From an uncultured Bacilli bacterium (GTDB lineage Bacteria; Bacillota_I; Bacilli_A; RF39; UBA660), in contig CANPXB010000012.1 of NCBI GenBank assembly GCA_947585595.1, forward strand, positions 1-41,110: a DNA stretch of 41,110 nt. Direction: 5' to 3'. Shown one piece after another: positions 1 through 41,110 of the stretch (position 1 is the stretch's first letter; each line of letters begins with the position of its first letter). Under the pieces are notes generated by a model that did not search any database, was not told the origin of the DNA, and saw nothing but the letters and a program-made list of their open reading frames with translations. The position numbers and the translations under genes were made by a program.

Positions 1-182
1 CTTTTATGAAAGTTAATTTATGGACTTCGGTAGTGACGATTGGTATAGTAGCTTATTTATTTACTTATATAGGAGTTTTGATTGGTTATAAAGTAGGAAG
101 TAAGTATGAGAATAAAGCTAAAGTAGTAGGTGGAATTATTTTAATCTTAATTGCGATAGTAACTTTACTTGAACAATTATAA
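1..182 (+). CDS. mntP: Manganese efflux pump MntP, C-terminal fragment (cut by window edge)
   Basis: The reading frame is open from base 3 to a TAA at 180-182 and runs off the left edge, so only about 59 codons are visible. They encode two hydrophobic helices separated by a short basic segment (GYKVGSKYENKAK) and end in GGIILILIAIVTLLEQL. This layout, with a Gly-Gly-Ile-Ile-Leu helix and a short charged end, matches the last two transmembrane helices of the MntP (YebN) family, which exports Mn2+ across the cytoplasmic membrane. The catalytic N-terminal part is outside the window, so the call rests on the C-terminus only. An ATG at 6-8 is internal to the family alignment and not a credible start. 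Confidence 0.7.
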   Translation, partial: FMKVNLWTSVVTIGIVAYLFTYIGVLIGYKVGSKYENKAKVVGGIILILIAIVTLLEQL

Positions 183-245
183 ATAGTAATTTTTTGTGTA
201 TAAGTTTCTTTTTATATAGTAAAATATTAATAAATTTATTGATTT

Positions 246-310
246 GCAACCGAAAATTGACAAAAAACAACTTAAAATTGGTAGAGTGCAACCGGTTTCC
301 TTTATATAAT
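246..310 (+). promoter_or_regulatory. Promoter with repeated GCAACCG element upstream of the XRE gene
   Basis: A TATAAT at 305-310 lies 27 bases before the ATG at 337. No good -35 box sits at the right distance. Instead the heptamer GCAACCG occurs twice in the same orientation, at 246-252 and 288-294, with 42 bp (about four helical turns) between starts. The second copy lies in the -35/-10 spacer. This could be an operator for the adjacent regulator (inference). Confidence 0.35.
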
Positions 311-336
311 TTGGTCAAGAAAAGAGGAGAATTGTT

Positions 337-1893
337 ATGAATTTAGCTGATAATTTAAAAAGAATAAGAAAAGAAAATAACTTATCACAAGAACAATTAG
401 CTGAGAAGTTAGGGGTTACTAGGCAGGCAGTTAGTAAATGGGAATCTGGTGTTTCTTATCCAGAGATGGATAAAGTAATGCAAATATGTCAGGTATTTAA
501 TTTAAATATTAATGAATTAGTACATGAAAATTTAAAAGAAGTAACTGAAAAGAAAAAAGAAAAAGATAATTTAAGTAAAGTTATTGATAGCTTCTTTAAT
601 TATATTACGAAAGTAGTTAATTTATTTAGTAGTTTTAAATTTGGAGAAGTTATTAAATGTTTATTTGAACAATTTATTATTATTATATTTTTACTAATAT
701 TCTTTGCTATTTTAGGAATGTTTTTAGGAAATGTTGTTTTACTTATGATTCCTAATGGTAGTAGTTTGAATAATATTATTTATTTCTTAGAAGGAATATA
801 TATCTTTGGAGCTTTTGTTTTAGGTTTAGCAATATTTCTTCATATCTTTAAAATTAGATATTTAGATTATTATGAGATTGTTACTAAAGATGAGGTTATC
901 AACAATGATGAAGAAGAAAAACATAATGAAATAGTTAGAGAAGGTAAAAAAGTAATAGAACAAAAAAGAGAAAAGATAATAGTTAGAGATCCTAAACATA
1001 GTGAATATAGTTTTATTAAATTCTTATTTAATGGAGTCTTATTATTACTAAAGGCTTTTGCGTTATTTGCTTTAGCTATGGCTGCTACTTTATTTATCTT
1101 TATTGTAATTTGTTTTATATTAAGTTTTTTGGTAATTAAAACAGGTTTATTCTTCGTCGCTTTAGAAATAGGCCTTATAGGGGCGGGTTTACTTACTTAT
1201 TTAGTTATTTTAATCTTCTTTGATTTTATCTTTAATCGTGATATAAATAAAAAATTCTTATTAATATCCTTTGTAAGTTCATTACTATGTATAGGTGTAG
1301 GTATTGGACTTGGAGCAGTTAGTTTAGTTCAATTTGATATTAAAGAAAATGATGATTATACAAAGAGTCAATTTAATCAACCAATGAGCAATGATTTAGT
1401 TATTGTTGATCAACATTATTACTATGATTCTCATACTCCTGTAGAATATATTGCTAGTGATAATACAGATGTTAAAATAGTTGTTGAACATTCTAGATAT
1501 ATGGAAGCTAATGTATATAAAAAGACTGATGAAGCCTTAGTATGGGTTTATGAAAGACAAGAACTAACAATGGATTTAATTCGTGAATTAATTGATAATA
1601 TTAATAATAAAAAGATAGTTACTTACAATAATGATATTAAGATTAAAGTTTATACTACAGAAGAAAATATTAAGATATTAAAAGATAATGAAGCGGAATA
1701 CTATGATTTAATGAATGATTATATTAAGAGAATTGATGAATTAAATGAAGAAATAGATAGATCTCATACAGAATTAACAGAAGTAGAAGATAGATTTAAT
1801 TCTTTAAAAAATTATTTAAAGAATAATGGTTATCGAGTTACTTATGATGAATATGGTAATTTAGAGATAATTAGTAATTCTAATTTTGAATAG
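337..1893 (+). CDS. XRE-family regulator with multi-pass membrane region and C-terminal coiled coil
   Basis: Residues 1-66 are a HTH_3/XRE DNA-binding domain (LSQEQLAEKLGVTRQAVSKWE, as in Xre/SinR-type regulators). The rest of the 518-residue protein is unusual for this class. Hydrophobic segments lie at about 108-135, 145-168, 228-270, 272-298 and 303-330, with a charged loop at about 180-225. A hydrophilic tail of about 190 residues ends in a probable coiled coil (about 465-505). The protein is therefore likely tethered to the membrane with its HTH in the cytoplasm and may couple an envelope signal to transcription (inference). The start is an ATG after an AGAGGAG-type site. A second membrane XRE gene follows directly. 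Target genes and ligand cannot be read from the sequence. Confidence 0.75.
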   Translation: MNLADNLKRIRKENNLSQEQLAEKLGVTRQAVSKWESGVSYPEMDKVMQICQVFNLNINELVHENLKEVTEKKKEKDNLSKVIDSFFNYITKVVNLFSSFKFGEVIKCLFEQFIIIIFLLIFFAILGMFLGNVVLLMIPNGSSLNNIIYFLEGIYIFGAFVLGLAIFLHIFKIRYLDYYEIVTKDEVINNDEEEKHNEIVREGKKVIEQKREKIIVRDPKHSEYSFIKFLFNGVLLLLKAFALFALAMAATLFIFIVICFILSFLVIKTGLFFVALEIGLIGAGLLTYLVILIFFDFIFNRDINKKFLLISFVSSLLCIGVGIGLGAVSLVQFDIKENDDYTKSQFNQPMSNDLVIVDQHYYYDSHTPVEYIASDNTDVKIVVEHSRYMEANVYKKTDEALVWVYERQELTMDLIRELIDNINNKKIVTYNNDIKIKVYTTEENIKILKDNEAEYYDLMNDYIKRIDELNEEIDRSHTELTEVEDRFNSLKNYLKNNGYRVTYDEYGNLEIISNSNFE

Positions 1894-1916
1894 GAACTGA
1901 TAGTTCCTTTTCTTTT
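1893..1916 (+). terminator. Rho-independent terminator overlapping the stop codon
   Basis: The inverted repeat GGAACT-GAT-AGTTCC (1893-1907) starts on the last base of the TAG stop and is followed by TTTTCTTTT. Confidence 0.7.
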
Positions 1917-1956
1917 GGAGTAAAAATGTTATTATGTTATCAAAGGAGAAGTTTAT

Positions 1957-2688
1957 ATGGAACAAAATAATACAGGTAAATTTATTAAAGAATTAAGAGA
2001 AAAGCATAAATTAACTCAACAAGAACTAGCAGATATAATTCCGGTAACAAGAGAAGCAGTTAGCAAAAGGGAAAGAGGGATAAGTTTACCAGATAGTGAT
2101 TGTTTAGTTAAATTAAGTACTTTATTTAAAGTTAGTATTAATGAAATATTAGATGGTGAATATAAGGTTAATAAGAAGTTAATAATTGCATATATTTTAA
2201 TTTATCTTTTTGGTGCTTTTATTTTTAATGAATTCCTTTTATTTAATGAAGTCATTAATTCTTTGTTTTTTGTTTATTTTGTTTTGTTATTATTTAATAA
2301 TGATAAATTAGATAGAATTATTTATTGGATATTAACTGGTTTAATTTTTTTATTAATAGTTAGAATGGTTGCAATTTGGATATACTTTCCTTTAAATGGA
2401 TATACTTTTAGTAAATTAAATTTATATTCTAATATAGTTAGAGTTGTCTTTGAATTCTATGTTTTAGGTAACTTACTTGGTTTATGTAAAAAGAAGGAAA
2501 TAGTTATGATATTATTTACTATAATTTATATAATTTGTGTAGTAGTTATTGAGATAGTTAATATTATAAGCTTTAAATATTTAGTAGGAGATATTGTAGT
2601 AAAAATTATTAGTACTTTATTAGAATTAGTACTTAATGTAATAATTATTCTTTATTCTTTTAATTTTAAAAAGATTGATAAAATTTAA
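1957..2688 (+). CDS. XRE-family regulator with integral membrane C-terminal domain
   Basis: Residues 1-68 form a second XRE HTH (LTQQELADIIPVTREAVSKRE). About six hydrophobic helices follow (roughly residues 73-95, 96-110, 118-140, 155-172, 180-200 and 215-236), with short basic loops and no extracellular domain. At 243 residues it is compact. It resembles the group of HTH proteins carrying a DUF-type membrane domain found in Firmicutes and is a distant companion of the preceding gene. Both share the R-E-A-V-S-K / R-Q-A-V-S-K recognition-helix pattern but have different membrane parts. The start is an ATG behind an AAGGAGA site (spacing about 8). It has its own terminator downstream. The regulated genes are unknown. 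Confidence 0.75.
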   Translation: MEQNNTGKFIKELREKHKLTQQELADIIPVTREAVSKRERGISLPDSDCLVKLSTLFKVSINEILDGEYKVNKKLIIAYILIYLFGAFIFNEFLLFNEVINSLFFVYFVLLLFNNDKLDRIIYWILTGLIFLLIVRMVAIWIYFPLNGYTFSKLNLYSNIVRVVFEFYVLGNLLGLCKKKEIVMILFTIIYIICVVVIEIVNIISFKYLVGDIVVKIISTLLELVLNVIIILYSFNFKKIDKI

Positions 2689-2710
2689 TTAGTTAATGTC
2701 AAAGAGAGAT

Positions 2711-2740
2711 AAAATCTATTAATTTAGATTTTCTTTTTTT
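2711..2740 (+). terminator. Rho-independent terminator
   Basis: The 8-bp stem AAAATCTA / TAGATTTT (2711-2718 with 2725-2732) has a 6-base loop and is followed by a run of seven T from 2734. Confidence 0.7.
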
Positions 2741-2746
2741 CTTTTA

Positions 2747-2755
2747 TGATATAAT
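2747..2755 (+). promoter_or_regulatory. Extended -10 promoter for nrdG
   Basis: TGATATAAT is a perfect extended -10 box (TG at 2747-2748, TATAAT at 2750-2755). The position expected for the -35 box falls on the 3' arm of the upstream terminator and shows no TTGACA-like hexamer. Confidence 0.6.
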
Positions 2756-2774
2756 TTTTATATAAAGAGGTAGA

Positions 2775-3308
2775 GTGGTAAAAATGAAAAAAGGTTTTGT
2801 GAGGTTAGCTACGCCTGAAATACAGACAGATAGTATTGTTGATGGCGAAGGTATAAGAAGTGTTATTTGGTTTCAAGGATGTTCTCATGATTGCCCTGGA
2901 TGTCATAATCCTGAAACACATGATTTTAAGGGTGGAGTAGAAGTTTCATTAGATGATGTTAAAAAACAAATAGATGAATTAGAGTTTCAAGAAGGAGTTA
3001 CTTTTTCTGGGGGAGATCCAATGATGCAGATTGAAGCTTTAGAAGAATTAGCTAAATATGTTAAGGAAAAAGGAATGGATGTTTGGTGTTATACGGGATA
3101 TACTTATGAACAAGTATTAGATTTAGCTAAACAAAATATTCATTATATGAATGCTTTAAAATATATTGATGCCTTAGTAGATGGTAAATTTGTTATGGAT
3201 TTAAAAAGTTTTGATGTTGAATTTAGAGGATCTAGTAATCAAAGAATTATCGATGTAGCCAAGAGTTTGGAAGCGGGTAAAGTTATTAAGTATAAAAATT
3301 ATAAATAA
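2775..3308 (+). CDS. nrdG: Anaerobic ribonucleotide reductase activating protein (radical SAM)
   Basis: NrdG uses a 4Fe-4S cluster and S-adenosylmethionine to create the glycyl radical on NrdD, the class III ribonucleotide reductase, under anaerobic conditions. The diagnostic CX3CX2C cluster motif is seen as CSHDCPGC, followed by HNPETHDF as in the family. The SAM-binding GG motif appears as TFSGGDP. Length (177 residues, or 174 from the internal ATG) is normal. The start is ambiguous: GTG at 2775 lies 4 bases after AAGAGG, while ATG at 2784 (MKKGFVRL) lies 13 bases after it. nrdD is not adjacent in this window, so partner and activator are either split or lie further away. Confidence 0.88.
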   Translation: MVKMKKGFVRLATPEIQTDSIVDGEGIRSVIWFQGCSHDCPGCHNPETHDFKGGVEVSLDDVKKQIDELEFQEGVTFSGGDPMMQIEALEELAKYVKEKGMDVWCYTGYTYEQVLDLAKQNIHYMNALKYIDALVDGKFVMDLKSFDVEFRGSSNQRIIDVAKSLEAGKVIKYKNYK

Positions 3309-3340
3309 AATATAGTATAATCTTTTTGAGGTGCAAAATA

Positions 3341-4291
3341 ATGAAGACTAGAGAAAAAAGTAAAATAGCAGTTTTAATACCTTGTTATAATGAAGCAAAG
3401 TCTATTGAAAAAGTAGTTAAAGATTATAAAAAGGCATTACCTGAAGCAGATATATATGTTTATGATAATAATTCGACAGATGGTACAGCGGAGATTGCAA
3501 GAAAAGCTGGTGCGATTGTTAGATATGAGTATCGTCAAGGAAAAGGAAATGTTATAAGAACAATGTTCCGTGAAATTGATGCAGATTGTTATTTAATGAT
3601 TGATGGAGATGATACTTATCCAGCAGAAAATGCTAAAGAAATGTGTGATTTAGTTTTAAATGAAAAAGCAGATATGGTAATAGGTGATCGTTTATCATCA
3701 ACATATTTTACAGAGAATAAAAGATTATTTCATAACTTTGGTAATAAAATGGTTAGATGGTTAATCAACACAATGTTTAATAATAAAATAAAAGATATAA
3801 TGACTGGATATCGTGCTTTTAGTTATGAATTTGTTAAAGGTTTTCCTATTCTTTCGAAAGGTTTTGAAATAGAAACAGAAATGACTATTCATGCAGTAGA
3901 TAAGAATTATAAACTAGTAGAAATACCTGTTGCTTATCGTGATCGTATGGAAGGATCTGTATCTAAATTAAATACTTATAGTGATGGAATAAAAGTTTTA
4001 AAAACGATAGCAACATTATTTAAAGAATATCGTCCAGAAATATTCTTTGATATTATAGCTGTAGTTTTCTTATTGATAGGTCTTGTTATTGGTCTTCCAG
4101 CTTATATTGGATACTTTAAAACAGGCTTAGTAGAAAAGTTTCCTAGTTTAATAGTTAGTTGCTTTAGTATACTAATGGCTTTATTATTATTTGTTACAGG
4201 ATTAATACTACAAGTTATAGTGAAAAAGCAAAAACAGAACTATGAATTATATCTAAATTTATTAGAAGTAACAAAAGATAAAAATAATTAA
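3341..4291 (+). CDS. GT2 glycosyltransferase, DPM1/GtrB-like, with two C-terminal membrane helices
   Basis: The N-terminal 220 residues are a GT-A fold family 2 transferase. They show the nucleotide-binding start (KIAVLIPCYNEAKSI), the acidic DGDDTYP metal-binding motif, and the MTGYRAF and EIETEMTIHA segments typical of dolichol- or undecaprenyl-phosphate mannosyl/glucosyl transferases. Two hydrophobic helices at about 240-262 and 270-300 anchor it in the membrane, as in GtrB and YkoT-like enzymes. The expected activity is transfer of a sugar from a nucleotide donor to polyprenyl phosphate, for glycan or lipoglycan assembly. I chose ATG 3341 because GAGGTG at 3328-3333 lies 7 bases upstream; the earlier in-frame TTG would overlap that site. 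A TATAAT at 3316-3321 suggests its own promoter. Confidence 0.85.
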   Translation: MKTREKSKIAVLIPCYNEAKSIEKVVKDYKKALPEADIYVYDNNSTDGTAEIARKAGAIVRYEYRQGKGNVIRTMFREIDADCYLMIDGDDTYPAENAKEMCDLVLNEKADMVIGDRLSSTYFTENKRLFHNFGNKMVRWLINTMFNNKIKDIMTGYRAFSYEFVKGFPILSKGFEIETEMTIHAVDKNYKLVEIPVAYRDRMEGSVSKLNTYSDGIKVLKTIATLFKEYRPEIFFDIIAVVFLLIGLVIGLPAYIGYFKTGLVEKFPSLIVSCFSILMALLLFVTGLILQVIVKKQKQNYELYLNLLEVTKDKNN

Positions 4292-4303
4292 ATTTTAGGG
4301 TAG

Positions 4304-4332
4304 GAAAAGGCTTAAAAACCTTTTCTTTTTTT
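4304..4332 (+). terminator. Rho-independent terminator
   Basis: The stem GAAAAGG / CCTTTTC (4304-4310 with 4319-4325) has an 8-base loop and is followed by seven T. Confidence 0.75.
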
Positions 4333-4340
4333 GTTTTTAA

Positions 4341-4348
4341 TGTATAAT
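4341..4348 (+). promoter_or_regulatory. -10 box for the ecf-truA operon
   Basis: TGTATAAT (TATAAT at 4343-4348) lies 25 bases before the ecfA1 ATG and directly after the preceding terminator. No -35 hexamer is apparent. Confidence 0.5.
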
Positions 4349-4372
4349 AAACGATTAAGTGGGTGAAAGCTT

Positions 4373-5164
4373 ATGGGAAATATAAAATTTAAAGATTTAG
4401 CTTTTTCTTATAATGATAATAACCAATTATTTAAAAAGGTTAATTTTACCCTTAGAAAAGATAAAACTTTAAGTATTATTGGACCATCTGGTAGTGGAAA
4501 GACAACTTTACTTAAAATACTTAATGGTGAATTAGAATATCAAGGAGAAGTTATTATTAATGGTGTCTTAGTAAATAATGATAACTTTGAAGCGTTAAGA
4601 AAATGTATTGCGGTTGTTTTTAAAGAGTCATCTATTCTTGCTGATACAGTAGAAGATGAACTTAAATATCCACTGGAAAATATGAATTTATCTCCTGGAG
4701 AAATACGTAAAAGAATAAGTGAAATGAATGAGTATTTTGGGATAAATAAAATATTAAAAAAGAAAATAAGCACACTTACTTTAAATGATCAAACTTTAAT
4801 TAAAATATTATCCTATGCTGTTATGTATCCTTCTTATATAGCTATAGATGATTTACTTATAGATTTAAATTTAAGAACTAAGATTTTATTACTTAACTAT
4901 TTAAATTCTAAACATATTACTTTAATAAATGTAACTACTAATATGGAAGATGTATTATATACAGATTATATATTATGTTTATATGATGGTATTAATGCTT
5001 TAGATGGTAAAACTTTAGATGTTTTAAATAATGAAAAAATATTAAAGAGATTAGGTTTTGATTTACCATTTATGATAGATTTATCTATTCAATTAAAATT
5101 ATATGGTCTTATTGATAGAACTTATCTAAATATGGAAGATTTGGTGAATAACTTATGGAAATAG
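4373..5164 (+). CDS. ecfA1: ECF transporter ATPase EcfA1 positional homologue, catalytically degenerate
   Basis: By position (ecfA1-ecfA2-ecfT-truA-rplM-rpsI) and length (263 residues) this is the first ATPase of the general ECF vitamin-uptake module. It keeps a full Walker A (GPSGSGKT, residues 37-44, Lys43) and an A-loop Tyr13. The other motifs are altered. The Q-loop glutamine is Lys84. The LSGGQ signature reads LTLND (135-139). The catalytic glutamate after Walker B is Asp160 (IAIDD). The switch histidine is Thr189 (NVTTN). ATP binding is plausible, but efficient hydrolysis is doubtful (inference from known ABC mechanism). The frame is intact with ordinary codon use, so this is not a decaying pseudogene. 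It overlaps the next gene by 10 bases. Confidence 0.8.
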   Translation: MGNIKFKDLAFSYNDNNQLFKKVNFTLRKDKTLSIIGPSGSGKTTLLKILNGELEYQGEVIINGVLVNNDNFEALRKCIAVVFKESSILADTVEDELKYPLENMNLSPGEIRKRISEMNEYFGINKILKKKISTLTLNDQTLIKILSYAVMYPSYIAIDDLLIDLNLRTKILLLNYLNSKHITLINVTTNMEDVLYTDYILCLYDGINALDGKTLDVLNNEKILKRLGFDLPFMIDLSIQLKLYGLIDRTYLNMEDLVNNLWK

Positions 5165-5979
5165 TTTTTAATAAATTATCTTTAATAGAAAATAAGAATA
5201 CAAATAAAGAGATTAAGTATTTAGATAATGTATCTTTAACAATTAATGAAGGTAGTATTGTTGGATTTAGTGGAGATAATATAAGTGTTATTAGTAATTT
5301 ACTTATGGTTATTAAAAGACCAAGTAAAGGGGAATTAAAGTTAGATGATTTAGTAATTAAAAGAACTAGTCATATTAATAATATAAATATGTTAAGAAAA
5401 AAAATTGGGGTTTTAGATACTAAGAATAACTTTGTTACTAAAAGTGTTAAAGAAGAAATTAAACTAGTAATGAAAAATTACGAATATAAGACTAAGAACG
5501 AAAATCAACACATTGTTGACTCTTTAAAAATAGCTGGTTTAAGTGAAGATTATCTTGATAGAAATCCAAATGAACTATCGATGACAGAAAAGAAAAAATT
5601 TAATTTAGCTTGTTTACTTTCTTATAATCCAGAAGTAATAATTTTAGAAGACTTTTATAAAGGATTAATATATAGAGAAAGAGAATATTATAAAAAGTTA
5701 TTCTTAAAATTAAAGAACAAGTTTAAAAAAACAATTATTATTTTAGGTAATGATTTAACATTTATGTTTAATCTTGTTGATAATTTATATGTTATCAACA
5801 AAGGTAAAGTAGTTGTTAGTGGAGATAAAGATATATTTTATAAAGATGAATTATATTCTTATTTAGAAATGCCTAAGATAGTAGAATTTACTAAGTATGC
5901 ACAAAGTAAAGATCATAAAATATTAGAATATACTGATTTAAAAGAACTGATAAAGGAATTGTATCGTAATGTTAAATAA
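5155..5979 (+). CDS. ecfA2: ECF transporter ATPase EcfA2 positional homologue lacking Walker A and all other ATPase motifs
   Basis: This 274-residue ABC-domain protein sits in the ecfA2 slot. It aligns along its length with EcfA2 (GSIVGFSG, KPTSG-like RPSKGEL, NPEVIIL, NKGKVVVSG), but each functional motif is broken. The P-loop GxxGxGKS reads GDNISVIS (40-47), with Ile46 at the invariant lysine. The Q-loop residue is Thr89. The signature is LSMTE (141-145). The Asp-Glu of Walker B is reversed to Glu165-Asp166. The H-loop histidine is Asn199. It should not bind ATP in the usual way. The open frame and the overlaps on both sides (10 and 11 bases) argue for a retained, probably structural role in the complex with EcfA1 and EcfT (inference). 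Confidence 0.78.
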   Translation: MEIVFNKLSLIENKNTNKEIKYLDNVSLTINEGSIVGFSGDNISVISNLLMVIKRPSKGELKLDDLVIKRTSHINNINMLRKKIGVLDTKNNFVTKSVKEEIKLVMKNYEYKTKNENQHIVDSLKIAGLSEDYLDRNPNELSMTEKKKFNLACLLSYNPEVIILEDFYKGLIYREREYYKKLFLKLKNKFKKTIIILGNDLTFMFNLVDNLYVINKGKVVVSGDKDIFYKDELYSYLEMPKIVEFTKYAQSKDHKILEYTDLKELIKELYRNVK

Positions 5980-6715
5980 TTTAGATTATACATATAATGA
6001 TGAAGATTCTATTATTCATAGGATTAATCCTTTACTGAAGTTTATAGGTTTATTTATCTATATCTTAGTATGTTTATTTAAATATGATAATGTCTTATTT
6101 ATTTTAAATATAAGTTTAGTATTTATGTTAATCTTACTTAGTAATATTAGTATTATTAAGTATTTAAAAGTAGTATGGAAATTAAAATATCTAATTATAG
6201 TATTATATTTTATGTTATATCATTATGGATTAGAAATAATTGATATAAATATTATTGTATTTAAATTAATATTTTTAATCTTATATATAGTAATGATTAT
6301 TTATACTACAACGAAAGAAGATATAGGTAAGGGATTAGCTAAAGGACTTAATATATTTAATATAATAGGAATTAATCTTAAAAAGATATCATCATTTATT
6401 ACTAATATAATTACTTTTATTGTTAGTTATATAGATACAATGAAAGAAGTAATTAATAGTGGAGAAAATAAGGGGATTATGTATTCTCATTCTAATATTT
6501 TAAATAAAATTAAGTTAGTATTTATTAACTTAAAAAGAGTGTATAAAGATTGTAAAAATAAAATGAGATTAAGAAAAAGTGATATGAAGTATAAGTTATA
6601 TGATGGTAATATAATAAGTAAATATAAGTATCGAACTAAATTAGTTATATTTGATTATGCATATATACTATTAAATATAAGCTTAATTATTTATTATGTA
6701 TTGAAGGTGAGATAA
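5969..6715 (+). CDS. ecfT: ECF transporter transmembrane protein EcfT (divergent)
   Basis: EcfT is the membrane scaffold that couples the two ATPases to exchangeable substrate-binding S components. The N-terminus carries the family hallmark DSIIHRINPLLKF (about residues 13-25). Hydrophobic helices follow at about 25-45, 46-60, 72-92 and 97-112. A long amphipathic coupling region follows, then a last helix near 225-245. In EcfT the two coupling helices normally carry X-Arg-X (ARG-type) motifs that dock in the ATPases. Here the matching places appear as NKG and KYKLYDG, with Lys in place of Arg (my alignment by eye). The change parallels the degeneration of both ATPases. The stop overlaps the truA start by one base (TAATG). 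Confidence 0.78.
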   Translation: MLNNLDYTYNDEDSIIHRINPLLKFIGLFIYILVCLFKYDNVLFILNISLVFMLILLSNISIIKYLKVVWKLKYLIIVLYFMLYHYGLEIIDINIIVFKLIFLILYIVMIIYTTTKEDIGKGLAKGLNIFNIIGINLKKISSFITNIITFIVSYIDTMKEVINSGENKGIMYSHSNILNKIKLVFINLKRVYKDCKNKMRLRKSDMKYKLYDGNIISKYKYRTKLVIFDYAYILLNISLIIYYVLKVR

Positions 6716-7434
6716 TGAATTACTTAGTAACTATTGCTTATGATGGAAGTAAGTTTTATGGATTTCAAAGGCTTAATGATTTAGAGAGTGTTCAGAAGTG
6801 CTTAGAAGAGGCTTTAACTAAGATTAATAAAAGTGATGTAGTAATTAAGGGAGCTGGAAGAACTGATCGAGGAGTTCATGCTTATGGTCAGAGAATTAGT
6901 TTTAAATTAAATATTAAGATAAGTACAGATGGACTTAAAGAAGCTTTAAATTCATTAGTTAAACCTTATATATATGTTAAAGAAGTACTAGAAGTTAGTG
7001 ATGATGTTCATGCAAGATTTAGTGTTAAGAAGAAAAAATATCGTTATAAAATAAATATGGGTGAATATAATCCAATCCTTACTGATTATGTTTATCAAAC
7101 GGAATATAAACTAGATATAGATAAGATGAAAGAAGTAGCTAATTTATATTTAGGAGTACATGATTTTCGTAATTTTGTGGCTGGAGAAAGAGAAGATGCC
7201 AAAGCTATAATCTATAATATAGATTTTGTAATGGAAGATAATATATTAAATATTATCTTTGAAGGTAAGAGTTTTTATCGATACATGGTAAGAAACTTAG
7301 TAGGGATGATGATTGAAGTAAGTAGAGGGAAAGAAAAGATTACTAAAGTAGAAGAAATGCTTAATAGTAATGAAGAAATATATGGTTATACAGCACCTGC
7401 TTGTGGTTTATATTTAGAAAGTATTGAGTACTAA
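6715..7434 (+). CDS. truA: tRNA pseudouridine synthase A
   Basis: TruA isomerises uridines 38-40 in the anticodon arm of tRNAs. The catalytic aspartate lies in GAGRTDRGVHA (about residues 46-56). The family-typical DARFSVKKKKYRY-like block and GKSFYRYMVRNLVG near the C-terminus are present. Length (239) is normal. It is translationally coupled to ecfT. This gene, together with rplM and rpsI downstream, fixes the synteny that identifies the preceding three genes as the housekeeping ECF module. Confidence 0.97.
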   Translation: MNYLVTIAYDGSKFYGFQRLNDLESVQKCLEEALTKINKSDVVIKGAGRTDRGVHAYGQRISFKLNIKISTDGLKEALNSLVKPYIYVKEVLEVSDDVHARFSVKKKKYRYKINMGEYNPILTDYVYQTEYKLDIDKMKEVANLYLGVHDFRNFVAGEREDAKAIIYNIDFVMEDNILNIIFEGKSFYRYMVRNLVGMMIEVSRGKEKITKVEEMLNSNEEIYGYTAPACGLYLESIEY

Positions 7435-7488
7435 TTGACAGAAATAAGATAAAACTAGCTAAAAATAGTTAAAAAACGTTGATTTTAT

Positions 7489-7517
7489 TTGACTTTTTAA
7501 CTGGTTTCTCATATAAT
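7489..7517 (+). promoter_or_regulatory. Strong housekeeping promoter for rplM-rpsI
   Basis: TTGACT at 7489-7494 and TATAAT at 7512-7517 are separated by exactly 17 bp. Transcription would start near 7524, leaving a leader of about 75 nt before the rplM ATG. Confidence 0.8.
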
Positions 7518-7523
7518 TTTAAT

Positions 7524-7597
7524 CGGTACATTTTATTTGTTGGAGTTTGTTAGCCTTGGGAAAGCGAAGCGGATGAAGACAGTGAAAGGAAATTTTT
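7524..7597 (+). ncRNA. Putative L13 ribosomal-protein leader (autoregulatory)
   Basis: The transcribed leader between the promoter and the rplM start is richer in G and C than its surroundings. It contains TTGTTGGAGTTTGTTAGCC, a purine-rich GGGAAAGCGAAGCGG segment and ACAGTGAAAGGA next to the start. Imperfect pairings are possible (GCCTT with AAGCGG; TTTGTT with the later GACAG). Firmicutes commonly have an L13 leader RNA in exactly this place that lets L13 repress its own operon. I assign it from position and composition, not from a covariance search. Confidence 0.55.
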
Positions 7598-8029
7598 ATG
7601 AATACATTTATGGAAAAGAAAGAAACTGTTGAACGTAAATGGTATGTTGTTGATGCTGAAGGTATGACTTTAGGTAGATTAGCTTCTAAAGTTGCAGTAG
7701 TTTTAAAAGGTAAACATAAAGCTACTTATACACCTCACATTGATTGTGGAGACTACGTAATTGTAGTTAATGCGGAAAAAGTTAAACTAACTGGAAATAA
7801 ACTAGAAGATAAGAAATATTATAATCATAGTGGATATCCAGGAGGATTAAGAGAAAGAAACGCTAAAACAATGATCGAAAAATATCCAGAAGAAATGATT
7901 GAAAGAGCTGTTAAAGGTATGTTACCAAAAGGTCCTTTAGGAAGAGAAATGGGTAAGAAATTATTCGTTTATGCTGGACCTGATCATAAACATCAAGCTC
8001 AAAAACCAATTGAATTAAAGGTAGACTAA
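7598..8029 (+). CDS. rplM: 50S ribosomal protein L13
   Basis: This is a 143-residue ribosomal protein of the large subunit. Family blocks include [46 protein letters not shown] and [18 protein letters not shown]. The ATG at 7598 has GAAAGGA 7 bases upstream. A second ATG five codons in is possible but less well placed. It is the first gene of the rplM-rpsI operon. Confidence 0.98.
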
Positions 8030-8041
8030 GGAGGATTTTAA

Positions 8042-8458
8042 ATGGCAAAACAAGTATGGACAGCTACTGGACGTAGAAAACGTTCAATTGCTCAAGTAAG
8101 AATGACTGCTGGAAAAGGAAATATTACAGTTAATGGTGTAGATGTTAATGAATATATGCCTTTTGCAGTATTAGTAATGGATTTAAAACAACCATTAGTT
8201 GCTACTGGTAATGAGGATAAATTCGATATTGATGTAACAGTTAAAGGCGGAGGTTTCTCAGGACAAACTGGTGCTATTAGATTAGGTATAACTCGTGCTT
8301 TATTAGCTTTTGATGCAGATGCTGATCAAAGTAGAGAAGATGCTTATAGAAAAGTTCTAAAAACTGCTGGATTCGTTACTAGAGATCCAAGAAGTAAAGA
8401 ACGTAAAAAACCAGGTCTTAAAAAAGCTCGTCGTGCTCCACAATTTAGTAAACGTTAA
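8042..8458 (+). CDS. rpsI: 30S ribosomal protein S9
   Basis: This is a 138-residue small-subunit protein with the usual [12 protein letters not shown] start, [15 protein letters not shown] core and the basic C-terminal tail ending in PQFSKR, which reaches into the decoding centre. It lies 12 bases after rplM behind an AAGGAGG site and is followed by a terminator. Confidence 0.98.
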
Positions 8459-8478
8459 GATTTATTTCAAGTGTTTCA

Positions 8479-8504
8479 AAAGCTCAATTATTTGGGCTTT
8501 TTTT
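8479..8504 (+). terminator. Rho-independent terminator after rpsI
   Basis: AAAGCTC (8479-8485) pairs with GGGCTTT (8494-8500, one G-T pair) and runs into seven T. Confidence 0.8.
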
Positions 8505-8535
8505 CTTGGATTTAATAAATATAAAATATTAATTG

Positions 8536-8564
8536 TTGATTACTTTTATTATTTTTTTTATAAT
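8536..8564 (+). promoter_or_regulatory. Promoter for the membrane-anchored protein gene
   Basis: TTGATT at 8536-8541 and TATAAT at 8559-8564 have a 17-bp spacer; the ATG follows at 8592. Confidence 0.65.
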
Positions 8565-8591
8565 AGAAATAGATAATAGAGGGGATATTAA

Positions 8592-9440
8592 ATGGCAGAA
8601 GTAAGTAAAGATAAGAAAAGTAATACTTTTAAATATATAATTATATTTATATTATTTTTAGCAGTTGGTGTAGTAATTGGTTTTTATGGAACAACTAGAT
8701 ATTTTGAACAGAAGGAAGAAGAAGGAAATAGTTCGGCACCTGAAATTAAAGAAATTACGGAAGATTCAGTATATCAAGATACGATTAAAGAATTATATAG
8801 TGTTGTTAATAGTAATACGATTTTTTATAGTAGTGAAGGACTTAAAATAGCTGATTTAAATAATTATTCAAAATTATCTTTAGTACTTCAATATATGGAT
8901 ACTAAGAGTATGTATGAAAAAGAAGCTTTAAATAAGAATGAATTAGGTAATTGTGAGTATGGTTTTGTTCTTGATCCATCAGGAACAGCTAATATACCTT
9001 CTTTAGTTTGTACAGTATATAAATATAAAAAAGCTGATATTACTTCTGTTAGTAAGAAAGTATATAATACAGATATAGAAACTAATAATAATTTTGTTCC
9101 TGAAGTAGGACGTAGTTGTGTATCTGTTGAAGATGAATATATATGTGGTAATACAGCAACTCCTCAAAGTGGGGCTTTAGAAATAAAATTTGATATTCAA
9201 AAAGTTATGTTAGATCCAAATGGAACTATAGAAATATATGATAAAGGTTATTTAGCTGATCGAAGAGCTGGTGTAGATAACCCAAATGATCAATATGATA
9301 ATTATTATCTTCATACTTCAGATAGTACAAATTATTATTATGAACTTAAGAGTGCAGATAATGTAACTTTTAAACATACTTTTAAAACAGATGATAATAC
9401 TAATTACTATTATGTTAGTACAGAAGTATATAATGGTTAA
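8592..9440 (+). CDS. Uncharacterised single-pass membrane-anchored extracytoplasmic protein
   Basis: I do not recognise the family. The 282-residue product has a short basic N-terminus, one strong membrane helix (about residues 14-34) and then a hydrophilic domain of about 240 residues, expected outside the cell. Four cysteines in the outer domain (in NCEYG, LVCTV, RSCVS and YICGN) could form two disulfides. The region is rich in Tyr, Asp and Asn and ends in two NYYY-containing strands, suggesting a beta-rich fold. It is transcribed alone, between its own promoter and a strong terminator, just ahead of the duplicated surface-protein units. Confidence 0.6.
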   Translation: MAEVSKDKKSNTFKYIIIFILFLAVGVVIGFYGTTRYFEQKEEEGNSSAPEIKEITEDSVYQDTIKELYSVVNSNTIFYSSEGLKIADLNNYSKLSLVLQYMDTKSMYEKEALNKNELGNCEYGFVLDPSGTANIPSLVCTVYKYKKADITSVSKKVYNTDIETNNNFVPEVGRSCVSVEDEYICGNTATPQSGALEIKFDIQKVMLDPNGTIEIYDKGYLADRRAGVDNPNDQYDNYYLHTSDSTNYYYELKSADNVTFKHTFKTDDNTNYYYVSTEVYNG

Positions 9441-9443
9441 TAG

Positions 9444-9470
9444 AGACTTAAATTTAAGTCTTTTTTTTTT
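9444..9470 (+). terminator. Rho-independent terminator
   Basis: The perfect 18-bp palindrome AGACTTAAATTTAAGTCT (9444-9461) is followed by a T run to 9470. Confidence 0.8.
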
Positions 9471-9483
9471 AAACGATAGTTTA

Positions 9484-9512
9484 TTGAACAGATGTTTAAT
9501 TTGTGCTACTAT
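9484..9512 (+). promoter_or_regulatory. Promoter of duplicated unit, copy 1
   Basis: TTGAAC (9484-9489), a 17-bp spacer and TACTAT (9507-9512). The same boxes and spacing recur in front of copy 2. Confidence 0.55.
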
Positions 9513-9553
9513 AAAAAATAGGATAGATTTAATAAAATATAGTGGTGACGGAA

Positions 9554-10573
9554 ATGAAGAGGTATAGTAAATTTATTATTATATTATTTATTACTTTTAT
9601 TTTATTTGGGTTTAAAGTAGTTAAGGCGGAGGATATAACGATAGATGATGTTGTATCGTATATGAATGACAATAGTATTTTTGCTGATCAAGATTACTAT
9701 AAGTTATTTGGTACTATGTTTAATGGTAAAGATGAGTATGACATTACAAAAATATCTTATGAAGTAACTAAAGAACCTACTAATCCTGAAGAGGAAGAAC
9801 CTAAAACTTTTAATTTAAGAATTACAGTTGGTTTAGATGATGCTAAAGCAGAACAACCAATTGAAAAAGAATATACATTAGGTATTACTGATGATAATAC
9901 AATTACCTTTACAAGTACTTATGATAATAACTCTTTAGATGCTAGAATTATGACTTTTCTATTTGATGAAATTATATACTCAGTTGGTGGGGCGAGAGGA
10001 TATAATAAAGAATATTTAGTTGAATGGATGAATCAAATAGATTTAAATAGAGTTACACTTGAAGATGATGGTATAGATTGTACTTTTGAACATGTTTACT
10101 ATACAATTACTAAAGATAACAAAGATTATGAATATGATTTAACGATTCTTAAAAATTTTACAATAAATATAAATACTATAACTAAAGAAATTCCAGAGAT
10201 TATTGCGGCGGAGATTCATGAAGTTAAAGCTAGTTATACTGATATATCAATGAAGATTTATGTAAAAGATCATCCTGATGATATTTGTTATGTATATCGT
10301 CGTGAAGAAAATGAGAAAGAATATAAAAAGATTGGTCAAGTTAGATGTAATGATGAAGAATTTATCGATAAAGATGTAGAGATAGGTAAAACTTATCATT
10401 ACCAAGCTTCAATAGAGGGAGTTATTATGTGTTCTCAAGATGTTGAAGCAACTTTAGAAGAACTTCCACTTACTGGTGCTTTTGTTTCTATTGGAAGTAT
10501 TATAACTTTAATTGTCTTAGAATTATTAATTTTTATGGCATATAAAAAGTTTAGAAAAGTACAAAGGATATAG
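9554..10573 (+). CDS. Sortase-anchored surface protein with LPLTG motif, copy 1
   Basis: The protein has a signal peptide (basic start, hydrophobic core and KAED at about residues 25-28), an extracellular region of about 280 residues, and a complete sorting signal: LPLTG, a hydrophobic helix and a basic tail (KKFRKVQRI). It should be cut between Thr and Gly and linked to peptidoglycan by a class A type sortase, which is not in this window. The stretch before the sorting signal (EIHEVKASYTDISMKIYV to VEATLEE) looks like a fibronectin type III domain. The central SVGGARGY block is strongly shared with copy 2. I chose ATG 9554 (signal peptide start, AGTGGTGA 5 bases upstream) over the GTG at 9542. 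Ligand unknown. Confidence 0.78.
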   Translation: MKRYSKFIIILFITFILFGFKVVKAEDITIDDVVSYMNDNSIFADQDYYKLFGTMFNGKDEYDITKISYEVTKEPTNPEEEEPKTFNLRITVGLDDAKAEQPIEKEYTLGITDDNTITFTSTYDNNSLDARIMTFLFDEIIYSVGGARGYNKEYLVEWMNQIDLNRVTLEDDGIDCTFEHVYYTITKDNKDYEYDLTILKNFTININTITKEIPEIIAAEIHEVKASYTDISMKIYVKDHPDDICYVYRREENEKEYKKIGQVRCNDEEFIDKDVEIGKTYHYQASIEGVIMCSQDVEATLEELPLTGAFVSIGSIITLIVLELLIFMAYKKFRKVQRI

Positions 10574-10586
10574 TAGGGGTGGAGTT

Positions 10587-12218
10587 ATGAAAGATAATAA
10601 AAAAGTAATTAATTTCTTCCCTTTATTACTAGTCTTACCAGTAGTTTTATTAGTTATATTTAATTTAAATTTTAATAAAGATTTTGTTAATATTGTAGAT
10701 AAGATTTTCGTATCTGCAGAGAATGAAGTAGATGAAAATGAAAAATATACTTACGAAGAAGTAAAAGTTTTAGCTGTTAGTTTAAGAGTTAAAGAAAATT
10801 ATGATGAGAATGTTAAAATTATTCCTTTAACTTGTAAGGTTAATGTTAATCGTATGGTTAAATTAATTTATATGGATGGTGAAGAGGAGTTAGGTTTTAA
10901 ATATATTTATTATAGAAAACCAGCTGGTGATTTAATGGTTCCAACTAAAAAAGGTTTTGACTTTGTTGAATGGACTAATAAAGATGAAGAAGTGGTTGAT
11001 AAAGATACAGTTATAGCTTCTGATGTAGATTATTATGTATATGCTAATTGGAAAAAGCATGTTAGTACTTTAACAGTTAATCCAGCTGAAGGTACTTGGA
11101 ATAATTCTAAAGAAATTAAAAAGTTTAGTATGGAATATGAAGAAACCAAGGAAATTCCTGATCCAGTTAGAGAAGGTTATAACTTTAAAGGTTGGGAGTT
11201 AAAAGGCGAAGCTAGTACAATTGAAGATAAAGTATTTACCATGGGTTATGAGGATTCATCATTAACGGCGAAGTGGGAACCTAAAGAGTATAATTTAAAC
11301 TTTAATGTAAATGGTGGAAGTAATTTAAGTATGCAGTCAAAAAAGGTTCAATATACTAAGCCGTATGGACAGTTAGCAACTGCATCTAGAAATTATTATA
11401 CTTTTGGTGGTTGGTATACTACAGCGACGAATGGAACTCAAGTATCTGATCAAACAGTTCATAATGTTACACGTGATGTAACTGTTTATGCTCACTGGAA
11501 TAATACTCCACCTTCTGAACCACAGTTTAAAATTAGCTATCAAAATTCTAATAATTCAGAGAGTGGTATGCTAACTAATAATAGAGAGGTTATCACTATA
11601 ACTGTGACATCACATGATAAAGAAGAAGGAACTCCACACTTTAAGTTAGAATGTATTAGTGGTGGCTTATGTAAGAGTGGTAATTATCAAATTACTGGTC
11701 CTGTATTATCAAATAATCAAGCGGTCTTTACGATCACTGCGAATAAAATGGGAATTGGTTTATTTAAAGCAACAGCTTATGATACTCCAGGTTTATCTTC
11801 TAATAATAGTGAGATTGCTTATGTGTATGGACCTGATGGGTCAATATCTAAAGATGAAAAATATACAAGATATGACTTTGATAGTGGATGGTTGGAAAAA
11901 TTAGAAGGTTGTTATATTTCAGAATTTAGTTTTACTGTTCAGTTTGCTTCAGGTCACAACAATGGTAGTAATAATGATAGCATGGATGTTATTGGTATTA
12001 GGAAATCTGGCGCTCAAGTTGATTTAGGAACTTATAAGGGTAATATGTTAGCTGATCTTCATGAAATAAAAATGACAGAAGAACAGTTAAATCAATATGC
12101 AGATGATCCGATAGTACAAATTAAATTTCATACTTACTCACCACATGATGGTTGTACACCAGCAGCTAAGATTCATTATTCAGTTAAGTACAAATTCAAA
12201 AAGGAATGGATTACATAG
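10587..12218 (+). CDS. InlB B-repeat surface protein, copy 1
   Basis: The product is 543 residues. One N-terminal hydrophobic segment (about 9-29) serves as signal or anchor. About three InlB B-repeat (Listeria-Bacteroides, Flg_new) modules lie between about 85 and 310. Each ends in the diagnostic Trp-containing strand (YVYANWKK, LTAKWEPK, VTVYAHWNN) and carries GY/GF.F..W cores. A C-terminal region of about 230 residues is shared with copy 2 and has a final domain with two conserved cysteine sites (LEGCYIS and HDGCTPAAK). There is no sorting motif, so it is either N-anchored or held by its partner. It lies 13 bases after the LPLTG gene. A role in adhesion is inferred from the repeat family only. 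Confidence 0.8.
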   Translation: MKDNKKVINFFPLLLVLPVVLLVIFNLNFNKDFVNIVDKIFVSAENEVDENEKYTYEEVKVLAVSLRVKENYDENVKIIPLTCKVNVNRMVKLIYMDGEEELGFKYIYYRKPAGDLMVPTKKGFDFVEWTNKDEEVVDKDTVIASDVDYYVYANWKKHVSTLTVNPAEGTWNNSKEIKKFSMEYEETKEIPDPVREGYNFKGWELKGEASTIEDKVFTMGYEDSSLTAKWEPKEYNLNFNVNGGSNLSMQSKKVQYTKPYGQLATASRNYYTFGGWYTTATNGTQVSDQTVHNVTRDVTVYAHWNNTPPSEPQFKISYQNSNNSESGMLTNNREVITITVTSHDKEEGTPHFKLECISGGLCKSGNYQITGPVLSNNQAVFTITANKMGIGLFKATAYDTPGLSSNNSEIAYVYGPDGSISKDEKYTRYDFDSGWLEKLEGCYISEFSFTVQFASGHNNGSNNDSMDVIGIRKSGAQVDLGTYKGNMLADLHEIKMTEEQLNQYADDPIVQIKFHTYSPHDGCTPAAKIHYSVKYKFKKEWIT

Positions 12219-12236
12219 ATAAATATAATTTTAATA

Positions 12237-12268
12237 GAGACATAATTTAATTTGTGTCTCTTTTTTTT
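12237..12268 (+). terminator. Rho-independent terminator between the duplicated units
   Basis: GAGACA (12237-12242) pairs with TGTCTC (12255-12260) and is followed by eight T. Confidence 0.75.
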
Positions 12269-12280
12269 ATGTATGGTTTA

Positions 12281-12309
12281 TTGAACAGACAATTAAATTG
12301 TGTTACTAT
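12281..12309 (+). promoter_or_regulatory. Promoter of duplicated unit, copy 2
   Basis: TTGAAC (12281-12286), a 17-bp spacer and TACTAT (12304-12309), matching copy 1 in sequence and spacing. Confidence 0.55.
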
Positions 12310-12351
12310 AAAAAGTAAGATAGATATTAATAAAATATAGTGGTGACGAAG

Positions 12352-13326
12352 ATGAAGAAGTATAGTAATTGTATTATTTTCTTATTTATGACTTTTATTT
12401 TATTTGGATTAATGGTAGTTAATGCTGCTGATATAACGATTGATGATGTTGTATCCTATATGAAAGAAAATAATATTCTTGATAATAGTGATTATTCTTA
12501 TATGTTTGGTCGAATGTTTAATAGTGAAGAATATGATATAGAGAGTATTTCATATACTGTAAAAAAAGAAGATAATAAAATTACTATAGATACTATTTTA
12601 AAAGATAAAAACGTTGGTGAAATTAATAAGACTTTTAATTTTAATATTGAAGATAATTTAATTACTTATACTAATGATAGTGATGTTAATAGTCTAGAAT
12701 CTAGAATTAGTGCTTTCTTGTTTAGTGAACTAATTTATTCAGTTGGTGGAGCGAGAGGTTATCAAAAAGATATAATTGTTGATTGGATGAATCAAATAGA
12801 TTTAACTTCTATTACTTTAGAAGATGGAATTGAATGGACTTATGAAAAGATTACTTATACTGATGAAAAGAATGATAGCGTGTATAAATATGAGATTAAC
12901 ATTCCAAAAACTTTTAAAGTAGATATTTTAAAATTGACTGCTAATATGCCTTCTAATGCTTTGGTAAAAATTCATGATATAAAGACTGATTTTACTAGTA
13001 TTTCTATGAGTGTTTATGCAGATGGTCATCTTGATGAAATGTGTACAATATATCGTCGTAATGATAATAATGATTATATAAAGGTAGGAACTGTTAGTTG
13101 TAATAATGGTGTATTTACTGATAATAATTTAACTGATGCTACAACTTATCATTATCAATCTACTGTTGAAAATGTGATTATGTGTTCTGATGACGTTGAA
13201 ATAACGACAGAAACAATTCCTGAAACAGGTGCTTTTATTACTATAGGTAGTATAATTATTTTAATTATTTTGGAAATAGTTTTATGTTTAATTTATAGAA
13301 AACATAGAATTATTCAGAAGATATAG
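12352..13326 (+). CDS. Sortase-anchored surface protein with IPETG motif, copy 2
   Basis: This is a paralogue of the protein at 9554 with the same plan: signal peptide (MKKYSNCIIFLFMTFILFG, then NAAD), an extracellular region with the conserved SVGGARGY block, a fibronectin-like domain and a sorting signal. The motif here is IPETG in place of LPLTG, followed by a hydrophobic helix and a basic tail. Ile in the first place is a known variant accepted by some class A sortases. The difference may affect which sortase or how efficiently it is anchored (inference). ATG 12352 is preferred over the GTG at 12340 for the same reason as in copy 1. Confidence 0.77.
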   Translation: MKKYSNCIIFLFMTFILFGLMVVNAADITIDDVVSYMKENNILDNSDYSYMFGRMFNSEEYDIESISYTVKKEDNKITIDTILKDKNVGEINKTFNFNIEDNLITYTNDSDVNSLESRISAFLFSELIYSVGGARGYQKDIIVDWMNQIDLTSITLEDGIEWTYEKITYTDEKNDSVYKYEINIPKTFKVDILKLTANMPSNALVKIHDIKTDFTSISMSVYADGHLDEMCTIYRRNDNNDYIKVGTVSCNNGVFTDNNLTDATTYHYQSTVENVIMCSDDVEITTETIPETGAFITIGSIIILIILEIVLCLIYRKHRIIQKI

Positions 13327-13341
13327 TAATGAGGTGATGAT

Positions 13342-15630
13342 ATGAAAAAGAAGTTTATTTTATTACCAGTTATTTTGATTATTCCAGTTATAGTTTTAGC
13401 TTTATTTACTATATCAATTAAGAATGGTTATATTAATGAAGTAAGGCATTTAATGTTTTTTGAAGAAAATGTAGTAGATAATAGTGATGAAGAATATGCT
13501 ATTCAAGAAGTTAATTTATTTGCTGTTAGTTTAAAAGTAAAAAGTGGATATGATGAAAATATAAAAACTAGTCCTTTAACTTGCAAAATATGTGTTAATA
13601 GAATGATTAGATTAATTTATATGGATGGAGATAAGGAATTAGGTTTTAAATATGTATATTATAATAAACCAGCAGGTGAATTAATGGTTCCAACAAAAGT
13701 TGGTTATGATTTTGTAGTGTGGTCGAATGAAGATGGAGAAACTGTTGATGAAAATACAATAATAACATCAAATACAGATTATTATGTTTATGCACAATGG
13801 AATATTAGAGTTAGTAAGCTAACAGTAGATCCAAACGGAGGCACTTGGCGTGAATCGACTGGACCTCAGGAATTTAGTATGGAATACTTAGAGACTATGG
13901 ATATTGAAGATCCTGATCGTGTTGGATATACCTTTGATCATTGGGAACCTAAAGGTGCTTATAGTACTATTGAAGATAAAGTATTTACGATGGGTGAAGA
14001 AGATTCTACTTTAACCGCTATGTGGAATCCTATAGAATATGAATTAACTATAAATCCGAATGGTGGAACTTATGATGGTAAAAGTGAAGTTACCAAGAAA
14101 ACTATTAAATTTGATTCAATTACCGATATTTCTTTACCAGTAAGAGAAGGATATACGTTTACTGGTTGGACTGTTCCTCATGGGGAAATGAATGATAATA
14201 AATTTACTTTAAATTATCCTGGTAATGTTACAATAACTGCAAATTGGATAATAAATGATTATGAATATGTTTTTTATCATAGTCAGCAATCTGTTGATGG
14301 CAAAAGTTATAATAAAGTTCCTGGAGATACAGTAAGTGGTAAAGCTAATTTTCATACAACTTTAGAACCTGATGTAAAAACTTATGTTGGCTTTACCAGT
14401 CCGCAAAAACGAAAATTAACGATTGAGGTTGATACTAAACCTCCACAAAAAAATATATTAGAATATAAATATACAAGAAATAATTATACTTTAACTATAA
14501 ATCCTAATACTGGTACTTGGAAAGGTATTACAGCTAATACTGATATAAAGTTAAATTATCAACAGACTTATTCTGTAGAAGTTCCTGTTAAGACTGGATA
14601 TAATTTTGTTAATTGGACGAAGTCTACTACAGATAGTACATTAGTAGATAAGATATTTACAATGGGTGTTACTAACACAATGCTTACTGCTAATTGGAAA
14701 GCTAAAGAATATGTTTTAACTTATAATGTTAATGGTGGTAATGTAGTTACTCCTTCATCTAAGAAAATTATATTTAATCAAGCATATGGTGCTTTACCAA
14801 CTCCAACTAGAAAAGGATATACATTTGAAGGATGGTATACGGCTGCTAGCGGTGGTAATAAAGTAGATGCAAATACTGTTCATAAGGTAGATAATAATGT
14901 TACTATTTATGCCCATTGGAAAAATACACCGCCTACACAACCACAATTTGATATTTATTATACTAATTCTGCAAGAAAAGATGAAGGTTTGCTACAAAAT
15001 AGCCGTGAGACAATTACTGTAACGGTAAAATCAACCGATAAGGAAGATATAACGCCAACAATTACTTTAACTTGTAAATCTGGTTCATTATGTAGTTATA
15101 TAACAATTAACAGAACTAGTTCTGGAACAGGACAAGCAACATTTACTATTAATGCGACAAAAATGGGTGTTGCTGTTCTTCAAGCGACAGCAACAGATTA
15201 TCCTAGACTATCAGCTACTAATAGTGAAATTATTTATGTATATGGTCCTGATGGAGGAATTTCAGCTAATGCTAAATATACTAATACGACATTTGATAGT
15301 GGTTGGTTGGATGCGTTAGAAGGTTGTTATATTTCAGATTTTACCTTTACTGTTCAATTTGGATCTGGTCATAGTAATGGTTCTACTAGTGATCCTGATG
15401 TTATGGTTGTTTATGGTATGACAGAATCTGGTCATGAAAAGGAATTATATAGATGGTCTGGTAATATGAGAGGAACATTACATTCAAGTGAAGTAAGTGG
15501 ATTAGATAACCCTAATGATCGAATTGTTAAAATTAAGTTCTATACTTATTCACCTCATAATGGATGTACCCCAGCTGCTAAAATCACTTATTCAGCTAAG
15601 TATAAGTTTGATAAGAAATTTATTACATAG
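13342..15630 (+). CDS. InlB B-repeat surface protein, copy 2 (expanded)
   Basis: The product is 762 residues. It has an N-terminal hydrophobic segment (about 5-27) and about five InlB B-repeat modules between about 85 and 525, with strand ends YVYAQWN, LTAMWNP, ITANWI, LTANWKA and VTIYAHWKN. A divergent insert at about 305-380 has a MucBP-like feel (DYEYVFYHSQQ to ILEYKYTR). The C-terminal region is the one shared with copy 1 (VYGPDGGIS, FDSGWLDALEGCYISDF, HNGCTPAAKI). The extra length compared with copy 1 comes from added repeat modules, the usual way such proteins grow. It has a GAGGTGATG site before ATG 13342 and lies 15 bases after the IPETG gene. Confidence 0.8.
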   Translation: MKKKFILLPVILIIPVIVLALFTISIKNGYINEVRHLMFFEENVVDNSDEEYAIQEVNLFAVSLKVKSGYDENIKTSPLTCKICVNRMIRLIYMDGDKELGFKYVYYNKPAGELMVPTKVGYDFVVWSNEDGETVDENTIITSNTDYYVYAQWNIRVSKLTVDPNGGTWRESTGPQEFSMEYLETMDIEDPDRVGYTFDHWEPKGAYSTIEDKVFTMGEEDSTLTAMWNPIEYELTINPNGGTYDGKSEVTKKTIKFDSITDISLPVREGYTFTGWTVPHGEMNDNKFTLNYPGNVTITANWIINDYEYVFYHSQQSVDGKSYNKVPGDTVSGKANFHTTLEPDVKTYVGFTSPQKRKLTIEVDTKPPQKNILEYKYTRNNYTLTINPNTGTWKGITANTDIKLNYQQTYSVEVPVKTGYNFVNWTKSTTDSTLVDKIFTMGVTNTMLTANWKAKEYVLTYNVNGGNVVTPSSKKIIFNQAYGALPTPTRKGYTFEGWYTAASGGNKVDANTVHKVDNNVTIYAHWKNTPPTQPQFDIYYTNSARKDEGLLQNSRETITVTVKSTDKEDITPTITLTCKSGSLCSYITINRTSSGTGQATFTINATKMGVAVLQATATDYPRLSATNSEIIYVYGPDGGISANAKYTNTTFDSGWLDALEGCYISDFTFTVQFGSGHSNGSTSDPDVMVVYGMTESGHEKELYRWSGNMRGTLHSSEVSGLDNPNDRIVKIKFYTYSPHNGCTPAAKITYSAKYKFDKKFIT

Positions 15631-15636
15631 AAAATT

Positions 15637-15663
15637 GAGATATTTTGTGATATCTCTTTTTTT
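15637..15663 (+). terminator. Rho-independent terminator
   Basis: GAGATAT / ATATCTC (15637-15643 with 15650-15656), a 6-base loop, then seven T. Confidence 0.78.
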
Positions 15664-15681
15664 CTTGGAATAAATATTAGT

Positions 15682-16326
15682 ATGAAAAAGAATATTATAT
15701 GGTTGTTAATATGTTTAATGTTGTTAACAACAAGTTTAGTTTATGGAAAAGATATTGATAATAAATTAATGGGAAAAGTGATTATTGTTGATGTTGGTCA
15801 TGGTGGGAAAGATAAAGGGACTTCAGTTAATGGTATAGATGAGAGTGATCTTAATTTAAAGATTGGATTAAAGTTAAGAGATGAATTAATTAAAGAGGGA
15901 GTGACTGTTATAGTAACGAGAGATGGTAATTATGATCTAAGTAGTCCGAATGCTACAAGGAGAAAGAAAAGTGATTTTGATAATCGAATTAATTTAATAA
16001 ATAATAGTAATGCTGATTTATATTTAAGTATTCATATTAATTATTTAAATGATAGTAGATATTATGGAGCTCAAGTATTTTATACTAAGGGAAATGAAGA
16101 ATTAGCTAAGAATCTCCAACAAGCTTTTAGAGATAATTTAGCTAGTCCTAGAACAGAAAAGAAGTTATCTAATAGTATTTATATGTATAAGAATTTAAAA
16201 GTACCAGGAGTACTTATTGAATGTGGTTTTTTATCTAATGATAAAGAAAGAAAATTACTTTTAAATGATGATTATCAGAATAAAATAGTTAGATCTATTA
16301 TTAATGGGTTATTAAAGTATTATTAA
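15682..16326 (+). CDS. N-acetylmuramoyl-L-alanine amidase, CwlD-like (Amidase_3)
   Basis: A zinc amidase that cuts the bond between N-acetylmuramic acid and L-alanine in peptidoglycan. A signal peptide (about residues 1-22) is followed by a single Amidase_3 domain. The zinc ligands are seen as His in DVGHGG, Glu in GIDESDLN and His in LSIHIN. The catalytic Glu lies in VLIECGFLSN near the C-terminus. At 214 residues with no wall-binding repeats it resembles CwlD, the amidase used in spore cortex maturation, but nothing here shows sporulation, so a vegetative role is possible. The ribosome site is weak. It sits only 18 bases after the preceding terminator, so its promoter would overlap that hairpin. 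Confidence 0.88.
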   Translation: MKKNIIWLLICLMLLTTSLVYGKDIDNKLMGKVIIVDVGHGGKDKGTSVNGIDESDLNLKIGLKLRDELIKEGVTVIVTRDGNYDLSSPNATRRKKSDFDNRINLINNSNADLYLSIHINYLNDSRYYGAQVFYTKGNEELAKNLQQAFRDNLASPRTEKKLSNSIYMYKNLKVPGVLIECGFLSNDKERKLLLNDDYQNKIVRSIINGLLKYY

Positions 16327-16346
16327 AAAAAGAGGTTAGCCTCTTT
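16326..16346 (-). terminator. Terminator for the minus-strand gene
   Basis: AAAGAGG-TTAG-CCTCTTT (16329-16346). Read on the minus strand it runs into a T tract, and it overlaps that gene's stop codon. It may also slow transcription from the amidase side. Confidence 0.6.
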
Positions 16347-17319
16347 CAAAATAATCCATTCTAATATTTTCCTTTAGGACTAATCCGGTAGAATAATCGA
16401 TATCAGGAATTAGTTTAGTTAAATCAATATTACTTCTTTCGTTAGAAAATAAATAGTCATTTACTTTTTCGATTATTTTAATAGCTTTATCTTCAGCAAT
16501 ATCTACTAAGTCATCAAAAGAGTAAGTATATGTTTTTTCTTTAATACTTGGATGATTCCATTTTTGATGATCATTATTTAATAATGATGTATCAGGATGT
16601 TTACGATAGGTACTATAAGCGGCGATATTACCAAAACGTTTATTAGTAATAATGTCAATAAAAGTATAAAGTAAACGTTTAATACCGAAGTAATCATTAA
16701 TAGCTAGAGTATTAATTATTTTAGTATGTTTAATACTTTTTAGATAGAAATAACCAATATTATCTTCATTATATGTTTTTTTATAAACTTTATTTATTAA
16801 ATTAATTAGTTCATTATTGAAGATTGGTTTTTTAATAATATCTTTATTTAAGTTACAGTGATTATATGTTTGATGATAAGTTCTTTCATAGAAGATAGCA
16901 TCAATGTCTTTTTCCATACGATTATGTTCACCACGATAGATTTTAGAATGTTTATTACCTTTACGATAGATACCGGTTTTATAAAAGATAAAGGGATGAC
17001 AAGTTGAATCTAAAACATAGTGAGTTATAACACCGTATAGATAGGCAAGACATTGTTCATTGTTTTCTAAATTATTGGTTTTTATTTCGTTAATAATATT
17101 TAGAATGTAGTTTTGGGTATGATTATGATGGGCATTATGACCAAGAGCTCTAATGCGCTTAGCATTTTTTAAATCAAAGGTATAATAAAATAAATAATCA
17201 TGGCTTTGAGCAAAAGTTGTATAGATTAATTTTTCATGATTAAAATGTTTTTTTGTTTCTTTATTTAACTTAGTAAAAACCTGTGTTGCAAAGATATGAT
17301 GTGTGGTTATTGATGGCAT
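16336..17319 (-). CDS. Zinc-dependent phospholipase C-like protein without signal peptide
   Basis: This 327-residue protein belongs by motif to the zinc-dependent phospholipase C/S1-P1 nuclease-like group. It shows an N-terminal MPSITTHH, then SHDYLFYY, a His-rich HNAHHNHTQN, and the hallmark GVITHYVLDSTCHPFI with His, Asp and His ligands, plus a later EHNRMEKDID. Secreted members of the family have signal peptides. This one has none, so it probably acts in the cytoplasm or at the inner membrane face, with an unknown substrate. The start is supported by AGGTGA 6 bases upstream of the ATG. It is the only gene on this strand in the central part of the window and is divergent from the Abi_2 gene. 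A shorter relative occurs at 30703. Confidence 0.72.
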   Translation of the reverse strand: MPSITTHHIFATQVFTKLNKETKKHFNHEKLIYTTFAQSHDYLFYYTFDLKNAKRIRALGHNAHHNHTQNYILNIINEIKTNNLENNEQCLAYLYGVITHYVLDSTCHPFIFYKTGIYRKGNKHSKIYRGEHNRMEKDIDAIFYERTYHQTYNHCNLNKDIIKKPIFNNELINLINKVYKKTYNEDNIGYFYLKSIKHTKIINTLAINDYFGIKRLLYTFIDIITNKRFGNIAAYSTYRKHPDTSLLNNDHQKWNHPSIKEKTYTYSFDDLVDIAEDKAIKIIEKVNDYLFSNERSNIDLTKLIPDIDYSTGLVLKENIRMDYFERG

Positions 17320-17341
17320 GATTTCACCTACTTTTCACAAT

Positions 17342-17350
17342 ATTATAACA
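17342..17350 (-). promoter_or_regulatory. Extended -10 promoter for the minus-strand phospholipase-like gene
   Basis: On the minus strand the bases read TGTTATAAT, a perfect extended -10 box. It lies 23 bases upstream of the ATG at 17319. Confidence 0.5.
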
Positions 17351-17395
17351 TAATGTACACACAAAAAATATATGATTTAAATAGCTTTTCAAATG

Positions 17396-17404
17396 TGATA
17401 TAAT
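17396..17404 (+). promoter_or_regulatory. Extended -10 promoter for the Abi_2 gene
   Basis: TGATATAAT (TATAAT at 17399-17404) with no recognisable -35 hexamer. The divergent promoter for the minus gene is about 50 bp away. Confidence 0.55.
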
Positions 17405-17429
17405 TATTTCGAATAATAGGGTGATGCTT

Positions 17430-18359
17430 GTGATAAAGACATTTAAAACTATTGACGAACAAATCGATATTTTGAAAAGTAAAGGTTTAATTATCGATGA
17501 TATAAATTATGCTAAAGATGTATTACTTAGAGAAAATTATTTCTTTATTAGTGGGTATAGACATCTGTTTTTAAAGTCACCTAAGGACAGAATGTTTTTA
17601 CCTGGTACTAACTTTAAAGAATTGTATGCAATGTTTAGTTTTGATAGACAGATTAGAAATATATTTTTTAAGAATATTTTGATTGTTGAAAATAATGCTA
17701 AGAGTATTTTTTCTTATCAATTATCGAGAAAATATGGTATTAAAGAGAAAGATTATTTAAATCCTTCTAACTTTGATAGATCTAGTGATAAAATTAGACA
17801 AGTTAATGATTTATTAAAGAAAATAAAGAGACAAATAAGAGTTAATGGTGGTCAGCATTCGGCAACTATGCACTACATAAGTAATTATGGATATGTACCT
17901 TTTTGGGTTGTTGTTAAAGTATTATCTTTTGGATTAATATCTGAATTATATACAATTATGAAAAGGGAAGATCAAAGAGATATTGCCGAGGTGTATAATA
18001 TATCTGTAGATGATTTATTAGTTTATTTACCAATATTAGCTAATTTTAGAAATTTATGTGCTCATGAAGATATTATGTATGATCATAAGACGCAAAGAAT
18101 GATAGATGATACTAAATATCATGCATTCTTAAATATTGATAAGACTGATGGTGAGTATATATATGGTAAAGATGATTTATTTGCTTTAGTAATTATTTTA
18201 AAACAATTATTAAGGGAAGAAGATTTTACTTTATTAATTAATGAATTATCTTATGAATTAGATATATTAGGTGGTAAACTTAGTACAATAAGTTTAGATA
18301 AAGTACTAGATGCGATGGGATTTCCTAGCACATTTAGAGAGATAGCGAGGATAGATTAA
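17430..18359 (+). CDS. Abi_2 (AbiD/AbiF-like) HEPN-fold protein
   Basis: Abi_2 proteins were named for abortive phage infection in lactococci and are related to HEPN ribonucleases. Family marks here are an N-terminal DEQIDILKSKGLIIDD, then YFFISGYRHLF, a central FDRQIRNIFF, the VPFWVVVKVLSFG block and, near residue 210, NFRNLCAHE. The last contains the Arg-x4-His HEPN catalytic pattern. I place the start at GTG 17430 because AGGGTGAT at 17417-17424 is then correctly spaced; GTG 17421 and ATG 17424 overlap that site. The htrA gene follows after one base, so the two are co-translated. No structured RNA fits in the 100-bp upstream gap, unlike AbiF systems with an RNA antitoxin. Whether it is defence or housekeeping is open. 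Confidence 0.78.
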   Translation: MIKTFKTIDEQIDILKSKGLIIDDINYAKDVLLRENYFFISGYRHLFLKSPKDRMFLPGTNFKELYAMFSFDRQIRNIFFKNILIVENNAKSIFSYQLSRKYGIKEKDYLNPSNFDRSSDKIRQVNDLLKKIKRQIRVNGGQHSATMHYISNYGYVPFWVVVKVLSFGLISELYTIMKREDQRDIAEVYNISVDDLLVYLPILANFRNLCAHEDIMYDHKTQRMIDDTKYHAFLNIDKTDGEYIYGKDDLFALVIILKQLLREEDFTLLINELSYELDILGGKLSTISLDKVLDAMGFPSTFREIARID

Positions 18360-18360
18360 T

Positions 18361-19482
18361 ATGGATTTTAATAATTTAAATTATGTTGAACCAATTCCAG
18401 AAAGAAATAATAAGAATTCGGGATTAGGTGTTGGTAAAATAATAGCTTTAATTATTTTTACAGCTATTATTTCAGTTTTAATAGGAGCTGGATCTTTATT
18501 GCTGTTATTCCATTTTTATCCTGATTTTGCTAGAGATACAGTTACTAATATTACAAAATCAGAAAAGGAAGTTACAGTTGTAGATAATGGAATAGCTGAT
18601 GCAGTAGAAAAGGTTTATAATTCGGTTGTTATTGTTAAGACTTATCAAAGAGGTCAATTATATGCAACTGGAACAGGATTTATATATAAACATGAGGGTA
18701 GTAAGTATTATTTATTAACTAATTACCATGTTATTCAAAGTGGTACTTCTGTTGGAGTTGTCTTTACTGATGGTAGTGAAGAAAAAGTTACAATAGAAGG
18801 TGGAGATAAGTATGCTGATTTAGCTGTATTATCATTAACTTCTAATAAGGATTATCAAGTTTCAGAAATTGGTAGTAGTGTTGATATGAGAGTAGGAGAT
18901 ACAGTCTTTGCAATCGGTGCACCACTTGATTATTCAGTTTATTCTTGGAGTGTTACAAGAGGTATCTTATCAGGGAAAGATAGAGAAGTAGAAGTTAGTA
19001 CTAATGGATATCAAAGTGATTGGATAATGCAAGTATTACAAACTGATGCAGCTATTAATAATGGTAACTCTGGAGGACCTTTATGTAATTCTAATGGTCA
19101 AGTAATTGGTATTAATAATATGAAATTAGCTTCAACTGGTATTGAAGGTATGGGATTTGCTATTCCAATAGAAGAAGCTACTACTTATGCTGATGCTTTA
19201 ATTAAAGGTGAAGATGTTTCTAGACCTTATATTGGTATTGAGATGTCTAGAGCATTATCTGATGGAGTTTTAATTACTAAAGTAGATTCTGGTTCACCAG
19301 CTGAAAAAGCAGGTTTAAAACAAGGAGATATAATAACAGAATTAAATGGTGCTGAAGTTAAAGATGCTAGTTCTTTAAGATATGAATTATATAAATATAA
19401 AAGTGGAGATACTATAACAGTTAAATTTATGAGAAATAATAGAGTTAATTCTGTTAAACTTACTTTAGCTAGTTCAAAATAG
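18361..19482 (+). CDS. htrA: HtrA/DegP-type serine protease (S1C) with one PDZ domain
   Basis: A membrane-anchored envelope protease for misfolded or exported proteins. A short cytoplasmic N-terminus and one membrane helix (about residues 28-52) precede a trypsin-like domain. Its catalytic triad is visible: His in TNYHVI, Asp in KYADLAVL, Ser in NNGNSGGPL. A C-terminal PDZ domain (about 285-370) carries the ligand-binding PYIGIEM and DGVLITKVDSGSPAEKAGLKQGD motifs. Length (373) is normal for Firmicute HtrA. The ATG follows the Abi_2 stop after a single base with no separate ribosome site, which suggests translational coupling. Confidence 0.93.
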   Translation: MDFNNLNYVEPIPERNNKNSGLGVGKIIALIIFTAIISVLIGAGSLLLLFHFYPDFARDTVTNITKSEKEVTVVDNGIADAVEKVYNSVVIVKTYQRGQLYATGTGFIYKHEGSKYYLLTNYHVIQSGTSVGVVFTDGSEEKVTIEGGDKYADLAVLSLTSNKDYQVSEIGSSVDMRVGDTVFAIGAPLDYSVYSWSVTRGILSGKDREVEVSTNGYQSDWIMQVLQTDAAINNGNSGGPLCNSNGQVIGINNMKLASTGIEGMGFAIPIEEATTYADALIKGEDVSRPYIGIEMSRALSDGVLITKVDSGSPAEKAGLKQGDIITELNGAEVKDASSLRYELYKYKSGDTITVKFMRNNRVNSVKLTLASSK

Positions 19483-19510
19483 GACTGAAATTATTTCAGT
19501 TCTTTTATTT
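19482..19510 (+). terminator. Rho-independent terminator after htrA
   Basis: ACTGAAA-TTA-TTTCAGT (19484-19500) followed by TCTTTTATTT. Confidence 0.7.
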
Positions 19511-19512
19511 TG

Positions 19513-19521
19513 TGTTATAAT
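19513..19521 (+). promoter_or_regulatory. Extended -10 promoter for rimO
   Basis: TGTTATAAT (TATAAT at 19516-19521), directly behind the terminator T tract. The -35 position falls inside the hairpin. Confidence 0.6.
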
Positions 19522-19547
19522 ACTAATGCATTTGGGGTGAAGTATAA

Positions 19548-20849
19548 ATGAAAGTTGGATTTATATCATTAGGATGTTCAAAGAATTTAGTTGTTACTGA
19601 ACAAATGATAGGTTTATTTAAGAAGCATAATTATGAAATAGTTGATGATGCTAGCGAAGCAGATATTCTACTTATAAATACATGTGGTTTTATTGAATCA
19701 GCTAAAGATGAAGGAATTAAAACTATTTTAGAATTTGCCGATTATAAAGAGAATAATTTAAAATATTTAATTGTTACAGGGTGTTTAGTTGAAAGATATG
19801 AAGAAGAATTAAGACGTGAAATACCTGAAGTTGATTTATTTGTAAGTATTAAAGATTATGATAAGTTATGGAATAAGATTGATAATTTAGTTAATCATAA
19901 AGATCATAATGATTTATTAAATTATAAAGATAGAGTTTTAACTACGGGAGATGCCATGGCTTATTTAAAGATTGCTGAAGGATGTAGTAATTACTGTACT
20001 TATTGTGCAATACCTTATATTCAAGGAAGATATATATCTAGAAAGTATGAGGAAATACTTGATGAAGCTAATGAATTAGTGAAAAAGGGAATTAAGGAAT
20101 TAGTAGTTATTGCTCAAGATACAACGAAGTATGGAATAGACTTATATGGTAAATCTAGATTAGCTGAATTACTTAATGATTTAACTAAAATAGAGGGAAT
20201 TAAATGGATTAGATTTTTATATTCATATCCAGAGACAATTGATGATGAATTAATTAAAGTCGTTAAAAATAGTAATAAGATATGTCATTATTTTGATTTA
20301 CCTATTCAACATGTTAATGATCGTGTTTTAAAATTAATGAATCGTAAAAGTGATGGTAAAAGTATTAGAGACTTAATTAGTAAGTTAAGACAAGAAATAC
20401 CAGATGTTATCTTAAGAACAACTTTAATTGTAGGATTTCCTTCAGAAACAGAAGAAGAATTTAATGAATTATGTGATTTTGTTAAAGAAAGTAAATTTGA
20501 TCGATTAGGAGCTTTTGCTTATAGTGCTGAAGATGGAACACCAGCTGCTAAATTTAATGATCAAATTGATGAAGAAGAAAAGATAAGAAGACAAAATAAA
20601 ATAATGGAAATTCAACAAGAAGTTAGTAAAGATTTACTTAAAGAGAGAATAGGTAAGACATATGAATGTTTAATTGAAAATATTACGGATGATGGAGAAT
20701 ATTTTATTGGACGTAGTTATATGGATGTACCATCAGAAGATGGGGTTATATATATTAAGTTTAATCCTGAATATATGATTAATGAATTTGTTAAGGTTCA
20801 AATAACTGATTCATATGAATATGATTTAGTTGGTTTTATTAAAGAATAA
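19548..20849 (+). CDS. rimO: Ribosomal protein S12 methylthiotransferase RimO
   Basis: RimO is a radical SAM enzyme with two 4Fe-4S clusters that methylthiolates an aspartate of ribosomal protein S12. Three domains in order: N-terminal UPF0004 domain with its cysteines (SLGCSKN, INTCGF, VTGCLVERY), radical SAM domain with CX3CX2C (GCSNYCTYCAIPYIQGRY), and C-terminal TRAM domain (about 370-433). The GCSNYCTYCAIPYIQGRYISR pattern is RimO rather than MiaB. The usual NLVDSE of the N-terminus reads NLVVTE. The 433-residue length is normal. It is a single-gene transcript between terminators. Confidence 0.94.
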   Translation: MKVGFISLGCSKNLVVTEQMIGLFKKHNYEIVDDASEADILLINTCGFIESAKDEGIKTILEFADYKENNLKYLIVTGCLVERYEEELRREIPEVDLFVSIKDYDKLWNKIDNLVNHKDHNDLLNYKDRVLTTGDAMAYLKIAEGCSNYCTYCAIPYIQGRYISRKYEEILDEANELVKKGIKELVVIAQDTTKYGIDLYGKSRLAELLNDLTKIEGIKWIRFLYSYPETIDDELIKVVKNSNKICHYFDLPIQHVNDRVLKLMNRKSDGKSIRDLISKLRQEIPDVILRTTLIVGFPSETEEEFNELCDFVKESKFDRLGAFAYSAEDGTPAAKFNDQIDEEEKIRRQNKIMEIQQEVSKDLLKERIGKTYECLIENITDDGEYFIGRSYMDVPSEDGVIYIKFNPEYMINEFVKVQITDSYEYDLVGFIKE

Positions 20850-20874
20850 AAATGCTGATGTTTTTATTCTTTTT
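20845..20874 (+). terminator. Terminator after rimO
   Basis: The A/T-only stem AATAAAAA / TTTTTATT (20845-20852 with 20861-20868) is followed by CTTTTTG. It is weak by base composition but in the right place. Confidence 0.5.
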
Positions 20875-20877
20875 GTA

Positions 20878-20886
20878 TGCTATAAT
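20878..20886 (+). promoter_or_regulatory. Extended -10 promoter for the WXG100-hydrolase genes
   Basis: TGCTATAAT (TATAAT at 20881-20886), a few bases after the terminator T run and 24 bases before the ATG. Confidence 0.6.
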
Positions 20887-20909
20887 TAATTAGAATAGAG
20901 GTGTGATAC

Positions 20910-22319
20910 ATGGCAACTTTAACAGATATAAAGAGTAAAACAGAGTTAGCTTCTTTAGCATCTCTTCTTGAAACTATTAAAAGTGATTTAAAATCAGATG
21001 GAGAAAATATTAAAAGTAAATTAACTAGTTTACAAAATTATGATGGAATAGATGTAGTTGGTCCTGGTGGGATGTTAGCTAGTAATCTAGATAATGCTTT
21101 AAGTGATTTAGAAGCTGTTTCTAGTAATATTAAGAATTATTCTTTATCAGTTATTGATTTTGATGTTGATGATTTTAATAATGTTGAAACTTATTTAGAT
21201 AGTGTATCAGGTACAGCTGTTGATTTACCTGGAGGATTAGGTAGCGTTCATTCATATATGGGGTGGCAATGTATTACAGCAACTTCTTCTAATCAATATA
21301 AGTTAAGAGAAGCAGCTGGAATGAATTTTGATAGTGAAGGCTTTGGTAGAATTGGCGATAGATATGTAGTTGCAACAACTTTAACTTTTGGTAATGTTGG
21401 AGATTATATAGATGTTGTTCAAGCTGATGGTAGTGTTATTAAATGTATTATAGGTGATATTAAGAATCAAAATGATGCTGGTTGTAATAAATGGGGTCAT
21501 GATAATGGTCAATGTGTTGTTGAATTTGTTGTAGATAGATCATCTTGGTATGATACTAATAAGACAGTTAATGGATATCATCCTGAATGGAATCAAAATA
21601 TTAGTCGTATTATTAATAAAGGTAATTACTTTGATTTAAGTGGTAAATATAACACTTCTTCTACGGGAACTAAATCTAGTTCTAGTAAACAGAATGTTTA
21701 TAGTTGGTCGACTCCTTCGACGGGAGTTGCTACTGCTACTTCTTTAGTTCATTATAGTAGTGGTCATAGTGGAAATAATGGAGGATATACTTATACATAT
21801 ACTGTAGGTAATAGTAGTTCTTCATCAGATGGTTATAGTACTGGACCAGTAGGGACAACACCAGTAACTATTACTTCAGGAGATCCTAATATCGATGTTA
21901 GTAAATATCATAATAATTTAGAAAAAGGATTTGAAGTTACAGTAGGTAATTTAGCTTATGAAGTAAGTGATGCGGATTATGAGTTATTATGTGCGATAGT
22001 AGCGGCAGAAAGTGATAAGTCTTATGATGATGCTTTAGCGGTTATTACAACTATTTTAAATAGATGTGAAGCCCCTAATTGGATAAGGAGTCATGGTACC
22101 AATCCAGTTGCTCAGGCAACAGCTCCTAATCAATTTGTTGTATATCAACATGGTAGTTATAAAGCTTATATGGGTGGTAGAGCTCCAGAAACAGTTCAAA
22201 CAGCCGTAAAAGATGCTTTAGCAGGAGTTAGAAATCATCATTATTTAAGTTTTAGATCAAATGGTTCTACTGGATATAGTGATAATCGAATTACAAGTAC
22301 AGGTAATAGATATAAGTAG
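20910..22319 (+). CDS. WXG100-like N-domain fused to 3D-like and SleB-type cell-wall hydrolase domains
   Basis: The 469-residue protein has no signal peptide. Residues 1-90 are an alpha-helical ESAT-6/WXG100-like domain with a helical-hairpin turn at YDGIDVVG, shared almost motif for motif with the next gene. Residues about 95-245 are a beta-rich domain (GWQCITA, GDRYVVATTLTFGNVGDYIDV, IIGDIKNQND, VEFVVDRSSWY) resembling 3D/double-psi barrel domains of wall enzymes. A Ser/Gly/Thr-rich linker follows. Residues about 350-469 are a Hydrolase_2 (SleB/CwlJ-like) domain with the expected Glu (IVAAESDK) and TTILNRCEAPNW. The plan suggests a peptidoglycan hydrolase exported by a type VII (ESX-like) route, which is inference from architecture. 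Confidence 0.75.
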   Translation: MATLTDIKSKTELASLASLLETIKSDLKSDGENIKSKLTSLQNYDGIDVVGPGGMLASNLDNALSDLEAVSSNIKNYSLSVIDFDVDDFNNVETYLDSVSGTAVDLPGGLGSVHSYMGWQCITATSSNQYKLREAAGMNFDSEGFGRIGDRYVVATTLTFGNVGDYIDVVQADGSVIKCIIGDIKNQNDAGCNKWGHDNGQCVVEFVVDRSSWYDTNKTVNGYHPEWNQNISRIINKGNYFDLSGKYNTSSTGTKSSSSKQNVYSWSTPSTGVATATSLVHYSSGHSGNNGGYTYTYTVGNSSSSSDGYSTGPVGTTPVTITSGDPNIDVSKYHNNLEKGFEVTVGNLAYEVSDADYELLCAIVAAESDKSYDDALAVITTILNRCEAPNWIRSHGTNPVAQATAPNQFVVYQHGSYKAYMGGRAPETVQTAVKDALAGVRNHHYLSFRSNGSTGYSDNRITSTGNRYK

Positions 22320-22334
22320 AAAGGTTGTGTTTAA

Positions 22335-23831
22335 GTGTCTACTGATATAAAAAGTAAAACGGAATTAGCTTCTTTGGCATCAGATTTAGGAACAATGACT
22401 ACAGAGTTAAAATCAGATGGAGATAGTTTAAAATCTAAAATTAGTAGTGTTGAAAATTATGATGGAATAGATGTTGTTGGAGCAGGAAGAACATTAGTTA
22501 ATAATATAGATAATTCGTTAACAGACTTAGATACAGTTTCAACTAATATTAAGAATTATGCTTCACAAGTAATTGGTTTTGATGTTGATGACTTTAATAG
22601 CAGTGATTCAGCTTCAGATAATAAGTTAGCTTATGAAGATTTATTTAAGACGGATGGTTCAGCTGAAGGTAATGCAACTGTTATTTGGAATTTCTTTAAA
22701 TATAAGGGATTAAGTGATGCAGCAACAGCTGGTATTTTAGGTAATATCCAAGCTGAAAGTGGATTTAATCCTGGGATTGTTGAAAGAGGTTCGGGAATTG
22801 GTTATGGTCTTATTCAATGGAGTTTTGGTAGAAGAACTGCTTTAGAAAACGCTGCTCGTCAAAGAGGAGTAGATCCTAGTAGTTTACAATTTCAATTAGA
22901 GTATTTATGGGAAGAATCAGTAGATCCTAATTCATCATATGGTAAATCTTTAGCAACAGCTGGTTTTTATGATACTAATAGTCCTTCTGATGCAGCTTAT
23001 TATTTTCATAATATAGTCGAAAAATCAGCTGATAGTTATGATGCAATACGTAATAATCGTTGTCGTCCAGCTGAACAATGGTATAACCAATTAAAAGGTA
23101 CTAGTGCTGGTGAGGTTGGAGAAGCTATTACTGCTAGTAAAACTAGTGGTTGGGCGAATGCTGCAAGTACAGCTGCAACTTCAGGCCTTGTTTATACTTC
23201 ATCATCAGGTGGTTATAGATCTTCAGCAAATTACACATCTTATACACCAACTTCAAGTAGCAGTGGGGGATATGTTGCACCTAGTTTTCCTAGATCAACA
23301 GCTAGTCGTAATGTAAAAATTGCTAATGTTGATTATGAGAAATTAGAAGCTTATCTTGAAGATGTAAAAGGAATAGCGGTTAAATTACCAGCAGGTTTAG
23401 GAAGTAAACATACTTATATGGGATGGCAATGTATTACAGCTAGAGCTTCTGATCAATATAAATTAATTGAATCAGCTGGTATGAACTTTGATGAACAAGG
23501 TTTTGGTAAAATAGGAGATAGATACGTTGTAGCAACAACAACGACATTTGGTAATGTTGGGGACTTTATTGATGTTGTTCAATCTGATGGAACAGTAATT
23601 AAATGTATTATTGGGGATATAAAGAGCCAACATGATGCGAATTGTAATAAATGGGGACATAGTAATGGAGTTGATGTGGTTGAATTCGTTGTAGATAGAT
23701 CAACTTGGTATGGCTCTAGTAATTCAGTTGTTAAGTTCCATCCAGAATGGAATAAGAATATAGATACAATTATTAATAAGGGTAATTATTTTGATTTAGC
23801 ACAAAAATATCCTAAGACAGTTAAAGTTTAG
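22335..23831 (+). CDS. WXG100-like N-domain fused to phage-tail-lysozyme-type and 3D-like domains
   Basis: This 498-residue sister of the preceding gene has the same N-terminal helical domain (TDIKSKTELASLAS, YDGIDVVG, GFDVDDFN) and the same beta-rich domain, but in a different order. After the helical domain comes a phage_tail_lysozyme-like module (about 115-260: GLSDAATAGILGNIQAESGFNP with the presumed catalytic Glu, then YGLIQWS). A Ser/Thr/Tyr-rich linker follows, and the 3D-like domain is at the C-terminus (about 335-495). The start is GTG 22335, 10 bases after AAAGG, 13 bases after the previous stop. Domain shuffling between neighbours with a fixed N-domain is typical of a secretion-signal plus payload design. 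Confidence 0.75.
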   Translation: MSTDIKSKTELASLASDLGTMTTELKSDGDSLKSKISSVENYDGIDVVGAGRTLVNNIDNSLTDLDTVSTNIKNYASQVIGFDVDDFNSSDSASDNKLAYEDLFKTDGSAEGNATVIWNFFKYKGLSDAATAGILGNIQAESGFNPGIVERGSGIGYGLIQWSFGRRTALENAARQRGVDPSSLQFQLEYLWEESVDPNSSYGKSLATAGFYDTNSPSDAAYYFHNIVEKSADSYDAIRNNRCRPAEQWYNQLKGTSAGEVGEAITASKTSGWANAASTAATSGLVYTSSSGGYRSSANYTSYTPTSSSSGGYVAPSFPRSTASRNVKIANVDYEKLEAYLEDVKGIAVKLPAGLGSKHTYMGWQCITARASDQYKLIESAGMNFDEQGFGKIGDRYVVATTTTFGNVGDFIDVVQSDGTVIKCIIGDIKSQHDANCNKWGHSNGVDVVEFVVDRSTWYGSSNSVVKFHPEWNKNIDTIINKGNYFDLAQKYPKTVKV

Positions 23832-23881
23832 TAAAAAAGTTTACACCTTTTTAAAAAAAATAAAGATAATTAAAGTAAAAA

Positions 23882-23890
23882 TGATATAAT
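23882..23890 (+). promoter_or_regulatory. Extended -10 promoter for the small WXG100 genes
   Basis: TGATATAAT (TATAAT at 23885-23890), 25 bases before the ATG at 23916. The first in-frame ATG (23889) lies inside this box and cannot be the start. Confidence 0.6.
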
Positions 23891-23915
23891 GAAGTTAATA
23901 GAGGGAGGTATTCTT

Positions 23916-24224
23916 ATGGGAGTTGTAACTCATAATACAGATGCAATGAGAACTTGGTCTGGAGATATTACTAATGCTGCTAATGATTATAGAGATTATA
24001 TTAATTCTTTATATAATTTAGTGGATACTTTAGTATCAGCAGATTTTACAGGAGGTTTATCAAAAGATTTTGAAACTTCAGTATTAGATAAAAGAGATGA
24101 TTTTAATAGATTAGGAGAAGTTTTAGATGAATGTTCTGATTTAATTAATAAAACTTCAACTACTATTGATAACGATGAAGCAGAATTAAAGGCTTCTATT
24201 GAAAGCCATAATTCATTTAATTAA
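23916..24224 (+). CDS. Small WXG100-like helical protein 1
   Basis: A 102-residue, leaderless, acidic, mostly helical protein. Two predicted helices flank a turn (SADFTGGLSKDF), where FTG stands for the Trp-x-Gly turn. There is also a TWSGD near the N-terminus. This fits the ESAT-6/YukE size and layout, but the sequence match is loose. A strong GAGGGAGG site lies 6 bases before ATG 23916. It is the first gene of a run of small helical proteins. Confidence 0.65.
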   Translation: MGVVTHNTDAMRTWSGDITNAANDYRDYINSLYNLVDTLVSADFTGGLSKDFETSVLDKRDDFNRLGEVLDECSDLINKTSTTIDNDEAELKASIESHNSFN

Positions 24225-24236
24225 GGAGGGAAATAT

Positions 24237-24518
24237 ATGGCAGATGGAGTATTAAAAATTGAAACTGGCGAAGCGGTTTCTAAAGCTGAGCAAATGAAAT
24301 CTTTAGCTAATAATATTGAAGCTTTACTTAATGACGTAGATGCTAAGATGCGAGAAATTAATGATGAAGAAGTTGGTACTTATCAAGGTCAATATAAACC
24401 AAGTGAACTTAGACAAGAATTAGATCAATTTAGAGCAACATTCTATAAGTTCCATGAACAAATTAATTTATTTGCAAGTGATGTAATTGCAACAGCTAAT
24501 AAAATGTTATCTGAATAA
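24237..24518 (+). CDS. Small WXG100-like helical protein 2
   Basis: A 93-residue leaderless helical hairpin protein with a YQG turn in the middle (EVGTYQGQYKPSELRQELDQF) and long amphipathic helices on each side, as in the WXG100/ESAT-6 family. It lies 12 bases after the previous gene with an AAGGAGG site. A strong terminator follows, so it may be made in larger amounts than the next genes, as is common for a major secreted ESX protein (inference). Confidence 0.7.
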   Translation: MADGVLKIETGEAVSKAEQMKSLANNIEALLNDVDAKMREINDEEVGTYQGQYKPSELRQELDQFRATFYKFHEQINLFASDVIATANKMLSE

Positions 24519-24529
24519 TAAAAAAATTA

Positions 24530-24562
24530 CTTTTTATAACTTAGTTATAAAAAGATTTTTTT
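24530..24562 (+). terminator. Strong hairpin terminator inside the WXG100 gene run
   Basis: A perfect 11-bp stem CTTTTTATAAC / GTTATAAAAAG (24530-24540 with 24544-24554), a 3-base loop, one A and then seven T. No clear promoter follows before the next gene 15 bases on, so read-through is expected to feed the downstream genes. Confidence 0.8.
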
Positions 24563-24577
24563 CTAGGAGATGAAATT

Positions 24578-24871
24578 ATGGGAGATTCTTATAAACATGT
24601 ACCAGAAGGGGTATCTGTAACTATATCTAGTTTAAAAGAAATTATTGATGATTATAAAGATAAAATAGGTGAATTAACTAATTTAGTTAATGAGATAGCT
24701 AGTTCTAGTTCTTGGAAAGATGCTCAAGTTAAGACATCATTTATAAGTACAGCTGAGTCTTATATTAGAATGTATCAAAATGTATTAAGTAATATGGAAA
24801 AGTATGTTAATTATTTAACTAAGAAATCTGAAAGTGCAAATGCATTAGAAGATGCATATGCTAGAGGGTAG
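24578..24871 (+). CDS. Small WXG100-like helical protein 3
   Basis: A 97-residue leaderless protein with two helices around a turn containing SSSWKDAQVKTSF, where Trp is in the expected place but Gly is replaced by Asp. The C-terminal helix holds a Tyr-rich segment (MEKYVNYLTKK). The ribosome site is AGGAGATG. Weaker match than its neighbours; function not established. Confidence 0.65.
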   Translation: MGDSYKHVPEGVSVTISSLKEIIDDYKDKIGELTNLVNEIASSSSWKDAQVKTSFISTAESYIRMYQNVLSNMEKYVNYLTKKSESANALEDAYARG

Positions 24872-24879
24872 GAGATATT

Positions 24880-25143
24880 ATGGATACATCTGTTTATGTT
24901 GATACAGCTGCTTTAGAAAGTTGGAGTGCTAAGATGGCGACAATAAATGAAGCAGCAATTAGTGATTTAAGTCATTTTGTTAGTAAAGCAAATGAACTAG
25001 ATGGTTCTTTTGAAGGTAATTCAGCTTCTGCTTTCTTATCTTCAACTGATAGTTTTATTAATATGGCAAAAAGTGGCCATCAAAAAATGTCTAATGTTAA
25101 AAATTTTTTAATCGAAGTAGTTAATACAATGGAAAGTGAATAA
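24880..25143 (+). CDS. Small WXG100-like helical protein 4
   Basis: An 87-residue leaderless protein with the family turn as FEG (LDGSFEGNSASAFLSSTDSF) between two helices. It is of typical WXG100 size and lies 8 bases after the previous gene. Likely partner of the following fusion protein, since such proteins commonly form heterodimers with the helical domain of large substrates (inference). Confidence 0.7.
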   Translation: MDTSVYVDTAALESWSAKMATINEAAISDLSHFVSKANELDGSFEGNSASAFLSSTDSFINMAKSGHQKMSNVKNFLIEVVNTMESE

Positions 25144-25164
25144 TAATAAAAAGGGGAATGTACT

Positions 25165-26193
25165 ATGGATTATTCTTCAGTAGCAAGAAGTATTTCAACA
25201 AATTTAAAACCATTTACGTCTGTCGTTTCGAAGATTAATGGTTTGTCTTTTGATGGTACTTGGAGTGGAGATGCTCATGATACATTAACCAAGAATTTAA
25301 AGACAACACTTGATAAAATAAAAAAACAACAAGATGCTATTAATACTTATATTGGGGCATTAGAAGATTTACAGACTTATAAAGATAATAAAGAAAAGAT
25401 TGAATCTTTAAAAAGTGAATATAATGGTTTAGATAGTGAAAAATATGCTAGTAGAAGGAATCAAATTTCTGGAGAAATTTCTTCTTTAGAAAATACTAAT
25501 ACTAGTTTAAAATCAAGTATTCAAAGTTCTTTAAAAAGTATATCTTCAGTAAGTACAGAATTTAGTTTAGTTAATTATGTTCCTGACGAAAGTTATGATG
25601 GATATATTGTTGATTTACATGATTTTTTAAATTTATTTCAATCTGGTAGTTTAACTAAAATAAGTGATAACGATCCTAATTCGGATAGTTTATTTGATTA
25701 TTATACAGAAGAACAAGTTAATAGTCGTCTTAAACAAATTAAAAGTCATTATGTTGGAAGAGATGCTGCAGTTAACTGTGCTTTAGGAATTATGGAAATG
25801 GCTGCTGATGTTGGTAAAAAGTTGGATTACGACTGGGGCGGTGGCCATGGTGGAGATGGTATTACTAGTACAGCTGAAGTAGCAGCTGGTAGTGATTGTA
25901 GTGCTTTTGCTACTTGGGCGATTAATCAAGGTATTACTACTAGAGAACCTATTGGACCTTATGGTTTACTTAATTATGGTAAACAAACTTCTTTTGAATA
26001 TGCTCAAAGAGGAGATATATTAGTATCTTCAGAACATGTAGTAATGATAATTGATAATGATCCTGAAACTCAACAATTCTTAGTTGCGGAAGCTAATGGT
26101 AGTAATACTGGTGTTATTATGCAGACTAGATCTTATTCCGCTTTATCAGGAGTTTATCAAGCAAGAGATTTATCATCCCTTTACAACAATTAA
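25165..26193 (+). CDS. WXG100-domain protein with C-terminal NlpC/P60-like cysteine peptidase
   Basis: A 342-residue leaderless protein. Residues 1-75 hold a true WXG motif (Trp33-Ser34-Gly35 in GTWSGDA) between helices. Residues about 75-135 form a coiled coil. Residues about 200-335 look like an NlpC/P60- or CHAP-type amidase: YDWGGGHGG, then Cys245 in GSDCSAFATW, His291 in SSEHVVMII and a polar third residue near Asn311. Such enzymes cut peptide cross-links of peptidoglycan. With the genes at 20910 and 22335, this makes three different wall hydrolases joined to WXG-like domains in one locus. Confidence 0.78.
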   Translation: MDYSSVARSISTNLKPFTSVVSKINGLSFDGTWSGDAHDTLTKNLKTTLDKIKKQQDAINTYIGALEDLQTYKDNKEKIESLKSEYNGLDSEKYASRRNQISGEISSLENTNTSLKSSIQSSLKSISSVSTEFSLVNYVPDESYDGYIVDLHDFLNLFQSGSLTKISDNDPNSDSLFDYYTEEQVNSRLKQIKSHYVGRDAAVNCALGIMEMAADVGKKLDYDWGGGHGGDGITSTAEVAAGSDCSAFATWAINQGITTREPIGPYGLLNYGKQTSFEYAQRGDILVSSEHVVMIIDNDPETQQFLVAEANGSNTGVIMQTRSYSALSGVYQARDLSSLYNN

Positions 26194-26216
26194 AGTCTTT
26201 TAGAAGACTTTTTTTT
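26193..26216 (+). terminator. Rho-independent terminator
   Basis: AAGTCTT-TTAG-AAGACTT (26193-26210), overlapping the TAA stop, followed by a T run. Confidence 0.8.
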
Positions 26217-26224
26217 ATTTTGTA

Positions 26225-26233
26225 TGATATAAT
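26225..26233 (+). promoter_or_regulatory. Extended -10 promoter
   Basis: TGATATAAT (TATAAT at 26228-26233), just after the terminator T tract. Confidence 0.6.
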
Positions 26234-26261
26234 TATTTTAAGAATAAAGTGGGTGGAAATG

Positions 26262-27800
26262 ATGAATGAATTTTCTGATATTTTAATTGATTCTATAAGT
26301 CTTACTAAACAAGAATTAACTCAAGAAATAATAGATAAAGTAACTCATTTAAAAGCTACTAAAGATGATATTAAATTATTAGATAGATTTCCTCATTTAA
26401 TAAGTGTTGATTTTGAAACATTTCCATCTATTATTAATGAAGATTTAGAATTACTTAATAAAATGATTCCTAATTTAAAAGCTTTAAAAATAAAAGAACA
26501 AAGTGCATTAATTGATCTTGATTTAAATATTTTTAATAAACTAGAAGAATTATGTATTGTTCATAATGAAAATTTAGAAACACTAAAGGAAATTCCTAAA
26601 TTAAAGAAATTTACTTTTTATGATAATAAAGATTTTAGAGATAATAAACATATTGTTGATTTTTTAATTAGTAATCCTAATTGTGAATGTCTTTTAGATA
26701 TTTTATATAATGTTGATGTAATAAAATATGTTGATGAAACAAATAGTGAAGTAGATGTTAGTAAAGTTAAATGGATAGATTCTATTGGACTTAGAAAATA
26801 TTTAATACATGAATATACTAATGAAGAAGTAGATACTTTAATGGCTCATTTATCTTATATTGTTTCGAAGTATATTTATACAACAGATGGGGATATTGAA
26901 AAATTTGGGGTTTTATATCGTTGGATGCTTGAAAATATAGAATTTCTAAATGAAGATGATCCTAAAGGGGATAAAGAATTATTTGAAAGAGCTAATAATA
27001 TCTATAAGGTATTTAATTATGGTAAGGGTGGAAGACTTTCATATGCTAAAGCTTTTCAAATATTGCTAGCTTTTGCAGGTGTTAGATCTTCGGTAGTTTA
27101 CTCAATGGGAGCATTAGATGCAATAGGTTATTATAATGGTAAACAAGTATATTCTTTACTTGGTACTTCTGATTATGCCTTACTTAGAGTTACTTTAGAT
27201 GGTAAATACTATTATACTGATGTAGCTTGGGATTCAATGGTAAGTTATTATAAATTCTTTGATGAACTTAGATTATTCTTAGTAAGTAAAGAAGAACTAA
27301 GTATAAGACATAAATTTGTTGGGGAAGGTAATATTGATAAAACTTATTCTTATCATGGTGATGATAGTGATGACTTAATTATGTATGCTATGGAGAGAGT
27401 TAAGGAAACAGATAAGATCTTTAATAATATTACTTCTTTTGATGCTAAGTTGATGGGTGAAGAGTTAAATAAAAAAATTCTTGATAATAAAGTTATATCT
27501 TTAAATAATAGTCTTAAAGATGAAGGAATAGATAAAGATAAAATTAAAGAAGAACTAGTAAAAACACAAGATGAAATAGAACAAATTGAATTAAGAGTAA
27601 GAGATTATAAAGATCAAAAAGAAACAGAACAATTAAAATATGTTGATTACTTTATGATGCATTATTTAACAGAAGAAGAAAGAAAGTTAGATAATGATGA
27701 ATTAATTCAAGTATTAGAAAGAAAAGTTAAACATTACTTATTATCTAAGTATGTTTATGAAATACTTCTAGATCTAATTAAATTAAGAGCAACTGAATAG
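26262..27800 (+). CDS. Leucine-rich-repeat-like protein with inactive transglutaminase-like domain
   Basis: A 512-residue cytoplasmic-looking protein (no signal or membrane segment). Residues about 40-130 have irregular leucine-rich repeats (LELLNKMIPNLKALKI, LNIFNKLEELCIV, LKEIPKLKKFTF). Residues about 250-335 align by eye with the transglutaminase-like core (GGRLSYAKAFQILLAFAGVRS to LDGKYYYTDVAWDS). The catalytic Cys place is not Cys and the His place (DYALL for DHAWN) is Tyr, so only the Asp of the triad survives. A long coiled coil occupies about 415-470. The start is ATG 26262, 5 bases after GGGTGG. It is probably a scaffold or binding protein; its link to the WXG100 genes is by position only. 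Confidence 0.6.
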   Translation: MNEFSDILIDSISLTKQELTQEIIDKVTHLKATKDDIKLLDRFPHLISVDFETFPSIINEDLELLNKMIPNLKALKIKEQSALIDLDLNIFNKLEELCIVHNENLETLKEIPKLKKFTFYDNKDFRDNKHIVDFLISNPNCECLLDILYNVDVIKYVDETNSEVDVSKVKWIDSIGLRKYLIHEYTNEEVDTLMAHLSYIVSKYIYTTDGDIEKFGVLYRWMLENIEFLNEDDPKGDKELFERANNIYKVFNYGKGGRLSYAKAFQILLAFAGVRSSVVYSMGALDAIGYYNGKQVYSLLGTSDYALLRVTLDGKYYYTDVAWDSMVSYYKFFDELRLFLVSKEELSIRHKFVGEGNIDKTYSYHGDDSDDLIMYAMERVKETDKIFNNITSFDAKLMGEELNKKILDNKVISLNNSLKDEGIDKDKIKEELVKTQDEIEQIELRVRDYKDQKETEQLKYVDYFMMHYLTEEERKLDNDELIQVLERKVKHYLLSKYVYEILLDLIKLRATE

Positions 27801-27810
27801 TTGCTTTTTT
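27788..27810 (+). terminator. Rho-independent terminator overlapping the stop codon
   Basis: AGCAACT-GAAT-AGTTGCT (27788-27805) and a T run; the TAG stop lies within the hairpin. Confidence 0.75.
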
Positions 27811-27849
27811 AGTTTATATAAACTTGTGGTAAAAAATACTATAAATGTA

Positions 27850-27878
27850 TTGACAACATATTAGTTATGGTATATATT
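27850..27878 (+). promoter_or_regulatory. Consensus promoter of the pnuC operon
   Basis: A perfect TTGACA at 27850-27855, a 17-bp spacer and TATATT at 27873-27878, followed by AAGGAGG before the pnuC start. It is the strongest -35/-10 pair in the window. Confidence 0.8.
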
Positions 27879-27882
27879 ACTA
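27862..27882 (+). promoter_or_regulatory. Candidate NrtR operator over the -10 box
   Basis: A 21-bp imperfect palindrome has outer half-sites TAGTTAT and ATTACTA (6 of 7 bases symmetric) centred on 27872. Further outside, ACATAT and ATATGT (27856-27861, 27882-27887) extend the symmetry. It covers the -10 box, so a bound protein would block RNA polymerase. NrtR sites are typically palindromes of about this size; the operon encodes an NrtR-like protein. Confidence 0.45.
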
Positions 27883-27901
27883 TATGTAAGGAGGAGATAG
27901 T

Positions 27902-28456
27902 ATGACAAAGTACTTAGAAATAGGAGCGACGATATTTGGTCTTATTCAAGGAATATTAGTAATGTTTAATAAAAGGAGTAATTGGATAGCTTATGTAATA
28001 CAGATGGGACTTATGATAGTATTTTCCTTTATTATGCATTTGTATGGTGATGTCTTAAATAGTCTTATTTACTTAATACTAGGTATTATAGGTTTTATTC
28101 TTTGGAATAGAGATAGTACGAAAAAGATTAGTAGTTGTTCTAATAAAGAAAGAATTATCTATAGTAGTTTAATAATGATACTTACTTTTTGTTTGTTTTT
28201 AGTTCTTAGGAGAACTGATGATCCATTACCATTATTAGATTCATTTACGACTGTATCAAGTTTTATTGCAACATATTACATGATGACAAAGAAAATAGAT
28301 ACTTGGATTATTTGGTTTATTAATGATATCTTCTATGCTTTAGAATACTATATATTACCTGATCAAGCTTTCTATTTATTCTTACTTAATGTTGTTTGGA
28401 CTTTAATGGCAGTTGGTTCTTATATTAATTGGTACAAAATAATGAAGAAGGAGTAA
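27902..28456 (+). CDS. pnuC: PnuC-family nicotinamide riboside/NMN transporter
   Basis: A 184-residue membrane protein with about six to seven helices. PnuC proteins carry nicotinamide riboside (or related vitamin nucleosides) into the cell by facilitated diffusion, trapped by phosphorylation inside. Family features include the NWIAYVIQ motif, the SFTTVSSFIATYYMMTKKIDTWIIWFINDIFY block, and a C-terminal helix with WYK. It is the first gene of a seven-gene operon with a consensus promoter and the best ribosome site in the region (AAGGAGG). Substrate cannot be fixed from sequence, but an NrtR-like gene in the same operon favours a pyridine nucleoside. Confidence 0.85.
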   Translation: MTKYLEIGATIFGLIQGILVMFNKRSNWIAYVIQMGLMIVFSFIMHLYGDVLNSLIYLILGIIGFILWNRDSTKKISSCSNKERIIYSSLIMILTFCLFLVLRRTDDPLPLLDSFTTVSSFIATYYMMTKKIDTWIIWFINDIFYALEYYILPDQAFYLFLLNVVWTLMAVGSYINWYKIMKKE

Positions 28457-28459
28457 TTT

Positions 28460-28969
28460 ATGAAAAAGATTTATTGTGCTGGTAAATTCAATATGATTAA
28501 AGATAATAATTTAAAATTAGAAGAAAAATTAGTTAATGATTTTAGATCTAAATTGTTAGGAAGTTCGAAATTATTAACACTTGCTCAGAACAATTTAAAA
28601 CTTAATGAAAAATATGAATATTCGGGACCGTTTTATTGTGAACAAGCTTCAAATGGAGATTTTACTTCAGTAGATTGTAATGTTGTATTGAAAGCTGAAA
28701 AAGAGGCAGTTAGTAATTGTGATATATACTTAGCAGTATTTGGTGAGAAGTTTTCCGTAGGAACAATTGTTGAATTAGGTTGGGCTTTAGATATGAATAA
28801 AAGGATTATTATTTTATATCAAGAAGAAGATTCTAATTACCAGATTAAATCTGAATATTGGTTTGCAATAGCTGATGCAATCAAAAGAAGTAAAAAGATA
28901 AATACTTATAAATATAAAGAAGAAAAAGAAATAGTTAATATTATTAAGAGAAAGGTTTTAAATAGTTAG
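28460..28969 (+). CDS. Nucleoside 2-deoxyribosyltransferase-like protein
   Basis: A 169-residue protein with the N-deoxyribosyltransferase fold pattern: KKIYCAGKF at the N-terminus, a GPFYCEQ segment, VVLKAEKEAVSNCDIYLAVFGEKFSVGTIVELGWALDMNKRIIILY in the core. The Glu of VELGWA matches the catalytic nucleophile of the family, and the Asp of NCDIYLAV the usual partner. Members exchange bases between deoxynucleosides or hydrolyse the N-glycosidic bond of nucleotides. It lies 3 bases after pnuC, which suggests cutting or remodelling of imported nucleosides (inference). Confidence 0.72.
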   Translation: MKKIYCAGKFNMIKDNNLKLEEKLVNDFRSKLLGSSKLLTLAQNNLKLNEKYEYSGPFYCEQASNGDFTSVDCNVVLKAEKEAVSNCDIYLAVFGEKFSVGTIVELGWALDMNKRIIILYQEEDSNYQIKSEYWFAIADAIKRSKKINTYKYKEEKEIVNIIKRKVLNS

Positions 28970-28971
28970 TT

Positions 28972-29808
28972 ATGAAATATAAAGAATTTGAACTTATACC
29001 ATCATCATTTAAATGTGATAAGAATTGTCCTTATTGTACGGCAAAGATTACTAAATGGCCGGTTGTAGATGATAAATTAGATTTACTGGAAGATCGATTA
29101 AATTATTTAAAGAAGGAAGGAATTACTTTTAGATATTTTATTTTTTGTGGTAATGGAGAACCTTCTTTACATAGTTATGAAACGATTAAGAAGGTAGTTG
29201 ATGCAACAAGAAAAGTAAATATATTTGATGAAAAGAGATTTCAATCTTCAGGTAATATCTTTTATGAAGATAAGAAGTTAAATTTAATTAAAGATGATTT
29301 TATTGTAGAAGTTACTAGAGTAGATATTGATTCTAAAAAAGATATGGAAATACTTGGATATAAAAGAGATTATATAAATAGTGATAATTTTAAGAAAGCT
29401 AAAGTAAGACTTAACTTTGTATTAATGAAAAATAAGTCATTTGAAGAAGATTTAGAAGAAATAAAGAATTATATTAAGAAATATCCAAATATTCAAACAA
29501 TAAGTCTTAAAACACTTAATTTAAATACTAAAGATGATAATATAGATAATCCATATTCTAAATGGATAATAGATCATGCTTTAACCAAAAAAGATACTGA
29601 TAAGATATTAGAATTTATGAATAATAATGCCGAATTTAAAGTTAAAGATGAAAAGTTTTTTGATCGATATGAATGGGTTTATGAAGGTGTACCAATTACT
29701 TTCTATATAAAGAAATTAGATTATGGTTATTCAAATATTGTTTATTATGGAGGAGAATTAGTTGATTATCATTTAAATAAAATAAAACTAAAGAAAGGGG
29801 AAGAATAA
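28972..29808 (+). CDS. Radical SAM protein of unknown substrate
   Basis: A 278-residue radical SAM enzyme. The cluster motif CX3CX2C is CDKNCPYC at about residues 15-22. The glycine-rich SAM-binding site is FCGNGEPSLH. There is no second cysteine cluster, so no SPASM domain. It is sandwiched between the deoxyribosyltransferase-like gene (2-base gap) and the CYTH-kinase gene (1-base overlap, TAATG), so it is certainly part of the operon. The GNGEP motif is as in activase-like and base-modifying radical SAM groups. The reaction is not predictable from sequence. Confidence 0.8.
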   Translation: MKYKEFELIPSSFKCDKNCPYCTAKITKWPVVDDKLDLLEDRLNYLKKEGITFRYFIFCGNGEPSLHSYETIKKVVDATRKVNIFDEKRFQSSGNIFYEDKKLNLIKDDFIVEVTRVDIDSKKDMEILGYKRDYINSDNFKKAKVRLNFVLMKNKSFEEDLEEIKNYIKKYPNIQTISLKTLNLNTKDDNIDNPYSKWIIDHALTKKDTDKILEFMNNNAEFKVKDEKFFDRYEWVYEGVPITFYIKKLDYGYSNIVYYGGELVDYHLNKIKLKKGEE

Positions 29809-30710
29809 TGGTTGTTCTTAGATTAGGAAAAGTTAATAACTTAGAAAGAAAATTTATTCCAACGAAGAAAGAATATCTAAATAGATATTTAAAGAGGATG
29901 AAGAAAATAGAAGAATATGTTCTTACGCAGACATATAAAGATGGATATAAATATCGTGAATATAATGATCATGGAGATTTAAAATATACGAAAAATAATA
30001 AGATGAGTACAATTACGAAAATTGCAGAAATAAGTAAAGAGGAATTTGATAAAGCACTTAAAAGTAATAAAGGTAAAGCGATTATAAAGACAAGAAGTTA
30101 TTATATTGATGGAAATTATGAAATAGATGTAGATACATTTATAAAACCAATAGATATGGTAATGATTGAAGTATCAAGTGATAAAGCTCCGTTGGAAGAT
30201 TATGTACCTCCTAAAGGATTTATTGAAGTTAGTGGAACTAAGGAATATGAAAATTATGGGATATATAACGGGAGTATTAAATGGAATAATATTATTTTAG
30301 AAGGTACAGATGGTGTTGGTAAGACGGAAACAATTAAGAGATTATTAAAAGAAGGAATTATCTGTCAAGATAGAGAGATGGATGTAATATCTAAAAATAT
30401 GTTATTTGAAATACCGATGGAAGAAAGAGCAAAGAAATATAATGAATACTTAAAGAATAGTGATAAACATATTATATTTCTAATTAATAAAGATAAAGAT
30501 GAGTTAGAAAGAAGAATTAATAGTCGAAATAGACTTAGTGAATTCGATTTAGAAGCATTTAAATATAATAAACTTTATGAAGATACTTATTTATATATGA
30601 AAGATAAGGACTTACTTAATAATAAACTACATTTAATAGATTGTACTGGTTTAGATATTGATGAGCAAGTAAAAGTGATAAAAGATTATATAATAAAGAT
30701 TAATGCCTAG
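29808..30710 (+). CDS. CYTH domain fused to a thymidylate-kinase-like P-loop kinase
   Basis: Residues about 10-150 look like a CYTH (triphosphate tunnel) domain: RKFIP at the start, KYTKNNK, TKIAEISKEEFDKAL, AIIKTRSYYI, YEIDVDTF, VMIEVSS and KEYENYGIY, in the usual spacing with paired Lys/Arg and Glu residues on tunnel strands. Residues about 160-300 are a P-loop kinase: IILEGTDGVGKTETIK (Walker A), a CQDRE motif as in TMP kinases, and an Arg-rich lid (RRINSRNRLSEF). The fusion would join a triphosphate-binding or -hydrolysing domain with a nucleoside or nucleotide kinase. In this operon an attractive role is trapping of imported nucleoside (inference). Confidence 0.68.
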   Translation: MVVLRLGKVNNLERKFIPTKKEYLNRYLKRMKKIEEYVLTQTYKDGYKYREYNDHGDLKYTKNNKMSTITKIAEISKEEFDKALKSNKGKAIIKTRSYYIDGNYEIDVDTFIKPIDMVMIEVSSDKAPLEDYVPPKGFIEVSGTKEYENYGIYNGSIKWNNIILEGTDGVGKTETIKRLLKEGIICQDREMDVISKNMLFEIPMEERAKKYNEYLKNSDKHIIFLINKDKDELERRINSRNRLSEFDLEAFKYNKLYEDTYLYMKDKDLLNNKLHLIDCTGLDIDEQVKVIKDYIIKINA

Positions 30711-31263
30711 TATAGCATCCCATTTTGTGGTAGCCAAATTAGTTGGTAAAAGATTAAATATACAGAGTGTTGATTATTATAGAGGTAATATTCTTCCAGA
30801 TATAATAGATTTAGAAAATAGTCATTTTAAAGTAAAAGGAACATACTATATGATACCTGATATTAATTATTATTTAGAAAACTATAAACTAGATAATGAT
30901 CTTAATATCGGGTATTTAGTACATTTACTACTTGATAAATATTTTTTAGAAGAATATGTTTTAAAGAATATAAAAAATTATAAGGAAATGAATCTTTTTT
31001 CACCAGATTTATTGTATAATGATTATACAAATATGAATTATTTATTACTTAAAAAGTTTAAGTTAGATATTAATTATTTAAATGAAGTAATGAAAGATTT
31101 TAAAGTTAATTTAAATAAAGGTAAATATAAATTAAATGTAGATAGTATTAATAATATGAAAGTTTATGATACTTTGAAATATATTGATTTTAAAAAGTTT
31201 ACGAGATTTTTAAAAGATGTAGCAATAAAAATAGCTGATGATATAAATAAGTATAGAGAGTAG
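30703..31263 (+). CDS. Short zinc-dependent phospholipase C-like protein
   Basis: A 186-residue protein that begins MPSIASHF, like the MPSITTHH of the minus-strand gene ending at 16336. It keeps presumed metal ligands: the N-terminal His, Asp in GNILPDI, His in NSHF, and His/Asp in GYLVHLLLDKYF. There is no signal peptide. It is shorter than the usual family and may represent a minimal cytoplasmic form acting on a phosphate ester in the operon's pathway (inference). It overlaps the previous gene by 8 bases. Confidence 0.55.
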   Translation: MPSIASHFVVAKLVGKRLNIQSVDYYRGNILPDIIDLENSHFKVKGTYYMIPDINYYLENYKLDNDLNIGYLVHLLLDKYFLEEYVLKNIKNYKEMNLFSPDLLYNDYTNMNYLLLKKFKLDINYLNEVMKDFKVNLNKGKYKLNVDSINNMKVYDTLKYIDFKKFTRFLKDVAIKIADDINKYRE

Positions 31264-31271
31264 GTAATTAA

Positions 31272-31997
31272 ATGAAATTAAATATTACATGTTGTTTATT
31301 TGTTTTAGATAATGAAGTTAGTAGTAATATACGTAAAAATGATACGAAAAAAATTAAAGTTTTAATAGGTAAAGATAATCTATTACCTAGGGTTTTATAT
31401 GATAGTAAGAGTGATATAAAAGAATTAATAAGAGATTATATAACAGGTATTATTGGTAGTAAGATGTTTCATTTAGAACAAGTTTATACGCTTGGAGATA
31501 CAAGATTTATTAGTGATGGCGTAGATGTTATATATTTAGGAGTTATGAATGCTAGTAATATCAAGAAACTTGATGATAAATATGAACTTAGAGATTTTGC
31601 TATAAATGAAAATGAACTAATTAAATTAGGAGAAGAAGTTTATAAGTATAAAACCAAAGAAAAAATAAGTAATAATAATATTGAATATTTTCATGAAATA
31701 AAAGTTGATGATGTTAATTTAGAAAAACTATTATTAGAGTTAGTTATAGCTTATAAACATTTAAGAGGTAAAATAGATTCTTCAGATATTGTGTTTAAAT
31801 TTATGGATAAGTTATTTACTTTAGAAGATGTAAGAATGGTTTATGAAATGATTAAAGAAGTTTCAGTAGATAAATCTAATTTTAGAAAAAGAATTACTAA
31901 GTATTGTGAGAAGACAGAGGCGATTGTTGATAAGAAGGGACATCGTCCAACCCAAATGTATAAGTTTAAACCACTTTCAGGAGATATCTGGCTATAG
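31272..31997 (+). CDS. NrtR-like regulator: degenerate NUDIX domain with winged helix
   Basis: A 241-residue protein. The N-terminal about 150 residues have the NUDIX strand pattern (NITCCLFVLD, KIKVLIGK, VDVIYLGVM), but the catalytic box is degenerate; only a partial KELIRDYITGIIGS remains in its place. The last about 80 residues match the winged helix of NrtR regulators: LFTLEDVRMVYEMI, KSNFRKRITKY and GHRPTQMYKFKP. NrtR proteins repress genes for NAD synthesis and are released by ADP-ribose or NAD-related ligands. Being inside the pnuC operon, it most likely controls that operon through the palindrome at 27862-27882 (inference). Confidence 0.75.
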   Translation: MKLNITCCLFVLDNEVSSNIRKNDTKKIKVLIGKDNLLPRVLYDSKSDIKELIRDYITGIIGSKMFHLEQVYTLGDTRFISDGVDVIYLGVMNASNIKKLDDKYELRDFAINENELIKLGEEVYKYKTKEKISNNNIEYFHEIKVDDVNLEKLLLELVIAYKHLRGKIDSSDIVFKFMDKLFTLEDVRMVYEMIKEVSVDKSNFRKRITKYCEKTEAIVDKKGHRPTQMYKFKPLSGDIWL

Positions 31998-32008
31998 GAG
32001 ATGACATT

Positions 32009-32572
32009 ATGATTATTGCAACAAATAATAAAGGTAAAATAAAAGAAATTAAAGAAATATTTAAAGATTATGAATTATATAGTTTAAAAGATAAAGGGAT
32101 AGATGTTGATGTACAAGAAGATCAAGATACATTTTATGGTAATGCTTTAAAGAAAGCTAAAGAGATATATGAATTAACTAAAGAACCGGTTATTGCTGAT
32201 GATTCAGGATTATGTGTCTTAGAATTAGATGGATGGCCAGGTGTTTTGACACATAGATTCTTGGGTGAAGAAGCAAGTGACGAAGAAAGAAACAAAGCAA
32301 TAATTGAAAAAGTAAATAGTTTAAGTAATCGTAAAGCCAAAGTAGTATGCAATATGGTTTATTATGATGGAACTGAGACTTTGGTTGGTGTTGGGGAAAT
32401 AAATGGCAATATTACAAAGGAAATGCGTGGGGAGAATGGCTTTGGCTTTGATTCAATATTTGAACTAGCAAACGGGAAGACATTAGCAGAACTTAGTCCT
32501 ATAGAAAAGAATCAAGTGAGTGCTAGATATTTGGCACTTGTTGATTTAAAGAAGCAATTAGATAATAAATAA
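32009..32572 (+). CDS. rdgB: XTP/dITP diphosphatase (RdgB/HAM1 family)
   Basis: A house-cleaning pyrophosphatase that removes non-canonical purine triphosphates (XTP, ITP, dITP). The family motifs are the N-terminal ATNNKGKIKEI, the catalytic ADDSGL, and GENGFGFDSIF. Length (187) is normal. In many members the loop after WPGV reads SAR and the C-terminal motif reads SHR. Here they are THR (WPGVLTHRFLG) and SAR (residues 171-173), a reciprocal exchange of His and Ala. Last gene of the seven-gene operon, 11 bases after the NrtR-like gene, followed by a strong terminator. Confidence 0.92.
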   Translation: MIIATNNKGKIKEIKEIFKDYELYSLKDKGIDVDVQEDQDTFYGNALKKAKEIYELTKEPVIADDSGLCVLELDGWPGVLTHRFLGEEASDEERNKAIIEKVNSLSNRKAKVVCNMVYYDGTETLVGVGEINGNITKEMRGENGFGFDSIFELANGKTLAELSPIEKNQVSARYLALVDLKKQLDNK

Positions 32573-32602
32573 AACTCATTTCAAAAACGAAATGAGTTTT
32601 TT
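32571..32602. terminator. Bidirectional terminator between rdgB and the NPTTG protein gene
   Basis: A 12-bp stem AAAACTCATTTC / GAAATGAGTTTT (32571-32582 with 32589-32600) with T runs usable in both directions. It serves the converging genes on both strands. Confidence 0.85.
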
Positions 32603-32603
32603 G

Positions 32604-33260
32604 TTAAGCTTTTCTAAAGAAATATACTAAACCTGCACCAGCGATTAAGATTAATCCAAGAGGTATGATAAGATTTAAGTCACCAGTAGTAGGATTTTCT
32701 TCTTTAATTTTTTCGGCTATTTCAGGAGACCATTCTTTATCTTTTCCTTCAGTATCTAAAAGAGATATTTTTTCTGGATCTACTTCAATTATTACATATT
32801 GATCATTATGACCATCTTTATCCCAATCAAAGCAATATTTATAAGTTAATTTTTTACCATCTAACAGAACTTTTTTTAAGTTGGTTGGAGTAATACCGAC
32901 ATAATCTTTAAATGAAGATGCTTTGATTTCAGTAGTTTTATTATCTGGAGTTGTTACTTTAAAATCAGAATTATTGTCATCGCTTGGTTCAGTTACCTCA
33001 AAACCAATCCAAGCAGCAGGCCCAGGTCTTTCACCATCAGCAGCATCGTTATCTTTTTCTAACATTTTGAATGTTGAAGCACCATATCTAATGTATGTGG
33101 TATCTCCTTTCGTTTCAAGAGTTCCCTTACCAGAAGTAAGTGAATCTCCGGCTTTTTCAGTTATGTCTTTGACTTCACCGTAATTGCTAGCAGCAAAGAC
33201 ATGAGGAATTAATGCTAGCGACATTATAATGAATATTGGGATCATTATAATTCTTTTCAT
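32604..33260 (-). CDS. Sortase B-type surface protein with NPTTG motif
   Basis: A 218-residue exported protein. The signal peptide (MKRIIMIPIFIIMSLALIP, cut near VFAA) is followed by a domain of about 155 residues with one Cys (YKYCFDWDKDGHNDQY) and a possible acidic Ca-binding loop in DWDKDGHND. The C-terminus is a sorting signal: NPTTG, a hydrophobic helix and a short FFRKA tail. NPxTG/NPxTN-type motifs are the usual substrate of class B sortases, and a class B sortase gene is divergent next door. ATG 33260 has AGGAG 8 bases upstream and begins the signal peptide; the longer reading frame upstream overlaps the sortase start and is not used. Confidence 0.78.
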   Translation of the reverse strand: MKRIIMIPIFIIMSLALIPHVFAASNYGEVKDITEKAGDSLTSGKGTLETKGDTTYIRYGASTFKMLEKDNDAADGERPGPAAWIGFEVTEPSDDNNSDFKVTTPDNKTTEIKASSFKDYVGITPTNLKKVLLDGKKLTYKYCFDWDKDGHNDQYVIIEVDPEKISLLDTEGKDKEWSPEIAEKIKEENPTTGDLNLIIPLGLILIAGAGLVYFFRKA

Positions 33261-33322
33261 AAATCGACTCCTTTTTTCATAATAATATTTTAGTAATTCT
33301 TCTATGACTGAGGTGATTATCA

Positions 33323-34177
33323 ATGAAGAAATACATGACATTGGAAGAGTTTTTTAAAACATCAACAACTATTAAGAAAAGAAAGAAGAATATATTAGAT
33401 TATATGGTAGCTATTGGATGTTTTAGTATTATCATCTTCTCATTATATACTATATTAAATTGGATAAAAGATAATTCCAAAATAAAACAATTAAATACAG
33501 AAATTATTCAAAATACTAAAATTATAGATAGTAATGAAAAAGGCGTATTAGTTAATCCACCAGGAGATATGAATAGTAATTATTATTACTATACTAAGTT
33601 TTCTTTAATGGAAGTTGATTTTAGTAAATTAAAAGAAAGTAATGAAGATACTGTAGCTTTTATACATATTGATAATACAAATGTTAATTATCCGGTAGTA
33701 CAAGTAGATAATAATGCTTATTATTTAAAACATTCTTTTGATAAAAAGGTTAATAAGGGTGGATGGATATTTTTAGATTTTAGAAATGATATCAATAATT
33801 TAAGTGATAATACAATTATTTATGGGCATTCAAGATTAGATGGAACGATGTTTGGGAGTCTTAAAAATACTTTAATTGATTATTGGCAGAGTGATAAGAA
33901 TAATTATGTTATTTATATTTCGACACCTAAAGAGAATATGTTATTCCAAATATTTAGTATTTATACTATACAAAAGGAAAATTATTATATAAGAACTAGT
34001 TTTGAAACTAAGAAAGATAAACAGAAGTGGTTAGATACAATGAGGGAAAGAAATATAGCACCAATAGATACAGATGTTAATGTTGATGATAAAATTCTTA
34101 CTCTATCGACTTGTCAGAATAATCATGATGGAAGAATTGTGGTGCAAGCGAAGTTGATAAAAAGGCAAAAGAGATAA
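33323..34177 (+). CDS. srtB: Class B sortase
   Basis: A 284-residue transpeptidase that links surface proteins to peptidoglycan. An N-terminal cytoplasmic part and one membrane helix (about residues 28-48) lead to an extracellular catalytic domain. The triad is visible: His in IIYGHSR, Cys in LTLSTCQN, Arg in GRIVVQAKL. The TLSTC plus GGWIFLDFRND and a long helix between strands place it in class B. Divergent from the NPTTG substrate, 62 bases apart, with GAGGTGAT before the ATG. Its presumed substrate is that protein; the LPLTG and IPETG proteins elsewhere in the window probably need another sortase. Confidence 0.9.
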   Translation: MKKYMTLEEFFKTSTTIKKRKKNILDYMVAIGCFSIIIFSLYTILNWIKDNSKIKQLNTEIIQNTKIIDSNEKGVLVNPPGDMNSNYYYYTKFSLMEVDFSKLKESNEDTVAFIHIDNTNVNYPVVQVDNNAYYLKHSFDKKVNKGGWIFLDFRNDINNLSDNTIIYGHSRLDGTMFGSLKNTLIDYWQSDKNNYVIYISTPKENMLFQIFSIYTIQKENYYIRTSFETKKDKQKWLDTMRERNIAPIDTDVNVDDKILTLSTCQNNHDGRIVVQAKLIKRQKR

Positions 34178-34183
34178 AAAAAA

Positions 34184-34216
34184 GACTATTTTGGTAAGAA
34201 AATAGAATAGTTTGAG
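34184..34216 (+). repeat. Left copy of an imperfect 33-bp direct repeat flanking the accessory operon
   Basis: The first 15 bases (GACTATTTTGGTAAG) are identical to 41072-41086. Over 33 bases I count 28 identities. The copy starts 7 bases after the srtB stop. Confidence 0.5.
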
Positions 34217-34222
34217 TTTTTT
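34184..34222 (+). terminator. Probable terminator after srtB, inside the left direct repeat
   Basis: CTATTTT (34186-34192) pairs with AAAATAG (34199-34205), or alternatively ACTATT with AATAGT; TTTGAG and six T follow. Its first 33 bases are also the left copy of the repeat described separately. Confidence 0.5.
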
Positions 34223-34250
34223 GCTTACATTATCATAAAATTACAACAAT

Positions 34251-34297
34251 TAATATTGACTTTTTAATATAAAATATTATAATAATTGTCAATATTA
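34251..34297 (+). promoter_or_regulatory. Inverted repeat enclosing the island promoter
   Basis: TAATATTGAC (34251-34260) and GTCAATATTA (34288-34297) are perfect 10-bp inverted repeats, 27 bases apart. The left arm contains most of the -35 box. The arrangement also creates a -35-like TTGACA on the minus strand. Confidence 0.6.
34256..34283 (+). promoter_or_regulatory. Promoter of the VUT-QueC-like operon
   Basis: TTGACT (34256-34261), a 16-bp spacer, TATAAT (34278-34283). The untranslated leader would be about 75 nt. I looked for a preQ1 riboswitch-like pseudoknot in it and found no convincing match. Confidence 0.7.
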
Positions 34298-34363
34298 GGA
34301 GCAATCACTTGAAATTTGGTTCATTTTTTAAAGGAAATATTAGGGTTTAAAGGTGTGGTATCA

Positions 34364-35008
34364 ATGGTTAAAAAAAATAAAGTTAATAATTCGGATTTAT
34401 TCATGTATATGTCTATTGTATTTGTTGTTTGTTTATTACTTTCGAATATTTTAGCATCAAAATTATTAAAAATTGCTAGTTATTCTGTAACAGCAGGAGT
34501 ACTTGTATTTCCTATTTCGTATATAATTAATGATATATTTTCAGAAGTATATGGTTATGAAAAAACTAAAAAGATAATATTCTTTGGCTTTTTAATGAAT
34601 TTATTTATGGTATTGATTTTTAGCTTAGCTATTATAATACCAGCTCCAGTATGGTTTGAAAATAATGATGCCTTTAAATTAATTTTAGGTTCTACTCCAA
34701 GAAATTGTTTAGCAAGCTTAATGGCGTATTTATTTGGATCATTAGTCAATGCTAAAATATTAGTCAAAATGAAAAGTAATAAAAATAATAAATTTGGGGT
34801 TAGAGCAATTGTTTCTACTATATTTGGAGAATTTACGGACTCTTTAATATTTGTCTTTATTGCTTTTTTAGGTAACTTACCATTATCTCAAATGATATCA
34901 ATGATATTAATTCAAGTGATTATTAAAACTTTATATGAAATTGTATGTTTACCTATTACTACTAATTTAGTAAATAAGGTAAAAAAATATGAGAATATAG
35001 GAAAATAA
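34364..35008 (+). CDS. VUT-family (YhhQ/DUF165) queuosine precursor transporter-like protein
   Basis: A 214-residue membrane protein with about six helices. Marks of the VUT family are NILASKLL, VFPISYIINDIFSEVYGYEKTKK and FGEFTDSLIFVFIAFLG. Members such as YhhQ import preQ0, preQ1 or related 7-deazaguanine precursors; some relatives carry other small vitamins. The start is ATG 34364, 7 bases after AAAGGTG; earlier in-frame starts lack a ribosome site. It is the first gene of an eight-gene operon that also encodes a QueC-like enzyme, which supports a deazapurine-type or other heterocyclic substrate (inference). Confidence 0.83.
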   Translation: MVKKNKVNNSDLFMYMSIVFVVCLLLSNILASKLLKIASYSVTAGVLVFPISYIINDIFSEVYGYEKTKKIIFFGFLMNLFMVLIFSLAIIIPAPVWFENNDAFKLILGSTPRNCLASLMAYLFGSLVNAKILVKMKSNKNNKFGVRAIVSTIFGEFTDSLIFVFIAFLGNLPLSQMISMILIQVIIKTLYEIVCLPITTNLVNKVKKYENIGK

Positions 35009-35011
35009 TAA

Positions 35012-36142
35012 ATGAAAAAAGTGATAGTTTGGGGAACATGTTGGCTTAATGAGTCAATAGATTTATTAATAAGTTTTTATAAAACATCAATAAAATCATT
35101 GCAAAAAATGAATTTTGATATTATTCCAATGATATTTGATGCCAAAATTGATAACAATGAAAAAGATTTGAATTATATAAGAGAAAATATAAATAATGTT
35201 ATTATAATTAAGAATACAATTAATATATTTCCCAATAAAAATTATGGAGTTGCATTAATAACTAATAAAGCTTATGAATTAAAAGCAGATTATATTGCAA
35301 TTGTTGACTCAGACTGGAATATTAAAGAAAATTATTCTTTTATTAATAATATATTATTATCGTTAATTAAAAATGATTATGATATTATTATACCCGATAT
35401 AAAAGATGCTGCTGGACGAAGTAATATATTAATTGGGAAGACGGCGATTACATTATTTTATCCAGAATATAAAACTATTATAAAAACACCTTTTCCTGGA
35501 TCTTTAGTAGCCAAAACTATCAAACTTTTTACTATTGTAAATGATAAATCGTACCATTTTGACTGGGGTGGAGAATGGGATATTATTTCTCTTGCTATAG
35601 ATAAAGGTATGAAAATAAATTCAATTTTGGTAGAAGTTGAAGGCACTAGGCATAGACCTAATAATTCAAAAATATTTGATAGTTTTCAGATTTGGCGAGC
35701 TATATTAGCTAATGATAGTATTAAAGAAAGATTTAAATATTTACAAGCGAATGATAAAGAAATTATTCCTTATAATCAAATATCAGAAATGATATTAGCA
35801 AATAATTATTCAACTTTAGAATTAATTGAAATATTAGAAAATGGTGATACCACCGATACTGAAAAGCAAAATCTTTATATGATATTATATCCCATTGCTT
35901 TTTTAACCGGACAAATTACAAATGTTCCAATTATCCAATCGAATGATAAAATGCCATATGATAAAGAAGAAATAAAAAAGATATCAGATTTTGCTATATA
36001 TTGTGCTAAAAGAGCATTAACTAATTGTGATATAGAAAAAGTTTTAAATAGATGTCAAAATATTAAAGCCAAAATTTTAAGTGATTGGAATTTTGAAATA
36101 CAGCGTGATTTATTAAAAGAAAGTTGTAGTGGTGATAAATGA
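35012..36142 (+). CDS. GT-A fold glycosyltransferase-like protein
   Basis: A 376-residue soluble protein. The N-terminal about 250 residues have GT-A features: a sequence ADYIAIVDSDWNIKEN with a DxD-type acidic motif, then PFPGSLVAKT and FDWGGEWDIISLA, as in inverting or retaining sugar transferases that use a nucleotide sugar and a metal ion. The C-terminal about 120 residues are helical and unassigned. The start has no clear ribosome site and follows the previous stop by 3 bases. It ends with the only TGA stop in the window, which overlaps the next ATG (ATGA). The acceptor is unknown. Confidence 0.6.
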   Translation: MKKVIVWGTCWLNESIDLLISFYKTSIKSLQKMNFDIIPMIFDAKIDNNEKDLNYIRENINNVIIIKNTINIFPNKNYGVALITNKAYELKADYIAIVDSDWNIKENYSFINNILLSLIKNDYDIIIPDIKDAAGRSNILIGKTAITLFYPEYKTIIKTPFPGSLVAKTIKLFTIVNDKSYHFDWGGEWDIISLAIDKGMKINSILVEVEGTRHRPNNSKIFDSFQIWRAILANDSIKERFKYLQANDKEIIPYNQISEMILANNYSTLELIEILENGDTTDTEKQNLYMILYPIAFLTGQITNVPIIQSNDKMPYDKEEIKKISDFAIYCAKRALTNCDIEKVLNRCQNIKAKILSDWNFEIQRDLLKESCSGDK

Positions 36143-36954
36143 AATTAACTATAGCAATTATTTGCTCTAATGACCATTTAATAAAAAAATGTATTGATAG
36201 TATTCCAAAACAAACTCCTATAATTGTTATTTTAAACTATCCCGATGATTATGTTTTAAATATTGTTAATAATGATAAAAGAATAAAAGTATATAGATGT
36301 GATGAAAGAAATTTAGGAAAATTAAGACAACTAGCGGTTGATAAATGTAAAACACCGGCTATATGTTTTGTAGATTCTGATTGTATTTTAGAAAAGAATA
36401 CTATTAGGATAGTTGAAAAAGAATTAAAAAAATATTATGCAGTAAATATTCCTTTGCATTTTGATTATAATAATTTATCTACAAAAGTTGTATCATTATG
36501 TAGACAATTTACGACTCCTGATAAATTGTTATATATGCCATTTGCTTTTAGATTAGATATTCAAGATAAAATAGGAAAATTATTTAATGATAAGTTATAT
36601 TGGGGAGAAGATAGTGATCAAAGAAAAAGAATGAAGGAAAATGGTTTAGAATATGGGATTGCTGAAACTTTTATAACGCATAAAGTATTAACTGTTAAAG
36701 AAGATGCTAAATCGTCTATGAGACTTGGTAAAGGAACTTTTATTCAGGAAGTAAATGGAATTAATGAAAAAAGAAGTTTTTGGAAAGATATATCAATTAT
36801 TACGGAAATTAAAAATGCAGTAGCATGTAGTAAAGCGACTGATAGTTTTTTAGCAGGATTATATCATTTCTTTATATGGCGACCAACATATAAGTATGGA
36901 TATTGGAAGGAGAGAATTAAAAATGGAAGTAAAAGCCAAAATAATAAACAATAA
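36139..36954 (+). CDS. Family 2 glycosyltransferase
   Basis: A 271-residue GT2 enzyme: KLTIAIICSND at the N-terminus, a nucleotide-binding ERNLGKLRQLAVDKC segment, the metal-binding VDSDCIL, and the YWGEDSDQRKRM motif, which holds the Glu-Asp catalytic base pattern. There is no membrane helix except a weak one near the end (FLAGLYHFFIW). It overlaps the previous gene by 4 bases and the next by 32, a strong sign of co-translation with both the preceding transferase and the QueC-like protein. Donor and acceptor cannot be told. Confidence 0.78.
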   Translation: MKLTIAIICSNDHLIKKCIDSIPKQTPIIVILNYPDDYVLNIVNNDKRIKVYRCDERNLGKLRQLAVDKCKTPAICFVDSDCILEKNTIRIVEKELKKYYAVNIPLHFDYNNLSTKVVSLCRQFTTPDKLLYMPFAFRLDIQDKIGKLFNDKLYWGEDSDQRKRMKENGLEYGIAETFITHKVLTVKEDAKSSMRLGKGTFIQEVNGINEKRSFWKDISIITEIKNAVACSKATDSFLAGLYHFFIWRPTYKYGYWKERIKNGSKSQNNKQ

Positions 36955-37981
36955 TATAGAAAAGGAAATAAAAGTATCCTCAGCTTTGATAGATACAATA
37001 TACGAAATTATTAAAAAAACATATTTAGAAGCAAAGGAAATATATGTTAAAAATCCAACAAACGCTGATAATGAACAATTAAGTGATTTTCTTACTTATA
37101 TTTTAGCTTATCCAAAAGGTGTTGAAACGCCTAAAGTAATTGTTAGTAATGAACGTGTTAATTTTAATAATAACTATTATGATGAATTTTTGGATAGAGT
37201 ATTAGTTTGTTTTTCAGGTGGTGTTGATTCTACAGGAGCTCTTTTAAAATTAATTGATGAAAGAAAAAATCCTGTTGCTTTTTGGTGTGATTATGGGCAA
37301 CCATATAGAAATCCAGAAAGAAAAGCAGTTGAAAGAATTTGTAAGAAATTAAATGTTCCTTTAATTGAAGCTGTATTAGATTTAAGTGATTTAATTTCAA
37401 TTGGGGGAGAAAGATTTGGTCATGTTTTTCCAGCAAGAAACTTAATGATTGCTTCGATTGGACTTTGTTTCAGACCAAAAGAAATAGTTTTAGCTGGTTT
37501 ATGCGATGAGTTAGTAGTTCCTGATAAATCACTTAGAATGTATGATGAATTTGGAAAATATTTTGAAGTACCATTATATTCACCATTTGTTGATATGACA
37601 AAAACCGAAGTTTTATGTGTTTGGAAAGCAAAATGGGATAAATATTTAGATGCAAGAGAAACAGTTAGCTGTTATAGTGATAATGGTGATTGTCAAAATT
37701 GTTCTTCATGTGCTAAAAGAGAAGTTGCTTTTGTAGCGTCTGATTATACTGATTATTACCCAGAAGTATTTACTAATCAACATGAATTAATAGAAGGACA
37801 TTGGTTTTCAAGAGTAGATATTTTTCAATATGAAAGAAGAACCGATATGCTAATTGCTTTATCAAAATATAAAGATAAATTAACATTAAAATTACAGGAA
37901 TTAGTGGAATATAATTGTGAAAAATATAAAGATGAAATTGCTAAAAGAAGAAAACAATTAGAGAAATTAAAAAAGGTGTAA
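36923..37981 (+). CDS. QueC-like PP-loop enzyme with extra N-terminal domain
   Basis: QueC turns 7-carboxy-7-deazaguanine into preQ0 (7-cyano-7-deazaguanine), using ATP and ammonia. This 352-residue relative has the PP-loop (SGGVDST, residues 98-104), the QueC-type DYGQ (123-126), PARN (170-173) and a zinc site of four Cys (250, 257, 260, 263). QueC is normally about 220 residues; here about 90 N-terminal residues precede the PP-loop and the C-terminus extends about 85 residues beyond the zinc site, ending in a helical Lys-rich tail. No queD, queE or folE is present. The reaction may be nitrile or amide formation on a different acid. Start ATG 36923 has AAGGAGAG 8 bases upstream. Confidence 0.82.
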   Translation: MEVKAKIINNNIEKEIKVSSALIDTIYEIIKKTYLEAKEIYVKNPTNADNEQLSDFLTYILAYPKGVETPKVIVSNERVNFNNNYYDEFLDRVLVCFSGGVDSTGALLKLIDERKNPVAFWCDYGQPYRNPERKAVERICKKLNVPLIEAVLDLSDLISIGGERFGHVFPARNLMIASIGLCFRPKEIVLAGLCDELVVPDKSLRMYDEFGKYFEVPLYSPFVDMTKTEVLCVWKAKWDKYLDARETVSCYSDNGDCQNCSSCAKREVAFVASDYTDYYPEVFTNQHELIEGHWFSRVDIFQYERRTDMLIALSKYKDKLTLKLQELVEYNCEKYKDEIAKRRKQLEKLKKV

Positions 37982-37983
37982 TA

Positions 37984-38523
37984 ATGAATAAAATATATAT
38001 TGTGAGACATGGTAAAACTGATTGGAATGTTAAAGGATTATTACAAGGAGCTACAGATATTGATTTAAACGAAGAGGGAATTAATCAGGCCCGAGAATTA
38101 GCTAAAAATTTAGATTTTAGTAAAATTGATATTTGTTTTTGTTCACCTTTAAAAAGAACTAAACAAACTGCTGAAATACTGGTAGGAAATAAACTAAAAA
38201 TAATTTATGATCAAATGATAGTAGAAAGAGGCTTTGGTGATTATGAAGGAAAACCAATTGACTTTGATCTAATTGAACAGCAATGGAATTATAAATTAAA
38301 TGATAGTTCACATAATATAGAAAGTTTAAAAGATTGTTTATCTAGATCTAAACAATTTTTGGATAAAATAAAAAAAGAATATCCTGATAAAACAATTTTA
38401 ATAATTTCACATGGTAGTTTTATAAAAACTCTACATTTTAATTTAATAGGATATGATGAAAATACAGATTTTTTATCATTTAATCCTAAAAATTCTGTTG
38501 TTTACGAATATGAAATGGATTAG
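37984..38523 (+). CDS. Histidine phosphatase / phosphoglycerate mutase-family protein
   Basis: A 179-residue member of the histidine phosphatase group. The catalytic RHGKTDWN, the SPLKRTKQTAEI block, the ERGFGDYEG motif and the second catalytic His in ISHGSF are all present. Proteins of this size are usually phosphatases rather than mutases (CobC- or PhoE-like). In this operon it would remove a phosphate from a pathway intermediate (inference). It starts 2 bases after the QueC-like stop; its ribosome site AAGGTG lies in the end of that gene. Confidence 0.87.
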   Translation: MNKIYIVRHGKTDWNVKGLLQGATDIDLNEEGINQARELAKNLDFSKIDICFCSPLKRTKQTAEILVGNKLKIIYDQMIVERGFGDYEGKPIDFDLIEQQWNYKLNDSSHNIESLKDCLSRSKQFLDKIKKEYPDKTILIISHGSFIKTLHFNLIGYDENTDFLSFNPKNSVVYEYEMD

Positions 38524-38529
38524 ACGAAA

Positions 38530-39351
38530 ATGACGAAAGTTGACATATTTGGAACTTGTCTTACAAGAGAACTATTTAATGTCGCTTCAGATTATGAAGT
38601 AAATACTTATTTAATGCAACAATCCATATTTACAATGTTTTCTGAACCATTACCAATAGATTATAAAATGGCAAAAAGTCATGATGATTATAAATTTAAA
38701 AATAGAATGATTTATTATGAAATGAATAAGATGGGTATTTATAAAATGTTAGAAAATCCCGCTGAATATTTAATAATAGATTTAGCCGATTTAGGGCGTG
38801 ATATATTAGAATTTGATAATCCAAAGGGGGTTAAACTAATCTGTACTGAAGACATATTATATACTCTAAATTCTCTTAATGGTAAAGAAGATTTTAGGTA
38901 TAGGGTTTTTGATGTTAGAAACTTTACTGAACAGGAAATAATAGATATGCTTAGAAGATTTATTGCTTTAATTTTAGAAAAGTATGATAGTAGAAATATT
39001 ATTTTAAATACAGTTCAGATGAGTAATATTTATTATGATGGTAATGTTGAGAAAAGAATAGTTGATAATTTTATTTATAGTAGATTAAGTTTTATCAAAA
39101 GAATAGAAGAATTGTTTATAGCATTATTACCCAATTGCCGAATTTTAAAAGCAAGTTATGAACCACTATTAGATATAAATCATCGATTAGGTGCACCACA
39201 TCCGGCTCATTTTGAAAAAATATATTATGAGTATAGAATGCAATTATTGGATTCGTTGATAAGGCAAGATAGTTCAGCTGAAGAAATTGATAATAATTAT
39301 AAATTGGTATATGATAGAGAAATTAAAAGAATTAGAGCAAAAAGATTATAA
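38530..39351 (+). CDS. DUF6270/SGNH-like protein
   Basis: A 273-residue soluble protein. It begins with TKVDIFGTCLTRELFN, the block I pattern of the DUF6270/SGNH-like group (often GSC-x-SRD), with Thr where a nucleophilic Ser is expected. Further family-like points are TVQMSNIYYDGN and the C-terminal INHRLGAPHPAHFEKIYYEY with several His. DUF6270 proteins are common in capsule and surface glycan clusters. The assignment is by motif; the Thr change leaves open whether it is an active esterase. Confidence 0.6.
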   Translation: MTKVDIFGTCLTRELFNVASDYEVNTYLMQQSIFTMFSEPLPIDYKMAKSHDDYKFKNRMIYYEMNKMGIYKMLENPAEYLIIDLADLGRDILEFDNPKGVKLICTEDILYTLNSLNGKEDFRYRVFDVRNFTEQEIIDMLRRFIALILEKYDSRNIILNTVQMSNIYYDGNVEKRIVDNFIYSRLSFIKRIEELFIALLPNCRILKASYEPLLDINHRLGAPHPAHFEKIYYEYRMQLLDSLIRQDSSAEEIDNNYKLVYDREIKRIRAKRL

Positions 39352-39375
39352 AAATTAATATAGGGAGGTTTTGAG

Positions 39376-40002
39376 ATGGAATTTAATAAATTTATTATGG
39401 TTAGTGGACCAGCAGCATCGGGGAAGAGTACATTAGTTTCTGATATGAATGATGAATTATCAGGTTTTATTTTTAAACCATCACAAGCTTATATAGAATT
39501 AGCCAAAATTAACGGAATTCCTTTAACTAGAGCCTTTTTTGATATAACAAGAGAAATGGCTGGCGAATATTTTTGCGATATTTGTAAGCAACATGATATT
39601 GTAATAGGTGATCAACATTTAGCAATGCAACATTGTAGAGATTCAATGTTAGCAACTAGTAGCAGTGAAATGAATTTTTCTAATGAGCCATATGTTTCGA
39701 CGCTTGATTATGATTTATTTGATAAACTTTCAGCTAATCAAATAAAAACAATATTAATTTACTTAAAGGCATCTCCAGAAGTTTTATTTGAAAGAGCATA
39801 TAAAAGACATATTTATAGTGGAACTCCTATGAGAAATAAAACTTTAGATGAAGTTATTGATGAAGTTAAAGCTGAATATTACTATTTTAGAGAATTAGTT
39901 GAAAAAACGAGAATAGATAGCTTTGAAATTGAAACTGATGATAAAAGTTCAAACGAGGTGTTAGAATATGCTTTACGAAAAGTTAGAAAATATAAATTCT
40001 AG
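39376..40002 (+). CDS. P-loop kinase of the AAA_33/deoxynucleoside-kinase-like group
   Basis: A 208-residue kinase with Walker A GPAASGKST (residues 11-19), an acidic VIGDQHLAM segment that could be the Walker B/DR position, and a lid-like FERAYKRHIYSG with Arg/Lys. The fold resembles small-molecule or nucleoside kinases rather than protein kinases. A strong GGGAGG site lies before the ATG. In this operon it would phosphorylate a sugar, nucleoside or carrier intermediate (inference). Overlaps the next gene by 35 bases. Confidence 0.72.
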   Translation: MEFNKFIMVSGPAASGKSTLVSDMNDELSGFIFKPSQAYIELAKINGIPLTRAFFDITREMAGEYFCDICKQHDIVIGDQHLAMQHCRDSMLATSSSEMNFSNEPYVSTLDYDLFDKLSANQIKTILIYLKASPEVLFERAYKRHIYSGTPMRNKTLDEVIDEVKAEYYYFRELVEKTRIDSFEIETDDKSSNEVLEYALRKVRKYKF

Positions 40003-40906
40003 AACGAATCTACCTTTGAATGGCCCAGGAAATTATCGAGTAATTGGTAATTTAGTATATACGAGAGCAATTGAAATAAATGCGGTTAGGCAGTGTAATT
40101 TATCTTGTCGTAGTTGTTCCCATTCATCTCCAGTTTCAACATGTAAAGAATATGATCCAATTGTAATGGAAAAAGATTTATCTACAATGTCCCATTTTTT
40201 ACACTGTGAATTTATTAGATTGTTGGGTGGTGAGCCTCTATTACATTCCAATTTATTAGAAGTATTAATGGCTATTAAACGAAGTAAAATAACTGATAAG
40301 ATATGTTTAGTTACAAATGGTATACTTTTGGATAAATTATCAGATGAAATGTTACAATATATAGATAAAATTGAAATTTCTATTTATCCTTTAAATAAAA
40401 GTGTACTTCAAGCAATTAAAAATAATGCTTTAAGATTATCGGAAAAAGGTATAAAGGTACGTCTTTTAGAATATAGTGATTTTCGTGAATCAATAACACA
40501 ACAATCTATAAACAATAGTGGATTAATTCAGCTTGTATATGATACATGTCAAGTAGCTCATACATTAAGATGCATTACAATTGATAATAATAGAGTTTAT
40601 AGATGCCCTCAATCAATGATATATTCGGAAAATAATAATGATTTTTCGGATAGTATTGAAATTGATAAATTATCAAGTATTGATGAATTACTAATGTTTT
40701 TAGAAAATAATAATTACTTACATTCTTGTTCAAGTTGTTTAGGGTCTGTAGGGAAAAAATTTAATCATGAACAGGTAAGTAAAGATAAATGGATAGAGTC
40801 ATTACCAGTTACAATTGAAGATGGTATAGATATGGAGTGTGCTAAATCATTAGTAAAAAAACTAGAATATAAAAATGATTGCATGACAAGATATAATTTA
40901 AATTAA
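39968..40906 (+). CDS. Radical SAM protein with C-terminal cysteine cluster
   Basis: A 312-residue radical SAM enzyme. The cluster motif is CNLSCRSC (CX3CX2C, about residues 43-50), the SAM-binding site LLGGEPLLHSN. A second set of cysteines (TCQVAHTLRC, VYRCPQSM, SCSSCLG) suggests an auxiliary Fe-S cluster as in SPASM-like or twitch-type domains. Similar enzymes modify peptides, sugars or nucleosides. The start ATG 39968 lies inside the kinase gene, with GAGGTG 7 bases upstream, which supports the long overlap. Last gene of the island operon, followed by a terminator. Confidence 0.82.
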   Translation: MLYEKLENINSRTNLPLNGPGNYRVIGNLVYTRAIEINAVRQCNLSCRSCSHSSPVSTCKEYDPIVMEKDLSTMSHFLHCEFIRLLGGEPLLHSNLLEVLMAIKRSKITDKICLVTNGILLDKLSDEMLQYIDKIEISIYPLNKSVLQAIKNNALRLSEKGIKVRLLEYSDFRESITQQSINNSGLIQLVYDTCQVAHTLRCITIDNNRVYRCPQSMIYSENNNDFSDSIEIDKLSSIDELLMFLENNNYLHSCSSCLGSVGKKFNHEQVSKDKWIESLPVTIEDGIDMECAKSLVKKLEYKNDCMTRYNLN

Positions 40907-40931
40907 ATATAAAATGATATAAATAAACTAT

Positions 40932-40960
40932 AGAAATTCATATATATGAGTTTCTTTTTT
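40932..40960 (+). terminator. Rho-independent terminator of the island operon
   Basis: AGAAATTCAT / ATGAGTTTCT (40932-40941 with 40946-40955, one G-T pair) followed by a T run. Confidence 0.7.
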
Positions 40961-40989
40961 AGTGTCTAAATAGTTTTTTTGTCATAGAT

Positions 40990-40995
40990 TATAAT
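40990..40995 (+). promoter_or_regulatory. -10 box of the disrupted amidase gene
   Basis: TATAAT, then GAGGTG at 40996-41001 and an ATG 6 bases later. These expression signals remain intact although the gene is broken. Confidence 0.45.
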
Positions 40996-41007
40996 GAGGT
41001 GAAGACT

Positions 41008-41110
41008 ATGAAGAAGGTTGTAATAGATAGTGGGCATGGAGGTATCGGTTAAATCCAAAAATAGAAGAAATGACTATTTTGGTAAGTAAATACAAGAGTT
41101 TAAGGTACTT
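41008..41110 (+). pseudogene. Disrupted N-acetylmuramoyl-L-alanine amidase, 5' remnant at the island border
   Basis: The first 12 codons read MKKVVIDSGHGG, the start of an Amidase_3 enzyme with its first zinc-binding His. After that, the frame gives Ile-Gly and a TAA at 41050-41052. A shift of one base opens a frame to the end of the window (RLNPKIEEMTILVSKYK) that is not amidase-like. So the gene is cut by a deletion or insertion just after codon 12. The right copy of the 33-bp repeat lies in the unrelated part. It may also be an assembly join near a contig end. Confidence 0.6.
41072..41104 (+). repeat. Right copy of the imperfect 33-bp direct repeat
   Basis: Matches 34184-34216: the first 15 bases are identical and 28 of 33 overall by my count. 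Together the two copies bracket the eight-gene operon and the amidase remnant. Confidence 0.5.

Follow-up and report, generated by a model that had tools for sequence, protein, structure and literature searches.

The window analysed here is a 41,110 nt stretch of DNA from an uncultured Bacilli bacterium. Towards its end, eight plus-strand ORFs called between 34364 and 40906 form one operon (Table 1), whose neighbouring genes overlap by 4–35 nt or are separated by gaps of 2–24 nt. An initial annotation had described eight co-directional, overlapping or closely spaced genes at this place. Both this arrangement and, by profile searches of the operon proteins, the family assignments were upheld. 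It had also named no described system with this gene set, and our literature search likewise gave no description of the combination.

Table 1. Genes and candidate signals of the operon
Feature	Position	Strand	Evidence
Candidate promoter, TTGACT-16-TATAAT	34256..34283	+	11/12 consensus match
VUT/YhhQ-type queuosine-precursor transporter (VUT)	34364..35008	+	PF02592 (Vut_1) 2.2e-46
Mannosylglycerate-synthase-like GT-A glycosyltransferase (GT-A1)	35012..36142	+	structure match; no Pfam family
GT2-family glycosyltransferase (GT2)	36139..36954	+	Glycos_transf_2 PF00535 6.4e-10
Divergent QueC-like ATP-dependent enzyme	36923..37981	+	PF06508 7.4e-18
Histidine phosphatase, CobC/alpha-ribazole-phosphatase-like	37984..38523	+	His_Phos_1 PF00300 1.2e-41
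DUF6270 protein, optional component	38530..39351	+	PF19786 6.6e-15
P-loop small-molecule/nucleoside kinase-like protein	39376..40002	+	AAA_18, cytidylate kinase, dNK, VakA, weak E-values
HygY-like twitch radical SAM enzyme, predicted sugar epimerase	39968..40906	+	profile match 7wzv 1.9e-52
Possible AT-rich terminator hairpin	40930..40960	+	10-bp stem, then U-run

The single promoter that had been proposed is near consensus and ranks among the two best of 59 promoter-like matches in the region. Because such matches are no more numerous there than in shuffles, it can be called plausible only. The proposed single terminator is present as a hairpin with a U-run, but it is weak, as a terminator scan called none at the operon end and the folding z is only −1.56. 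An Rfam search of 30000–41110 for riboswitches gave no match at E ≤ 1. The operon contains no queD, queE or folE and no exporter or resistance gene, and it lacks flippase, polymerase and lipid-carrier transferase genes. The gene tgt, reported missing as well, is absent from the operon but not from the genome, which encodes TGT and QueA elsewhere.

Recurrence and decay of the operon

Five carriers were found, namely the window, G313, G804, G289 and G260, four of them from one family of small-genome Bacilli. The copies sit at unrelated loci. A six-gene core in the order VUT-GT-GT-QueC-kinase-rSAM is present in the window, G313 and G804, and G289 has the first five core genes, where its contig ends. 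G260 is a decayed deletion remnant retaining part of the operon. Core genes are 41–80% identical between carriers (GT2 of the other carriers is 64–80% identical to that of the window) and the flanking genes are unrelated. Recurrence of the core at this identity in unrelated flanks shows that the six-gene grouping is more than chance. Far from being rare, co-occurrence of the genes was seen in every carrier with sufficient flanks. VUT is the first gene in 4/4 carriers in which that flank is covered, and the P-loop kinase is a core gene in four carriers. The window has two additional genes between the QueC-like and kinase genes. The histidine phosphatase, which scores 108 bits against TIGR03162 and so falls below the cut-off, also occurs in G313 and G260; outside the window the DUF6270 gene was found only in the G260 remnant.

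Other matches did not represent copies of the operon. The VUT relatives of G030 and G052 lie in differing gene contexts, the radical SAM match of G634 is distant with an unrelated context, and the GT-A1 match of G077 looks like MiaA and is a chance match. An extra QueC match in G168 was judged by sequence to be MnmA.

All frames are open in the window and G313 copies. Frame breaks were observed in VUT and GT-A1 of G289 and in GT-A1 of G804. Together with the G260 remnant, these breaks would fit a decaying or selfish accessory cluster, in which genes are tolerated together and make no single coherent product. This explanation is quite improbable. Apart from the two fully open copies, QueC, GT2, kinase and rSAM are still intact in G804, as are QueC, GT2 and kinase in G289, and the persistence of intact frames at 41–80% identity points to selection. 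The best reading is that the operon encodes a mobile, easily lost pathway.

Properties of the encoded proteins

The VUT protein scores 109.7 bits against TIGR00697, above the cut-off of 50.95, and is predicted to be a queuosine-precursor transporter. No VUT protein is known to carry 7-carboxy-7-deazaguanine. QueT, an alternative transporter, was found in none of 16 genomes. TGT and QueA are encoded outside the operon in 5/5 carriers, with only a fragment containing a stop seen for G313 TGT. These two enzymes and the VUT score are consistent with hypermodification of tRNA queuosine, in which VUT would feed TGT and QueA, and the glycosyltransferases and radical SAM enzyme would decorate Q to a mannosyl- or galactosyl-Q-like product. 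Vertebrates do have glycosylated Q (PMC8654956). This role is nevertheless improbable. Non-carriers have TGT and QueA just as carriers do, and the two are near universal in the tested genomes, where the operon is very rare; tRNA queuosine thus does not depend on the operon. Hypermodification would also leave the QueC-like protein, the kinase and the phosphatase without a role.

The QueC-like protein has an additional N-terminal domain of ~85 residues. It scores 48.8 bits against TIGR00364 (cut-off 150.3) and is 21–25% identical to canonical QueCs, which places it outside ordinary QueC. All five carriers keep SGGxDS, Tyr (E. coli Y35), Gln, Glu, PxRN, Lys (E. coli K165), CY and the CxxCxxC zinc motif. 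Also retained in 5/5 is D200 (numbered without Met1); in Cap9 and QueC this Asp recognises the Watson-Crick edge of guanine (PMC13279940). The YPDC motif of QueC, with its aromatic residue at E. coli Y131, is VPDK in all five, the Val being V198 in the same numbering as D200. This Tyr stacks on the deazaguanine, and Y131A inactivates E. coli QueC (PMC13329287). The predicted structure of the protein is poor (pLDDT 64). No second, canonical QueC was found in the carriers, which together with the failing YPDC motif rules out a canonical queuosine operon. As far as these sequence comparisons reach, the protein appears to be neither canonical QueC nor QatC nor Cap9. The suggestion that it could act on an unrelated acid is kept alive by the Val in place of the stacking Tyr, and the conserved guanine-edge Asp argues against it.

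QueC homologs function in defence (PMC13279940). Patchy distribution, repeated decay and weak PADLOC matches of the radical SAM protein to pVip and of the kinase to VakA would suit anti-phage defence, either through Cap9/QatC-like protein modification or through a viperin-kinase-like antiviral nucleotide. We give this little credence. The radical SAM protein matches the 7wzv/HygY type at 1.9e-52 versus 1.7e-5 for viperin, and reaches 44 bits against the NCBIfam viperin model (cut-off 180); a viperin-type enzyme was rejected on these scores. A Qat system was rejected as PADLOC matches the 'QueC' model only, the QatC model is unmatched, and qatA, qatB and qatD are not among the neighbours. Cap9 of type IV CBASS was rejected as a family search found no adjacent CD-NTase or Cap10 in the window operon; neither was recognised by eye in loci L006, L007 and L012. 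No nuclease or other effector accompanies the genes, and viral contigs held no relatives of the QueC-like, radical SAM or GT2 proteins.

The radical SAM protein carries its CxxxCxxC motif at C43, C47 and C50. Four auxiliary-cluster Cys (C194, C213, C254 and C257) are kept. Over nearly its full length it is ~30% identical to a radical SAM protein encoded in a Streptomyces cluster; APH(7'')-Ia lies next to that gene, which marks the cluster as hygromycin B type. By sequence the operon protein belongs with HygY, which epimerizes a sugar during hygromycin B biosynthesis. It is predicted to epimerize a sugar carbon as well. C202 is conserved in 3/3 and aligns with HygY residue 183, where 7wzv has Ser. 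We take Cys at HygY residue 183 to be the hydrogen-donor position; a 2021 paper by Besandre, cited in PMC10991966, is reported to describe a single Cys that switches HygY between epimerase and dehydrogenase. The hydrogen donor of NeoN is Cys249 (PMC10991966).

An AlphaFold model of GT-A1 (pLDDT 77, pTM 0.82) has a predicted GT-A fold with DxD, similar to mannosylglycerate synthase. This enzyme, including its lactate-bound form, is the best PDB match by Foldseek (E 1.7e-8), and glucosyl-3-phosphoglycerate synthase is matched as well (target TM ~0.6). D99/D101 and the DWG motif (IVDSDWN in the window) are conserved where covered, with PDW in place of SDW in L012.

Proposed pathway and its main alternative

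We tentatively favour, at less than even probability, the view that this mobile biosynthetic cluster makes a small molecule bearing sugars, whose core is a 7-deazaguanine-type base, a closely similar heterocyclic acid or another acid presenting a guanine-like edge. The structure of the operon, its recurrence in other genomes, the family placements and the retained catalytic residues are observed; the base, sugars, order of steps and biological role are inferred as follows. VUT would import the base. With ATP, the QueC-like enzyme would adenylate the carboxylate of the base and join it with an amine, such as ammonia, so that the product is an amide and not canonical preQ0. GT2 and GT-A1 would attach sugars. 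The HygY-like enzyme would then abstract a sugar C-H, and its Cys would return hydrogen from the other face, epimerizing the carbon. An intermediate may be phosphorylated by the kinase and dephosphorylated by the histidine phosphatase, which would serve to activate it or to protect the producing cell, with DUF6270 as an optional tailoring step.

The proposal is supported by the conserved core, the retained QueC active-site residues with D200, the VUT score, the HygY-like enzyme, the resemblance of GT-A1 to enzymes that glycosylate small acids, and the precedent of huimycin for a deazaguanine paired with a glycosyltransferase (PMC7439116). Counting against it are the Val at the stacking position in 5/5, given the effect of Y131A, and the missing genes for making the carboxylate (queD, queE, folE), for export and for resistance. 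TGT and QueA could be the sole users of VUT import, the QueC model is poor, and VUT and GT-A1 are broken in some copies.

The same Val, and the lactate-bound structural match of GT-A1, would suit amidation of a sugar acid in which deazaguanine has no part. Here GT-A1 would glycosylate a small hydroxy acid, which the QueC-like enzyme would amidate, yielding an amidated glycoside or a surface-polymer decoration, with VUT carrying something else or serving tRNA queuosine salvage. DUF6270 and a sugar-acting type of radical SAM enzyme are in keeping with this, and a PF06508 cluster containing WbpG works in O-antigen synthesis (PMC13329287). We regard it as unlikely, since all five carriers conserve the guanine-edge Asp together with most of the QueC active-site residues, VUT heads every covered copy, and flippase, polymerase and lipid-carrier genes are lacking. 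For the same lack of genes, the surface glycan of the initial annotation found no specific support. Its overall interpretation stands in part: neither of the two observations that it named as refuting was made, and the guanine-edge Asp, VUT gene, two glycosyltransferases and HygY-like enzyme fit a heterocycle plus a sugar.

Comparison with known systems

It is possible, if doubtful, that the favoured pathway makes a gut-bacterial metabolite of a new class, a 7-deazaguanine amide with sugars, from an imported base by a QueC paralog acting as amide ligase and a HygY-type epimerase. If true, a HygY-type radical epimerase would work outside aminoglycoside producers, and aminoglycoside-type radical sugar chemistry would occur in tiny-genome gut bacteria. 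The uses to which the QueC fold has been adapted, so far the modification of tRNA and DNA and the tagging of proteins in phage defence, would then include sugar-linked small molecules.

Mannosylglycerate synthase (GT78) shares the predicted fold of GT-A1 and, presumably, its DWG-type motif, but is only 10–15% identical, with no sequence-level match. HygY and the 7wzv protein are near full-length homologs with the same CxxxCxxC and four auxiliary Cys; the partners of HygY are aminocyclitol genes, whereas here they are a QueC-like protein and VUT. Canonical QueC (TIGR00364) shares the ATP loop, PxRN, zinc site and guanine-edge Asp, and differs in its essential Tyr, its queD/queE neighbours and the absence of the N-terminal extension. 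The nearest QueC relatives among phages and plasmids are the GAT-QueCs of Vid5 and MiCath (BLAST 3e-9 and 8e-7), which are 25–30% identical and similar in the GGE...PARN region. Unlike the operon protein, they have a glutamine amidotransferase domain and queD, queE, folE and a TGT-like gene as neighbours; Vid5, like the operon, has a VUT gene nearby. The huimycin cluster of Kutzneria albida includes a methyltransferase and queD/queE/folE homologs, through which it produces preQ0 itself, and VUT, a radical SAM epimerase, a kinase and a phosphatase are not listed for it (PMC7439116). It is a known pairing of a deazaguanine with a glycosyltransferase, in which a 7-deazaguanine pathway with a QueC homolog leads to a base glycoside (PMC7439116).

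Operon layout and recurrence

The initial annotation had proposed eight genes read in one direction as one operon, and this was borne out. The genes encode a queuosine-precursor-type transporter (VUT), two glycosyltransferases (GT-A1 and GT2), a QueC-like protein, a histidine phosphatase, a DUF6270 protein, a P-loop kinase and a radical SAM protein (rSAM). Successive junctions are a 3 nt spacing, a 4-nt overlap, an overlap of about 30 nt, spacings of 2, 6 and 24 nt, and a 35-nt overlap. A preQ1 or other riboswitch was sought upstream of the operon and none was detected. GC content is 25.8% in the operon and 26.8% in the remaining window, so composition shows no foreign or contaminating piece. 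The source assembly is a draft in 55 contigs, with 96% completeness and 6% contamination, and the window is its entire contig C12 (41,110 bases), which places the right flank of the operon beyond the contig.

Features and their coordinates
Feature	Locus	Position	Strand	Observation
Operon	window	34364-40906	+	eight genes
Surface protein	window	32604-33341	-	NPTTG-like sorting motif and membrane anchor; upstream of operon; divergent from and overlapping sortase gene
Class B sortase	window	33323-34177	+	TIGR03064 over cut-off; directly upstream of operon
Second radical SAM/SPASM-like gene	G289 (L007)	4360-5226		immediately upstream of VUT; this carrier only
Decayed operon remnant	G260 (L008)	10519-15000		flanked by RhuM/Fic-like genes (named by eye); site resembles an accessory-gene hotspot
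VUT relative	G052 (L051)	8571-10283		another VUT gene of the family; adjoins nucleoside 2-deoxyribosyltransferase-like and dNK-like kinase genes (named by eye); may be a separate unit for deazapurine salvage

Excluding the window's own, QueC-like homologs with 77-84% identity were found in 3/385 sampled genomes of the order. None besides the window's own was present in 193 family genomes or in 392 genomes sampled phylum-wide, and one further homolog (63% identity) came from scanning about 85,000 species genomes. The linkage of the QueC-like gene with VUT, kinase and rSAM genes recurs in carriers G313 and G804; in G289 the contig ends after the kinase. Gene order in G313 is VUT, GT-A1, GT2, QueC, kinase, rSAM, phosphatase. 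G804 has the same order through rSAM, and G289 through the kinase. All that remains in G260, in the window's order, is the tail of GT2, a QueC truncated at its N terminus, the phosphatase and a cut DUF6270. DUF6270 is an optional component. In two carriers the phosphatase either is missing or was not captured. Because the flanks, named by eye from ORF translations, differ at each site (sortase; MGDG-synthase-like glycosyltransferase and FIST; ppdK; enolase and RhuM-like; GH30-like), the operon resembles a transferable module. In G289 VUT contains a stop and the GT-A1 frame is broken; the GT-A1 frame is also broken in G804. Some of these breaks could be assembly errors, the genomes being drafts, but entire genes are missing from the G260 copy. 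We infer that the trait is frequently gained and lost.

Queuosine background and the QueC-like protein

TGT is encoded in 26/27 and QueA in 16/16 genomes tested, carriers and non-carriers alike. Canonical QueC was not found in 13 genomes searched, and QueT was absent from 16. VUT genes occur in 30/145 family genomes, and none of eleven VUT neighbourhoods inspected there contained other operon genes. Since TGT and QueA are present irrespective of carriage and VUT, in the neighbourhoods inspected, lies apart from the other operon genes, the operon is not how the family in general obtains tRNA queuosine. Phage Vid5 (L070) encodes VUT, QueE, GAT-QueC, QueD, FolE and a TGT-like gene in a single run; thus VUT and QueC are also linked in phages.

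The QueC-like proteins of all five carriers were compared with canonical QueC and with two GAT-QueC proteins from phages; residue numbers omit the initial Met. Every carrier retains the SGGVDS loop, Y123, Q125, E131, P169-R171-N172, P199-D200, K226, C249-Y250 and C256/C259/C262. Tyr occupies the position of E. coli QueC H39, and C134 is replaced by K201. Y131, which stacks on deazaguanine, is V198 in 5/5 carriers. E. coli QueC mutants Y131A, Y35A, R99A and Y189A are inactive (PMC13329287). In Cap9 a Tyr stacks on the base and an Asp two residues on reads guanine-edge N1 and N2, while QatC has Thr at both positions (PMC13279940). The comparison suggests that the adenylating core and guanine-edge reader are retained and the stacking residue lost, making canonical preQ0 synthesis unlikely and favouring a guanine-like substrate. 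The predicted structure of the QueC-like protein is of low confidence (pLDDT 64), and its matches, which include B. subtilis QueC, Cap9, LarE and YcfA, place only the fold.

Putative sugar-modifying proteins and a proposed pathway

rSAM matches PDB 7wzv over nearly its full length (1.9e-52). It also matches a radical SAM protein from Streptomyces whose cluster includes APH(7'')-Ia, StrS-type aminotransferases and GalE; from this gene context we take the cluster to be of the hygromycin B type and its radical SAM protein to be the epimerase HygY. All of the radical SAM Cys, the four auxiliary Cys and the Cys at position 183 are conserved; 7wzv has Ser at the last site. In HygY a single Cys is reported to switch the enzyme between epimerase and dehydrogenase, and we take it to be C183. 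The operon rSAM is predicted to be an epimerase. No sequence family was found for GT-A1, but mannosylglycerate synthase and glucosyl-3-phosphoglycerate synthase are structural matches of its model (pLDDT 77). Apart from the QueC-like gene, none in the operon is better conserved than GT2. The kinase is weakly placed among nucleoside and nucleotide kinases and VakA, and the phosphatase is CobC-like with a score below that model's cut-off.

The most economical pathway, with each step taken from one family's chemistry, would import a substrate, activate and amidate a carboxyl group, glycosylate twice, epimerize by radical chemistry, and add and remove phosphate. Its sugar side is better supported than its base side. 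The full base-plus-sugar pathway is proposed tentatively, and amidation of a sugar acid without deazaguanine is considered somewhat less likely. No published description of this gene set was found in the literature searched, and its gene context is not among the QueC clusters of PMC13329287. We regard the operon as a new form of the pathways leading to deazapurine or sugar natural products.
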